Shown in pieces: positions 1 through 50,261 of a DNA stretch of 50,261 nucleotides. Under the pieces are notes generated by a model, which made no database searches, was not told the origin of the DNA, and saw only the letters and a program-made list of their open reading frames with translations. This DNA comes from a bacterium (GTDB lineage Bacteria > Planctomycetota > UBA11346), in contig JAIFND010000095.1 in NCBI GenBank assembly GCA_020047915.1, forward strand, positions 1 to 50,261, in the 5' to 3' direction. The position numbers and the translations under genes were made by a program. How positions within the stretch are numbered: position 1 is the stretch's first letter; the number at the start of each line of letters is the position of its first letter.

Positions 1-1151
1 AGCAGGCCCTGGACCTTGGCGATGGCGACGCCGTAGTTGGTGATCGGCACGCCGGCGGCGCGGCAGCGCAGGATGCGCGCCAGCACCTCACGGCGATTGG
101 TGGTGCAACTGCCGCAGTGGATCGCCAGGCGGTAATCCGCGAGATCGGCAGGGAAATCGTGGCCGCTGAAGGTGGATATCCGGACCTCGAAGCCCAGATA
201 TTGGGTAAGCCAGCGCGGGATCTTCACCCGTCCGATGTCATCGCTGATCGCGTGGTGGGTGCAGCTTTCCGCAATCAGTACACGATCTCCAGGGCGCAGG
301 CGGTCGATCGCCTGGGCGCCAGCGACGAAGGCGTCAAGGTCGCCCTTGTAGCGGGCGAAGAGGATGCTGAACGAGGTGACGGGCACCCCCTCCGGCACGT
401 CGGCGCACACCTTGAGAAAGGCCTGCGAGTCGGTGACGACGAGATCCGGCTTCTGGCCCAGGCGCTTGAGCGTGGTCGCCAGTTCGCGTTCCTTGACCAC
501 GATGGCGGTCTGGTCGCCGTCGAGCAGGTCACGGATGGTCTGCACCTGCGGCAGGATCAGGCGGCCCTTGGGCGCCTCCTTGTCGATCGGCACGACCAGC
601 ACACACAGCCCGCCCGGCGGCAGCAGGTCGCTGACGATGGCAGGAGGATCGAGCCAGCCGTCCGGCACCGACGCGACCAGCGCTGCGCGCAGCAGATCAA
701 GGCCGGTGCCGGTCGCGGCACTGGTCTCGACCACCTGCTTCACGGTCGGCCGACGACCGGGGCGCACGCGGTCGCACTGGCTGAGCACCGCGACGACAGC
801 GACCTTGGCGGCCTGGAACTCGGCGCACAGCGCGTCCTCGGCTTCGCCCCAGGCGTCGGCCGGCGCGACGATCACGGCGATGTCGGTGCGATCCTTGACC
901 GCCAGGGTCTTGGCGACGCGCATCGCGCCGAGATCCCCCTCGTCATCGAGGCCGGCGGTGTCGATGAGCAGCACCGGCCCGATCGGCAGCAGCTCCATCG
1001 CCTTCTCGACCGGATCGGTGGTGGTGCCAGCGACCGGGCTGACGATCGACACCTGCTGGCCGGTCAGGGCGTTGAGCAGCGAACTCTTGCCGGCGTTGCG
1101 ACGGCCGAAGACCGCGATGTGCAGGCGTGAACCACGGGGGGCGGTGTTCAT
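1..1151 (-). CDS. hydF: [FeFe]-hydrogenase maturation GTPase HydF (C-terminus cut by window edge)
   Basis: HydF is the GTPase scaffold on which the 2Fe subcluster of the H-cluster is assembled before transfer to HydA. The translation begins MNTAPRGSRLHIAVFG. A P-loop GRRNAGKS lies near residues 16-23, followed by a DTAG switch motif. Near the C-terminal end come the cluster-binding Cys/His residues CTHH and later HCGSC, the family pattern for binding a [4Fe-4S] cluster. The G4 position reads SQCD rather than the usual N/TKxD, so nucleotide specificity may be relaxed. The frame is open to base 1, so the last residues and stop lie outside the window. It is the last visible gene of the minus-strand series hydE-hydG-aspA-hydF and is separated from aspA by a heptamer hairpin element. 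The start at 1151 is preceded by a G-rich stretch but no classical ribosome site. Confidence 0.93.
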   Translation of the reverse strand, partial: MNTAPRGSRLHIAVFGRRNAGKSSLLNALTGQQVSIVSPVAGTTTDPVEKAMELLPIGPVLLIDTAGLDDEGDLGAMRVAKTLAVKDRTDIAVIVAPADAWGEAEDALCAEFQAAKVAVVAVLSQCDRVRPGRRPTVKQVVETSAATGTGLDLLRAALVASVPDGWLDPPAIVSDLLPPGGLCVLVVPIDKEAPKGRLILPQVQTIRDLLDGDQTAIVVKERELATTLKRLGQKPDLVVTDSQAFLKVCADVPEGVPVTSFSILFARYKGDLDAFVAGAQAIDRLRPGDRVLIAESCTHHAISDDIGRVKIPRWLTQYLGFEVRISTFSGHDFPADLADYRLAIHCGSCTTNRREVLARILRCRAAGVPITNYGVAIAKVQGL

Positions 1152-1173
1152 GGATTGCCCCCCAATCCAAAGG

Positions 1174-1292
1174 AGGAAGGCGGAAGGCGGAAGGCGGAAG
1201 AATCGCTCGCAGGCGTGACGACGAACGTATCTCGGCATGCGCGCGCCAGCGCGCCGCATCCCTTCCGCCTTCCGCCTTCCGCCTTCCGCCTT
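1174..1292. repeat. Heptamer-armed inverted repeat, GGCGGAA type (copy 1)
   Basis: The left arm (1174-1200) is a tandem array of GGCGGAA. The right arm (1261-1292) is its reverse complement in four units. The loop is about 60 bp. Loop edges match the copies at 2717 and 14848: GCTCGCAGGCG on the left and CAGCGCGCCGCATC on the right, with an unrelated centre. It fills most of the gap between hydF and aspA. Transcribed, it would form a long GC-rich stem. Confidence 0.9.
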
Positions 1293-1299
1293 GCCATGT

Positions 1300-2697
1300 T
1301 CATGCTCCGAGCCTCATCACGGCCGCCGGCGAGGTGAGGGCGTCGAACTCCTCACCCGTCAGCAGTCCCGCATCGATCGCCAGGTCGCGCACCGTGCGGC
1401 CGGTGGCGAGGGCCTGGCGCGCGAGTTCACCGGCGCGGTGGTGGCCGAGCTTGCCGCTGATCGCGGTGGCCTGCGCGGTGATCGCGCTGGCGTGGGCGGC
1501 GCAGCGGTTGGCGTCGATGGCGATGCCGTCGATGCACTTGGTCGCCAGCGCACCGCAGGCGCGGCGCAGCAGGTCGAGGCCGTTCAGCAGACGGTCGGCG
1601 ACCAGCGGCAGGTAGGGGTTGATCTCCAGGCAGCCGCGCGCGCAGGCCTGGTTGATCACCTGCTGGTCGCCGAGCACGGCGAGACCGGCCTGCACCACCG
1701 ACTCGGGGATGACCGGGTTGATCTTGCCCGGCATCAGCGAACTGCCCTCCTGCCGCGCCGGCAGGATCAACTCGCCGATGCCGCCCTGCGGGCCGCTGGC
1801 GAGCAAACGCAGATCGTCGCTCATCTTGATCAGGTTGACGGCCAGGGCGCCGAGGATGCCGGCGACCTCGGCAAAGGCGTCGTTATTGGCGGTGGCGTCG
1901 ATCAGGTTCTCGGCCCGCGCCAGGGGCAGACCGGTGATCGCACGCAGCTCGTCAGTGGCGCGGAAGATGTAGGCACGCGGCGCGCCCAGTGCGGTGCCGG
2001 TGGCGGTGCCGCCGAGATTGACCACGCGCAGGCGCTCCTCGCACTTGCTGATGCGCCAGCGGTCGCGACCGAGGGCGTCGGCATAGGCGCCGAAGCGCCG
2101 GCCCATGGTCATCAGCACCGCGTCCATCAGCTCGGTGCGGCCGAGGCAGACCACGCTGGCGAAGTCGCGCTCGCGCGCCTGGCATGACTCCTGCAGGCGC
2201 ACCACCGCGTCCTCCAACGCCTTGCAGCCGCGGATCGCCGCAACCTTGAGCGCCGTCGGATAAGCGTCGTTGGTCGACTGGTGGATGTTCACATGGTCGT
2301 GCGGACTGACCAGGGAACGATCGCCGGGCTGGCCGCCCATCAGCTGGCAGGCGCGGTTGGCGATCAGTTCGTTGACCACCATGTTGGTCGAGGTGCCAGC
2401 GCCCCCCTGCAGCGCATCGGTGGCCAGGGCGGCATCCCAGCGGCCCTCCATCACCTCGGCGGCGGCCTGCTCGATCGCGGCCAAACGCACGGCGTCAAGC
2501 GTCCCGGCATGATGCGCAGCACGCGCCGCGGCGCGTTTCACCGCGCCGAAGGCGCGCAGCAGCTCGCCGTGCACCGGGCGTCCGGCGAGGTCGAAGTTGG
2601 CCGAGGCGCGCGCGGCGTGGATGCCGGGCAGGGCGTCAGCGGGCACGGCGACCTCGCCGAGCAGGTCATGCTCAATCCGCAGACCGGACTCGTTCAT
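1300..2697 (-). CDS. aspA: Aspartate ammonia-lyase (aspartase)
   Basis: The product has 465 residues, the usual aspartase length, and belongs to the fumarase/aspartase superfamily. It converts L-aspartate to fumarate and ammonia. The superfamily signature is present as GSSLMPGKINPVIPES. The NPVIPE continuation is aspartase-like rather than the NPTQCE seen in class II fumarase. I chose the ATG at 2697 (MNESGLRIEHDLLGE) because a GGGGGA ribosome site lies just upstream. A longer reading would translate the neighbouring heptamer repeat. It sits between hydG and hydF on the same strand. Lyases of this type are known neighbours of hydrogenase maturase genes, which suggests ammonia or aspartate metabolism linked to making the nitrogen-containing bridge of the H-cluster. 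That role is an inference. Fumarase activity is the main alternative. Confidence 0.85.
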   Translation of the reverse strand: MNESGLRIEHDLLGEVAVPADALPGIHAARASANFDLAGRPVHGELLRAFGAVKRAAARAAHHAGTLDAVRLAAIEQAAAEVMEGRWDAALATDALQGGAGTSTNMVVNELIANRACQLMGGQPGDRSLVSPHDHVNIHQSTNDAYPTALKVAAIRGCKALEDAVVRLQESCQARERDFASVVCLGRTELMDAVLMTMGRRFGAYADALGRDRWRISKCEERLRVVNLGGTATGTALGAPRAYIFRATDELRAITGLPLARAENLIDATANNDAFAEVAGILGALAVNLIKMSDDLRLLASGPQGGIGELILPARQEGSSLMPGKINPVIPESVVQAGLAVLGDQQVINQACARGCLEINPYLPLVADRLLNGLDLLRRACGALATKCIDGIAIDANRCAAHASAITAQATAISGKLGHHRAGELARQALATGRTVRDLAIDAGLLTGEEFDALTSPAAVMRLGA

Positions 2698-2716
2698 GGG
2701 ATTCCCCCGCTGGACG

Positions 2717-2855
2717 AAAGGCGGAAGGCGGAAGGCGGAAGGCGGAAGAGATGCGCGCAAGCGTCGTCATGGCGAAGCGCGCTGGCGTCCGCCAGCGACC
2801 TGCGCGCGTCAGCGCGCCGCGATCCTTCCGCCTTCCGCCTTCCGCCTTCCGCCTT
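2717..2855. repeat. Heptamer-armed inverted repeat, GGCGGAA type (copy 2)
   Basis: The left arm is 2717-2748 and the right arm 2825-2855, each about four GGCGGAA units facing each other. The 76-bp loop has edges AGATGCGCGCAAGCG and CTGCGCGCGTCAGCGCGCC. These match copy 1, and copy 3 when copy 3 is reverse-complemented. The right arm touches the hydG stop codon (2855-2857), so hydG ends exactly where the element begins. Confidence 0.9.
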
Positions 2856-4285
2856 CATAGATACAGGTCCCGCTTGCCCTGGTGGCGGATCTGGTGCAGG
2901 CGCTCCTGAACCACCTTCTTCACGCCTGGATCGGCGATCTTCGCCACCTCGTCGGCGATCTTCGCCTCGCCCTGCACGCGCACCGCCGGACTGGCGTGGT
3001 CGCAGAGGTATTCCTGGAAGGTGGTGATCGCATTGGGCGTGCACAGCTTCTGGATGAAGCCGGGGATGGCGTACTCCATGAACACCTCGCCGGTGCGGCC
3101 CTGGCGGTAGCACGAAGTGCAGAAGGACGGGATGTAGCCCTGATCGACCAGCTTGCCGACCATCTCATCGAGCGAGCGCGTGTCGCCCAGCGCGAATTGC
3201 GCGGAATCGAGTTTCTTCTGCTCGACCACCGTCGCGTCGCCCTGCTCGGCATAGCCACCGAGCGCGATGTTGGTGCCGGCGTCGATCTGGCTGACGCCGA
3301 AGCTCAGCACGGTGTCGCGGATGTGCGCTGGCTCGCGCGCGGTGCAGATCATGCCGGTGTAGGGCACCGACAGGCGCAGGATCGCGACCAGGCGCAGGAA
3401 CTCCTCGTCCTTGACCAGCCACTTGGGATCGAAGTTGACGCCCTGGGCGGGCTTGAGGCGCGGGAAGCTGATGGTGTGCGGGCCGACGCCGTGCCGCTTC
3501 ATGAAGTAGGCGGCGTGGCTGACCAGGCCCATGACCTCGAACTTCCAGTCGTAGAGGCCGAACAGGGCGCCGATGCCCATGTCGTCAATGCCGGCTTCGA
3601 AGGCGCGCGACAGGCCATCGAGACGCCACATGTAGTCGCCCTTGCGCGTGCGGGGGTTGTGCACCTGCGCGTAGGTCTGGTGGTGGTAGGTCTCCTGGAA
3701 GATCTGGAAGGTGCCGATCTTCGCCTCTTTGACGATCTTGTAGCCGGCGACATCAAGGGGCGCGGCGTTGACGTTGACGCGGCGGATGTCGCCCGCGCCA
3801 TAGACCGAGCGGATGCTGTCGGCCATGAAGTGCGGGTCGTAGTCGGGGTGCTCGCCGAAGACCACGATCAGGCGCTTGTGGCCCTTGGCCTCCAGCGCCT
3901 GGACCTGCTGCGCGATCTGCGCCTGCTCCAGCTCGCGGCGGATCGCTTCGTCGTTGGACGAGCGGAAACCGCAGTAGGTGCAGTCGTTGACGCACTTGTT
4001 GCCGATGTAGAGCGGCGCGAACAGCACGATGCGGTTGCCGTACACCGTCTCCTTGAGCTGGCGCGCGGCGGCGAACATCTCCTGCTGCAGGTCCTTGTCC
4101 TCGCAGCCGAGCAACACCGCGGTCTCGGCCGGCGCGAGGGGCTGCTTGTCCAACGCCTTGGCGATCAGCTCGCGCACCCAGGTGGCGTCGGCGCCGCGCG
4201 CCCGGGTCAGGGTCGCCTCGATCGCGGCGTCATCGATGAAGTCCTCGGCGGTCGGCGAGGGTTCGAGTGCGGGTAGCTTGCTCAC
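2855..4285 (-). CDS. hydG: [FeFe]-hydrogenase maturase HydG (radical SAM tyrosine lyase)
   Basis: HydG cleaves tyrosine to supply the CO and CN ligands of the H-cluster, carried on an iron synthon. The 476-residue product has the radical-SAM CX3CX2C motif as CVNDCTYC (C98, C102, C105). It also has the HydG-specific C-terminal auxiliary cluster motif CX2CX22C (C389, C392, C415; begins CTSCYRQGRTGE). The start is GTG at 4285. The hydE stop overlaps it in the four bases GTGA, so the two genes are very probably translationally coupled. Downstream lies aspA, beyond a heptamer hairpin. All key cysteines are present, so it should be functional. Confidence 0.96.
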   Translation of the reverse strand: MSKLPALEPSPTAEDFIDDAAIEATLTRARGADATWVRELIAKALDKQPLAPAETAVLLGCEDKDLQQEMFAAARQLKETVYGNRIVLFAPLYIGNKCVNDCTYCGFRSSNDEAIRRELEQAQIAQQVQALEAKGHKRLIVVFGEHPDYDPHFMADSIRSVYGAGDIRRVNVNAAPLDVAGYKIVKEAKIGTFQIFQETYHHQTYAQVHNPRTRKGDYMWRLDGLSRAFEAGIDDMGIGALFGLYDWKFEVMGLVSHAAYFMKRHGVGPHTISFPRLKPAQGVNFDPKWLVKDEEFLRLVAILRLSVPYTGMICTAREPAHIRDTVLSFGVSQIDAGTNIALGGYAEQGDATVVEQKKLDSAQFALGDTRSLDEMVGKLVDQGYIPSFCTSCYRQGRTGEVFMEYAIPGFIQKLCTPNAITTFQEYLCDHASPAVRVQGEAKIADEVAKIADPGVKKVVQERLHQIRHQGKRDLYL

Positions 4286-5394
4286 GCGGGGATCCTATCG
4301 GAAAGGGTCCGCAGGCGCTTGGGAGCCGCCCCGGGGCCTGCACCTATGCACCGGCCGACACTCTCGATGCGCGCGGTGAGGCATGTGTGGCATTGCTCGG
4401 CGGTCTCGTTCACACAGGCCTTGTCGGGATAGATCTCGTAGAGTGCTCGATATGCGGGCGGCGTCAGGTTGGGCATCACCACATTGGCGCCCGCTTTCAG
4501 GGCATCCTCGCGGCCGGTGTCCTTGTTCAACGTCGCCACCGCCGTCGTCGCCGGGATGTTCGCATCAGGAACGAGCAGGCGCGCCAAGGCGACCATTTTC
4601 AGCGCCACGGCGACCGTGTTGGGCACCTGCAGGCCGTGCTCGGCGGCGCCGTCGAAATCGTGCGCCAGCGGCGTCGCGGGATGCGGGATGTAGGGCCCGA
4701 CCCCGATCATCTCGATGTCGAGGGCCTGGAAGGTCCGCAGATCACGCACCAGATCATCCCAGGTCTGCCCGGGGATGCCGACCATGACCCCGGTGCCGGC
4801 CTGGTAGCCGAGGGATTGGAGCTGACGCAACATGGCGATGCGGGGCACCTCGTTCGGCGTTCGACGTTCGACGTTCGGCGTTCCGAACGCTTCCGGATGG
4901 ATGCGCGCGTAGAGGACAGGGTTACTGGTCTCGAAACGCAGCAGGTAACGGTCGGCGCCGGCGTCGCGCCAGGCGATCAGGTCATCGCGACAACGCTCAC
5001 CGAGCGACAGGGTGACGGCGAGGCCGGTCTCGCGCTTGATCGTGCGCACCAGATCAGCGATCAGGTCGCGGGTCAGCTGCGCGTCCTCGCCGGCCTGCAT
5101 CACCACCGTGCCGTAGCCGAGTTCCTTGGCGCGCCGCGCGCAGTCGAGGATCTCGTCGCGCGGCATGCGATAGCGCTGGATGTCCTTGTTGTGGACGCTG
5201 ATGCCGCAGTAGGCGCAGGCGCGGGCGCAGGCGTTGGACAGCTCGATCAGGCCGCGCAGGTGGACCTCGGGACCGACGGTGGCGGCACGCGCTGCATCAG
5301 CGGCGGCGAACAGGCGATCGAGCTGGCGGGGGTCCTCTTCGGTCAGCCAGCCACGCAGCGCGGCGTTATCCATTCCGGCATCAACCGTCCGCAT
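4282..5394 (-). CDS. hydE: [FeFe]-hydrogenase maturase HydE (radical SAM)
   Basis: HydE is the second radical-SAM enzyme of H-cluster assembly and acts on the synthon made by HydG. The product has 370 residues. The SAM cluster motif is CARACAYC (C56, C60, C63). The optional second cluster motif CX7CX2C is present near the C-terminus (C327, C335, C338). I placed the start at 5394 (MRTVDAGMDN) because GAGGAGA lies 7 nt upstream. The upstream in-frame extension has no support. Residues about 169-181 (GTPNVERRTPNE) are encoded by a TTCGGCG heptamer array. That segment looks like an in-frame insertion in a loop between conserved strands. The gene overlaps hydG by 4 nt. Confidence 0.95.
   Translation of the reverse strand: MRTVDAGMDNAALRGWLTEEDPRQLDRLFAAADAARAATVGPEVHLRGLIELSNACARACAYCGISVHNKDIQRYRMPRDEILDCARRAKELGYGTVVMQAGEDAQLTRDLIADLVRTIKRETGLAVTLSLGERCRDDLIAWRDAGADRYLLRFETSNPVLYARIHPEAFGTPNVERRTPNEVPRIAMLRQLQSLGYQAGTGVMVGIPGQTWDDLVRDLRTFQALDIEMIGVGPYIPHPATPLAHDFDGAAEHGLQVPNTVAVALKMVALARLLVPDANIPATTAVATLNKDTGREDALKAGANVVMPNLTPPAYRALYEIYPDKACVNETAEQCHTCLTARIESVGRCIGAGPGAAPKRLRTLSDRIPA
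4853..4890. repeat. TTCGGCG/TTCGACG heptamer array inside hydE
   Basis: Four tandem 7-bp units (TTCGGCG, TTCGACG, TTCGACG, TTCGGCG) are followed by TTC and one inverted unit CGAACGC. All of it lies inside the hydE reading frame without breaking it. The same unit makes the arms of the element at 28477-28595. Confidence 0.9.
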
Positions 5395-5416
5395 GCGTCC
5401 GTCTCCTCGTATGGGA

Positions 5417-5444
5417 ATAATAGATATCCTCATCCGAATGACCA
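5417..5444 (-). promoter_or_regulatory. Possible promoter of the hydE-hydG operon
   Basis: On the minus strand a TATTAT -10 box (5417-5422) lies 16 bp from a TGGTCA -35-like box (5439-5444). This is a short AT-richer patch, 23 bp upstream of the hydE start, in otherwise GC-rich DNA. It would separate hydE expression from pta. It rests on motif resemblance alone. Confidence 0.35.
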
Positions 5445-5477
5445 GGGCGTTCCTCTGATCGGCCCGAGCCCTGCACC

Positions 5478-5501
5478 GGACGCATGCGTATGCATGCATC
5501 C
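5478..5501. promoter_or_regulatory. Palindrome between pta and hydE
   Basis: GGACGCATGC (5478-5487) faces GCATGCATCC (5492-5501) across a 4-nt spacer, with 9 of 10 positions complementary. It could be an operator upstream of the putative hydE promoter or a hairpin ending pta transcription. No T-tract is visible. The rest of 5395-5543 shows nothing recognisable. Confidence 0.4.
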
Positions 5502-5543
5502 GACGGAGGAATGCAACTTACGACAGGACAAAAACCTACGAGA

Positions 5544-7679
5544 TCAACCCTTGGCTGCGAGCGTGGCCCGGCGCGCCGCCGCCTGCTCGGCCTGGATGGC
5601 GGTCAGCGCGATGGTGTAGACGATGTCATCGACCAGGCAGCCGCGCGACAGGTCGTTCACCGGCATGTCGAGACCCTGCATCATCGGACCGATAGCGACG
5701 GCGTTGGCGCTGCGCTGCACCGCCTTGTAGCTGACGTTGCCGGTGTTGAGGTCGGGGAAGATGAACACCGTCGCCTTGCCGGCGACCAGCGACTTCGGCG
5801 CCTTCGACTTGGCGACGTCGGCCATCACCGCGGCGTCGTACTGCAACGGGCCGTCGATGAGCAGGTCGGGACGACGCGTCTGGGCGAGCTTGGTCGCCTG
5901 CACCACCTTCTCGACATCAGCGCCGGTGCCCGAGGCGCCGGTCGAGTAGGAGAGCATGGCGACGCGTGCCGGGATGCCGAAGGCCAGGGCGCTGTCGGCC
6001 GACTGGATGGCGATATCGGCCAGCTGCTCGGCGTTGGGATCGGGGTTCACCGCGCAGTCGGCGAAGACCACCACCTGGTCGGGCAGGCACATAAAGAAGC
6101 ACGACGAGGCCAGGGTCATGCCCGGGGCGCACTTGATGATCTGCAGGGCCGGACTGATGGTATGCGCGGTCGTATGCACGGCGCCAGAGACCAGGCCGTC
6201 GGCCTTGCCAAGCTTCACCATCAGCGTGCCGGGCATGATCGTGTCGGCCAGCGCCTCGCGCGCCTGGTCGGGAGTCAGGCCCTTCTTCTTGCGCATCTCG
6301 CACAGGATGGGGATGAACTCGTCCATCAGCGAGCGGTGATCGACAATCTCGATCGAACCGGGCAGCTTGACACCGGCCTTGTCGGCGGCAGCGCGCACCT
6401 CGTCGGGCACGCCGAGCAGCACGCAACGCGCGATGCCCTTGTCATGGCAGATCGCTGCGGCCTTCAGGGTGCGCGGTTCGGTGCCTTCGGGCAGGACTAT
6501 GCGCTTGTGCGCGGCGCGGGCACGTTCGATCAGGGCGTAGCGGAAGGCTGGCGGCGAGAGGCGCGTCTCGCGTTTGGCGCCAGCGACCTGATCGAGCCAG
6601 GTCTGGTCGATGCCGCCCGCGACATTGCCCATGGTGTTCTGCAGGCGCTCGCGGTCATCGACCGGGATCTCCAGATTCGAGCGGCCGATCGCCAGGGCGG
6701 TGTCGAAGGCACCGACCGCGGTGCGCAGGACCGGCAGTTCGGTGGACAGGGCCGGGCGACACAGCTTGAGGATGCGTTCCTCGAGGTCACCGCCGCCGCA
6801 CAGCAGCAGGCCGGCGAGCTTGACGCCATCGACCGCGGCGAGGCTGGCCGCCATGAGGATGTCGTCGCGACCGGCCGGCACGATGACCAGGGTCTCGGGG
6901 CGGAACAGGTCGAGGGCGAACGGCACGGTCATGCCGCACAGCGCGACATGGCGCACGCGGCGGCCAGCTTCGCCCACCGCCATGAACGAGGCACCGATGG
7001 CGTCGGCGACATCGGCGATGCGCGGCAGGGCGCAGTCCTCGTCGGCAGGGATGAAGCCGACCAGCTTCAGGCCAGCCTCGACTGCCAGTTCACGATACCG
7101 TTGATGCAGCGGAGCCAGGTCCTCACGCTCATCCTCGCGGTGCGGCTCATGCAGCAGGCCGCGTCCAGTGTCGCCGACCCGGTTGACGATGAGGGCCGCC
7201 GGCCGGTCGAGGCCGAAACCGTTGGCAGCGATATGCACGCCTTCGACCACGGTCGCAGGAGGCAGGCCGCCAGGTGCGCACACCAGGACGAGTTCGGCAT
7301 CCAGCGCCTTGGCCATCAGGCTGTTCACGCGCGTCGCATGCACCATGCCGGCATCCGGCACCATGCCTTCAACCACCAGGATGTCCGCACCCTTGGCCGC
7401 CTTCTGGCACAGCGCGACGACCATTTCCATGAGATCCTGGTCGCGGCTGTCGCCGAGCATCTCGTCGGCTTCAACGCGGGCGATCGGTTCGGGCGGGCGC
7501 AGGTTCGTTCCGGCGGTGATCAGCGCGCGCGAGCGGTCCGGCGTACCGTCGGCCGGCTGCGCGATCGGCTTGACGAAGGCCACCCTGCGACCGGTCCGCT
7601 CGAAGGCATGCACCAGACCCAGGCAGACCGAGGTCAGGCCTACACTGCGGCCGGCGGGAGCGACGAGGATCGTGGGCAT
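5544..7679 (-). CDS. pta: Phosphate acetyltransferase, long form
   Basis: The enzyme interconverts acetyl-CoA and acetyl phosphate, the first step of ATP-yielding acetate formation. The 711-residue product has the long bacterial architecture. A P-loop/BioD-like N-terminal domain begins MPTILVAPAGRSVGLTS. A middle DRTGG-like domain follows. The C-terminal catalytic PTA domain includes IVLPEGTEPRTLKAA, PGTLMVKLGKADGLVSGAVH and the NTGNVSYKAVQR stretch. The ATG at 7679 has a GGAG ribosome site about 8 nt upstream. No acetate kinase gene is in the window. Its position between the structural genes hydCBA and the maturases ties hydrogen production to acetate fermentation, an inference from context. 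Confidence 0.95.
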   Translation of the reverse strand: MPTILVAPAGRSVGLTSVCLGLVHAFERTGRRVAFVKPIAQPADGTPDRSRALITAGTNLRPPEPIARVEADEMLGDSRDQDLMEMVVALCQKAAKGADILVVEGMVPDAGMVHATRVNSLMAKALDAELVLVCAPGGLPPATVVEGVHIAANGFGLDRPAALIVNRVGDTGRGLLHEPHREDEREDLAPLHQRYRELAVEAGLKLVGFIPADEDCALPRIADVADAIGASFMAVGEAGRRVRHVALCGMTVPFALDLFRPETLVIVPAGRDDILMAASLAAVDGVKLAGLLLCGGGDLEERILKLCRPALSTELPVLRTAVGAFDTALAIGRSNLEIPVDDRERLQNTMGNVAGGIDQTWLDQVAGAKRETRLSPPAFRYALIERARAAHKRIVLPEGTEPRTLKAAAICHDKGIARCVLLGVPDEVRAAADKAGVKLPGSIEIVDHRSLMDEFIPILCEMRKKKGLTPDQAREALADTIMPGTLMVKLGKADGLVSGAVHTTAHTISPALQIIKCAPGMTLASSCFFMCLPDQVVVFADCAVNPDPNAEQLADIAIQSADSALAFGIPARVAMLSYSTGASGTGADVEKVVQATKLAQTRRPDLLIDGPLQYDAAVMADVAKSKAPKSLVAGKATVFIFPDLNTGNVSYKAVQRSANAVAIGPMMQGLDMPVNDLSRGCLVDDIVYTIALTAIQAEQAAARRATLAAKG

Positions 7680-7694
7680 GGGGGACTCCGATGG

Positions 7695-7864
7695 GGCTGG
7701 AGGCTGGAAGCTGGAGGCTGGAGGCTGGAGGCTGGCTGCAGGCAGGAGTATCTGTGAAAAGCATCACGGCCAGCGGGGTAGCGCCGGCCGTGATGCGGAT
7801 GCGTCAGCCAGATCCTGGTCAATGCGGCGGGCCGCTTCCAGCCTCCAGCTTCCAGCATCCAGCC
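7695..7864. repeat. Heptamer-armed inverted repeat, GGCTGGA type (copy 1)
   Basis: The left arm (7695-7736) is five to six units of GGCTGGA/AGCTGGA. The right arm (7835-7864) is the reverse complement with some unit variation. The loop is about 100 bp, longer than in the other copies, and itself holds an 11-bp perfect hairpin (7761-7796). The element fills the hydA-pta gap. Confidence 0.88.
7761..7796 (-). terminator. Hairpin after hydA, terminator-like
   Basis: GCATCACGGCC (7761-7771) pairs perfectly with GGCCGTGATGC (7786-7796) around a 14-nt loop. It lies 80 bp past the hydA stop and just ahead of pta. On the minus strand it is followed by TTTTCAC, a short T-run. It is plausible as an intrinsic terminator or attenuator between hydCBA and pta. 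Confidence 0.5.
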
Positions 7865-7875
7865 GTACCAGCGCG

Positions 7876-9572
7876 TCAGCGCTGGTACTTCGGCCGCGGG
7901 GTGTAGTGCGTGTGCAGGAGGTGGTGGCTCTTCTCCGACAGCGGCTTGCCCAGGTACTCGTCGTAGAGCTTCTGGATGTACGGATTGTCGTGGCTGCAGC
8001 GCCACAGACCCGCGACGTCCTCCTGGTACAGACCCTTGGCCCGAGCGATGCGCAGCTCGTCGGTCACACCGTAGGGCTGGCCACCGCCGCCGACGCAGCC
8101 GCCGGGGCAGGCCATCACCTCGATGAAGTGCCAGGGAGGCGGCAAACCCTTCTGCTTCGCCTCGCGCACCTTGTTGATCACGTACTCGACATTTCCGAGG
8201 CCGTGGGCGACCGCGATGCGCACCTGCTTGCCAGCCACTTCGAGGACGCCTTCCTTGACCCCCTTGAGGCCACGCGTGACTTCGAAATCAACACGCGGCG
8301 GAGTGGTGCCAGTGACCAGCTTCAAGGCAGTGCGGATCGCCGCCTCCATCACGCCGCCGGTGGCGCCGAAGATGGTGCCGGCGCCGGAGTAGGCACCGAG
8401 GATGTGATCAGGCTGCTCCTCAGGGATCGACTGCATGTCGATGCCAGCCTGCTTGATCATGCGCGCCAGTTCGCGCGTCGTGATCGACACATCGACATCC
8501 TGGTAGCCCGACGACTTCATGTCGTCGTTGCGCTGGATCTCATACTTTTTGGCCGTGCACGGCATGACCGAGACCATGTAGATCTTCTTGGCGTCGGTCT
8601 TGATCTTCTCGGCGTAGTAGGTCTTCGACAGGGCGCCGAGTACTTCTCCATGAAGTCCACCCAGGCCGGGCAGCAGCTGGTGATCAGCGGCAGTTCGCCC
8701 TTGCCGTGCGCGAAGCGCTCGACGAACTCGGTGCCTTCCTCGAGGATGGTGAGGTCGGCGCCGAAGTTGGTGTCGAACACCGCCTTGAAGCCCATGCGGC
8801 GCAGGGCCGCGTAGATCTTGCCGGTCAGGTTGGTGCCCGGCTTGAAGCCGAAGGCTTCGCCGATCGCCACGCGTACGGCGGGTGCGATCTGCACCACGCA
8901 GTGCAGTTCGGGGTCCATCAGCTTCTGCCATACATCCGGACCCTCGTCGTATTCGACGATCGCGCCGGTCGGGCAATGCGCGCTGCACTGGCCACACTTC
9001 ACGCACGGGCTCTCGGCCAGACTGATGTCGCCAGCCGGGGCGATGCGCGTCTCGATGCCGCGTTCCATGAAGGTCAGGGCCCAGACGTTCTGGTCCTTCT
9101 GACAGACCTGGATGCAGCGACCGCAGGAGATGCACTTGCGTGGATCGAGGGTGACCGCACGGGTGGTCTCATCGAGCGGCAGGTCGGGTACGATGTTGTC
9201 GAGATCCGATCTCTCGATGTTGAAGTCGGCGCACATCGTCTGCAGTTCGCAGTTCTGGTTGCGCGAACACGTGACGCACTCGTTCGGGTGCTTCGACATG
9301 ATCATCTCGACGATGCCACGCCGCACGTTCACGATCTCGGGATCGTGGGTCACGATGTCCATGCCGTTTTCGAGCGGCGTGCAGCAGGCGCGCAGCGTCC
9401 GGCCGGTGGCCTTGATGCGCACGATGCAGATGCCGCACGCGGCGGTGTGGTCGAGATCCGGGTGCTTGCACAGCGCCGGGATCTTGATCGACACCTTCTT
9501 GGCCGCTTCGAGGATCGAGGTGCCCTCGGCGACTTCGATCGGGATGCCGTTGATGATGGCTTTGACCGTCAT
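7876..9572 (-). pseudogene. hydA: [FeFe]-hydrogenase catalytic subunit HydA, interrupted by a deletion/frameshift
   Basis: The N-terminal part (9572 to about 8645) starts MTVKAIINGIPIEVAEG. It carries a plant-type [2Fe-2S] domain, a His/Cys cluster domain (HPNECVTCSRNQNC), two [4Fe-4S] motifs (CISCGRCIQVC and CVKCGQCSAHC), and the first H-cluster motif TSCCPAW. The frame is lost right after WVDFMEKY. The protein resumes in another frame at about 8641 with GALSKTYYAEK, then the second motif MPCTAKKYE and the third EVMACPGGCVGGGGQP, ending at 7876. Homologues have roughly 20 residues between these points, including an S-x-x-K-S-P-like stretch. About 60 bp therefore seem missing, not a multiple of three. 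Everything else looks conserved, so an assembly or sequencing error is as likely as real loss. An intact product would have about 585 residues, as in NAD(P)/ferredoxin-linked multimeric hydrogenases. Confidence 0.9.
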
Positions 9573-9600
9573 GGTCGGTTTCCTTAGGGTTCGCTTTGGG

Positions 9601-11244
9601 TTACTTCTTGGTCGCCGGGACGAGGCGCTCGGTCCACTCGGACTCGAAGTAGCGCAGCGCCGACAGCACCGGGTTGGGCGTCGTCTGGCCCAGCGCGCAC
9701 AACGAGCCGCGCTGCATGGTCAGGGCGATGCGGCGGATCTTGGCGATGTCCGCAGCGGTGCCCTTGCGCGCCACGATCTTGTCGATCGTGCGCAGCATCT
9801 GCGTGCCGCCGATGCGGCAGGGTGCGCACTTGCCGCAGCTCTCATCGACCGAGAAGTCGAGATAGAAGCGTGACAGCTCGACCGTGTTGTCGCTTTCGTC
9901 CATCACGATCATGCCGCCCGAGCCCATGATCGAGCCGAGCTTGCCCAGGTCTTCGTAGGTGATCGGCGTGTCGAGCAGGTTCTCGGGGATGAGACCGCCG
10001 GACGGTCCGCCGGTCTGCACCGCCTTGATCGGCTTGCCCGACGAGGTGCCGCCGCAGATGTCCATCACCACCTGGCGCAGCGTGGTTCCCATCGGGATCT
10101 CGATCAGGCCGGAGACCTTGACCTTGCCGGTGACGGCGAAGACCTTGGTGCCCTTGCTGCGGCCGACGCCGATGGCGCCGAACCAGGCGCCGCCGCGCAG
10201 CACGATCTGCGCGATGTTGGCCAGGGTCTCGACGTTGTTGACCATCGAGGGCTGGTCCCACAGGCCCTTCTGGGCCGGGTAGGGCGGACGCGGACGTGGC
10301 GTGCCACGCAGACCTTCGATCGAGGCGATCAGCGCGGTCTCCTCGCCGCACACGAAGGCGCCGGCGCCGAGGCGGATCTCACAGTCGAAGTCGAAGCCGG
10401 TGCCGAGGATGTTCTTGCCGAGCAGGCCGTTGGCGCGCGCCTGCTTGATCGCCTTCTCGATGCGCTCGATGGCGAGGGGGTATTCAGCACGGATGTAGAA
10501 GATACCCTGCGAGGCGCCGATGACCCAGCCGCCGATGATCATGCCTTCGATCACGGCATGCGGGTCGCCTTCGAGGACCGAGCGGTCCATATAGGCGCCC
10601 GGGTCCCCTTCGTCACCGTTGCAGATGATGTACTTCTGCTCGCCGGGCCGGCTGGCACGGGTCAGCTTCCACTTCATGAAGGTGGGGAAGCCGGCGCCGC
10701 CGCGGCCGCGCAGGCCAGAGGTCTCGAGCTCGCTGATCACCTGCTCAGGCGTCATCGCGGTCAGCGCCTGCTTGGTGGCCTGGTAGCCGTCGCGGGCGAT
10801 GTACTCGTCGAGGCTCTCAGGGTCGATCACGCCGCAGTTGCGCAGCACGATGCGGTACTGCTTGCCGGGCACCGGCTTCTCGGAACTCATCTCGCCGACC
10901 GAGGGCACCTTGAAGGCTTCGACCACGCGGCCGCCCTTGACGTGCTTCTCGACGATCTCGCGCGCAGCTTCGACGGTGACGCGGCCATACTGGGTCGGGG
11001 CGGCACCGCCGACACTGACCTCGACCAGCGGCTCCAGGGCGCACATGCCCGAGCAACCGGTCTTGACAATCTGGGCGTCGAGGCCGGCCTTGGCGACCTC
11101 TTCCTTGATCGCGGCCATCACCGGCTGGGCCCCGGCGGCATCACCGCAGGTGTTGAGGCCGACCTTGATGATCGCCTTCTTGGCCGTGGCGGCGAGCAGC
11201 TTCGCCTTGTGGGCGTCGAGATCGGCGGGGGTGAACTTGGGCAT
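9601..11244 (-). CDS. hydB: Electron-bifurcating hydrogenase subunit HydB (NuoF-like, FMN/NADH)
   Basis: This subunit carries FMN and the NAD(H) site and passes electrons to HydA. The 547-residue product has a thioredoxin-like [2Fe-2S] region at the N-terminus (C33, C64, C68). A NuoF core follows with GLRGRGGAGFPTFMKW for NADH binding and GDEGDPGAYMDRSVLEGD for FMN. Next are an SLBB region and the C-terminal [4Fe-4S] motif SCGKCAPCR with a later Cys in SLCALGQ. The extra C-terminal ferredoxin domain found in Thermotoga HydB is absent. It starts 3 nt after the hydC stop, and hydA follows 28 nt later with AAGGAAA as ribosome site. The order hydC-hydB-hydA on one strand marks a trimeric HydABC. 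Confidence 0.93.
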   Translation of the reverse strand: MPKFTPADLDAHKAKLLAATAKKAIIKVGLNTCGDAAGAQPVMAAIKEEVAKAGLDAQIVKTGCSGMCALEPLVEVSVGGAAPTQYGRVTVEAAREIVEKHVKGGRVVEAFKVPSVGEMSSEKPVPGKQYRIVLRNCGVIDPESLDEYIARDGYQATKQALTAMTPEQVISELETSGLRGRGGAGFPTFMKWKLTRASRPGEQKYIICNGDEGDPGAYMDRSVLEGDPHAVIEGMIIGGWVIGASQGIFYIRAEYPLAIERIEKAIKQARANGLLGKNILGTGFDFDCEIRLGAGAFVCGEETALIASIEGLRGTPRPRPPYPAQKGLWDQPSMVNNVETLANIAQIVLRGGAWFGAIGVGRSKGTKVFAVTGKVKVSGLIEIPMGTTLRQVVMDICGGTSSGKPIKAVQTGGPSGGLIPENLLDTPITYEDLGKLGSIMGSGGMIVMDESDNTVELSRFYLDFSVDESCGKCAPCRIGGTQMLRTIDKIVARKGTAADIAKIRRIALTMQRGSLCALGQTTPNPVLSALRYFESEWTERLVPATKK

Positions 11245-11247
11245 GGG

Positions 11248-11721
11248 TCAGGCTCCCTTGGTGCAGGCGTAGACCTGGTCGACGACGTCAGCCGCCTTGA
11301 CCTTGGCCAGCACCTTCTCATTGACGGTGACGACAGGGGCGAGGCCGCAGCAACCGATGCAGCGGACCTGCTGGAGATGGAACTGCTTGTCCGGGGTGGT
11401 CTCGCCGGCCTTCACCCCGAGCTTGTCGGAGAGCTTGGCGATGATCTCGGGCGCGCCCTTGAGGTAGCAGGCGGTACCCATGCACACCGAGATGATGTGC
11501 TTGCCCGGAGCTTCGAGTTTGAAGTAGTTGTAGAAGGTGATGACCTCGTAAATGCGTGCGAGGGGCACGTCGAGGTGCTTGCCCAGTTCCTGCGCGGCGT
11601 CGCGCGGCACGTAGCCGTAGCGGCCCTGGAGGTCGTGCAGCGCCATGATCAGGCTGCCACGCTTGTCCTTCCACTTCTTGGCTATGGTTGCGAGATCAGC
11701 TGGTCCGGCGGCTGCGGCCAT
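11248..11721 (-). CDS. hydC: Hydrogenase subunit HydC (NuoE-like [2Fe-2S] protein)
   Basis: This small thioredoxin-like subunit ferries electrons between the flavin in HydB and the clusters of HydA. The product has 157 residues. The NuoE cysteine pattern is complete: CMGTAC (Cx4C) and CIGCC (Cx3C). The start MAAAAGPADL at 11721 is chosen because AAGGAG lies just upstream. The upstream in-frame extension to 11778 lacks such a site. It is first in the hydC-hydB-hydA series and reads away from nuoA, so the 244-bp gap to nuoA should hold promoters for both. Confidence 0.92.
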   Translation of the reverse strand: MAAAAGPADLATIAKKWKDKRGSLIMALHDLQGRYGYVPRDAAQELGKHLDVPLARIYEVITFYNYFKLEAPGKHIISVCMGTACYLKGAPEIIAKLSDKLGVKAGETTPDKQFHLQQVRCIGCCGLAPVVTVNEKVLAKVKAADVVDQVYACTKGA

Positions 11722-11965
11722 GGGCGGCTCCTTGCGGGTGTCCGCGCGCAGCCTGACTGCGAGCCCCCTCGTGGACAAAAGGATTTCTAGGTCCTTTAGT
11801 CTTTATGTCATACACGCATCGGACAACACCCGATCCGTGCAACGATCTGCATAGTTCGACCTGCTATACGCTTTATGTATGTCAGTCTGACGGACTTTCG
11901 GCAAGCACCCCCCGGGGGTATTGCAGACTGCGCATGTCCTCTACGCTGCCACCTTCCCAACTCGT
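11722..11965. promoter_or_regulatory. Divergent control region between hydC and nuoA
   Basis: This is the AT-richest stretch of the neighbourhood. A ten-base motif CTTTATGTCA (11801-11810) recurs as CTTTATGTAT (11871-11880), 70 bp apart. Between them ATCGG and CCGAT (near 11818-11834) form an inverted repeat. AGTC-TGACG-GACT (11884-11896) is another. A TATACG box near 11865 could be a -10 for nuo. The arrangement looks like an operator region shared by the hydrogenase and complex I operons. No regulator family can be assigned. Confidence 0.45.
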
Positions 11966-12406
11966 ATGGACCCCCAACTCCCCCTCGCAGCCCCGACCGC
12001 AAGCGCTTACGGCGCCTGGCTCAGCGTCCTGGTCATCGGCCTGCTGGCCGTGGCGGTGGTCGGCGGAGCCCTCGTTGCAGTTCGTCTGGTCACGCGCGTG
12101 GTGGATCGCATCACCGACTCGAAGCAGCGCCTGAGCACCTACGAGTGCGGCGAGGCCCCGGTCGGCTCGGCGTGGTTCCGCTTCAACAACCGCTTCACCA
12201 CCGTCGCCCTGACCTTCCTGATCTTCGATGTCGAACTGGCCCTGCTCTGGCCGATCCTGCCGCGCTGCCTCGACTGGGTCGGCAACGGACAGGCGCTGGC
12301 GGCTTTCATCGAGATCACCGCCTTCGCCGGCAGCCTGGCCATTGGCCTGGCGTGGGTGGCGGCTGGCGGCGGATTCATCTGGGACCGCAAGGTGTCCGAT
12401 GACTGA
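11966..12406 (+). CDS. nuoA: NADH-quinone oxidoreductase subunit A
   Basis: NuoA is a small membrane subunit at the junction of the peripheral and membrane arms of complex I. The product has 146 residues with three predicted membrane helices. The family hallmark YECGE lies in the loop after helix 1 (KQRLSTYECGEAPVGSAWFR). The acidic helix FDVELALLWP is also diagnostic. I chose the ATG at 11966 (MDPQLPLAAP). No ribosome site is obvious there, and the only longer reading would need an ATT start. The last 8 nt overlap nuoB. It is the first gene of the nuoABCDHIJKLMN operon. Confidence 0.93.
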   Translation: MDPQLPLAAPTASAYGAWLSVLVIGLLAVAVVGGALVAVRLVTRVVDRITDSKQRLSTYECGEAPVGSAWFRFNNRFTTVALTFLIFDVELALLWPILPRCLDWVGNGQALAAFIEITAFAGSLAIGLAWVAAGGGFIWDRKVSDD

Positions 12407-12995
12407 GATCATCAAGCCCGGCAACGACGAGCAGGTGTTTACCACCACGGTTGATGAATTCCTCGCCTGGGGCAAGGAGAACTCGCTGTTCTACCTGCTC
12501 TTCGCCACCGCCTGCTGCGGCATCGAACTGATGCAGACCGGCGGCCCGCGCTACGATGTGGACCGCCTCGGCATGATCCCGCGCGCCACGCCGCGCCAGG
12601 CAGACCTGATGATCATCGCCGGCACCATCACCCACAAGATGGCCAGCCGCGTGCGGACCCTGTGGGAGCAGATGACCGAGCCGCGCTGGGTCGTGTCGAT
12701 GGGCTCGTGCGCGAACAGCGGCGGTCCGTTCAGCAAATACAGCTACTCGGTGCTCAACGGGGTGGACAAATACATCCCGGTCGATGTGTACATCCCGGGC
12801 TGCCCGCCGCGCCCCGAGGCGCTGATCGACGGCGTGATGGCGCTGCGCGAACGCGTGCGCAAGTACCGCACCGTCGGCATCCGCGACAAGGATCCGCATG
12901 TGGTGCAGGGCGCGGATTGCGCGTTCGGATCGCATCCAGGCAAAGCTTCAAGCTTGGAGCTTGGAGCTTCGAGCCCGCAAGGGCCCAAGGCATGA
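12399..12995 (+). CDS. nuoB: NADH-quinone oxidoreductase subunit B
   Basis: NuoB holds the terminal N2 [4Fe-4S] cluster that reduces quinone. The core is typical: ATACCGIEL with the tandem cysteines, GSCANSGG and PGCPPRPEA supply the ligands. It starts MTEIIKPGND inside the end of nuoA. The last 18 residues (GKASSLELGASSPQGPKA) are unlike NuoB proteins. They are encoded by the left arm and loop of an AGCTTGG heptamer element (12944-13044). The stop overlaps the nuoC start as ATGA. The tail is therefore probably a recent non-native addition that leaves the cluster core intact. Confidence 0.95.
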   Translation: MTEIIKPGNDEQVFTTTVDEFLAWGKENSLFYLLFATACCGIELMQTGGPRYDVDRLGMIPRATPRQADLMIIAGTITHKMASRVRTLWEQMTEPRWVVSMGSCANSGGPFSKYSYSVLNGVDKYIPVDVYIPGCPPRPEALIDGVMALRERVRKYRTVGIRDKDPHVVQGADCAFGSHPGKASSLELGASSPQGPKA

Positions 12996-13044
12996 CCTCG
13001 GCCGCACCTGCGGGCTCAGAGCTTCAAGCTCCAAGCTCAAAGCT
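12944..13044. repeat. Heptamer-armed inverted repeat, AGCTTGG type, across the nuoB-nuoC overlap
   Basis: The left arm (12944-12979) is AGCTTCA, AGCTTGG, AGCTTGG, AGCTTCG, then AGCCCGCA. The right arm (13009-13044) is TGCGGGCTC plus inverted units. The 29-bp loop holds the ATGA stop/start at 12992-12995. The whole element is translated: left side as the NuoB tail, right side as the NuoC head. Confidence 0.9.
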
Positions 13045-13654
13045 CGACAACGCCGCCATCGCCGAGCGCGTCATCGCCGCCCACCCCACCGTGGCGGCGA
13101 GGTCGTCCGACAACGGTCAACCCTACCTGCTGGTGCCGCCGGCCGAGATCGTGCGTGTCGCCACCCTGCTGCGTGATGATGCGGCTCTGCGCTTCGACTC
13201 GCTGATGGACCTGACCGGCTGGGATCTGTCGAAGTACCCCGCCACCCCACCGTCCAGCGATCTCGTTGTCGCCTACTTCCTGCACAGCCTGGCCCACCGC
13301 CACCACCTGACCGTCAAGGTGCAAGTGCCACGCGAAGCCGCCGAGGTGCCCACCGTCAGCGGCGTCTGGGCGGTGGCCAACTACTTCGAACGCGAGGTAT
13401 GGGACCTGCTCGGCGTGCGCTTCGCGGAACATCCCAACCTCAAGCGCATCATGACCCCGGACGACTGGATCGGGCACCCGCTGCGCAAGGACTACGCCTA
13501 CCCGCAGTCCTACAACGGCGTCGCCCACCTGCGCGAGGGCCAGCGCTTCGAACCCCCGCCCGCGCCGAAGCCGGCTGCCGCTGCGCCCCCTGCCGCTCCC
13601 CCCGCCCCCCGCCCCCCGCCCCCCGCCAGCGGCGGCGGAGCCGCCGCCCCATGA
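12992..13654 (+). CDS. nuoC: NADH-quinone oxidoreductase subunit C
   Basis: NuoC is a peripheral-arm subunit beside NuoD (30-kDa subunit). The 220-residue product has the family signature around EREVWDLLGVRF, then HPNLKRIM, and DDWIGHPLRKDY. The first 20 or so residues (MTSAAPAGSELQAPSSKLD) come from the right half of the heptamer element. The native protein probably begins near DNAAIAERVIAAHP. The last 35 residues are Pro/Ala/Gly-rich and are encoded partly by GCCCCCC heptamers. Start and stop overlap nuoB and nuoD, each as ATGA, so translation is coupled. Confidence 0.93.
   Translation: MTSAAPAGSELQAPSSKLDNAAIAERVIAAHPTVAARSSDNGQPYLLVPPAEIVRVATLLRDDAALRFDSLMDLTGWDLSKYPATPPSSDLVVAYFLHSLAHRHHLTVKVQVPREAAEVPTVSGVWAVANYFEREVWDLLGVRFAEHPNLKRIMTPDDWIGHPLRKDYAYPQSYNGVAHLREGQRFEPPPAPKPAAAAPPAAPPAPRPPPPASGGGAAAP
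13604..13627. repeat. GCCCCCC heptamer array in the nuoC 3' end
   Basis: Three exact GCCCCCC units plus a partial one encode part of the proline-rich NuoC tail. The period is seven, as in the hairpin elements, but no facing arm is present. Confidence 0.75.
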
Positions 13655-14844
13655 GCAGCGACCTCGCGATCGAGTCCGCCGGCGGCGAGCGCATGCGCAT
13701 CAACATGGGGCCGCACCACCCGGCGACGCACGGGGTGCTGCGCCTGATCGTCGAGTGCGACGGCGAGATCGTCAGTTCGGCCACCCCCGACCACGGCTAC
13801 CTGCACCGCTCGATCGAGAAGATCGGCGAGTGCGTCGAATGGCCGATGTTCGTGCCCTACACCGACCGCGTGGACTACGTCTGCGCGATGAACGCCAACC
13901 TCGCCTACTGCGTGGCGGTCGAGAAGCTGCTGGCGACCGACAAGACGACAGCAGTGCAGGTGCCGCGCCGCGCCGAAGTCATCCGCGTCATCGTCGCCGA
14001 ACTGAACCGCATCTCGTCGCACCTGGTCGCGGTCGGCGCCATGTCGATGGACCTCGGCGCCTACACCCCCTTCCTGCACGGCATCGCGCAGCGCGAGGGA
14101 GTGAACGACATCTTCGAGAAGCTGTGCGGCCAGCGCCTGACCTACAACTACATCACCATCGGCGGCGTCGGCTTCGACCTGCACACCGGAGCGGTCGAGG
14201 AGATCGAGTCGTTCCTGGCGCAGTTTGAAAAGGAAATGATCCGCTTCAACAAGCTGATCACCACCAACACGATCTTCCGCGACCGCTGCGCCGGCATCGC
14301 TGTGATCAGCGCTGCCGAAGCGGTGGCCTACGGCCTGGTCGGCCCCAACCTGCGCGGCAGCGGAGTGGACTGGGATATCCGCCGTGACGAGCCCTACGGC
14401 ATCTACGGTGAACTCGGCGTGCGCGTGCCGGTCGGGCAGGGCTATGCCGGCCGCACCGGCAAGGTCGGCGACTGCTACGACCGCTTCATCGTCCGCCTGC
14501 TGGAGATCAACGAGTCGGTGCGCCTGATCCGCGCCGCGCTCAAGCTGCTGCCGCCCGCTGCCGAGAAACCGGCTGATCCGGTCGGCGGCTTCCAGGCCGA
14601 TGTCGCCAAGGCGCTGCGCAAGCCGCCCAAGGGCGAGATCCGCGTGCGCACCGAGGCGCCGCGCGGCGAGATGGGCTATGTGATCGTCAGTGATGGTACC
14701 AAGACACCCTACCGCGTGCGCTGCCGCACCGGCTCGTTCACCGCCTGCAGCATCTTCAACAAGCTGATGAAGGGCATCTTCTTGGCCGACATCGTCACCG
14801 TGATCGGGTCGTTCGACATCGTGGTGCCGGAGATAGACCGATGA
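13651..14844 (+). CDS. nuoD: NADH-quinone oxidoreductase subunit D
   Basis: NuoD (49-kDa subunit) forms the quinone-binding cavity with NuoB and is related to the large subunit of NiFe hydrogenases. The product has 397 residues. It has the N-terminal MGPHHPATHGVLRL motif with the quinone-site His residues, then DHGYLHRSIEK and the C-terminal GEMGYVIVSDGTKTPYRVR. The start at 13651 overlaps the nuoC stop (ATGA). No NiFe-ligand cysteine pairs are present, so this is the complex I form. The stop is followed after 3 bp by a GGCGGAA element and then nuoH. Confidence 0.97.
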   Translation: MSSDLAIESAGGERMRINMGPHHPATHGVLRLIVECDGEIVSSATPDHGYLHRSIEKIGECVEWPMFVPYTDRVDYVCAMNANLAYCVAVEKLLATDKTTAVQVPRRAEVIRVIVAELNRISSHLVAVGAMSMDLGAYTPFLHGIAQREGVNDIFEKLCGQRLTYNYITIGGVGFDLHTGAVEEIESFLAQFEKEMIRFNKLITTNTIFRDRCAGIAVISAAEAVAYGLVGPNLRGSGVDWDIRRDEPYGIYGELGVRVPVGQGYAGRTGKVGDCYDRFIVRLLEINESVRLIRAALKLLPPAAEKPADPVGGFQADVAKALRKPPKGEIRVRTEAPRGEMGYVIVSDGTKTPYRVRCRTGSFTACSIFNKLMKGIFLADIVTVIGSFDIVVPEIDR

Positions 14845-14847
14845 AGG

Positions 14848-14971
14848 AAAGGCGGAAGGCGGAAGGCGGAAGGCGGAAGGATTGCGGCGCGCTGACGCGC
14901 GCAGGCCGACACGCCCGTACATCCGCGCCTGCGAGCATCTCTTCCGCCTTCCGCCTTCCGCCTTCCGCCTT
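14848..14971. repeat. Heptamer-armed inverted repeat, GGCGGAA type (copy 3)
   Basis: Left arm 14848-14880, right arm 14941-14971, loop 60 bp. The loop reads GATTGCGGCGCGCTGACGCG at its left and GCGCCTGCGAGCATCT at its right. These are the reverse complements of the loop edges in copies 1 and 2. All three copies therefore have the same orientation relative to the transcribed strand of their neighbours. It separates nuoD from nuoH. Confidence 0.9.
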
Positions 14972-14983
14972 GGTGGAGGTCCC

Positions 14984-16372
14984 ATGACCCTCGGCCCCGC
15001 AGTTGATGCCCTGGCCCAGTGGCTATCCGGCCCCGACCCGGCGTGGTGGGCGGTCGGTGCGGCGATCGTTGCCGTGTGGGTCCTGCCTGTCCTGGCCGTG
15101 GTCTTCCCGGTCGCGGCGATCGGCCAGATCATCGAGCGCAAGGTCGCGGCGGCGATGCAGCGCCGGCACGGCCCGAACACCGTCGGCATCGATGGCATCG
15201 TCCGCCTGGTGGTGCGCCTCGGCGGCTTCTTCCTGCCGCGCGCCAGCCAGGACCGCCTGGTCGAGCGCATCTGCGCCCTGCCCGGTCTCGGCCTGCTGAA
15301 AGTCCTCGGCCTCGGCCAGCTCGCCGCCGATGGCGTGAAGATGATCGGCAAAGAGGACTTCATCCCGGCCGGCACCGACGGACTGATCTTCCGCGCCGCG
15401 CCCTATCTCGCACTGACCGGCGCCTTCCTGCCCTTCGCCGTCATCCCCTTCGCCCAGGATCTCGTCGCCCTGGAAGTGCCGGTCGCGGCGCTCTACGCCC
15501 TGGCGGTCAGCGGTGTCACCGTGATCGCCCTGCTGATGGCCGGCTGGGGCAGCGGCAACAAGTTCTCGCTGCTCGGCGGCATGCGCGCCGTGGCCCAGGT
15601 CATCTCCTATGAGATCCCGGTCGGCCTGGCCATCGCCGGCGTGGTGCTGTGGTGCGGCACGATGGATCTGCACCAGATCGTCGCCCACCAGTACAACGGG
15701 GAGTGGTACAGCTTCCTCGGCTGGAACATCGTGCAGAGCCCCTTCCTGTTCCTGCTCGCCTGCATCCTGTTCTTCGGCGGCCTCGCAGAGTGCCAGCGTA
15801 CCCCCTTCGACATGGCCGAGGCGGAGAGCGAACTGGTCAGCGGCTTCAACACCGAGTACTCGGGCCTGCGCTGGGGCATGTTCGCGATGGCCGAATACAC
15901 CGAGATGATCCTGGTCGGCTGCCTGGTCAGCACCTTGTTCCTCGGCGGCTACCAGTCGCCGATCGGCGAGAACTGGATCATCACCCTGGCACCGTGGCTG
16001 CAGACCATCCTGCATGTCGGCATCTTCGCCGCCAAGTTCACCGCCTTCGTCGTGCTGATGGTGTGGATCCGCTGGACACTGCCGCGCTTCCGCGTCGATC
16101 AGGTGATGCGTCTGTGCTGGCTGACCCTGGTGCCGCTCTGCCTGGTCTGCCTGTTCGGCCTCGCCCTGACCATGCTGCTGGCCAATGGCACCGTGACTGG
16201 CGCCGCCTTCGGCCGTCTGCCCGCCATGCAACACCTCGCCCTCGGACCGGTCGGCTACCTGCTCGCCTGGGCCATCCCGGTCGCGGTCGCCGTGGTCCTG
16301 ATCGTCCTCGCCCGCCGCAAGTATGGCCAGATGCATCCGGCGCTACGTGAGCTGACGGGAGGTGCTTCGTGA
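14984..16372 (+). CDS. nuoH: NADH-quinone oxidoreductase subunit H
   Basis: NuoH (ND1) is the membrane subunit that forms the quinone tunnel and links electron transfer to proton pumping. The product has 462 residues with about nine helices. Characteristic stretches are ERKVAAAMQRRHGPNTVG, ADGVKMIGKEDFIPA, the SYEIPVGLAI loop, and RTPFDMAEAESELVSGFNTE with its acidic residues. It is about 100 residues longer than enterobacterial NuoH, mostly from an extra segment near residues 75-100 and a longer C-terminus. The ATG at 14984 has GGAGG 5 nt upstream. That ribosome site lies just outside the preceding heptamer arm. Confidence 0.96.
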   Translation: MTLGPAVDALAQWLSGPDPAWWAVGAAIVAVWVLPVLAVVFPVAAIGQIIERKVAAAMQRRHGPNTVGIDGIVRLVVRLGGFFLPRASQDRLVERICALPGLGLLKVLGLGQLAADGVKMIGKEDFIPAGTDGLIFRAAPYLALTGAFLPFAVIPFAQDLVALEVPVAALYALAVSGVTVIALLMAGWGSGNKFSLLGGMRAVAQVISYEIPVGLAIAGVVLWCGTMDLHQIVAHQYNGEWYSFLGWNIVQSPFLFLLACILFFGGLAECQRTPFDMAEAESELVSGFNTEYSGLRWGMFAMAEYTEMILVGCLVSTLFLGGYQSPIGENWIITLAPWLQTILHVGIFAAKFTAFVVLMVWIRWTLPRFRVDQVMRLCWLTLVPLCLVCLFGLALTMLLANGTVTGAAFGRLPAMQHLALGPVGYLLAWAIPVAVAVVLIVLARRKYGQMHPALRELTGGAS

Positions 16373-16383
16373 CCACCGTCCAA

Positions 16384-16487
16384 AGCTGGAGGCTGGAGGC
16401 TGGAGGCTGGAGGCCCGCAGGCGTAGCCGTGCGGATCGCCAGCGACCACCTCGGCAGCTTCCAGCTTCCAGCTTCCAGCTTCCAGCC
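16384..16487. repeat. Heptamer-armed inverted repeat, GGCTGGA type (copy 2)
   Basis: Left arm 16384-16413 (GGCTGGA units), right arm 16456-16487 (CTTCCAG units). The 42-bp loop starts with CCCGCAGGCG, giving the GCCCGCA junction motif shared with other unit types. It makes up nearly all of the nuoH-nuoI gap. Confidence 0.9.
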
Positions 16488-16499
16488 AGGGGCAATCCC

Positions 16500-17270
16500 A
16501 TGATCCTCGCCTGGGTCAACGGCATCTACGAAGGCGTCGATTCGTTCATTGGCGGCATGCGCCTCACCGCGCGCTTCCTGGTCGAGAACCTGCGCGGCCA
16601 GGGTGGCGCCACCGCCGTCACCCGCCAGTACCCGCAAGAGCCGGCCGTGGTGGTCGGCAATCGCGTGCGTGGCCACCTGTTCAACAAAGCCGAGATCTGC
16701 ATCGTCTGCCATGCCTGCGACAAGGCCTGCCCGGTCGATTGCTTCGTGATGGATGGCGAGCGCGACGAGAACAACAAGATGCGCGCCTCGCGCTTCGACA
16801 TCGATCTGTCGAAGTGCATCTACTGCGGCCTGTGCGTACGCGCCTGCCCGACCGACTCGCTGTCGATGACCACCGGCTTCGAGGTCGATCCGCACCAGGA
16901 CGCGGCGCGCTACCTCTTCCGCCGCTCGTCCGACCAGCTCGACAAGCATCTCGACGAACCGGATGTCGTGCGCATGGCCCGCCTCGCCAACCAGCCGCGT
17001 GAGGGCCTGGCGGCCGACGACCGCGCCTGGCTCGACGGCATCGTCAATCCGGCCGGCGAGCACCTCATCGGCATGTACGGCATGGGTTACTTCACGCCCG
17101 AGCAGAAGGCCAAGGCCGACGCCGAACGCGAGCGCAAGAAGAAGGAGAAGGAGGCTGCTGCCGCGGCAGCGAAGGCGGCCAAGGCCGCGCTGGAGAAGGC
17201 GGCCGCCGAGAAGGCCCTGGCCGAGAAGGAAGCCGCCGCTGCGGTCGCGAAGCCCGAGGCCGGCGCATGA
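16500..17270 (+). CDS. nuoI: NADH-quinone oxidoreductase subunit I (2x[4Fe-4S])
   Basis: NuoI carries clusters N6a and N6b in the connecting arm. The 256-residue product has two ferredoxin motifs, CIVCHACDKACPVDC and CIYCGLCVRACPTD, spaced as usual. The C-terminal 55 residues are an Ala/Lys/Glu-rich, probably helical tail (about residues 200-256), absent from most NuoI proteins. The start MILAWVNGIYEG at 16500 is preceded by GGGG about 7 nt upstream. The stop overlaps the nuoJ start as ATGA. In a complex without NuoEFG, this subunit and NuoB are the likely docking area for an alternative electron donor. Confidence 0.96.
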   Translation: MILAWVNGIYEGVDSFIGGMRLTARFLVENLRGQGGATAVTRQYPQEPAVVVGNRVRGHLFNKAEICIVCHACDKACPVDCFVMDGERDENNKMRASRFDIDLSKCIYCGLCVRACPTDSLSMTTGFEVDPHQDAARYLFRRSSDQLDKHLDEPDVVRMARLANQPREGLAADDRAWLDGIVNPAGEHLIGMYGMGYFTPEQKAKADAERERKKKEKEAAAAAAKAAKAALEKAAAEKALAEKEAAAAVAKPEAGA

Positions 17271-17797
17271 TCGAGAACCTCCTCTTCTGGACCTGCTGCC
17301 TGGTCACCGTCACCGGCGCGATCGGCGCGGCGACGATGCGCAACCTGTTCCATGCTGCGCTGATGCTCGGTCTGTGCCTGGCCGGTGTCGCCGGGCTCTA
17401 CCTGTTCCTGGAAGCCAGCTACCTAGCGTGCATCCAGGTCATCGTCTACATCGGCGGCATCCTCGTGCTGGTGCTCTTCGCCACCCTGTTCAGCAGCGAC
17501 ATCAAGGGCGCGGTGCAGCGCACGCCGCTGTGGCTGCGCCTCTCCGGCCTGGTCGGGGCCGGCCTCGCCGCGCTGGTCGCCGGTCGCCTGGCGCAGATCG
17601 CCATCGCGCATGCCGCCAACCTCGACCGCACACGGTCGCAACCCGGTCAACTGCCCGATGTCATCGACGGCACGCGCGCGATTGGCGACCTACTGGTCGG
17701 TCCCTGGCTGGTACCTTTCCTCGTCGCCGCGATGTTGCTGACTGCCGCCCTGGTCGGCGCGGTGGCCATCGTGACGCGCTACCGGAGGAAGCCGTGA
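17267..17797 (+). CDS. nuoJ: NADH-quinone oxidoreductase subunit J
   Basis: NuoJ (ND6) is a five-helix membrane subunit. The product has 176 residues. The family-typical third helix SYLACIQVIVYIGGILVLVLFATLF contains the pi-bulge segment VIVYIGGILVL. A polar loop before the last helix (near residues 115-145) is somewhat long. It starts in ATGA overlap with nuoI and ends in GTGA overlap with nuoK, so translation of nuoI-J-K is coupled. Confidence 0.95.
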   Translation: MIENLLFWTCCLVTVTGAIGAATMRNLFHAALMLGLCLAGVAGLYLFLEASYLACIQVIVYIGGILVLVLFATLFSSDIKGAVQRTPLWLRLSGLVGAGLAALVAGRLAQIAIAHAANLDRTRSQPGQLPDVIDGTRAIGDLLVGPWLVPFLVAAMLLTAALVGAVAIVTRYRRKP

Positions 17798-18120
17798 GCA
17801 TTCCCGGCCCCGATTCGCTCAGCGCCTACCTCGGCGTCGCCGCCGTGCTGTTCTCGGCCGGCGTGCTGGCGATGGCCACCAGGCGCAACGCCATCGGCGT
17901 GCTGCTCGGCCTCGAACTGATGCTCAACGCCGCGGCATTGCAGTTCGCCGCCTACGGCCGTTTCCGCGCCGACGGCCTCGACCCCCAGGGCCAGACCGCC
18001 GCCGTGTTCGTCATCGTCGTCGCCGCCGCCGAGGCAGCCGTCGCCCTCGCGCTGCTGTTTGCAGTGTACCGCACCAGCAAGGATGTGGATCTGGAGCAGA
18101 CCCGGGAGCTGCGGTCATGA
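17794..18120 (+). CDS. nuoK: NADH-quinone oxidoreductase subunit K
   Basis: NuoK (ND4L) is a three-helix subunit in the proton path. The product has 108 residues. Helix 2 carries IGVLLGLELMLNAA with the conserved Glu, and helix 3 carries the second Glu in VVAAAEAAVALALLF. The start is GTG at 17794, overlapping the nuoJ stop in GTGA. The stop at 18118-18120 is followed by a GGCTGGA hairpin element and then nuoL. Confidence 0.95.
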   Translation: MSIPGPDSLSAYLGVAAVLFSAGVLAMATRRNAIGVLLGLELMLNAAALQFAAYGRFRADGLDPQGQTAAVFVIVVAAAEAAVALALLFAVYRTSKDVDLEQTRELRS

Positions 18121-18133
18121 GGGGCATTGCCAG

Positions 18134-18221
18134 GGCTGGAAGCTGGAAGCTGGAAGCTGGAAGCCCGCAAGTCCAGCCGACGTACTCGGTGCCTCCAGCC
18201 TCCAGCCTCCAGCCTCCAGCC
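18134..18221. repeat. Heptamer-armed inverted repeat, GGCTGGA type (copy 3)
   Basis: The left arm (18134-18162) is AGCTGGA units. The right arm (18191-18221) is CCTCCAG units. The arms differ by A/G at one position per unit, giving G-T style mismatches. The loop of about 28 bp begins AGCCCGCAAG, again the GCCCGCA junction. It fills the nuoK-nuoL gap. Confidence 0.9.
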
Positions 18222-18240
18222 GCGTGGCCAAAGGCCACGC
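18222..18240 (+). promoter_or_regulatory. Hairpin overlapping the nuoL ribosome-binding region
   Basis: GCGTGGCC (18222-18229) and GGCCACGC (18233-18240) form a perfect 8-bp stem with an AAA loop, ending one base before the nuoL ATG. The only Shine-Dalgarno-like sequence, AAAGG (18230-18234), is split between loop and stem. Folded mRNA would mask it, unless ribosomes translating upstream keep it open. Confidence 0.6.
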
Positions 18241-18241
18241 C

Positions 18242-20290
18242 ATGATTCCCGCCTGGCTCTCCTCCGCGATCCTGCTCGCCCCGCTCGCCGCCGCCGTGCT
18301 GACGCTGCTGGTGCCGCGTTCGCGCCCTGCCCTGGCGCACGGCCTCGCCGCCGGCGTGATGGCCGGCTGCACCGCCCTGGCCGTATGGCTCGCCACGCTG
18401 ATCGTGCCGGGCGGCGTGGCCTATCAGGGACCGCACCTGCCGTGGCTCGATCTTGGCGGCCTGGTCCTGGGCGTCGGCACCTTCGTCGATCCGATGGGTG
18501 CGATCATGGCCGTGATTGTCGGCCTGCTCGCGACCCTGGTCCTGATCTACAACGCCTGGTACATGCACGATGACGAGCTGGCGGGTCGCTTCCCGTGGCA
18601 GTTCAGCCTCTTCGTCTTCGCCATGCTGACCGTCGTGCTGGCCGACAACCTGTTCATGTCCTTCGTCGGCTGGGAACTGGTCGGCCTGGGCAGCTATTTA
18701 TTGATCGGCTTCTGGTTCGCCAAGCCGGCGGTGAAGGACGACGCCTTCTACCAGCAGATGAAGGGAGCCGGGGCGCGCGGCATCCTCGAAGACCGCCTGA
18801 GCCCGGCCCACGCCCAGCTCAAGGCCTTCGTGATGAACCGGGTCGGCGACGCCGGCTTCCTCATCGGCATCGGCGCGCTGCTGGCGGCCGGTGTCGCCAG
18901 CGGCGTCCGCGAGCCGCTGACCTGGAGCAACCTCGCGCTGATCGCCCAGGGCGGCGCCCTGCCCGGCACCTTCCTGGGACTCAGCGGCAGCGAACTGCTG
19001 ACCCTGGCCTGCCTCGGCATCTTCTGCGGCGCGGTCGGCAAGAGCGCGCAGTTCCCGCTGCACACCTGGCTGCCGGACGCGATGCAGGGCCCGACCACCG
19101 CCTCGTCGATCATCCACGCCGCGACCATGGTGGCGGCCGGCGTCTTCCTGGTCGCGCGCTGCTACCCGCTGTTCACCCCCGACGCGCTAGCCGTGGTCGG
19201 CTGGATAGGTGGCATCACCTGCCTGCTGGCCGCCTCGATCGCCTGCGTGCAGTGGGATCTCAAGGCGGTGCTGGCCTACTCGACGGTCAGCCAGCTCGGC
19301 CTGATGTTCGTCGCCCTCGGCGCCGGTGCGGCGGCCGGCGGCCAGGCGGCCGGCATCGGCCACCTCTTCACCCACGCGCTGTTCAAGTGCCTGCTGTTCC
19401 TCTGCGCCGGCTCGGTCATCCACGCCTGCGCCGGGCATCAGGACCTGCACCGCATGGGCGGGCTGATGCGGCGCATGCCGATCACCGCCGCCTGCGCCGG
19501 GGTGGCGGTGCTGGCGATCATCGGCGCCCCCTTCTTCAGCGGCTTCTGGTCGAAGGACGCGGTGCTGGCCGCCGCCCTGCTGCACGGCCAGACCGCCGGC
19601 GGCGCGGCCTGGGGTCCCTTCCTGCTCGCCTGCGCCGGTTCGCTGCTGACCGCCGGCTACATGCTGCGCTGGTGGATCCGCATCTTCGCCGGTCACGAAC
19701 GCGACCACGCGGTGTGCCACCACGCGCACGATCCCGCCTGGTACGCCAGCGCCGTGCTGATCGTCCTGGCGCCCTTCACGGTCATGTTCGTGTGGAGCCC
19801 CTGGCTCGGCCACGCCCTCGGCGCGCCGCACTCTGAAGCGCACGCGCACGCCCACCATAGCGCCATGCTGGTGGCCAGCGGCCTGCTGTTGGTCGGTGGC
19901 GGATTCGCGGTGCTGGCCTTCTGGTGGAAGGATGCGATCGCCGCCGCCGCGGCCCGCGCCCTGCGCCCGCTGCACAATGCCTGCGGCGAACTGTGGGGCA
20001 TCGACCGGCTGTGGGATGTGCTGTTCACGCGCGGCCTCGGCGCCGGGCTGGCCCGGGTCAGCGCCGTCCTCGACCTCGGCACCCGCGACCGCCTCGCCAG
20101 CCTGGAAGGCGCCGCGCCATCCAAGCTCAGCGATGCGCTGTCCCTCGACGGGTTGATCGATGGCATCGGCCGCACCTGCCGCCAGATCGGCCTGAGCAGC
20201 GCCGCCTGGCATGACGGCCGCCTCGGCGCCTACATTGGCCTCGCGGCGGTCATTGGTGCGGCGATCCTGCTGCTGGGAGTGCTGCTATGA
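18242..20290 (+). CDS. nuoL: NADH-quinone oxidoreductase subunit L
   Basis: NuoL (ND5) is the distal antiporter-like proton-pumping subunit, with a long lateral helix. The product has 682 residues with 14 or more helices. Diagnostic stretches are FVGWELVGLGSYLLIGFWF, AQFPLHTWLPDAMQGPTTASS, HAATMVAAGVFLVAR and AYSTVSQLGLMFVALG. The Lys and His residues of the channel are retained in HLFTHALFKCLLFL. The start MIPAWLSSAILLAP at 18242 follows a perfect hairpin. A His-rich loop lies near residues 480-545. The stop is followed by a single-arm heptamer array before nuoM. Confidence 0.96.
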   Translation: MIPAWLSSAILLAPLAAAVLTLLVPRSRPALAHGLAAGVMAGCTALAVWLATLIVPGGVAYQGPHLPWLDLGGLVLGVGTFVDPMGAIMAVIVGLLATLVLIYNAWYMHDDELAGRFPWQFSLFVFAMLTVVLADNLFMSFVGWELVGLGSYLLIGFWFAKPAVKDDAFYQQMKGAGARGILEDRLSPAHAQLKAFVMNRVGDAGFLIGIGALLAAGVASGVREPLTWSNLALIAQGGALPGTFLGLSGSELLTLACLGIFCGAVGKSAQFPLHTWLPDAMQGPTTASSIIHAATMVAAGVFLVARCYPLFTPDALAVVGWIGGITCLLAASIACVQWDLKAVLAYSTVSQLGLMFVALGAGAAAGGQAAGIGHLFTHALFKCLLFLCAGSVIHACAGHQDLHRMGGLMRRMPITAACAGVAVLAIIGAPFFSGFWSKDAVLAAALLHGQTAGGAAWGPFLLACAGSLLTAGYMLRWWIRIFAGHERDHAVCHHAHDPAWYASAVLIVLAPFTVMFVWSPWLGHALGAPHSEAHAHAHHSAMLVASGLLLVGGGFAVLAFWWKDAIAAAAARALRPLHNACGELWGIDRLWDVLFTRGLGAGLARVSAVLDLGTRDRLASLEGAAPSKLSDALSLDGLIDGIGRTCRQIGLSSAAWHDGRLGAYIGLAAVIGAAILLLGVLL

Positions 20291-20323
20291 GGCTGGAAGC
20301 TGGAGGCTGGAGGCTGGAGGCTG
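20289..20323. repeat. Single-arm GGCTGGA heptamer array
   Basis: About five GGCTGGA/AGCTGGA units start on the nuoL stop codon and end 22 bp before nuoM. No facing arm is present. It is either a half element or a remnant after loss of the second arm. Confidence 0.85.
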
Positions 20324-20345
20324 CAATGCACCAGGAAGCGCAACC

Positions 20346-21965
20346 ATGATCGGTGCGTTGACCTGGAGTGTCGTCGCCCCGCTGGCCTGCGGCGCCCTGT
20401 GCCTGCTGCCTGGGCGCGCCGCGCGCTGGTTCGCGCTGTTCGGCGCACTGGTGCCGCTGGCCGTCGGACTGGCCGCACTGGGCGACTTCGCACGCCATCC
20501 CGGTGCCGACTTCCGCCTCGTCGAATCCTATCCGTGGGCGGCGTCGGTCGGTGCCGGCTGGACGGTGGGCGTCGATGGCATCGGCGCGGCGATGCTCGCC
20601 CTGTCCGGCCTGGTCGCCGCCATCGCCACGATCAGCGCCTGGAACGAGACACGCAACCCACGCGTCTATCACGCCCTGGTCATGCTGCTGCTGGCGGCGA
20701 TGAACGGCGTCTTCGTCACCCTCGATCTGCTGGTCTTCTACGTCTGCTGGGAGGTCATGCTGGTGCCGATGCTCGCCCTGATCGGCGTGTGGGGCGGCGA
20801 GCAGCGGCGCTACGCGGCGCTCAAATTCTTCGTCTACACCCTGGCCGGCAGCGTGCTGATGCTCGCCATGCTGATCATGCTGTGGAACCGCACGCCGGCC
20901 GGCGGCCGCACCGTGGCGGTGCAGGCGATCGAGATCCAGGCCCACAGCCACGACGGCGGCGCGACGTTGCACGGCCTGCCGGTCGAGCGTTTCAGCGACG
21001 GCAGCGTCAGCGTCACCGTGCCGCGCGGCTTCGATCTGCGGCATCTGCAACTGCAGTGGCGCACCTGGGAGGGCGAACGCGTGCTCGGCATGTCGCTGGC
21101 CGCCTTCGGCTTCCTCGCCGTGCTGCTGGCGGCGCTGGTCAAGGTGCCGGCGGTGCCGCTGCACACCTGGCTGCCGCACGCGCATGTGCAGGCGCCGACC
21201 GCGATCAGCGTGCTGCTGGCAGGCATCCTGCTGAAACTCGGCGTCTATGCCCTCTACCGCCTGGCCTGGCCCCTGTTCCCGGCCCAGGCCCTGCACTGGG
21301 GCTGGCTGATCGGCGTGATCGGCGTGATCGGCATCCTGTGGGGCGCGTGGGTCGCCCTCGGCCAGCGCGACCTCAAGCGCCTGGTCGCCTATTCGTCGGT
21401 CAGCCACATGGGCTTCTGCCTGCTTGGCCTGGCCGGCCTGACCGCCGCCGGAGCCACCGGCGGCATGGTCCAGGCGGTCACGCACGGGCTCGGCTCGTCG
21501 CTGCTCTTCCTGTTGGTCGGCGTGATCTACGACCGCGCCCACCACCGCAATGTCGATGGCTTCGGCGGCCTCGCCACGCCAATGCCGCGCTATGCCTGGA
21601 TCCTGCTCATCGCCGCCCTGGCCGGCGCCGGCCTGCCCGGCCTGGCCGGCTTCGTCGGCGAGGCGATGGCTCTGTTCGGCAGCTTCACCGCCGGCGGCCC
21701 CTTCCCGTGGCTGGGCGCCCTGGCTGCGCTGTCGGTCATCCTTTCGGCCGCCTACATGCTGTGGACGGTCAAGCGTGTCGCCTACGGCCCCCTCGCCCAC
21801 CCCGAGCACGCCGCCTACACCGATCTCGACGCGCGTGAACTGGCCGCCACCGTGCCGCTGGTCGTGCTGATCATCGTGGTCGGCGTGTGGCCGGCCCCGT
21901 TGGTCGATGCGCTGCGCCCGGCCTGTGAAAACCTCGTCGCGCATGTCAGGAGCGCCCTGCCATGA
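20346..21965 (+). CDS. nuoM: NADH-quinone oxidoreductase subunit M
   Basis: NuoM (ND4) is the middle antiporter-like subunit. The product has 539 residues. Typical segments are FYVCWEVMLVPMLALIGVWGG with the key Glu, VPAVPLHTWLPHAHVQAPTA, and AYSSVSHMGFCLLGLAG. An unusual hydrophilic stretch of about 65 residues (near 185-250, including IEIQAHSHDGGATLHG) interrupts the usual helix 6/7 region. It is larger than in E. coli. The start at 20346 lies after a one-arm heptamer array. The stop overlaps nuoN as ATGA. Confidence 0.96.
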   Translation: MIGALTWSVVAPLACGALCLLPGRAARWFALFGALVPLAVGLAALGDFARHPGADFRLVESYPWAASVGAGWTVGVDGIGAAMLALSGLVAAIATISAWNETRNPRVYHALVMLLLAAMNGVFVTLDLLVFYVCWEVMLVPMLALIGVWGGEQRRYAALKFFVYTLAGSVLMLAMLIMLWNRTPAGGRTVAVQAIEIQAHSHDGGATLHGLPVERFSDGSVSVTVPRGFDLRHLQLQWRTWEGERVLGMSLAAFGFLAVLLAALVKVPAVPLHTWLPHAHVQAPTAISVLLAGILLKLGVYALYRLAWPLFPAQALHWGWLIGVIGVIGILWGAWVALGQRDLKRLVAYSSVSHMGFCLLGLAGLTAAGATGGMVQAVTHGLGSSLLFLLVGVIYDRAHHRNVDGFGGLATPMPRYAWILLIAALAGAGLPGLAGFVGEAMALFGSFTAGGPFPWLGALAALSVILSAAYMLWTVKRVAYGPLAHPEHAAYTDLDARELAATVPLVVLIIVVGVWPAPLVDALRPACENLVAHVRSALP

Positions 21966-23404
21966 CTGGGGAATTGAGCCACCTCCTGCCCGAGGCCACC
22001 CTCGCCGTCGGCGTTCTGCTGGTGCTGGTCGCCGACATGCTGCTGCCCGCCGGGCGCAAGGCGTCGGCCGGATTGCTCGGCGTCGTCGTGTGCTTCGGCG
22101 CCCTGCTGGCTGCTGCGGTCAGCCAGCGCGGCAGCGTCTCGGACATGCTCGCCCTCGACGCGCTGGCGCAGTTGGCGCGGCCCGGCGTACTGCTCGCAAC
22201 CATCCTGGTGCTGGTCGCCGGACGCGCCGCTGATGGGCGCGACGATGGCCATGCCGCGTGGGTCGCGCTCATGCTGGCGCTCGCCCTCGGGGCGCTGGTC
22301 ACCGCCGGCTCGACCAATCTGGTCTCCTTGTATCTCGGCCTCGAAGTGATGTCCCTGGCCGGCTACGCCCTGGCCGGCTGGAAGGCCGGCGACCGGCGCA
22401 GCGCCGAGGCGGGCATGAAGTATGTCCTGTTCGGTGGCGCCGCCTCGGGTCTGATGCTGTTCGGCATGAGCCATATCTACGGCCTCACCGGCCATCTCGA
22501 TTTCGCCGGCATCGGTGCGGCCTTGGCCACCGACATGCCGCTGCCGGTACTCGCCGCCCTGATCCTCGCCGGGGCCGGCATCGCCTACAAGCTGGCCATC
22601 GTCCCCTTCCACTTCTACGCCCCTGATGTGTACCAGGGTGCGCCCGCCCTCGCCGTCGCGGCGCTGGGTACCATCCCCAAGATCGCCGCCGTCGCCGTGC
22701 TGGTGCGCGCCATCTCGCTGACCGTGCCAGACACCCTGGTACCGCCAACCGCCTTCGGTCTCGCCCTGGCTCTCGCCGCCATCGCCAGCCTGCTGGTCTC
22801 GGCCTTCACCGCCGTCGCCTCGCGCGATGCCAAGCGCATCGTCGCCTTCAGCGCCATCGGCCATGCCGGCACCGTCATCCTCGCCCTCGCCTGCATGCCG
22901 GGCATCATGCCGGTGGCAGCAGCGGCGTTCTACCTCGCCGCCTACACGGTGGCCAACATCGGCGCCCTGGTCTGCCTGGCGGTGTTCGAGCGCGAGCGCG
23001 GCTCGGCCGCCCTCGACGCGCTGCCCGGCGCGATGCGCCAGCGCCCCTGGCTGACCGCCGCGTTGTGCCTGTTCCTGTTCTCGCTGGCAGGCATCCCCCC
23101 CCTGGCCGGCTTCCTCGCCAAGTGGGGCGTCCTGCGCGAGGCGCTGCGCGTCGGCCTGGGCGAGGCCGGGCGCGAGCACATGACCGTCGCCGCCCTCATC
23201 CTGCTGGCGAGCACGGCGGTGTCGGCGTGGTCCTACCTGCTGATCGTGCGGGCCGCGGTACTGCAGCCCGCCCCCGAGCAGCCGCGCGCTGCCCGCCTGG
23301 CTCCCGGACTGGTGGCGGTGGTGCTGGTCTGCGCCATCGCCAGCGTCGGCCTCGGCCTGTGGCTCGACGGCTTCGCCTCGATCGCGCGCGCGCTCGGAGG
23401 CTGA
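21962..23404 (+). CDS. nuoN: NADH-quinone oxidoreductase subunit N
   Basis: NuoN (ND2) is the proximal antiporter-like subunit. The product has 480 residues and 13-14 helices. Family motifs are LYLGLEVMSLAGYALAGW with its Glu, YKLAIVPFHFYAPDVYQGAP, and AKRIVAFSAIGHAG. It starts in ATGA overlap with nuoM and is the last gene of the operon. No clear terminator follows. The next 11 bp lead into the start of a decayed gene. Confidence 0.96.
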   Translation: MTGELSHLLPEATLAVGVLLVLVADMLLPAGRKASAGLLGVVVCFGALLAAAVSQRGSVSDMLALDALAQLARPGVLLATILVLVAGRAADGRDDGHAAWVALMLALALGALVTAGSTNLVSLYLGLEVMSLAGYALAGWKAGDRRSAEAGMKYVLFGGAASGLMLFGMSHIYGLTGHLDFAGIGAALATDMPLPVLAALILAGAGIAYKLAIVPFHFYAPDVYQGAPALAVAALGTIPKIAAVAVLVRAISLTVPDTLVPPTAFGLALALAAIASLLVSAFTAVASRDAKRIVAFSAIGHAGTVILALACMPGIMPVAAAAFYLAAYTVANIGALVCLAVFERERGSAALDALPGAMRQRPWLTAALCLFLFSLAGIPPLAGFLAKWGVLREALRVGLGEAGREHMTVAALILLASTAVSAWSYLLIVRAAVLQPAPEQPRAARLAPGLVAVVLVCAIASVGLGLWLDGFASIARALGG

Positions 23405-23415
23405 CATGGTCCGCC

Positions 23416-24158
23416 ATGCTCGCCTGCGTGCTCGGCCTTGGCGCAGAGGAACTCAGTCCTGGGGCGCATAACTGCGAAACCGCACCGCAACTGACCTGGG
23501 ATGTCTATATCCCGAAGGCCTACGCCGAACGGCCTCAGGAGAAATTCCCCGCCCTGTAGATCAGCAACGCTGGCTGCAATCCAGGATTCTGGGGGTTCGA
23601 GAACTTTGCTGAACGGCAGGGTGTCCTGATCATCGGCATCAACGATTCGAAGAATGACGACTGGGCCCCGATGGCATGCCGCGCGACGATCAGGTCGCCA
23701 TGCTTGACTGGATGCTGGAATACCAGCGTTATGGCCACCCCAAGATGAACGCCGAAGAAGCCAAGGCAGCGCAGGACGGCCTGGTCGAACGCGTGGCCAA
23801 GATCACCGCCCTGGAATCCATCGCCGAGCGCGCCGCCCAAGCCGACGCCCTGCTGCAGTCGCCGGTGGTCGCCAAAGGCAAGCAGGGCGCCGAACTGTCC
23901 CTCCTGTGGTGCGTCGCCGCCATCGCCCTGGCTGATGCGGAAGCGGATCTGGCGCAGCGCTACCGCCGGCTGGAGACGGTTGCTGGCAGTGAACGCCTGA
24001 CCGCCCTGCCCGCCCCCGAGGCCAAGGCCGGTCGTACCAAGGGCAAGCTGCAGGACGTCCTGACCGCCTACCAGACCATCCTCAAGCGCTGGCCAGACGC
24101 CCTGGCCGCGAAAGACGCCGAAGCCGGCCTCGCCCGCGTCAAAGCGTTGCTGCAGTAA
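23416..24158 (+). pseudogene. Decayed gene, possibly a secreted hydrolase-like protein
   Basis: The frame starts MLACVLGLGAEELSPGAHN, continues LTWDVYIPKAYAER and stops at TAG (23557-23559). The same frame then continues with clearly protein-like sequence (ISNAGCNPGFWGFENFAERQ and GVLIIGINDSKNDDWAPM). It shifts near 23670, and the rest (from 23676 or slightly later; DDQVAMLDWMLEYQRYGHPK to the end at 24158) is in another frame. The first part resembles the start of alpha/beta-hydrolase-type secreted proteins. The C-terminal part is helical and charged, of unknown family. One nonsense codon and one shift with probable internal loss indicate decay. The C-terminal open frame alone (160 codons) might still be predicted as a gene. 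Confidence 0.7.
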
Positions 24159-24164
24159 AAGGGT

Positions 24165-24181
24165 CCAGGGCAAAGCCCTGG
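24165..24181 (+). terminator. Hairpin after the decayed gene
   Basis: CCAGGGC (24165-24171), loop AAA, GCCCTGG (24175-24181): a perfect 7-bp stem 7 nt after the stop at 24158. No T-run follows, so it may be a Rho-type or mRNA-stability hairpin. It has the same AAA triloop as the hairpin before nuoL. Confidence 0.45.
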
Positions 24182-24206
24182 CCGCAGCCGCAGGCGAGGA
24201 TCGGCC

Positions 24207-24336
24207 GCCGAGCAGCGGTGGCGGCATATAATCGGCGCAGCCGATGCCGCCACGGTTTCGGAGCGAAGCGAGGAAACCGAGCTGCGACAAAGGCCGGGGG
24301 GCAGGCCGCAAGGCCGTGGGGGTGAAACCCCCAAGC
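24207..24336 (+). repeat. Multi-hairpin dispersed element, copy 1
   Basis: Hairpin A is GTGGCGGC (24218-24225) with GCCGCCAC (24246-24253), a 5-nt bulge ATATA, inner stem ATCGGC/GCCGAT and loop GCA. Hairpin B is CGGTTTC (24253-24259) with GAAACCG (24273-24279). Hairpin C is GGGGG-TGAAA-CCCCC (24318-24332). The same order, loops and joining sequences (GCCGAGCAG, CTGCGACAAAG) recur at 29143-29380, with paired substitutions in stems B and C. It lies between the decayed gene and a minus-strand gene. No coding potential is seen. Confidence 0.8.
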
Positions 24337-24339
24337 AAA

Positions 24340-24552
24340 TCAGCCCTCAGCGGCGTGCGCTATACGGCGCAGCATGTCGCGCACATGCACCTCGATGGTC
24401 GCCAGCTTCTCAGCGTCGTACTCGTCGCTTTTCAGCACGTACTGGATCTCGACGAGTGACTCGGCGAGGAACACCAGCATCTCGTCCTCGCACTTCTGGG
24501 CGCGCTGGTGACGGGCGATCAGTTCGGTGACGGCGTCGATCGGGCTGCTCAT
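24340..24552 (-). CDS. Small conserved-looking protein of unknown function
   Basis: The 70-residue product starts MSSPIDAVTELIARHQRAQ. A longer in-frame start at 24588 is possible. It is predicted almost entirely helical and acidic, with heptad-like spacing over residues 5-65 and no signal peptide or membrane helix. I do not recognise the family. It lies 69 bp downstream of, and on the same strand as, the FHA-GAF-PP2C phosphatase. It could be cotranscribed and act as a small partner, which is context only. Its stop is 4 bp from the multi-hairpin element. Confidence 0.6.
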   Translation of the reverse strand: MSSPIDAVTELIARHQRAQKCEDEMLVFLAESLVEIQYVLKSDEYDAEKLATIEVHVRDMLRRIAHAAEG

Positions 24553-24621
24553 CGCGTAGCATTCCATCATCCGGGAACGCCGTGGCAATGAAGTCCTGCT
24601 AGCCTGGTAGCAGGTTGGGGT

Positions 24622-26169
24622 TCAGCGACCACCGACGATCATGGTCAGGTCATCCGACCACGGAGCCCCAGCCACGAAGGACGAAACGCTATCAAGCATA
24701 TGGCGCAGGCAGGCTGCCGGTTCAAGGTTGCGACCTGCGGCAAGGTTCGAGCGCACCCGCTCGATGCCGTACATGTCACTGCCTGGATCCATCGCCTCGG
24801 TCAGACCGTCGGTGCAGATGAACACGCGGTCGCCCGGGCCGACCTGAGCCATGGATTCCGTGACGCGCTGCACGAGCAGTTCACGCGGCCAGAGGCCGAG
24901 CATGCCCGGCGTCGTCTCGAAATCGTGGACTTCACCATCGTGGCGCGCAACCAGCACCGCGGGATGGCCGACCCCGCTGACGGTCAGGGCCCCGTCCGGC
25001 GCGATCCGGATGACCGCGATGGTCAGGAACATGGTCGAGGGCATCTCGCCGCGCAGCAGATGGTCGAGTTCCAGGATCAGGTCGCGCGGCCCAAGTCCAC
25101 GCGGGTACAGCGACTTGCAGAAGGCTTTGAGCATGCTGACCACCAGCGCTGCTGGCACGCCCTTGCCCGAGACGTCGGCCACGACCCACATCGTGCCCTG
25201 GGCGTCGTGATGAAAGTCGTAGAAATCACCGCCCAGTTCGAGTGCCGCCTGGTACAATGCGGACCAGCGCATCGGACCTGGCAGAGCCGCCGGATCCTTG
25301 GTGAAGATCTGCTCCTGGACACGCCGCGCGGCAAGGAATTCCTGGGCCGCACGCGACTGCTCGGCCGACAGGCGGTGCAGTTCCTGGCGCTGGAAGACGT
25401 GCGACAGGGCTTCGGCGGCGAACTCCATGTAGCGGAGGTGCGAGGCGTCGAGGCGCCCCGGCTCCTCGAGATTGTCGCACAGCAGCACTCCGACCGCCCG
25501 GCCGGCCAGGCGCACCGGCACGCCAAGCGCCGTCCGCACATGCTGCTGCTGCATCGTGACGTTGAACGCCTCGGAGTCGGAACCGGTCTCGGTCAGCACC
25601 GCCTTGCCACTGGCCAGCACGCGCTTGGCGAAGCTGTGACTCATGTGCTCGGCGGCACCGGCCCGCCGGGAGGTGGTGAAGCCCTGGCTCAGGGCGCCCT
25701 CGGCATCGACGGCGAACAGCGACAGGCGGCTGGCGGGCAGGATCAGGAAGAGGGTCTCAAGGCTGCGCTCGATCATGCGTTCATCGTCGCTGCCAAGCAG
25801 GCGCTGGATCTCCAGCAGGCATTGGACCAGCGTCGCATCGCCTTTGCCGGCCTCGTCCTCCAGACGCATTGCCGTGCCGCCGACCATCAACACATCCCCG
25901 CTGCGTACGCTGGCGCGCTGCTGACGCTGCCCGTTCACCCAGGTGCCGTTGCTGGAGCCGAGATCCTCGATCCACGCACCATCTTCACGCAGGGTGAGCT
26001 GGGCATGTTCGCGGCTGGCGCGATCATCCGGCAGATGCACCTCGCAGGCCGGCGAGCGACCGAAGCGCATGATCCCGCTGGACGGGATGGAAATCATCTC
26101 GTCCTGGCGCGGTCCGGTGAGGATGCGCAAGCGCGGCACGTTGGCAGCATGCCGGGGTGCCGGGCTCAA
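24622..26169 (-). CDS. FHA-GAF-SpoIIE-type serine phosphatase
   Basis: This is a cytosolic signalling phosphatase. An N-terminal FHA domain (about residues 14-105; GIMRFGRSPACEVHLPDD, SREHAQL and GSSNGTWVNG) would bind phosphothreonine partners. A GAF domain (about 130-270) follows. The C-terminal PP2C/SpoIIE catalytic domain (about 320-515) has ELGGDFYDF, VVADVSGKGVPAALV, GVGHPAVLV, FICTDGLTEAMD and WSDDLTMIV, which supply the metal-binding aspartates. Such proteins usually act on anti-sigma antagonists, but none is adjacent. The start is uncertain: TTG at 26169 (MSPAPRHAAN) or GTG at 26139, neither with a strong ribosome site. A small helical protein follows on the same strand. Confidence 0.92.
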   Translation of the reverse strand: MSPAPRHAANVPRLRILTGPRQDEMISIPSSGIMRFGRSPACEVHLPDDRASREHAQLTLREDGAWIEDLGSSNGTWVNGQRQQRASVRSGDVLMVGGTAMRLEDEAGKGDATLVQCLLEIQRLLGSDDERMIERSLETLFLILPASRLSLFAVDAEGALSQGFTTSRRAGAAEHMSHSFAKRVLASGKAVLTETGSDSEAFNVTMQQQHVRTALGVPVRLAGRAVGVLLCDNLEEPGRLDASHLRYMEFAAEALSHVFQRQELHRLSAEQSRAAQEFLAARRVQEQIFTKDPAALPGPMRWSALYQAALELGGDFYDFHHDAQGTMWVVADVSGKGVPAALVVSMLKAFCKSLYPRGLGPRDLILELDHLLRGEMPSTMFLTIAVIRIAPDGALTVSGVGHPAVLVARHDGEVHDFETTPGMLGLWPRELLVQRVTESMAQVGPGDRVFICTDGLTEAMDPGSDMYGIERVRSNLAAGRNLEPAACLRHMLDSVSSFVAGAPWSDDLTMIVGGR

Positions 26170-26273
26170 GGCAACCGGACGGGGGGCACTGTCTGCCTCG
26201 TGTGGTGAGTCACAGGCAATGCCGGAATGCTGGAGTGTCAGAAGATCGGCCTAACGGGCGCTGGACAGAACTG

Positions 26274-26315
26274 AAAAAAAAACATTCCATCATGCAGGCA
26301 TTTGGCATTCCCTGC
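26274..26315 (-). terminator. Possible terminator of the sixA-VKOR-mnmA series
   Basis: On the minus strand, GCAGG/CCTGC (26294-26298 with 26311-26315) can pair directly after the mnmA stop. A run of nine T (26274-26282) follows 11 nt later. The stem is short and the gap to the T-run is long, so this is weak. The remainder of 26170-26273 shows nothing. Confidence 0.35.
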
Positions 26316-27388
26316 TACCCGATCCAACCGCCTCCCAGACACAGGTCGTCAGCAGGGTCGTAGATGGCACACACCTGGCCCGGCGCCGGGCGCAGCACCG
26401 GCCGGTCGAGAAGCAGTACGGCGTCTTCGCCGTCGCGCTGCACCTGAGCAGGCAAGGGCGCGCTGCGGTGGCGCGGACGCACCACGCAGCGCAAGCCCTC
26501 TGGCCCAGGCGGTGCCAGGTGCCAGGTACAGGCACGCAGTCGGAGCTGGCGGATCTCCAGGGCGGCACGCGGGCCGACCAGCAGTTCGTTGCGCTCGCGA
26601 TCGATCGCAGCGACGAACAGCGGCTCGCCGGCACCGGCGATGCCCAGGCCCTTGCGCTGGCCGACGGTGTGGGCCCCGAGACCGCGGTGCTCGCCGACCA
26701 CCCGGCCATCGAGGTGGCGGATCACACCGGGACGGAAGGCCTCGGGCCGCTCGCGGCGCAGCAGCTCGCCGACCCCGCCGGTACCGAGAAAGCACAGGTC
26801 CATGCTCTCGTCCTTGTCGGCGGTGGACAGGCCACGCGTCCGCGCGGCGGCGCGCACCTCGTCCTTGGACATCGCGCCAACCGGGAATTCCGCCACGGCG
26901 AGCTGCTCCTGGCTGAGCGTGCACAGGAACCAGGTCTGGTCCTTGGCCGCATCGGCAGAGCGGCGCAGGGCTATCCGCTCGCCGACGCGCGCGATCCGGG
27001 CGTAGTGGCCGGTGCCGACGCGCTCGGCGCCCAGCGCCCGGGCGTGCTCCCACAGGGTGCCGAACTTGACCGTCTCGTTGCAGCGCACGCACGGGCTGGG
27101 CGTCTCGCCGCGCGCGTAGCCGTCAAGGAAGTCCTCGACCACGGCGGCACGGAATGCGTCCTCGGCATCGACGACGTAATGCGCGATGCCGCGTCCGACC
27201 GCCACGGCGCGGGCATCGCGCGTCTCGGTCGGGCTGCAGCAGGCGTCGGGTTTGGTGAAGCCGCCGTCCAGCTCGGCGCAGGGCCACAGCTTGAGCGTCA
27301 CGCCGACGACCTCATGGCCCTGCTCGGCAAGCAGGGTCGCCGCCAGGCTGGAGTCCACCCCACCGCTCATACCGACGACCACGCGCAT
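26315..27388 (-). CDS. mnmA: tRNA-specific 2-thiouridylase MnmA
   Basis: MnmA thiolates U34 of Lys, Glu and Gln tRNAs using sulfur relayed from IscS. The 357-residue product has the PP-loop ATPase motif GMSGGVDSS at residues 6-14. The nucleophilic cysteine is in SPCVRCN (C100, with C103 nearby) and the partner cysteine in MDLCFLG (C199). The tRNA-binding GTGHYAR and the C-terminal beta-barrel beginning HTVGQRKGLG are present. It begins 14 bp after the VKOR-like gene on the same strand, so the two are probably cotranscribed. The link between disulfide and thiolation chemistry may be coincidental. Confidence 0.95.
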   Translation of the reverse strand: MRVVVGMSGGVDSSLAATLLAEQGHEVVGVTLKLWPCAELDGGFTKPDACCSPTETRDARAVAVGRGIAHYVVDAEDAFRAAVVEDFLDGYARGETPSPCVRCNETVKFGTLWEHARALGAERVGTGHYARIARVGERIALRRSADAAKDQTWFLCTLSQEQLAVAEFPVGAMSKDEVRAAARTRGLSTADKDESMDLCFLGTGGVGELLRRERPEAFRPGVIRHLDGRVVGEHRGLGAHTVGQRKGLGIAGAGEPLFVAAIDRERNELLVGPRAALEIRQLRLRACTWHLAPPGPEGLRCVVRPRHRSAPLPAQVQRDGEDAVLLLDRPVLRPAPGQVCAIYDPADDLCLGGGWIG

Positions 27389-27402
27389 GCGCCGGAGGCT
27401 AT

Positions 27403-28458
27403 CTAGTCGGCCGGAATCTCACGCGCTATGGCGGCCGGGTCGAACGCGGCCCCCTCCCAGCGCAAGAAAGGTTCGGAACCGCGATGCGACAGGGCAGCAA
27501 AGGGCGTGGTGCGCGCCTTCAGCGTCCGCAGGCGCTGCGCGTCGCCGTCCAGCAGAGCGGCGATGCCGGCCTGCCGCTCGACCTGACGCGCTTCAAGCGC
27601 GGCCGGGTCGGCGAGTTCGGCGATCCGGCTGCGCACCTGGCTCCAGCCGCGCCCTTCGGGGGTGCCAAGCAGCATGCGTATCAGCAGATCGGTCTGGACC
27701 GGATTGGCCGCGCCCAGGACATGCGCGGCCAGTTCGCGACCGCTCGGGGCCGAAGCGCGGGTGAGGAAGCGGGTCACCACCTCGACCCGGCCGGCGGCGA
27801 GGTGGTCGCGCAGGGCGGTGGACAGCGGGCCGGCGCTGGCGGCGCAGTGCGGACAATGCAGATCGACCGCCACCTCCAGAACATACGCAGCTAGCTCCCC
27901 GCCTTGTCGACGCAGGCGGTCGAGGTCGGCGGGGATGGTCGCAGTCGTAGCGGTTGGACGCGGGGTGAAGAAGCCGCCGACCTCCGGCGTCTGCGCTGGC
28001 GGTGGTGCAGCCGGCCCGTCCACGACCACTCCGGGGTGGAAGGCGAGATGCAAACCGAGGAACACCAGGCTCGCGACCATCATCCGGCCCAGCCAGCCTC
28101 CCGACAGGCAGCAGGCTGCCGTCAGCAGGACCCCGGCATGGACGGTGAAGCAGTAGGCACAGGTCAGATCGAGACGCCAGGCGATCCACAGGAAGTAGAG
28201 AGAAGCCCCAGCCGCCGCCCAGGCGGTATAGCCCGCCCAGGCCCGCCGCCACCACGCCAACCCGGCAATCACGACCAGCGCCGCCACTGCCGGGATATGC
28301 ACCGGCACTCCGAACAGTCGCTGATAATGGCCGCCGCCCTGGCACGACACCGGACAGGGCCAGATCGCGTCGCCGAAGAAGCGCGTCGCCGCCACCAGTG
28401 CGGTGGCAAGGGCCAGCCACGGGGCAAGGCGGGCGAGGAGGTCGGCGAGGCGGCTCAC
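27403..28458 (-). CDS. VKOR-family protein fused to a DsbA-like thioredoxin domain
   Basis: This membrane protein pairs quinone-linked vitamin K epoxide reductase with a periplasmic thiol oxidase to make disulfide bonds. With the GTG start at 28458 it has 351 residues. It has four to five helices, VKOR loop cysteines C35 and C39 (CPVSC) and the active-site CAYC at C100-C103. A proline-rich linker near 145-170 leads to a DsbA-like domain with CPHC at C202-C205. An in-frame ATG at 28566 exists, but it would translate the TTCGGCG repeat (ASRNAERRTPNAE), so the shorter start is preferred. It lies between sixA and mnmA, both on the same strand. Confidence 0.85.
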   Translation of the reverse strand: MSRLADLLARLAPWLALATALVAATRFFGDAIWPCPVSCQGGGHYQRLFGVPVHIPAVAALVVIAGLAWWRRAWAGYTAWAAAGASLYFLWIAWRLDLTCAYCFTVHAGVLLTAACCLSGGWLGRMMVASLVFLGLHLAFHPGVVVDGPAAPPPAQTPEVGGFFTPRPTATTATIPADLDRLRRQGGELAAYVLEVAVDLHCPHCAASAGPLSTALRDHLAAGRVEVVTRFLTRASAPSGRELAAHVLGAANPVQTDLLIRMLLGTPEGRGWSQVRSRIAELADPAALEARQVERQAGIAALLDGDAQRLRTLKARTTPFAALSHRGSEPFLRWEGAAFDPAAIAREIPAD

Positions 28459-28476
28459 GCGGAACCAGGCAGACGG

Positions 28477-28595
28477 TTCGGCGTTCGGCGTTCGGCGTTC
28501 GGCGTTCCGAGATGCAAGCCGGTCATGCGGACGACAGCCCAACGGATTTCTGCAGGGCCTGCGCAACGCCGCACGTCGAACGCCGAACGCCGAAC
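28477..28595. repeat. Heptamer-armed inverted repeat, TTCGGCG type
   Basis: The left arm (28477-28507) is four TTCGGCG units plus TTC. The right arm (28574-28595) is about three CGAACGC/GAACGCC units. The loop is about 66 bp. It lies between sixA and the VKOR-like gene. The same unit occurs inside hydE at 4853. Confidence 0.9.
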
Positions 28596-28608
28596 AGTGG
28601 CACTGCCT

Positions 28609-29082
28609 TCACGCCTCGACGATGGCCGCGACCTGCTTCGGGCCGATCAGCAGGCGCAGTTCCATCTGGCCGGGACGCGGCATGCCTTCGAGCACCGCCA
28701 CTCCACCCTTCTTGAGCGGCATCGGGCGGCCACCTATCATCAGGCCGATGAAGCGGCCAAGATCCGGTTCATGGCCGACCAGCACGACCTCGCCAGCGCC
28801 ACGCAGGTGACGTGTCCAATCCGGGATCTCGGTCGCCTCGCCAGCCATCCAGGCGCACTCGGTGAGCGGCAGGTCGAGGATCTCGGCCGCCAGGTCGGCG
28901 GTCTGGCGGGCACGCCGCCACGGACTGGTCCACACCTCATCGGCAGTGAGGACGCCACCCAGGCCACGCAACGCCGCGCGGCACTGTGCCACCCCTTCGC
29001 GAGTCAGCGGACGATCGGCATCGTCGCCGTGCCACGCCTCGCGCTCGACCGCCTTCCCATGCCGGAGAACAGTCAGGATCAT
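28609..29082 (-). CDS. sixA: Phosphohistidine phosphatase SixA
   Basis: SixA removes phosphate from phosphohistidine proteins such as histidine phosphotransfer or PTS components. The 157-residue product is a compact histidine-phosphatase fold. The catalytic RHG motif is in MILTVLRHGKA at the N-terminus. The second histidine is in VLVGHEPDLG. Other contacts are SPWRRARQTA and LTREG. The length fits SixA rather than longer phosphoglycerate mutases. It is read from 29082 on the minus strand. A TTCGGCG element separates it from the VKOR gene, and upstream lies the multi-hairpin region before argG. Confidence 0.9.
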   Translation of the reverse strand: MILTVLRHGKAVEREAWHGDDADRPLTREGVAQCRAALRGLGGVLTADEVWTSPWRRARQTADLAAEILDLPLTECAWMAGEATEIPDWTRHLRGAGEVVLVGHEPDLGRFIGLMIGGRPMPLKKGGVAVLEGMPRPGQMELRLLIGPKQVAAIVEA

Positions 29083-29142
29083 GAACGAATCATCTGCGCA
29101 GCGTCTGTCGTCTCAAGCGCAAGGCGTAGCTGTGCAGGTGGG

Positions 29143-29380
29143 GCCCCATCGCTTGCCGATGGGGCGGGCGCCGAGCAGTGGTGGCGGCATACAATCGGCG
29201 CAGCCGATGCCGCCACGGTTCCGGAGCGGATGCGACGGAACCGAACTGCGACAAAGCCCGGGGGCGAGGCGGGTCGAGCGTAGCGAGAGCAGGCCCCAGT
29301 GGGGCCTGCGACCCGACGAGACGCAACGCGACAGCGTTGCGCCGGTAGGCCAAAGGCCGTAGGGGTGAAACCCCTGAGCA
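29143..29380 (+). repeat. Multi-hairpin dispersed element, copy 2, upstream of argG
   Basis: The 362-bp gap 29083-29444 is mostly this element. It opens with stem GCCCCATCG/CGATGGGGC (29143-29165). Hairpin A (29181-29216) matches copy 1. Hairpin B is CGGTTCCG/CGGAACCG (29216-29243) and hairpin C AGGGG-TGAAA-CCCCT (29361-29375), with base-pair-preserving changes from copy 1. About 80 bp extra carries nested stems GGGTCG/CGACCC (29271-29314), CAGGCCCC-AGT-GGGGCCTG (29290-29308) and GCAACGC-GACA-GCGTTGC (29323-29340). It reads into argG and ends 65 bp before its start. Confidence 0.8.
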
Positions 29381-29444
29381 GACGGCGCAAGGCTTGCATG
29401 GCTTGCGACCCCCGCACCATCCCGCCCGCACTCAAGGAGCTTCC

Positions 29445-30677
29445 ATGCCCGCCCCGAAGAAAGAACGCGTCGTCCTCGCCTACTCCGGTGGTCTCGACAC
29501 CTCGGTGATCGTCCGCTATCTCGAGCAGAAGGGCTACGAAGTCATCTGCTACTGCGCCAACGTCGGCCAGAAGGAGAAGTACAAGGACCTCGAAAAGAAG
29601 GCCCTGAACTCCGGTGCGGTGAAGTGCTACATCAAGGACCTGCGCGAGGAGTTCGTGCGCGACTTCGTGTTCCCGGCGATCGCCTGGAACGCCAAGTACG
29701 AGGGCCGCTACCTGCTCGGCACCAGCCTGGCCCGTCCGATCATCGCCAAGGCGATGGTCGACATCGCCAAAAAGGAGAAGGCGCAGTACATCGCCCACGG
29801 CGCGACCGGCAAAGGCAACGACCAGGTCCGCTTCGAGCTGACCGCCTACGCCCTCTACCCGGGCGTGAAGATCATCGCCCCCTGGCGCGACAAGGAGTTC
29901 CGCGACCTGATCCCCGGCCGCGAACAGGCCATCGACTACGCCAACAAGTGGGGCATCCCGGTCAAGGCGTCGAAGAAGGATCCGTGGTCGTCGGATGACA
30001 ACCTGCTGCACATCAGCTTCGAAGCCGGCATGCTGGAGGATCCGGGTGTCCGCCCGCTCGACCGCATGTGGGAGAAGACCCTGCCCCTCGACCAGGTGAC
30101 GGCCAAGCGCCAGAAGATCTCGGTCGATTTTGTGCAAGGCGTGCCAGTGGCGGTCAACGGGAAGAAGATGAAACCCGCTGATCTCCTCGACCACCTCAAC
30201 ACCATCGGCTGCAAGCACGGCATCGGCCGCATCGACATGGTCGAGAGCCGCTTCGTCGGCATGAAGAGCCGCGGCGTGTACGAGACCCCGGGCGGCACCA
30301 TCCTGCTGTCCGCGCACCAGGACATCGAGGCGCTGACCGTCTCGCGCGACCTGCTGCACACCAAGAACCAGCTTGCCGTGCGCTTCGCCCAGATGGCCTA
30401 CTTCGGCTTCTGGTACTGCGAAGAGATGGAGGCCCTCGACGCCTTCCTCAAGCAGAGCCAGCGCCACGTCACCGGCCGCGTCAACATGGAGCTGTACCGC
30501 GGCAACGTGATCGTCACCGGCCGCACCAGCGAACACTCGCTCTACGACGCCGCGATCGCTTCGATGGAGGCCGACGGCGGCGCCTACGACCAGGGCGACG
30601 CGACCGGCTTTATCCGCCTGCAGGCCCTGCCGTTACGCGTGCACGCCCGCCGTGCGGCGCGCCTCGGGCAGCTGTAA
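29445..30677 (+). CDS. argG: Argininosuccinate synthase
   Basis: ArgG joins citrulline and aspartate with ATP in arginine biosynthesis. The 410-residue product starts MPAPKKERVVLAYSGGLDTS, with the PP-loop SGGLDTS. Family motifs are AHGATGKGNDQVRFE, the citrulline/aspartate-binding LGTSLARP, and DPWSSDDNLLHISFE. AAGGAG lies 5 nt before the ATG at 29445. It is apparently monocistronic: divergent from sixA and convergent with an LpoB-like gene. The long structured leader (29143-29380) could act on its expression. That is possible but unproven. Confidence 0.97.
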   Translation: MPAPKKERVVLAYSGGLDTSVIVRYLEQKGYEVICYCANVGQKEKYKDLEKKALNSGAVKCYIKDLREEFVRDFVFPAIAWNAKYEGRYLLGTSLARPIIAKAMVDIAKKEKAQYIAHGATGKGNDQVRFELTAYALYPGVKIIAPWRDKEFRDLIPGREQAIDYANKWGIPVKASKKDPWSSDDNLLHISFEAGMLEDPGVRPLDRMWEKTLPLDQVTAKRQKISVDFVQGVPVAVNGKKMKPADLLDHLNTIGCKHGIGRIDMVESRFVGMKSRGVYETPGGTILLSAHQDIEALTVSRDLLHTKNQLAVRFAQMAYFGFWYCEEMEALDAFLKQSQRHVTGRVNMELYRGNVIVTGRTSEHSLYDAAIASMEADGGAYDQGDATGFIRLQALPLRVHARRAARLGQL

Positions 30678-30717
30678 GCTCGAACCCGGGCGCGCGCGCC
30701 GCTGGCGCTCCCCGGGG

Positions 30718-31203
30718 CTACTTCCAGCGCGTCTGCTCGCTCTGGTTGCGGATGACGTAGGACTGCCGCCATGCGACACTGCGATCGGCAACCGAGACCA
30801 GGCGTAGTTCACAGACATAGCGTTTCATCGCCGTCCGCCCCTCCTCGTAGGACTGGACGTTGATCTCGCCGGTGATCAGCCAGCCTGCCTTGCCACCCGA
30901 CTCGACCTGAACCTGGCCGGCCGACTCGACCTGCACTGCGCCGGCCGCCACCGCCCCGCGCATCGCGGCCTGCATGATCGGACGGGTACTGATCACCTCG
31001 CCATCGGCACGCGCGACGATCACTCCGGCCGCGACCCGCGCTCCGGCAGGCAGAGACGCTTCGGCAAGGTCGGCTTCGACCACGCCCTCGAGCCACGCCC
31101 ACTGATCAGGCTGCACACGCGAACTGTTCCCGGTCAACTCGCGGATGCGCTCGCCGCAACCGGAAACCAGGACAAGGATGGCGAGAAGGATCAGGCTGCG
31201 CAT
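30718..31203 (-). CDS. LpoB-like outer-membrane lipoprotein
   Basis: The 161-residue product has a lipoprotein signal peptide, MRSLILLAILVLVSGC, with the lipobox cysteine at residue 16. The following domain resembles LpoB, the outer-membrane activator of a penicillin-binding protein. The C-terminal part (GWLITGEINVQSYEEG, RYVCELRLVSVADRS, VAWRQSYVIRNQ) matches the pattern of strands seen in that family. The start at 31203 is the only one that gives a signal peptide. Upstream in-frame codons overlap the AraC gene on the same strand. No penicillin-binding protein is in the window, so the partner is unknown. Related curli-type CsgG-fold lipoproteins are an alternative. Confidence 0.75.
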   Translation of the reverse strand: MRSLILLAILVLVSGCGERIRELTGNSSRVQPDQWAWLEGVVEADLAEASLPAGARVAAGVIVARADGEVISTRPIMQAAMRGAVAAGAVQVESAGQVQVESGGKAGWLITGEINVQSYEEGRTAMKRYVCELRLVSVADRSVAWRQSYVIRNQSEQTRWK

Positions 31204-31240
31204 GCCGCCATCCTGTCCCGCCCGCATCCTCCCGCCAGCC

Positions 31241-32032
31241 TCACGGCGTCGCCGCGCCAGCCGTCCGCCACGCCTCGGGCGTGCAGCCGGAGGCCGTGCG
31301 GAAGGCGCGGTGGAAGTTGGCGCGGTCGCCGAAGCCCGAGCGCACCGCGATGTCGGCGATCGCCAGGGTGGTGTGGCGCAGCATCGCCCGGGCGGTGGCC
31401 AGCCGGTGGTCCGACAGCAGGTCGCGGAAACCACGCCCGCACGCCGCGCGCACCGCCCGGCTGGCCTGGAAGCGCGACAGGCCGAGATGGGCAGCGAGAT
31501 CGTCGAGACTGGCCGCCTCGGCGTGGTGCGCCTCCAGCCAACGCAGGATGCGCGCCCGCCGGTCGGCCGGCGTGCCGCCTCCGCCGCGCTCGACCCGCTC
31601 GCCCTTCGGCCACTGCTGATGGTCGTCCTCCCACAGGCGCAGCCGGGCGGCGAGCTGGCGCAGGGCCTCCAGCGCCAGGTCCTGACGACGGGTCAGCGGG
31701 CCGGCGAACAGCACCCAGGCCAGGCGGCCGTCGCGCAGGCATGGCACCACCGCCTCCTCGACCGCGAAGGGGCAGCGCTGCATCCGGCCTTGCGGCTCTG
31801 AGGGCAGCTCGGCCGCGACGCGGGTGACGTCGAAGGCCAGGCAGCGTTCCTTGCCCGAGGCCTTGGCCGCCAGGCAGCGCGGGTGGCGATGCGCCAGGCG
31901 CAGCGGATCGAGCTGTTCGCGCAGCCGTCCGTCGAGATCGTGTACCGTCACCAGCAGGCCGTGCAGCGCCTCGTAGGTGCGGATCGCCAACTCGGGTTCA
32001 GAGGGCGCGGCCATGCCAGATGTTGCATCCAT
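31241..32032 (-). CDS. AraC-family regulator with PocR-like sensor domain
   Basis: The product is a 263-residue transcription factor. The N-terminal 160 residues resemble a PocR sensor, with the cysteine-bearing HPRCLAAKASGKERCLAF and MQRCPFAVEEAVVPC stretches typical of that ligand-binding domain. The C-terminal AraC DNA-binding region (about 165-260) has two helix-turn-helices: ASLDDLAAHLGLSRFQASR and TTLAIADIAVRSGFGDRANF. The start is the ATG at 32032. It is divergent from the FAD-dependent oxidoreductase 71 bp away, so that gene is the likely target. Confidence 0.88.
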   Translation of the reverse strand: MDATSGMAAPSEPELAIRTYEALHGLLVTVHDLDGRLREQLDPLRLAHRHPRCLAAKASGKERCLAFDVTRVAAELPSEPQGRMQRCPFAVEEAVVPCLRDGRLAWVLFAGPLTRRQDLALEALRQLAARLRLWEDDHQQWPKGERVERGGGGTPADRRARILRWLEAHHAEAASLDDLAAHLGLSRFQASRAVRAACGRGFRDLLSDHRLATARAMLRHTTLAIADIAVRSGFGDRANFHRAFRTASGCTPEAWRTAGAATP

Positions 32033-32103
32033 GGCGCAATATTTGCAACAGCAAGCGCAACCGCCGCCACCCCAACGCAGCGCCGTGTGCTAGGATGGCG
32101 GCC

Positions 32104-33456
32104 ATGAGCACGCCCTCCGCAGCCCCCCTCATCCTCGTCGCCGGCGGCGGTGCCGCTGGTGTGGCCGCAGCCCTCGCAGCAGCCCGCCTTGGCTGCCGCG
32201 CGCTGATCGTCGAGCCGCACCCGATGCTCGGCGGCATGGGCACGGCGGCCCTGGTCAACAACTTCTGCCCCGCCCACCACGATGAGAAGCGCTTCATCAT
32301 CGGCGGCATCTTCGGTGAGATCCGGCGCGAACTGATCAAGCGCCGGGCCTTGTATGAGACCGAGTGCATGGAGCCCTACGAGCCCGAGGCCTATGCCCGC
32401 CTGCTCGCCGAACTGCTCGACAGCGCCGGCATCGAACGCCGCCAGGGCCGTCGCATCACCGCCGCGCGCGAGAATGGCGCACACCTGGCCGTCACGCTGG
32501 ACGATGGCAGCACGGTGATGGCCGACGGCGCGGTGGACGCCACCGGCGACGCCACCCTGGCCCGCCTCGCCGGCGTCGCCACCAGACTGGGGCGAGACAG
32601 CGATGGCGCGGTCATGCCGCTGACCATGTGCTACCGGCTGACCGGCATCGACCTCGATGCCGCCGCACACGGCTGGCCGCGTCACGTCGATCATCGCAAC
32701 GGTCACACCCGACCGGTGTATATCGATCCGAATACCGGCGAGCGCAATTTCTACCACACCGGTCACAACGCCTTCGTCGATGCCATGCTGATGGCCGACC
32801 GCGCGGCCGGGCTGCTCTCCATCCCGCGTGACCACATCGCCGTGATCCACGGCGTCCCCGGCTGCCCCGGCGATGCGACGGTGAACTTTGGCCGCGTCTT
32901 CGTCACCGACCCGACCGATCCCGCCCAGTTGGCCAGAGCCACCGCCCAAGGCGAGGCCCAGGTGCAGGATGGGCTGGCTTTCTTCCGTCGTCGTCTGCCC
33001 GGCTTCGCCCAGGTCCGGCTGGTGGCGATGGCGCGGCAGATCGGGGTTCGCCAAAGCCATCAGATCGTCGGCCAGCACCGCCTGACCGCCGAGGAATGCC
33101 TCGCCGCCACACAATTCGACGACTGCATCGCGCAGTGCCACTATCCCATCGACATCCACGAACCCGGCAGTGACAAGACGACGATGAACTCGCTGCCCGC
33201 AGGGGCCCACTACGACATCCCGTGGCGCTCACTGGTGCCCGCCGCCGGTCCGGCGCGCCTGCTGGCGGCCGGTCGCTGCATCTCGGCCGACGCCGGAGCG
33301 ATGGCCAGCCTGCGCGTCCAGCCCTCGGTGATGGCGATCGGCGAGGCGGCCGGGGTCGGTGCCGCCCTGGCCGCCCAGCGTGGGTTGCGGGTGCAGGATC
33401 TGCCGGCCAGCGCGGTGCAGGAGCGCCTGCGCGCCACCGGCGGCATCCTGGTCTGA
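32104..33456 (+). CDS. FAD-dependent oxidoreductase (FAD_oxidored family)
   Basis: The 450-residue product has an N-terminal Rossmann FAD motif (ILVAGGGAAGVAAALAAARLG) followed by EPHPMLGGMGT. A second FAD contact near the C-terminus (GRCISADAGAMASLRVQPS) is also present. The family is frequent in carbohydrate-degrading bacteria, and its substrates are mostly unknown. I start it at the ATG at 32104 because AGGA lies about 8 nt upstream. Other in-frame starts at 32095 or further up are weaker. It diverges from a PocR/AraC regulator, which suggests inducible expression. No signal peptide is seen, so it should be cytosolic. Confidence 0.82.
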   Translation: MSTPSAAPLILVAGGGAAGVAAALAAARLGCRALIVEPHPMLGGMGTAALVNNFCPAHHDEKRFIIGGIFGEIRRELIKRRALYETECMEPYEPEAYARLLAELLDSAGIERRQGRRITAARENGAHLAVTLDDGSTVMADGAVDATGDATLARLAGVATRLGRDSDGAVMPLTMCYRLTGIDLDAAAHGWPRHVDHRNGHTRPVYIDPNTGERNFYHTGHNAFVDAMLMADRAAGLLSIPRDHIAVIHGVPGCPGDATVNFGRVFVTDPTDPAQLARATAQGEAQVQDGLAFFRRRLPGFAQVRLVAMARQIGVRQSHQIVGQHRLTAEECLAATQFDDCIAQCHYPIDIHEPGSDKTTMNSLPAGAHYDIPWRSLVPAAGPARLLAAGRCISADAGAMASLRVQPSVMAIGEAAGVGAALAAQRGLRVQDLPASAVQERLRATGGILV

Positions 33457-33510
33457 GTCTGGCCATCCCCGCGTTGTATCGCCGCTGCGCATGGCAGTCT
33501 GCGCAGCGCC

Positions 33511-34641
33511 ATGCGTCGCCCAGCCCTCCTCGCCAGCATCCTCGTCCTCGCCGCCTGTGGCGCCCCTCCGCAGATGCAGCAGATGCCGCCGCCCGAGGTC
33601 GGGGTAGCCTCGCCCATCGCCCGCGAACTGCCGGCAACCCGGCTGCTGACCGGCCGCATCGAGCCGATCGATATCCTTGAAATCTCGCCCAAGGTCGGCG
33701 GTACGGTGTCGCGCATCCTGGCGCGCAGCGGCGCCCTGGTCGAACCCGGCCAGGCGTTGTTCGAACTCGACCCGGCCCCCTTCCAGGCCGCCGTGGCACG
33801 CGCCGCAGCAGCTGTCGCCGAGAGCGAGGCCCGCCTGCGCCAGGCGGTCGATGCGCGCGAGCGCAACCAGCGGCTGTTGGCCGACAAGCTGGTGTCGCAG
33901 CAGGTCCACGACGACAGCGTGAACCAGGCGCAGGCGACCGAGGCGGCGCTGGCCGCAGCCCGTGCAGCCCTCGGCACGGCCCAGCTGGATCTCGACTGGA
34001 CGACAGTGCGCGCACCGATCGCCGGCCGCCTCGGCCTGCTATCGATCGCGGTCGGCAGTCAGGTCCAGGGCGGCGGCGGGATGCCACCCAGCGTGATCAC
34101 CTCGCTGATCACCGTCGATCCGGTCTATGTCGGCTTCGATCTCGACGAGGCCAGCTATCATCGCCTCGCCCCGCGCCTCGCCGCCTCGGTGCGCGGCGAA
34201 CAGCCGATGACGGTGCGGGTCGGAGTGTCAGGCCAGGACGGCCTGCCCTACACCGGCCGCGTTGTCTTCACCGACAATCACATCGACCCGACCGCGGGGA
34301 CGATGCGCGTGCGGGCTGTGATCCGCGGAGCCGAGGGGGCGCTGACTGCCGGTGCCTACGCGCGCGTCGAGCTGGAGACCGAGCCCGCCCGGCAGGTGCT
34401 GCTGGTGCACGAGCAGGCGATCCTCGCCCAGCTCGCCACGCGCTACGTCCTGAGCGTCGGCGAGCAGGGCGTCACCGCCTTCCGTCCGGTGCAGGTCGGA
34501 CAGGCGCACGGCGCGCTGCGCGAAGTCAGCGGCCTGGCGCCCAACGATGTCATCGTGGCAACCAACCTGGCCAAAGTCTTCTTCCCCGGCATGCCGGTGG
34601 CCGGCAAGCCGGTGGACATGGAGACGCTGCAGGCGAAGTAG
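33511..34641 (+). CDS. RND efflux periplasmic adaptor (membrane fusion protein), orphan
   Basis: This periplasmic adaptor normally bridges an RND pump and an outer-membrane channel. The product has 376 residues. It begins as a lipoprotein (MRRPALLASILVLAAC, lipobox cysteine at 16). It continues with the lipoyl half VGGTVSRILARSGALVEPGQ, a helical hairpin (about 95-150), the second lipoyl half TTVRAPIAGRLG, a beta-barrel, and the membrane-proximal domain near VEVETEP-type strands (here VELETEPARQVLL). No pump or TolC gene follows. Instead there is an inverted repeat and a convergent GH42 gene, so the partners are elsewhere or lost. Confidence 0.92.
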   Translation: MRRPALLASILVLAACGAPPQMQQMPPPEVGVASPIARELPATRLLTGRIEPIDILEISPKVGGTVSRILARSGALVEPGQALFELDPAPFQAAVARAAAAVAESEARLRQAVDARERNQRLLADKLVSQQVHDDSVNQAQATEAALAAARAALGTAQLDLDWTTVRAPIAGRLGLLSIAVGSQVQGGGGMPPSVITSLITVDPVYVGFDLDEASYHRLAPRLAASVRGEQPMTVRVGVSGQDGLPYTGRVVFTDNHIDPTAGTMRVRAVIRGAEGALTAGAYARVELETEPARQVLLVHEQAILAQLATRYVLSVGEQGVTAFRPVQVGQAHGALREVSGLAPNDVIVATNLAKVFFPGMPVAGKPVDMETLQAK

Positions 34642-34665
34642 CTAGATTCTGCCGAGAGAGTGCAT

Positions 34666-34784
34666 TTCACACAGAGAACCAGAGCAACCAGAGCCGGCAT
34701 CGAGTCTCAGAGAAGCAATCTGGTGAGCGAAAATGCGGCCTGACCCCTTGTCTCGACTCTGGTGACTCTGGGTCTCTGTGTGAA
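34666..34784. repeat. Inverted-repeat element with CAGAG-type units
   Basis: The left arm (34666-34693) begins TTCACACAGAGAACCAGAGC. The right arm (34757-34784) ends GGTCTCTGTGTGAA. The 28-nt arms are mostly complementary and built from 8-9 bp CCAGAG units, with a 63-bp loop. The overall plan resembles the heptamer elements, but the period is different. It lies between two convergent genes and may also end their transcription. Confidence 0.8.
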
Positions 34785-34799
34785 CTGCTGCGTTGAGAA

Positions 34800-36875
34800 T
34801 CAGGGCAGCGGACACCGCTGACTGACCACCCGCGCATCCCAGGCCCCCAGGGTCAGGCGTGCGCCAATCACAGCGCCGCTGGCGGCATCGCTCCAGCCGC
34901 CTCCAGGCAGTTCGACCGTCGCCGGTTCATCGCCGGGATTGATCAGGAAGACGAAACGACAGTCGGGCTGGCGGCGTTCGCGCGCGATAACCCCGCGCGG
35001 CAGCCCAGGCAGCGCCGGTTGCACCTGGGCGATCGCTGCCAGGCGGATGGTCAGGGCGGCAGCGTCCTCGGCAGCGAGGCCGGCGGCGAGATACCACATC
35101 GCCCCCGCCCCGCAGACCTTGCGCGTCAGCACCGGCCAGCCGTCGTGGAAGCCGCCAACCGCGCGTACCAGCACCTCGCAGCCGTCGGGATGCACGCGGT
35201 CGATCCAGCCCCGCACGCGGGGGGCAGCAGACAGCCAGCCGCCGCCATCCTCCACCGCCACGCTCTCGTCGCTGCGCAACTGGTCGAACTCCTCGCAGCG
35301 CAGACCGAGTGGACCGGCCAGCGGACCCGGTCGGCCACCGGCGACGCAGGCCATATCGTCATCGACCCAAGCGCTCAGACCGTCGATAAGGATCTGCGCG
35401 CCGGCTGCCGCCGCCTGCTGCAACCGCTCGACCAGGCCCGGGCGCAGCAGGAAGAGTCCAGGTACGATCACCAGCCGATAGCCCGCCAGCGAGCGGGTGC
35501 CATCGACCACATCGACGCCGATGCCGGCCTGCCACAGCGGACGATGCCAGCCCTGCGACAGTTCGGCCGGGAACGGCAGCGATCGCAGCCCCGAATTCCA
35601 GCCGCGCGCCCACTCGCTGTGGACATCCCACAGCACCGCCGCCTCGGCTGGCACCGCCGAACCCGCCACCGCGCCGAGCCGGGCCAGTTCATCGCCGAGG
35701 GCCGCGACCTCGCGGAAGACACGGGTGTCGTGCGGCGCATCCTGCATCAGCACTGCGCCGTGCAGCTTCTCCATGCCGCCGCGCCCTGCCCGCCACTGGA
35801 AGTAGCACACGCCATCCGAGCCGTGACCGACCATGGCCAACGACAGGGCACGATGCACGCCCGGCCGCTTCAGACGCTGCGTCCGATGCCATTGCGGCAA
35901 CGACGGGCAGCTCTCCATCAGCAGCCAGGGTCGGCCTGGGGCATGGCCGCGCACCGCATCGACCGCCCAGGCATGCCAGTGGACCTGACCCATGTCACCG
36001 GGTCCGCCTTCGATGGACGGGTAGCTGTCGTAGGACATCAGGTCGAGATGCGCCGCCACCTCGCCGTGGTCGTAGTGGGCCAGATTGCCGTGGAAATTGG
36101 TGGTTGCCGGCAACGCGCTGTGGCGGCGCACGGCGGCGATCTCGGCGGCGCAGAAGTCGGCGACCAGACCGCTGGTATAGCGCTGCCAGTTCAGGTTGAG
36201 CGCCTCGATGCTGGCGTCACCCGGTCTGATCTGATCCCACGAACCGTACTGGTGACTCCAGAACCCGGTCCACCACGCGAGGTTCAGCGCCCCCAGGTCG
36301 TCATGGTAGCGCACCCGCAACCAGTCGCGGAACCCGGCGAGGCAGCGCGCGCAGTAGCAGCGGGCGCCATCCTCGTCGCCACCGAATTCGTTGGAGATGT
36401 GCCAGCCCAGCAGAGCCGGATGGCCGGCATAACGCTCGGCAATCTTGCAGTCCACCAGAGCGATGCGCTCGCGCAGCACCGGCGATGACAAGCAGTGGTT
36501 ATGACGCATCTCGCCGGGCGGGATGGGCCGGCCGTCACGGCGCGTGCGCATGACCTCGGGGTGTGCCTCGGCCAGCCAGCGCGGCCGCGCGGCAGAGGGC
36601 GTCGCCAGCAGCACGCCGACCCCAGCTGCGTGCAGACGGTCCATCACCCGGTCGAGCCAGTCCCAGGTGAAGCGGTCGCGTTCAGGTTCGAGGGCGGCCC
36701 AGGCGAAGATGCCGACCGACGCCTGGTTGACGCCGGCCTGGCGCATCAGGACCGGGTCGGCCTCCAGCACCTCGGGCCGGTGTAGCCACTGCTCGGGGTT
36801 GTAGTCGCCGCCGTGCAGCAGCCGGTACGGGCCGGGGATGATGCCTGGATGGGAACGCTGTGGATCCGTATTCAT
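34800..36875 (-). CDS. Beta-galactosidase, glycoside hydrolase family 42
   Basis: The 691-residue enzyme is of the GH42 type, hydrolysing terminal beta-galactosides. The N-terminal TIM barrel starts with LLHGGDYNPEQW. It has the acid/base glutamate in GWHISNEFGG (about residue 160) and the nucleophile in WLLMESCPS (about 320). The family's metal-binding cysteine cluster is visible as CYCARC after it. A trimerisation domain and a small C-terminal beta domain follow. No signal peptide is present, so it acts on imported sugars. It diverges from an AraC regulator 77 bp away and has a shared upstream region with repeats at 36897-36946. Confidence 0.95.
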   Translation of the reverse strand: MNTDPQRSHPGIIPGPYRLLHGGDYNPEQWLHRPEVLEADPVLMRQAGVNQASVGIFAWAALEPERDRFTWDWLDRVMDRLHAAGVGVLLATPSAARPRWLAEAHPEVMRTRRDGRPIPPGEMRHNHCLSSPVLRERIALVDCKIAERYAGHPALLGWHISNEFGGDEDGARCYCARCLAGFRDWLRVRYHDDLGALNLAWWTGFWSHQYGSWDQIRPGDASIEALNLNWQRYTSGLVADFCAAEIAAVRRHSALPATTNFHGNLAHYDHGEVAAHLDLMSYDSYPSIEGGPGDMGQVHWHAWAVDAVRGHAPGRPWLLMESCPSLPQWHRTQRLKRPGVHRALSLAMVGHGSDGVCYFQWRAGRGGMEKLHGAVLMQDAPHDTRVFREVAALGDELARLGAVAGSAVPAEAAVLWDVHSEWARGWNSGLRSLPFPAELSQGWHRPLWQAGIGVDVVDGTRSLAGYRLVIVPGLFLLRPGLVERLQQAAAAGAQILIDGLSAWVDDDMACVAGGRPGPLAGPLGLRCEEFDQLRSDESVAVEDGGGWLSAAPRVRGWIDRVHPDGCEVLVRAVGGFHDGWPVLTRKVCGAGAMWYLAAGLAAEDAAALTIRLAAIAQVQPALPGLPRGVIARERRQPDCRFVFLINPGDEPATVELPGGGWSDAASGAVIGARLTLGAWDARVVSQRCPLP

Positions 36876-36896
36876 GGCGTCATTCTAGCAGAAGAA

Positions 36897-36946
36897 CCAT
36901 GTTTCGACAGGTATCCCATGGTCGAATAGGTACGATATGGTATATC
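36897..36946. promoter_or_regulatory. Direct and inverted repeats between GH42 and its AraC regulator
   Basis: Two abutting 19-bp direct repeats, CCATGTTTCGACAGGTATC (36897-36915) and CCATGGTCGAATAGGTACG (36916-36934), match at 12 of 19 positions, sharing CCATG and AGGTA. An inverted repeat, GATAT-GGT-ATATC (36934-36946), follows. Tandem sites about two helical turns apart are what a dimeric AraC protein typically binds. They occupy the middle of the 77-bp divergent gap. Confidence 0.55.
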
Positions 36947-36952
36947 CCAATC

Positions 36953-37759
36953 ATGGCTTGGCCGCACTTCTCGCGCAGCTTCGTGCATGGTCCCGGCCTG
37001 CGCATCGAGGCCGGCCGATCGACCAAGGATCCCACCCACACCTGGGGGCCACAGGGCCGTGACCTCGGCATGCACGGCCTCCTGCTGCTGGTCTCTGGCT
37101 CGGGTGCCTACCGCGACAGCGAGGGCCGCCGCGCCCGCGTCACGGCGGGCGATCTCATCCTGCTGTTCCCGGGCCTGCGTCACGACTACGGTCCCGGTCC
37201 GGGCGAGACCTGGCACGAGGCCTTCCTCGATGCCGCCGGACCGCTGCCGGGACTGCTGGAAAGCCAAGGCGTGCTGGACCGCCGCCGTCCGCTGCATCGG
37301 CCCGACCCGTCGGTGGCGCAACTGCTGCTTCAGTTCATCGCCGAGATCGAGAACGGCCGATTGCATGATCCGCGCCGCGCCCAACTGCGCCTGCACGGTA
37401 TGCTGCTGGCGCTGGCCGGCGACGAGGACGACGACGGGCTGGAACGCGGACGCCGCACCCTGGTCGCTGCGCTCGAGCGCAAACTCGACCCACGCGCCGC
37501 CGCCGACGCCGCCGGCATGGGCTGGGAGCTGTTCCGCAAACGCTTCCGTACCCGCTACGGCCTGCCACCGGCGCGCTACCGCGTGCATGCCCGCTGCGCG
37601 GCGGCGGCCGGGATGCTGCTGGAACCGCATATGACCGAGGATGCGGTGGCTGACCGCCTGGGCTTCTGCGATGCCGCGCACCTGCGCCGTCAGATGCGCA
37701 GCGCACTGGGGATGTCAGCCGCCCAGTTCCGCCGCCTGCATGGCGGCGTCAGGTGTTGA
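36953..37759 (+). CDS. AraC-family transcriptional regulator of the GH42 gene
   Basis: The product has 268 residues. The N-terminal cupin-like sensor (MAWPHFSRSFVHGPG to about residue 120; includes RVTAGDLILLFPGLRHDYGP) would bind a sugar. The C-terminal AraC domain has ARAAADAAGMGWELFRKRF-type and TEDAVADRLGFCDAAHLRRQ helices, the second being the typical recognition half. I chose the ATG at 36953. Upstream in-frame codons run through the operator repeats. It is divergent from the beta-galactosidase, the usual arrangement for a local regulator. Its end overlaps the convergent ftsK gene by 11 bp. Confidence 0.85.
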   Translation: MAWPHFSRSFVHGPGLRIEAGRSTKDPTHTWGPQGRDLGMHGLLLLVSGSGAYRDSEGRRARVTAGDLILLFPGLRHDYGPGPGETWHEAFLDAAGPLPGLLESQGVLDRRRPLHRPDPSVAQLLLQFIAEIENGRLHDPRRAQLRLHGMLLALAGDEDDDGLERGRRTLVAALERKLDPRAAADAAGMGWELFRKRFRTRYGLPPARYRVHARCAAAAGMLLEPHMTEDAVADRLGFCDAAHLRRQMRSALGMSAAQFRRLHGGVRC

Positions 37760-40331
37760 ACGGCGGCCGGTAGATCTCGTCGGCGTCGTGGATCTCGACC
37801 CCGTTCTCGCGCAGCAGATCCAGCCAGTCGTCCCAGCTCTTCAGCAGCTTGCGCGGCGCGGTGCCGGCGGCGGGCGAGAGGAAGCCGAGGTCTTCCAGCG
37901 TCTCAACGTACTCGGTCGCCTTGTTGTAGCCGATGCCCATCTTGCGACGGAAGAAGTCGGCGCCGGTCTTGTCGTAGCGGTACATCGCCTGCACCGCCTC
38001 GTGCAGCTTGCGATCGGTCTTCCACGCGTCGCTGGTCTCCTCGCCGCTGCCCTTGCCGCCCTGCACCGCGACCGCGCCGGCCTTGGCGATCGACTCGTCG
38101 TAGCTCGGAGCGCCCTGGCCGCGCGCGTGCTCGACGATGGCGTTGATCTCGGCGTCCTTGAGGAACACGCCCTGGCCGCGCACCGGCAACGAGGTGCCGG
38201 GCTGCAGGAACAGCATGTCGCCCTTGCCGAGCAGGTTCTCGGCCCCGCTGGTGTCGAGCACGACGCGCGAGTTGTTGCGGTCGACCACGCGGAAGCACAC
38301 GCGGCTGGGCAGGTTCGACTTGATCAGTCCCGTGACCACATCGGCACTCGGGCGCTGCGTGGTGAGGATGACGTGGATGCCGCAGGCGCGGGATTTCGCG
38401 GCCAGGCGCACGATCGACTTCTCGACCTCCTTGTTCACCATCATCAGGTCGGCGTACTCGTCGACCAGGACGACGATGTAGGGCATGCGCACGCCGGTGC
38501 CGAGGTCTTCGAGGCTGACCTCCTTCTTGGCCAGCCGGAAGCGCAGTTCCTGCTCGCCCAGGGCGTTGTAGTCGGCGATCGAGCGGCAGCCCGACTGGCG
38601 CAGCGCCTCGTAGCGCTCGTCCATGGTCTGGCAGGCCCAGTCGAGCGCGGCATGCGCCTTGGTCATGTCGGTGATCGGCGGGGTCAGCAGGTGCGGGATG
38701 TCCTCGTAGCCGGACAGCTCGACCATCTTCGGATCGACCATGATGAAGCGCACCTCGTCGGGGGTGCGGAACAGCAGGATCGAGCAGATCATCGCGTTCA
38801 TGCACACCGACTTGCCCATGCCGGTCGAACCGGCGACGAGCAGGTGCGGGGCCTTGGCCAGGTCCATGATCAGCGGCTTGCCCACCGCATCGCGGCCGAG
38901 GACCACCGGCAGGGCCATCACCGCCGGGTCGATCTCATCGACCAGGTCACGCATCACCACCGCGTCCTTGCTGCGGTTGGGCACCTCGACGCCGACCGTG
39001 GTCTTGTTGGGCAGCGGGGCGACGATGCGGATGCCCTCGGTGCCGAGCTTCAGCGACAGATCCTGCTCGAAGCCCTCGACCTTGTTGACGCGCATCGACT
39101 CGTCGAGCAGCTTCAGTTCGTACTGCGTGACGGTCGGGCCGCGCGTCGCTCCGACCACGCTGACCTTGACGTTGAAGGCGCCGAAGGCCGTCTCGATCGC
39201 CTTGGCGGTCTGCTGCTTTTCCTGCTCGTGCGCCGCCGTGCTGCGCTCTTTCGGAGTCTGCAGCAGGTCGGGCGAGGGCAGGGCGTAGCTGGAGGCGTTG
39301 ATCTGAAGCACCGGCTTGGGCTTGGCTGCCGGCTTGGGCTTGGCCGGCGGATCCCCGGCAGCGGCCGGCGGTGGCTCGCTGGAGGTCGCCGCCGTATCAC
39401 TGTCCGCGACAGCCGGTTCGCTGGTCACTGCAGGCAGGTCGCCGGAGGAGGCCGGCTGGTCGCTGACGGGCGCCGTGTGCGCCTGTTGCACCGGCGGTGC
39501 GGCAAGGGCTTCGCGCTGCTTGCGGATCGCGGCCAGGATCTCGTCCGCCTCGTTGGGACCGGGCAGTTCGCCGCCATCGGTGAGCCGCTTCTTCAATTCG
39601 CGGAAGCTGGTCGTGGCGCGGGCGGTGCGTGTCGCCGGTTCGGCCGAAGCGCCGGGATAGACCCCGCTCGGATAGACCCCGCTGTCGCGACCTGCCAGCG
39701 GCTCGCGCCGCGTGGTGGCGAGATACCACAGGCGGCGGATCCAGGCGAGCAGGCCGAGATCCATCAGCCAGACCGCGAACAACACGATGCCCGCCAGCAG
39801 CACGGCGGCGCCTGCCGTGTCGAGCCACAGGCGCAGGAAGCCCCCGCTGCCGCCCGCCGAGGCCCAGCCGCCGGCCGGTGCGCACAACAGGTAGCCGATC
39901 GCGCCACCCAGGCCATCGAGGTTGCTCTGGTCCCAGCGCGTCAGCACGCCATCGCCGGTGCCACGCGGCAGCAGATGGAGAAGTCCGGAGATGGCCGGCA
40001 GCAGGATGATCGCCCCGGCGATGCGCCGCGATGGATGCGACAGATCACGGTCGCGCCACAGGGCGACCGCCCAGCCGATCGCGACCAGCGGGACGAGGAA
40101 GGCGGCAAGGCCATAGCCGCGCAGCAGGGCATGGGCCAGCCAGGCGCCGAAGGGCCCGAACGGATGCACCTCGACCGGCGTCTGGATGCCGACCTGCGAT
40201 GCCTTGTAGGCGACCAGGGTCAGCAGCAGGGCGAAACCGCCGATGGCGAGGAGGACCGAGAGGGCGAGTTGGAGGTGGCGGTTCACGAGGGGCGGGGGAC
40301 GGAGGGCGGGGGGCGGGAGGCTAGCCACCAT
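37749..40331 (-). CDS. ftsK: DNA translocase FtsK/SpoIIIE
   Basis: FtsK is a septum-bound motor that pumps chromosome ends into daughter cells and delivers the dimer-resolution signal. With the ATG at 40331 it has 860 residues. Four to five membrane helices occupy residues about 15-195. A Pro/Ala-rich linker (about 290-345) follows. The RecA-like motor has Walker A GSTGMGKS near residue 500 and Walker B VVLVDEYADLM. The C-terminal gamma winged helix (GADFFRRKMGIGYNKATEYV) binds KOPS-type sequences. A GTG at 40286 (then NRHLQLALSVLLAIGG) is an equally good start. The codons between the two starts are a GC heptamer array, which favours GTG. Neither start has a ribosome site. Confidence 0.94.
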   Translation of the reverse strand: MVASLPPPALRPPPLVNRHLQLALSVLLAIGGFALLLTLVAYKASQVGIQTPVEVHPFGPFGAWLAHALLRGYGLAAFLVPLVAIGWAVALWRDRDLSHPSRRIAGAIILLPAISGLLHLLPRGTGDGVLTRWDQSNLDGLGGAIGYLLCAPAGGWASAGGSGGFLRLWLDTAGAAVLLAGIVLFAVWLMDLGLLAWIRRLWYLATTRREPLAGRDSGVYPSGVYPGASAEPATRTARATTSFRELKKRLTDGGELPGPNEADEILAAIRKQREALAAPPVQQAHTAPVSDQPASSGDLPAVTSEPAVADSDTAATSSEPPPAAAGDPPAKPKPAAKPKPVLQINASSYALPSPDLLQTPKERSTAAHEQEKQQTAKAIETAFGAFNVKVSVVGATRGPTVTQYELKLLDESMRVNKVEGFEQDLSLKLGTEGIRIVAPLPNKTTVGVEVPNRSKDAVVMRDLVDEIDPAVMALPVVLGRDAVGKPLIMDLAKAPHLLVAGSTGMGKSVCMNAMICSILLFRTPDEVRFIMVDPKMVELSGYEDIPHLLTPPITDMTKAHAALDWACQTMDERYEALRQSGCRSIADYNALGEQELRFRLAKKEVSLEDLGTGVRMPYIVVLVDEYADLMMVNKEVEKSIVRLAAKSRACGIHVILTTQRPSADVVTGLIKSNLPSRVCFRVVDRNNSRVVLDTSGAENLLGKGDMLFLQPGTSLPVRGQGVFLKDAEINAIVEHARGQGAPSYDESIAKAGAVAVQGGKGSGEETSDAWKTDRKLHEAVQAMYRYDKTGADFFRRKMGIGYNKATEYVETLEDLGFLSPAAGTAPRKLLKSWDDWLDLLRENGVEIHDADEIYRPPFNT
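40291..40318. repeat. GGCGGGG heptamer array at the ftsK start
   Basis: Four 7-bp units (GGCGGGG, GACGGAG, GGCGGGG, GGCGGGA) lie between the two candidate ftsK start codons. Single arm only. If the ATG start were used it would encode a proline-rich peptide. Confidence 0.75.
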
Positions 40332-40480
40332 AGGGAACGATTCGGGGCAGCCAATCGCACCCCCATGCTGGGACGGACGGGCCTGCATGCGACCTGCCGA
40401 AGCGCCTCTTGCCAAGTGTCCTGTCCCCCCTATGTTCCCCGCCCCACTGACGTACGCCCGGTCGGGCACTGGAGGCTTCT

Positions 40481-40732
40481 ATGGCACACAAGATGGGTAC
40501 CGGCTCGACCCAGAACGGTCGCGACTCGATCGCCAAGCGCCGCGGCATCAAGGCCTACGGCGGCGAAACCGTCACCGCCGGCTCGATCATCGTCCGCCAG
40601 TGCGGCTCGCGCTTCAAGCCGGGCTCGGGCGTCGGTCTGGGCAAGGACTACACGATCTTCGCGGTACAGGACGGCGTCGTGCGCTTCCGCAACCGCTTCG
40701 TCGATGTCGTCGCCGCTGCCGCCCAGGCCTGA
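40481..40732 (+). CDS. rpmA: 50S ribosomal protein L27
   Basis: L27 is a large-subunit protein whose N-terminus reaches the peptidyl-transferase centre. The 83-residue product starts [16 protein letters not shown] and continues [21 protein letters not shown], with [16 protein letters not shown], as in all L27 proteins. The second residues read AHKMG rather than the common AHKKG. GGAGG lies 5 nt upstream of the ATG. The usual partner gene rplU (L21) is not adjacent. Upstream is divergent ftsK. A strong hairpin follows. Confidence 0.97.
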
Positions 40733-40755
40733 ACCCCTGCGTCGCTGACGGTCAG

Positions 40756-40780
40756 CAAGCCGCGCCCCTGGCGCGGCTTG
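40756..40780 (+). terminator. Terminator-like hairpin after rpmA
   Basis: CAAGCCGCGCC (40756-40766), loop CCT, GGCGCGGCTTG (40770-40780): a perfect 11-bp stem 24 nt after the rpmA stop, followed by CGTCGTTT. A smaller palindrome, CTGAC-G-GTCAG (40745-40755), precedes it. Confidence 0.7.
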
Positions 40781-40815
40781 CGTCGTTTGCAGGCGCCTCC
40801 AGCCTCGCCGGCGTC

Positions 40816-41340
40816 ATGCCCCTGTTCCCGACCACCACGGCCACCCCGCAAACCCCGCGCTTTCTCGCGCCGACCGCCAGCCTTGTCGGCGATGTGCGCT
40901 TCGGGCCGGATTGCTCGGTGTGGTTCGGCGCCGTGCTGCGCGGCGACATCAACCCGGTGATCCTCGGCGCGCGCTGCAATGTGCAGGACAACTGCGTGCT
41001 GCATGTCTCGCGCAAGCTGCCCTGCGTGCTGCACGATGAGGTCAGCATGGGCCACCTGGCGATCTGCCACGCCTGCACCATCGGCCGCGGCACGCTGGTC
41101 GGCATGGGCTCGAAGGTGCTCGACGGGGCGGTGGTCGGCGAAGGCTGCCTGATCGCCGCCGGCGCGGTCGTACCGGAAGGCATGCAGGTGCCGCCCGGTC
41201 ATCTCGTCGCCGGCGTGCCCGGCCGGGTGATCAAGCCGCTTGGCCCCGAGATCCGCGAGCGCATCGGCCGCATCGCCGGCGATTACGTCGCCTATCAGCA
41301 GCTCTATCCGGAGATCCTGGCGGCATGTTCGGCGAGCTGA
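40816..41340 (+). CDS. Gamma-class carbonic anhydrase-like hexapeptide-repeat protein
   Basis: The 174-residue product is a left-handed beta-helix built of hexapeptide repeats. RFGPDCSVWFGAVLRGDINP opens it, followed by the metal-site histidines in NCVLHV, VSMGHLAICHAC and the flanking repeats. It ends with the usual AGVPGRVIKPLGPE helix. Such proteins hydrate CO2 or serve as related YrdA-type zinc proteins whose activity is uncertain. The start at 40816 (MPLFPTTTATPQ) lies 35 bp after the rpmA terminator. Its last 16 bp overlap the next gene, so they are probably cotranscribed. Confidence 0.87.
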   Translation: MPLFPTTTATPQTPRFLAPTASLVGDVRFGPDCSVWFGAVLRGDINPVILGARCNVQDNCVLHVSRKLPCVLHDEVSMGHLAICHACTIGRGTLVGMGSKVLDGAVVGEGCLIAAGAVVPEGMQVPPGHLVAGVPGRVIKPLGPEIRERIGRIAGDYVAYQQLYPEILAACSAS

Positions 41341-42764
41341 TCCTCGCCAGCCTGCTCGCGGCCGACGGCCCCGAGATCCGCGTGCTGGGGCCGGCCCGCC
41401 AGGAGGGGCTGCTTCGCGTCGCGGTCAGCCAGGCCGGCCTGCCCGCCGAACCGGTGCAGATCCTCGCCGAACTGCAGGACGCTGGCGGTACGGCAGCCGA
41501 GGCCAGTGCCGAACTGGCCGACGCCTCGGCCTTGACCCGGGGCATCGTCCTGGTGCTGGCCCCGACCCGCACCGGCAACGGGGCGATGCAGGTGCTGGTG
41601 ACGCTGACCCAGCCAGTACCAGGTGGCGCGCCGCTGATCACCAGCCAGCGCTGCCCGGTGGCCACTCCGGATGCCGTCCTGGCTGCAGCCGTGGCCGCAG
41701 CCGAACAACTGCGGCGCAGTGGGGAACGTGACCCGCAGCCGTGGCTGTGGGCCGAACAGGCTGCCGAACTGCTGGCCGGCGGAGCAAGCAGCGCCAGCGC
41801 CAGCGAGGTCGAGGCCATCGCCGACCGGTTGCGCCGCTGGCAAGAGGGCTGGCGCCCGGCAGCACCAGCCACCGGCCGCAGTGAACTGGCCGTGCGCGAT
41901 CCGATCGACGACTCGGTCCATCCGTGGCGGCTCCACCTGCCCCCGGGACCGGGGCCGCATCCGCTTGCCGTGATCCTCGCCACGCCGGAACAGCCACCGA
42001 CCAAGGTGCGCTGGCCGGACTGGGATGGACGCCTGCTGGCTGATGCGCTGGCTGCCGGGATGGCAGTGATCGAGATCCACCCCGCCGGAGACCGGCGTTG
42101 GGACGGTGCCGCCTGGCGGCGCATCCCGCTGGTCCTCGCCCAGGCCAGTCGCATCTCCGGCCTCGATACCAGCCGGGGCGTGACCATCTGCGCCGTGCCG
42201 ACCGCCGGAACACCCTACCCGCGCCAGCCGCCAAGCGCGGCCGGATCCCAGCCGGACTGGTGGCGGAAGGTGGTGGACCAGGCCCAGCCATCGAGTGCCG
42301 TGGCGCATGCGGGCCTGGCCGCCTTCGCCGACGCCCCATTCACGCTGGTGGTCGGAACCGGCGAACACGCAGCCGCCCGGCGCGCCAACCGCCTGCTTGC
42401 CGATGCCTTCCGGACGGCCTGGGCCGCCCACGCCCAGGCTCTCGCCCCAGAGCTGCCGGACACGGCCGGACCGGCCGAGCTTGCCGGACGGAATCTGGTG
42501 CTGATCGGCAACCCGAGGTCGAATGCCGTGCTGGCCCGGCTCGGACTGGACCTGCCGGTAACCTGGGATCACCGCCTGGCCAGCGGACCGGATGGCTTCA
42601 GCGCCCTGCGCTCGTCAGGTCCGGCCATCGCGCTGTCGGCCAGGCTGGCGGATGGACGCGCCGTGCTCATCCTCGACGGAGTCGCCCCGCCGTGGGGCGA
42701 CGGCCTGCCGCTGGCGGATCGCCGTGATCGTCTGCTGATTCCGCCGGCTAGCGAAGCTCGTTAG
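41325..42764 (+). CDS. Unknown protein with alpha/beta-hydrolase-like features
   Basis: The product has 479 residues. The first 15 (MFGELILASLLAADG) could be a short signal peptide. The middle (residues about 190-300) has HPWRLHLPPGPGPHPLAVIL and later ICAVPTAGTPY, resembling PHB-depolymerase/prolyl-peptidase-type folds, but no convincing GxSxG serine. The C-terminal third contains FTLVVGTGEHAAARRANRLL and LVLIGNPRSNAVLARLGLDL. That pattern of a Rossmann-like module is seen in secreted hydrolase-like proteins of planctomycete-type bacteria, as far as I can recall. Function unknown. It overlaps the carbonic anhydrase gene by 16 bp and meets the zinc-ribbon gene tail to tail, sharing 4 bp. Confidence 0.8.
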   Translation: MFGELILASLLAADGPEIRVLGPARQEGLLRVAVSQAGLPAEPVQILAELQDAGGTAAEASAELADASALTRGIVLVLAPTRTGNGAMQVLVTLTQPVPGGAPLITSQRCPVATPDAVLAAAVAAAEQLRRSGERDPQPWLWAEQAAELLAGGASSASASEVEAIADRLRRWQEGWRPAAPATGRSELAVRDPIDDSVHPWRLHLPPGPGPHPLAVILATPEQPPTKVRWPDWDGRLLADALAAGMAVIEIHPAGDRRWDGAAWRRIPLVLAQASRISGLDTSRGVTICAVPTAGTPYPRQPPSAAGSQPDWWRKVVDQAQPSSAVAHAGLAAFADAPFTLVVGTGEHAAARRANRLLADAFRTAWAAHAQALAPELPDTAGPAELAGRNLVLIGNPRSNAVLARLGLDLPVTWDHRLASGPDGFSALRSSGPAIALSARLADGRAVLILDGVAPPWGDGLPLADRRDRLLIPPASEAR

Positions 42765-43045
42765 GGAGGCAGCAATTCACCCGCCGGCAAGGGCGGGACG
42801 TCGGCGACCGGCAGCGACGGCACGACCGCGTAGCGCAGCACCAGGGCGCAGACGAGCAGGAACAGGCCGACCAGCAGCAGCGAGCGGCCGCCCTCCAGCC
42901 GACGATGCGAGGCGACCGTCACCTGGTCGTCGCGGACAGCGGCCGCGAGTTGATCGACCTTCACCACCGCGATGCGCTCACCACAAGAACGGCAGAAACG
43001 GGTGCCGATCGGATTCTGGTTGCCGCAGGCCTGGCACGGGATCAT
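42761..43045 (-). CDS. Zinc-ribbon protein with one membrane helix
   Basis: The 94-residue product starts with a zinc ribbon, CQACGNQNPIGTRFCRSCG (CX2C-X11-CX2C, residues 4-22). A linker and one membrane helix (about 55-75, LLLVGLFLLVCALVLRYAVV) follow, then a short proline-rich tail. It is the third gene of a coupled set: its start overlaps the stop of the preceding gene as ATGA. Such ribbons usually mediate protein contacts. Function unknown. Its TAA stop shares bases with the TAG of the convergent gene. Confidence 0.8.
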   Translation of the reverse strand: MIPCQACGNQNPIGTRFCRSCGERIAVVKVDQLAAAVRDDQVTVASHRRLEGGRSLLLVGLFLLVCALVLRYAVVPSLPVADVPPLPAGELLPP

Positions 43046-43824
43046 GGCGTGGCTCCAGTGGCCGGCGCGGCCGGCCAGCGGACGGCGAAGGCGGGCTGGC
43101 GGGCCGGCACCAGTCGGCCGAGCGCCGCGACCAGGCGCTCGCGGTCGGTCTTGACCTCCTGCAGCATGGTGACCACAGCGTCATCCGCGACCTCGGTGGT
43201 AGTCGCCGCGATGATCGCCCGCAAGGCTGGCGCCTCGGCGGCGCGCGGCCGCATCAACCACAAGGCTCCAGCGTGGCGACGCACCTCCTCGACCCGACCG
43301 GCGCTCCAGGCCGTGCGCAGCAGGGTGGTGAGGACGACACGCTGCACCTGCAGGTGGGGCGGGTCCTCGCCTGCGGCATAGAGCGGACCCGGGGTGCGGC
43401 CGGCAAGGGCGGCGGACATCGCGCTGATCAGACGGCCATCACCGGTGCCGTCGAGATCGACATCCGCCGGCTTGCCGGCCTGCAAACGCGCGATCGCGAC
43501 CGTCGCCAGCACGGCGTTGCGTTCCTCCCGCCTGGTCAGGCGGGGGGCCAGCGCTGCGAGTCGCTCGACCGCCTCGGGATCAGCGGGGTCGCAGGCGAGC
43601 AGGGCTGCGGACGGTTCCTCGGGGATGCGCGCCTGCGCGGCGGCGGCGATGCGACGGGCATCAGCAGGACGGTCGCGGCGCATCTGGCTCTGCGCTTCGC
43701 GCAACTCGGACACCGCCTGCCAGCGCCCGACCGCCGACCAGGCGATCAGTCCGGCGAGCAGCACGGCGAGAAGCCCTGCGCCCATCAGCGAGAACGCCAC
43801 CGTCATGCGCTGGGCCGGGCTCAT
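43042..43824 (-). CDS. Single-pass membrane protein with helical repeats, unknown
   Basis: The 260-residue product starts MSPAQRMTVAFSLMGAG. One membrane helix (about 10-32) precedes an Ala-rich, all-helical domain whose spacing resembles TPR repeats (for example DARRIAAAAQARIPEEPSAA, AVLATVAIARLQAGKPAD, EEVRRHAGALWLMRPRAAE). It overlaps the upstream signal-peptidase-like gene and the downstream zinc-ribbon gene, each as ATGA. The three should be made together and may form a membrane complex. No known family recognised. Confidence 0.75.
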   Translation of the reverse strand: MSPAQRMTVAFSLMGAGLLAVLLAGLIAWSAVGRWQAVSELREAQSQMRRDRPADARRIAAAAQARIPEEPSAALLACDPADPEAVERLAALAPRLTRREERNAVLATVAIARLQAGKPADVDLDGTGDGRLISAMSAALAGRTPGPLYAAGEDPPHLQVQRVVLTTLLRTAWSAGRVEEVRRHAGALWLMRPRAAEAPALRAIIAATTTEVADDAVVTMLQEVKTDRERLVAALGRLVPARQPAFAVRWPAAPATGATP

Positions 43825-44291
43825 TCGCGCACCCGTCCCAGGATCACATCGGGGCCGATCAGGCCGCGCGCGATGCTGTCCCGCCCATGCCCGTCGCTGA
43901 GCACGAAGAACTGCCCGGCCGGAATGCGCAGCGGGCCGATCTCCGGCAGGTTGGGGAGGATGGCGGCGACGGCCCCGCCCTCGAGCTTGGCCCCGCCGAC
44001 CTGCAGGTGACCGGCGACAACCTGCAGATCATCGCCCGGCACCGCGAGGATGCGGCCGAAGCCGATGTCGTCGGGGCCGTCCCCGATGCGGTAGGCGAGC
44101 AGATGCCCGGCAAGATAGGGCGGCGGCTGAAGCCAGTAGCCCTCCATGCCTTCGATGCCGCTCAGGTCGCTGTAGTCCTGCGGCGCCTGCACCCGATTGA
44201 GCGCGCTTGGCAGCCACGCCGCCGCCGCGCATACCCCGACCACGAGGAACGCGAACCAGGCGTAGGTGCGCAGGGCCCAGAACATGGCCAT
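43821..44291 (-). CDS. Signal peptidase I-like fold without catalytic residues
   Basis: The 156-residue product has one membrane helix (about 8-30) and an S26-type beta domain. RILAVPGDDLQVVAGHLQVG matches the KRVIGLPGD box. RIPAGQFFVLSDGHGRDS with GLIGPDVILGRV matches the VLGDNRxxSxDSR box. The nucleophile region that should read S-M-x-P-T reads GMEGYWLQP, with no serine. The general-base lysine of the KRV box is replaced (GFGRIL). The fold therefore looks retained but probably inactive as a leader peptidase. It is first of three coupled genes and divergent from gmk. Its start (MAM at 44291 or 44285) has no clear ribosome site. Confidence 0.72.
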   Translation of the reverse strand: MAMFWALRTYAWFAFLVVGVCAAAAWLPSALNRVQAPQDYSDLSGIEGMEGYWLQPPPYLAGHLLAYRIGDGPDDIGFGRILAVPGDDLQVVAGHLQVGGAKLEGGAVAAILPNLPEIGPLRIPAGQFFVLSDGHGRDSIARGLIGPDVILGRVRE

Positions 44292-44407
44292 GTGTGTCGG
44301 CCTCCCGCCCCGTCAGCCAAGGCCCCCCTGCCGCATGGGGATCGGCCGTGTCATCCGGGTGGACCATGCCAGTGGCCGGCGGCGGCCGGGCCCCATCATG
44401 CGCCGCC

Positions 44408-45004
44408 ATGTCCGATTGGCCGACCCTGCCCCCCAGCGCCCGATTCCTGGTCATCTCCGGCCCCAGTGGTGCCGGCAAGAGCACGGTCATCGCCCGCGCC
44501 TGCGCCCTGGAACCCAGCCTGGTGCGCTGCCTGAGCTGCACCACGCGCGCCCCGCGCGGGACCGAGCGGGACGGCGTGGACTACCTCTTCCTCGACCAGG
44601 GTGAATTCGACCGGCGCGCGGCCGCAGGCGGCTTCCTGGAACACGCCGTGGTCTTCGGCAAGGCGAGCTACGGCACGCCGCGCGCCTTTGTAGAGGACCA
44701 GTTGGCGGCCGGATGCAGCGTGATCAAGGACGTCGATGTGCAGGGCGCGGCGCAGATCCGCGCCACCTTCCCGCGCGCCGTGCACATCTTCTTGGTCCCC
44801 CCCTCGGCCACCGAGGTCGCGGATCGTCTGCGCGGCCGTGGCACCGACGCCCCCGAGGTGGTGGCACGCCGCCTCGCCGAGGCCGAGCGTGAGGTCGCGC
44901 GCTGGCGCGACTACGACTACCTCCTGATCAATGACGATGTCGAGCGCACCGCGCAGGACCTCCTGGCCGTGCTGCGCGCCAGCGCCCTGCGGATCCCAAG
45001 CTAG
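44408..45004 (+). CDS. gmk: Guanylate kinase
   Basis: Gmk phosphorylates GMP to GDP. The 198-residue product has the P-loop ISGPSGAGKST at residues 15-25 and the GMP-binding SCTTRAPRGTERDGVDY. The DVQGAAQIR helix and the lid region EVVARRLAEAEREVARW also fit. Length and motifs are standard. The start MSDWPTLPPS at 44408 lacks an obvious ribosome site. Its usual neighbour rpoZ is not present. It diverges from the signal-peptidase-like gene across 116 bp in which I see only short GC palindromes, and it is followed by a cluster of hairpins. Confidence 0.95.
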   Translation: MSDWPTLPPSARFLVISGPSGAGKSTVIARACALEPSLVRCLSCTTRAPRGTERDGVDYLFLDQGEFDRRAAAGGFLEHAVVFGKASYGTPRAFVEDQLAAGCSVIKDVDVQGAAQIRATFPRAVHIFLVPPSATEVADRLRGRGTDAPEVVARRLAEAEREVARWRDYDYLLINDDVERTAQDLLAVLRASALRIPS

Positions 45005-45115
45005 CGGGGCTCCGCCCCAGCCCGAGGCTGATTATGGGCGTCGCCCCGCTAGCTGGCTGTTGCTGCAGGGGCTGTGCCCCCGCACCCCCGACTTTGACTT
45101 GGCAGGTCAAAGTCA
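44999..45115. terminator. Cluster of hairpins between convergent gmk and radical-SAM genes
   Basis: A perfect 12-bp inverted repeat, AGCTAGCGGGGC (44999-45010) with GCCCCGCTAGCT (45043-45054), starts on the gmk stop codon. Next comes GGGGC-TGT-GCCCC (45069-45081). Last is GACTTTGAC (45091-45099) with GTCAAAGTC (45107-45115), a perfect 9-bp stem. Without T-runs these are probably bidirectional end signals or small mobile palindromes. Confidence 0.6.
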
Positions 45116-45141
45116 CTGCCCTCAAGGACTCTAGACCAGCC

Positions 45142-46188
45142 TCAGGCCGTCCACGAGCAATCCGGTTCCTCGGCGAGATAATCACCGGTCAGGGCGTAGG
45201 CGCGCGCGCGGCAGCCGCCGCACGAGGCGGAGAAGGAGCAGTCGCCGCACTTGCCGCCCAACAGCTTGGGGTCGCGCAACTGCGCGAACACGCCGGACGC
45301 GGACCAGATCTGCGCGAACGGCTCGCGCCGGATGTCGCCGCACTCGACCGGCAGGTAGCCGCACGGGAACACCTGGCCGCGGGCGGAGACGAAGCACACC
45401 GCAGAACCGGCCAGGCAGCCGCGCGTTGTCGCGTTGACCCCGGCTTTGTTGCCGTGCGCGTGGCCGCGCAGCGCGCCCAGCTTGCCCTTCTGGCGCGCGA
45501 TGCGCGCGAACTGCGGAGCACAGGTCGCCTTGACGAACAGGCGCGGATCGTCGGCCTGGTCAGCCAACCAGGTCAGCACCCGCTCGACCTCCTCGGCGCC
45601 CAGGCGCTGGGTGTCGTCCAGTTCGACGCCGCAGCCGACCGGCACGACCACGAACAGATGCAGCGCTTCGGCGCCGATGGCGATGCAGCGCTCGCGCAGA
45701 GCGGGGAGCTGGTCGCGGTTATGCTGCGCGACGGTGCAGTTGATCTGGGTCGGGACGCCACGCGCGCGCAGGCGGGCCTGTCCGGCCAGGGCGGCATCGA
45801 ACGCCCCCTTCACCCCACGGAAGGCATCGTGCGTGGCGGCGTCAGAGCCGTCGAGCGAGATCGAGACACGGGCGATACCGGCCGCCGCGATGCGGTCGGC
45901 GACGGCCTCATCGACGCCCGTGCCGTTGGTCGCCAGGGCCAGGGTCAGGCCAGCCTTCTTGGCATGCTCGCACAGGTGCCACAGGTCCGGGCGCATCAGC
46001 GGCTCGCCGCCGCTGAACACCAGGATCGGCTTGCCGACCGCAGCGATGCCGTCGATCAGCCGTTCGGCCTCGGCGGTGGTCAGCTCATCGTTGGTCGCAG
46101 CCGTCTCCAGCCGCCTGCAGTGCTTGCAGGTCAGATTGCAGTCGGCGGTGGTTTCCCAGAAGACGAGGCGCAGGTCGGCAGCGTGCAT
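45142..46188 (-). CDS. Radical SAM/SPASM protein, AhbD/NirJ-like
   Basis: The 348-residue product has the radical-SAM motif CNLTCKHC (C17, C21, C24) in WETTADCNLTCKHCRRLET. SAM contacts follow in VFSGGEPLMRPDL. A C-terminal SPASM region has several cysteines (RGCLAGSAVCFVSARGQVFPCG, then CGDCSFSASCGGCRARAYAL and a final Cys). The GGCRARAYALTGDYLAEEPDC type of ending is characteristic of the NirJ/AhbC/AhbD group, which act on siroheme-derived tetrapyrroles in heme or heme d1 synthesis. No other gene of that pathway is near, so a peptide-modifying role cannot be excluded. It starts at the ATG at 46188. Confidence 0.85.
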   Translation of the reverse strand: MHAADLRLVFWETTADCNLTCKHCRRLETAATNDELTTAEAERLIDGIAAVGKPILVFSGGEPLMRPDLWHLCEHAKKAGLTLALATNGTGVDEAVADRIAAAGIARVSISLDGSDAATHDAFRGVKGAFDAALAGQARLRARGVPTQINCTVAQHNRDQLPALRERCIAIGAEALHLFVVVPVGCGVELDDTQRLGAEEVERVLTWLADQADDPRLFVKATCAPQFARIARQKGKLGALRGHAHGNKAGVNATTRGCLAGSAVCFVSARGQVFPCGYLPVECGDIRREPFAQIWSASGVFAQLRDPKLLGGKCGDCSFSASCGGCRARAYALTGDYLAEEPDCSWTA

Positions 46189-46286
46189 ACGAGGAGGCTA
46201 GCAGATGGCGACCGCAAGAGGTAGTGCCAGGCGCGGAGACGGTCAAGCATGCCTGCCCTGCATGGACGAAGAACGCCCCGACGGAC

Positions 46287-47906
46287 CTACTTGAATGCCG
46301 CCTCGACCGCCGCCGCCTCGGTTCCGGCCTTGGACAGGGCCGTCGCCGACTCGGCGTCCCGACCGACAACCTTCAACCAGAACGCTGCCTGAGCCCAATC
46401 CGCCGCCGTTCCACTGCGCGTCAGATACAACGCCATCTCAGCGCGGTCGGCATCGGCGAGGGTCTTCCACGCCACGCTCAGCACCGTTCCGCCGATCCGC
46501 AGTTCCATGCTCTGGGCGTCGGCTGACTCCATGGTCGCCTGGGCCTGCATGCTGGCGAGCAAGAACACCGGGCCTTTGCCAGTGCCTGCCGCCGCAATTG
46601 CGCGGGTCTGCAGCTGGGCAGTGAATGCCGTCCGCGCTTCGGACGTGGGCTGGACACGCGGCTTGGCCGCTGCCGGCGGTGTGGCCGGCTTCGCCTCGGG
46701 CTTGGCCGGCTTGGCCTTGCCCTTCTTGGCCGGTTCAACCGAAAACCAGGCTCCGACCGGGCCGGGTACGCGGCCAAGCGCAGCGACACTGGGTGGGGGC
46801 GAGGACTTCTTGAAGGACAGCCCGGTGCCCTCCCTGTTAAACTCAGGAGTATTGTTGGCGAATTGGCAGTTGATGAACTCCTCTTTGACATTCAACGCCA
46901 TGAAGATGGCGCCACCCTGGCCCGGGCAGGAGTTGTCCCAGAATGAGCAGTTGGCCATCCACAGATGCCGAGAATGCTGGGTGTAGAGCGCTCCGGCGTG
47001 CTTCACCCGCGCATCCTTGCCGACCACATTGCGCTCGAAGTGGCAGTTGAGGAAGACATGCCCCTCCTGCTTGTCGGTCTGGGTGTAGGCGAACATGCCC
47101 GCCGCGTGGTCGCCGGCGGTATTATCGCGGAACAGACAGCCGGACACGAAGTACTCCCAGCCATCCTTGCCGTCCTTCACCGCATCGCAATACACCGCCC
47201 CACCGATGCCGCCCTGGCCGACCGAACCCTGGTCGGCCCCGCCGCCGAGGCCGAAGGCGTCGCACTTCTCGAACGAGCAGTCGATGAGATAGACCTCGCA
47301 CTGGATCGTGTTGATCGCGCCACCGTTGCTGGCATCGCAATCGAGGAAACTGCAGTTGCTGACCAGCAATGGCCGCTGGCCGCGCACGCCGATCGCCCCA
47401 CCGCCGTCATCGGGCCCCTTCTGCGTGGTCTTGCAGTTCTCGAACTGGCAGTCGATAACCGTCGTTTTGCCGTCGAAATTGGTGTTCCAAATCACCGCCC
47501 CGGTGTCTTTCGCCCGGCAGTTGATGAAGCGCAGGCGCTGGACAGTGAGATCTGTCTTCCACTCCTTGGCGATGGCGCGGGTCTTCTCCTGGCCATCGAT
47601 GGTCACCAGGCCCATGCCGTCGAGGATGATCGGCGTGGCGCGCTGCGACATCAGGAGCTGCTCGTCGAGTTTCAGCGTCACCGGCTGGCCGCCGGTGTCG
47701 AAGACTATGCTGCCGCCGCTGGCGAAGGCTTCGCGCAGGCGCGCAATGTCCGGCTGGCCGTCCTTCAGTTTGATCGTCCAGTCAGGTTTGGCGATCACCA
47801 CCGGTTCAGGCTTGGCCACCAGGTAAGGCGGCTGTGGGCCGGCGGGCGCCTTGGCCTGGGCCGCAGCAAGCACGGCGGCCAGACAGACAAGAAGGATCGA
47901 TCGCAT
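46287..47906 (-). CDS. Secreted right-handed beta-helix protein
   Basis: The 539-residue product starts with a signal peptide (MRSILLVCLAAVLAAAQA, cut near residue 18). From about residue 90 to 365 it is made of repeated short strands with polar turns and regularly placed cysteine or asparagine residues (INCRAKDTGAVIW, IDCQFENCKTT, SNCSFLDCDASNGGAI). This is the pattern of pectate-lyase-like beta-helices and chlamydial-type polymorphic repeats. A Pro/Lys/Ala linker (about 385-420) leads to a C-terminal helical domain. No catalytic residues can be assigned. It may be a cell-surface or periplasmic polysaccharide-binding or lyase protein. It lies downstream of groES, beyond a strong hairpin. Confidence 0.82.
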   Translation of the reverse strand: MRSILLVCLAAVLAAAQAKAPAGPQPPYLVAKPEPVVIAKPDWTIKLKDGQPDIARLREAFASGGSIVFDTGGQPVTLKLDEQLLMSQRATPIILDGMGLVTIDGQEKTRAIAKEWKTDLTVQRLRFINCRAKDTGAVIWNTNFDGKTTVIDCQFENCKTTQKGPDDGGGAIGVRGQRPLLVSNCSFLDCDASNGGAINTIQCEVYLIDCSFEKCDAFGLGGGADQGSVGQGGIGGAVYCDAVKDGKDGWEYFVSGCLFRDNTAGDHAAGMFAYTQTDKQEGHVFLNCHFERNVVGKDARVKHAGALYTQHSRHLWMANCSFWDNSCPGQGGAIFMALNVKEEFINCQFANNTPEFNREGTGLSFKKSSPPPSVAALGRVPGPVGAWFSVEPAKKGKAKPAKPEAKPATPPAAAKPRVQPTSEARTAFTAQLQTRAIAAAGTGKGPVFLLASMQAQATMESADAQSMELRIGGTVLSVAWKTLADADRAEMALYLTRSGTAADWAQAAFWLKVVGRDAESATALSKAGTEAAAVEAAFK

Positions 47907-47975
47907 AGTGGTTAAACGGATACAAATTCCAAACGCTGGCTACTTGCCGAACCGTGCCTCACCTGCGTATGAAAC

Positions 47976-48010
47976 ACACAGGGCCCGTCGTGATGCGACG
48001 GGCCCTGTGT
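47976..48010 (-). terminator. Strong hairpin between groES and the beta-helix gene
   Basis: ACACAGGGCCCGTCG (47976-47990) and CGACGGGCCCTGTGT (47996-48010) form a perfect 15-bp stem around a 5-nt loop. On the minus strand it is followed by GTTTC. It is well placed to end the dnaK-groES transcript. Confidence 0.7.
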
Positions 48011-48041
48011 GGGTCAGAACAGACCGAGAGCTGACTTAGGG

Positions 48042-48157
48042 CTCGCGCAACAATAACTGACGCGATGGAACACGACGCACGCTCGCCCAGCTTGGAGCTT
48101 TGAGCTTCAAGCTTTGAGCCCTCAGGGTGCCTGAGGCGCCAGTTGTTCTTGCGCGAG
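48042..48157. repeat. Nested inverted repeat with AGCTTGG-type array after groES
   Basis: The outer arms CTCGCGCAACAATAACTG (48042-48059) and CAGTTGTTCTTGCGCGAG (48140-48157) pair at 16 of 18 positions. Inside are a single-arm AGCTTGG/AGCTTTG heptamer array (48089-48120) and a small stem CCTCAGG-GTG-CCTGAGG (48120-48136). It begins 4 bp after the groES stop. No coding sequence is seen between 47907 and 48160. Confidence 0.75.
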
Positions 48158-48160
48158 TCC

Positions 48161-48466
48161 TTACTCAATCACAGCGAAAATATCGGTCTCTTCCATGACG
48201 AGGTATTCCTCGCCGCCGACCTTGACCTCGGTGCCGGCGTAGCTGCTGAACAGCACGCGGTCGCCAGCCTTCAGCTGCATCGCCTGGCGCTTGCCGTCCT
48301 CAAGGACCTTGCCGGGGCCGACGGCCACGACCTTGCCTTCCTTCGGCTTGTCCTTGGCCTTCTCGGGGATGATGATGCCGCCGGTGCTCTTCTCGGCGGC
48401 GCTGGAACGCGTCACGATGACGTGCGAACCGATGGGCTGAAGGGCGGACTTGGGGGCTGCTGCCAT
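48161..48466 (-). CDS. groES: Co-chaperonin GroES (Cpn10)
   Basis: GroES caps the GroEL folding chamber. The 101-residue product has the mobile-loop region SSAAEKSTGGIIIPEKAKDKP and the beta-barrel strands EGKVVAVGPGKV, LKAGDRVLFSSYAGTEVKVG and EEYLVMEETDIFAVIE, all standard. GGAG lies 7 nt before the ATG at 48466. It follows dnaK on the same strand, with a heptamer element between, and has no groEL next to it. The partner chaperonin must be encoded elsewhere. Confidence 0.95.
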   Translation of the reverse strand: MAAAPKSALQPIGSHVIVTRSSAAEKSTGGIIIPEKAKDKPKEGKVVAVGPGKVLEDGKRQAMQLKAGDRVLFSSYAGTEVKVGGEEYLVMEETDIFAVIE

Positions 48467-48481
48467 GTTCTACTCCTGGGT

Positions 48482-48594
48482 AGCTTGGAGCTTGGAGCTT
48501 TGAGCTTTGGGCCCGCAGTCACCTGCGATGCGTCCGCTCTCGTTCCAAGCTGGGTGGTTGAAGTGTCGTGAAATCTCGGACTCAAAGCTCAAGG

Positions 48595-48596
<2 letters not shown>
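48482..48596. repeat. Heptamer-armed inverted repeat, AGCTTGG type, between dnaK and groES
   Basis: The left arm (48482-48509) is AGCTTGG, AGCTTGG, AGCTTTG, AGCTTTG, followed by GGCCCGCAG (the GCCCGCA junction). The right arm (48581-48596) is about two inverted units and runs into the dnaK stop codon (48595-48597). The loop is about 70 bp. Confidence 0.85.

Positions 48597-50261
<1,665 letters not shown>

Follow-up and report, generated by a model that had tools for sequence, protein, structure and literature searches.

The complex I (nuo) operon of this planctomycete is interrupted by short repeat elements built of tandem heptamers, and elements of the same plan recur genome-wide. We consider it likely, with a probability of about 0.78, that they are lineage-specific, non-coding repeats that spread by insertion and split RTGA overlaps (the 4-bp stop/start overlaps ATGA or GTGA) at operon junctions. 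The elements have a defined structure, they were inserted at junctions where the genes of relatives overlap, and in the nuo gaps RTGA stands on both sides of them. In what follows, the window is the whole 50,261-nt stretch of contig JAIFND010000095.1 that was analysed, and F1 to F6 denote heptamer families. In a NuoH tree the phylum mates of this genome lie around a named Planctomycetota (L046 beside G045, support 100/99); Poribacteria fall in the same region, and the tree by itself makes the assignment to Planctomycetota no more than likely.

Junctions of the nuo operon

The sequence-only reading of this operon had claimed overlaps of 4-8 bp at six junctions, and the sequence bears this out, with 8 bp at A-B and 4 bp each at B-C, C-D, I-J, J-K and M-N. 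The remaining junctions are gaps of 139 nt at D-H (14845-14983), 127 nt at H-I (16373-16499), 121 nt at K-L (18121-18241) and 55 nt at L-M (20291-20345), each consisting of a period-7 element and a short leader. The further claim that the heptamer elements account for the only real gaps holds for these four, but the B-C and C-D overlaps also carry heptamer arrays, which are translated and read as coding sequence; heptamers are thus found at six of the ten nuo junctions. The features of the window are as follows.

1170..1292, minus strand: F1 element flanked by minus-strand genes, with ATGAACA at either end; in G003 the genes overlap at ATGA
2718..2855, minus strand: F1 element, likewise flanked by minus-strand genes, with ATGA at either end; the genes overlap in G002/G003
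7695..7864, no strand assigned: F2 pair with an 88-nt loop; the gap is also wide in relatives
12944..13045, plus strand: B-C element, F4 (AGCTTNR), inverted pair; codes for the NuoB C-terminus and the NuoC N-terminus
12992-12995, plus strand: B-C ATGA overlap, inside the loop of the B-C element; G001 has a plain ATGA overlap
13593..13633, plus strand: C-D element, F5 (CCCCCCG), single array; translated in the proline-rich NuoC tail; absent in G003
14841..14844 and 14984-14987, plus strand: left (nuoD stop) and right (nuoH start) ATGA copies of D-H
14849..14971, plus strand: D-H element, F1 (AAGGCGG); arms 14849-14880 and 14941-14971, loop of about 60 nt; empty site ATGA in G003, TGATG in G002
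14972..14983, plus strand: D-H leader GGTGGAGGTCCC with a ribosome site, preceding the nuoH ATGA
16369..16372 and 16500-16503, plus strand: left GTGA (nuoH stop) and right ATGA (nuoI start) copies of H-I
16383..16487, plus strand: H-I element, F2; left arm GCTGGAG x4, right arm GCTGGAA x4; empty site in G002 and G003
16488..16499, plus strand: H-I leader AGGGGCAATCCC, which includes GGGGCAAT and precedes the nuoI ATGA
18117..18120 and 18242-18245, plus strand: left (nuoK stop) and right (nuoL start) ATGA copies of K-L
18133..18221, plus strand: K-L element, F2; left arm GCTGGAA x4, right arm GCTGGAG x4; empty site GTGA in G002, ATGA in G001
18223..18239, plus strand: extra 7-bp hairpin CGTGGCC-AAA-GGCCACG, just 5' of the nuoL ATG (18242)
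20287..20290 and 20346-20349, plus strand: left (nuoL stop) and right (nuoM start) ATGA copies of L-M
20289..20323, plus strand: L-M element, F2, single arm with no local stem; GTGA overlap in G002 and G001
28476..28595, no strand assigned: F3 (GTTCGGC) pair

The C-D ATGA overlap lies directly 3' of the CCCCCCG array. In a sample of the genome, GGGGCAAT is the most enriched 8-mer. No Rfam family scored above its gathering score in window positions 11000-24500.

Architecture of the elements

A uniform scan of 632 kb of the same genome found 89 arrays at period 7 and 0-6 at periods 4-6 and 8-13; period 14, a harmonic of period 7, gave 58 arrays and period 15 gave 5. Since period 7 dominates the scan and the paired elements fold far below shuffled sequences (6-11 s.d., at -71 to -112 kcal/mol in the sense strand), the arrays are not a product of chance. 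Four unrelated heptamer families, F1-F4, follow one plan, with a mode of four heptamers per arm, a fixed arm polarity and a loop mostly 20-110 nt long, and some arrays are longer, at 8-13 units. The 1.21-Mb sample holds 87 inverted pairs and 89 single arrays, and all 84 pairs assigned to F1-F4 have the polarity X..X'. An outer motif is common to unrelated families; the element ends are not uniform, and some F1 copies sit within a larger unit with ends CAATGGCGTTGCGTTAAGG. Runs of three G occur only in F5 and F6, with none in F3 or F4. The arms are often homogenised internally, as at H-I, where the left arm is all GCTGGAG and the right arm all GCTGGAA. Long one-sided heptamer arrays are present in a sister species.

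The stable stems anticipated for the nuo mRNA are found at D-H, H-I and K-L, but the L-M element, which has one arm only, gave no stem in the fold test (z = +1.5). Arms of the same element do not complement each other better than arms taken from different elements do (permutation p 0.33, 0.98, 0.99 and 0.37 for F1-F4), and exact RNA pairing is therefore under no visible selection. Compensatory change between arms, considered as evidence of RNA structure, was not seen in this permutation of F1-F4.

Distribution in the genome

The statistics cover 1.21 of the 3.97 Mb of the genome and use gene calls from our own script, which recovered 10 of the 11 nuo genes and for nuoL picked an upstream GTG (18224). 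Elements occupy 19.4% of co-directional junctions, about one in five, against 8.8% of divergent junctions (p=0.0025), while co-directional junctions are not significantly richer in elements than convergent ones (p=0.17). With the same layout at 19% of co-directional junctions throughout the genome, the suggestion that the elements mark chosen points of one mRNA finds no support as a peculiarity of nuo. At the genome rate, P is 0.11 for four of ten nuo junctions and 0.005 for six of ten, a modest excess counted post hoc, and we rejected a special targeting of nuo.

Intergenic placement was found for 80 of the 87 pairs, compared with 12.5% of random placements, and for 65 of the 89 singles. The median distance is 12 nt from stop to array and 18 nt from array to start, and in 37 of 58 pair junctions no more than 40 nt of the gap is left once the element is subtracted. 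In 19 of 45 compact element junctions RTGA occurs at the stop as well as the start; the same holds for 5 of 208 ordinary gaps 0-100 nt long (p=3e-12) and for 8 of 137 longer gaps; when only junctions outside the window are counted, the figure is 13 of 37 compact element junctions (p=1.4e-8). A ribosome site follows the elements as often as it follows 4-bp overlaps (25/45 vs 50/89). A role as intrinsic terminators was rejected, as the GC hairpins lack a T run, with TTTT within 12 nt past the second arm, on the gene strand, in just 3 of 58.

Empty sites in relatives

That the elements were inserted between genes once tightly packed, as had been proposed from the sequence, is well supported by the lengths of the nuo junctions in relatives. 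Within the same genus, heptamers are missing at D-H and H-I in G002 and G003, whose genes overlap there by 1 or 4 bp, and at K-L and L-M in G001 and G002, where the overlaps measure 4 bp; none of these sites holds a gap of equal length filled with unrelated sequence, and RTGA now flanks each of the four elements. At D-H, G001 has a 14-nt gap; the overlap looks ancestral there, because two further relatives of the same family, G005 and G016, also overlap. Genes of relatives also overlap at L242:10168-10342 and at two further junctions of the window, and both RTGA copies together with an overlapping relative are seen at seven junctions only. The families themselves are scarce in the three same-genus genomes: the F1 pattern has 392 matches in this genome versus 0, 9 and 2, F3 has 383 versus 0, 0 and 23, and F4 has 213 versus none in each.

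At L225:3077-3176 the ancestral start is gone and a new start is used, with no duplication, and at L159:16753-16925, likewise at B-C, the element has been absorbed as coding sequence. Duplication beyond RTGA has no constant length, being 4 bp in most cases and 8 bp at window position 1160. For a longer target duplication of constant length, as a MITE would leave, the common-substring test was borderline (p=0.085). In some cases the orthologous gap of a relative is occupied by other repeats, and the empty site is then not clean.

Proposed mechanism and alternative explanations

We propose that the elements, each a loop between two arms that face each other in fixed inverted polarity and hold about four tandem heptamers apiece, have spread through the genome by insertion and survive best at gene junctions. 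Landing at an operon junction, an element splits the 4-bp overlap and leaves an RTGA copy on each side, so that both genes retain their stop and start. The ancestral chain of nuo overlaps has in this way been broken up, leaving A-B-C-D and I-J-K and M-N as runs of overlapping genes and H and L on their own. The RTGA duplication may have arisen within the insertion event itself, and selection may filter for insertions that preserve RTGA. The genes H, I, L and M would no longer receive ribosomes by termination-reinitiation at an overlap and would have to be translated from the new leader, and the nuo mRNA would be expected to carry three stable hairpins. A bolder version, which we offer as a doubtful conjecture, is that one process assembles the four-heptamer inverted-arm cassettes from unrelated heptamers, gives all of them the outer end GGGGCAATCC, which could serve as a ribosome site, and places them at RTGA overlaps so that RTGA is copied exactly to either side; translationally fused gene pairs would thereby come to initiate independently throughout the genome.

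It is possible, though on balance unlikely, that the hairpins are instead kept as RNA-level punctuation of operons because they act on the decay or processing of mRNA or tune subunit ratios, an effect that REP/BIME sequences can have in E. coli; the sequence-only reading had likewise suggested subunit ratios or mRNA cleavage points. The great stability of the paired elements in the sense strand (z -6 to -11) and the preference for co-directional over divergent junctions would suit such a role; however, the arms of an element are not matched to each other, half of the elements are single, the L-M element is stemless, and co-directional junctions do not differ significantly from convergent ones. 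Slippage of the polymerase, expanding simple sequence in place in unconstrained gaps that existed first, is improbable: it would agree with the homogenised arms, the arrays of 8-13 units and the one-sided arrays of the sister species, but relatives have no gap to expand at D-H (G002, G003) or at H-I, K-L and L-M (G002), and the four-heptamer mode, the fixed inverted polarity and the outer motif shared by unrelated families demand more than slippage. It has probably reshaped the arms after insertion.

Mobilisation by RAYT, as for REP/REPIN elements, seems more improbable still. The genome does encode Y1 transposase-like genes, and the heptamer elements resemble REP, REPIN and BIME in being short, palindromic and intergenic, in their inverted pairing and in a possible effect on mRNA. 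Those RAYT-moved repeats are, however, not made of tandem heptamers, and no transposase could be linked to the heptamer elements among the Y1 genes examined, none of which has heptamer arrays on both sides, the nearest array lying a few hundred bp off on one side. We rejected a RAYT/REPIN origin because the repeat that flanks Y1 genes on both sides in this genus (G000:C154 and G003:C8) is a different one (GCGGGCGCC..GCCCG); nor are GTAG/CGTC tags general, with GACG or CGTC within 12 nt of 18 of 80 F1 arms and rare in F2-F4. An assembly artefact is scarcely credible. This metagenome-derived genome (G000) is fragmented into 248 contigs and 79.8% complete, and an array forms the end of at least one contig (L144), but the elements have distinct unique contexts, two of those in nuo are in frame within the genes, and F2 occurs in two different versions 1.7 kb apart on the same contig.

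On the preferred reading, insertion at stop/start overlaps, the intact overlaps of relatives reveal both the event and its target. Genes once fused by overlap are now apart, in the complex I operon and genome-wide, and they provide natural before-and-after pairs for the role of overlap in translating a costly operon such as that of complex I. RTGA on both sides also gives a handle, from sequence alone, for spotting past insertions.

Comparison with known repeats

Short heptamer repeats have been described in several bacteria. The STRR sequences of cyanobacteria are, in outline, intergenic direct heptamer repeats of several families, patchy by species. The closest known kind is the paired GGGAATC heptamers of Xanthomonas, which have a period of 7, mostly four units per array and many inverted pairs, and which are mostly intergenic, mostly between co-directional genes and rare between divergent ones (PMC4692102). 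The elements described here share the tandem 7-nt units, the four-unit mode, the intergenic location and the convergent orientation of the pairs. In Xanthomonas, however, there is one heptamer type with G-quadruplex potential, and 83% of sites are common to two species (PMC4692102), whereas here there are at least four families, AGCTTNR and GTTCGGC keep the four-unit mode although they have none of the runs of at least three G required for a quadruplex, the elements are absent from same-genus relatives at the sites checked, and they split RTGA overlaps, of which a copy stands at either end. Neither origin nor function is known for the Xanthomonas pairs, whose four-unit size has been read as a sign of G-quadruplexes; here the size and layout are the same in families that could form no quadruplex, and that reading therefore cannot be general.

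The TAACTGA repeats of Beggiatoaceae are likewise intergenic heptamers, in several families and patchy across species, with 169 direct sets and one indirect; unlike the present elements, they are described in the abstract without hairpin pairs or split overlaps (PMC4679880). The BrickBuilt MITE of Porphyromonas gingivalis, with one 23-nt minisatellite and 19 copies at 49-591 nt from genes (PMC4596501), is similar in being a short, intergenic, non-autonomous unit with tandem repeats inside and inverted ends. In our elements, unlike BrickBuilt, the heptamer arms themselves are the inverted repeat, and they lie about 10-20 nt from the stop and the start.

The nuo operon and its junctions

The nuo operon of the window (11966-23404) lacks nuoE, nuoF and nuoG, leaving the gene set of an 11-subunit complex I.

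Genes of the nuo operon, A to N, with strand and basis of assignment
nuoA: 11966-12406, +, frame and order
nuoB: 12399-12995, +, Pfam
nuoC: 12992-13654, +, frame and order
nuoD: 13651-14844, +, Pfam
nuoH: 14984-16372, +, Pfam
nuoI: 16500-17270, +, Pfam
nuoJ: 17267-17797, +, Pfam
nuoK: 17794-18120, +, frame and order
nuoL: 18242-20290, +, Pfam
nuoM: 20346-21965, +, Pfam
nuoN: 21962-23404, +, Pfam

The junction lengths tabulated in the sequence-only reading are correct, and each of the four gaps (D-H, H-I, K-L and L-M) does hold one period-7 array or an inverted pair of them, followed by a leader some 12-22 nt long. The lengths of B-C and C-D, described there as plain overlaps, also stand, but neither junction is element-free. 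At B-C, the ATGA overlap sits between the arms of an AGCTTNR inverted pair (12944-13045), whose translation yields the final NuoB residues and about 18 N-terminal NuoC residues missing from relatives. A CCCCCCG array at C-D (13593-13633), absent from the same-genus relative G003, codes for a portion of NuoC's proline-rich tail. Heptamers thus occur at 6 of the 10 junctions, 4 as gaps and 2 as coding extensions. A perfect 7-bp hairpin (18223-18239) ends 2 nt upstream of the nuoL ATG and encloses nearby ribosome-site-like bases; an in-frame GTG at 18224 offers nuoL an alternative start.

Empty sites in relatives

The same-genus relatives compared are draft genomes; G002 and G003 keep the nuo order and have no heptamers at the four gaps where their contigs cover them.

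Heptamer-free nuo junctions in same-genus relatives
D-H: CGATGAAT (G003); GGTGATGG (G002)
H-I: GCGTGATGATCC (G002); GCATGATCC (G003)
K-L: TCGTGATTCCC (G002); GCATGATTCC (G001)
L-M: TGGTGATCGG (G002 and G001)

In the window, each of these junctions reads RTGA (the 4-bp stop/start overlap ATGA or GTGA), element, leader, RTGA. The proposal that elements were inserted between once tightly packed genes is borne out by the overlapping, heptamer-free junctions of the relatives and by the RTGA flanks. G001 differs at D-H, where 14 nt containing a ribosome site separate the genes; overlap is nevertheless the likelier ancestral state, since the genes overlap in the more distant family members G005 and G016. 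Three further elements (1170-1292 and 2718-2855, both on the minus strand, and 10168-10342 of contig L242 of the same genome) have RTGA on both sides where a relative has a single RTGA overlap. At L159:16753-16925, GCTGGAG/A heptamers were inserted in frame beside a GTGA overlap and lengthen the N-terminus of the downstream protein by about 13 residues; the G002 counterpart is a plain ATGA overlap.

RTGA at both stop and start is the expected trace of a split 4-bp overlap of which each gene keeps one copy. It was found at 19 of 45 compact element junctions (gap minus element ≤45 nt) versus 5 of 208 ordinary co-directional gaps of 0-100 nt (Fisher p=3e-12) and 8 of 137 longer ones; outside the window the count is 13 of 37 (p=1.4e-8). 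The duplication length is not constant (8 bp at window 1160, none at L225:3077-3176). Insertions that lose one of the two codons would harm a gene, and selection by itself would therefore favour RTGA-preserving events; for this reason no transposase making 4-bp staggered cuts is proposed here.

Heptamer families and their distribution

The families are F1, AAGGCGG; F2, GCTGGAG/A; F3, GTTCGGC; F4, AGCTTNR; F5, CGGGGGG; and F6, GGGGTTA. The arrays are not due to chance; one scan of 632 kb of the genome gave 89 arrays of period 7, whereas periods 4-6 and 8-13 gave 0-6; the 58 of period 14 are harmonics. A slightly looser setting gave 263 arrays in 1.21 Mb, which make up 87 inverted pairs and 89 singles. 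Of these pairs, 80 lie between genes, compared with 12.5% of random placements; these genome statistics use our own approximate gene calls and cover about 30% of the genome, some contigs having been picked for F1 matches or Y1 genes. Four is the commonest heptamer count per arm in F1-F4 (44/80, 30/36, 38/55 and 32/50, respectively).

The inverted pairs are genuine units, because all 84 classified pairs share one polarity. Within an element the two arms show no mutual adjustment; their match is no closer than that between arms taken from different elements (p 0.33, 0.98, 0.99 and 0.37 for F1-F4). Heptamers inside one arm are frequently the same, as though a single unit had been copied: at H-I, GCTGGAG x4 forms the left arm and GCTGGAA x4 the right, and at K-L the order is reversed. 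Some outer sequence is common to several families. GGGGCAAT, the top-enriched 8-mer of the sample (41 versus 16.6 expected), lies immediately outside F1, F2, F3, F5 and F6 arrays, with an array just upstream in 34 of 82 occurrences, and in the form GGGGCAATCC(C)-ATG it also supplies the leader for some downstream genes, nuoI among them. Intergenic F6 arrays (CCCTAAC) at L245, L246 and L159:17661-17820 end in GGGGCAATG, in several consecutive copies.

F1 matches number 392 here, 0, 9 and 2 in three same-genus genomes and, among the other 55, 4 in G058 only. F3 has 383 here, 23 in G003, 109 in G017 (another genus) and 33 in G058; F4 has 213 here, 31 in G017 and none in the same-genus genomes. 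The same heptamers recur patchily in distant relatives; G002 and G003 carry other heptamers, and some orthologous gaps hold a different repeat in each species.

Related systems and possible effects

The nearest described system is the Xanthomonas GGGAATC repeats, mostly of four units, with 70-75 inverted pairs per genome, intergenic and favouring co-directional neighbours; their authors tied the four-unit size to G-quadruplexes (PMC4692102). Unlike these, AGCTTNR and GTTCGGC arrays lack quadruplex G runs yet keep the same size and layout, so the G-quadruplex explanation cannot be general.

Stable stems had been proposed at chosen points of the nuo mRNA: the paired elements would form very stable predicted mRNA hairpins, but the single arm at L-M would not. 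The elements are not ordinary intrinsic terminators, since T runs are almost absent. What follows directly from the anatomy is that the stop/start overlap upstream of H, I, L and M is lost; such overlaps (ATGA, TGATG) have been investigated as translational-coupling sites (PMC6728339).

Other repeats in the genome

The RAYT-associated REP of the genus (GCGGGCGCC..GCCCG) differs in sequence from the heptamer arrays and flanks Y1 transposase genes on both sides with 96-98% identity (contig C154 here, C8 in G003); it also occurs at L159:8131-8179, L210 and L213. A 64-bp hairpin repeat, GCCGAGCAGYGGTGGCGGCAT..ATGCCGCCACGG, lies at 24202-24265 and 29165-29228 and on L174; where the window has the F1 element at 1170-1292, G002 holds a relative of it, flanked by a direct duplication of 34 bp, start codon included. 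A repeat of about 125 bp (L159:13799-13925) matches G002 at many places, often as tandem copies, and G003 at several. L139:8639, L141:19116, L142:17845, L224:8515 and L258:3814 carry a larger, possibly mobile unit that has CAATGGCGTTGCGTTAAGG at its ends and F1 heptamer arms inside.
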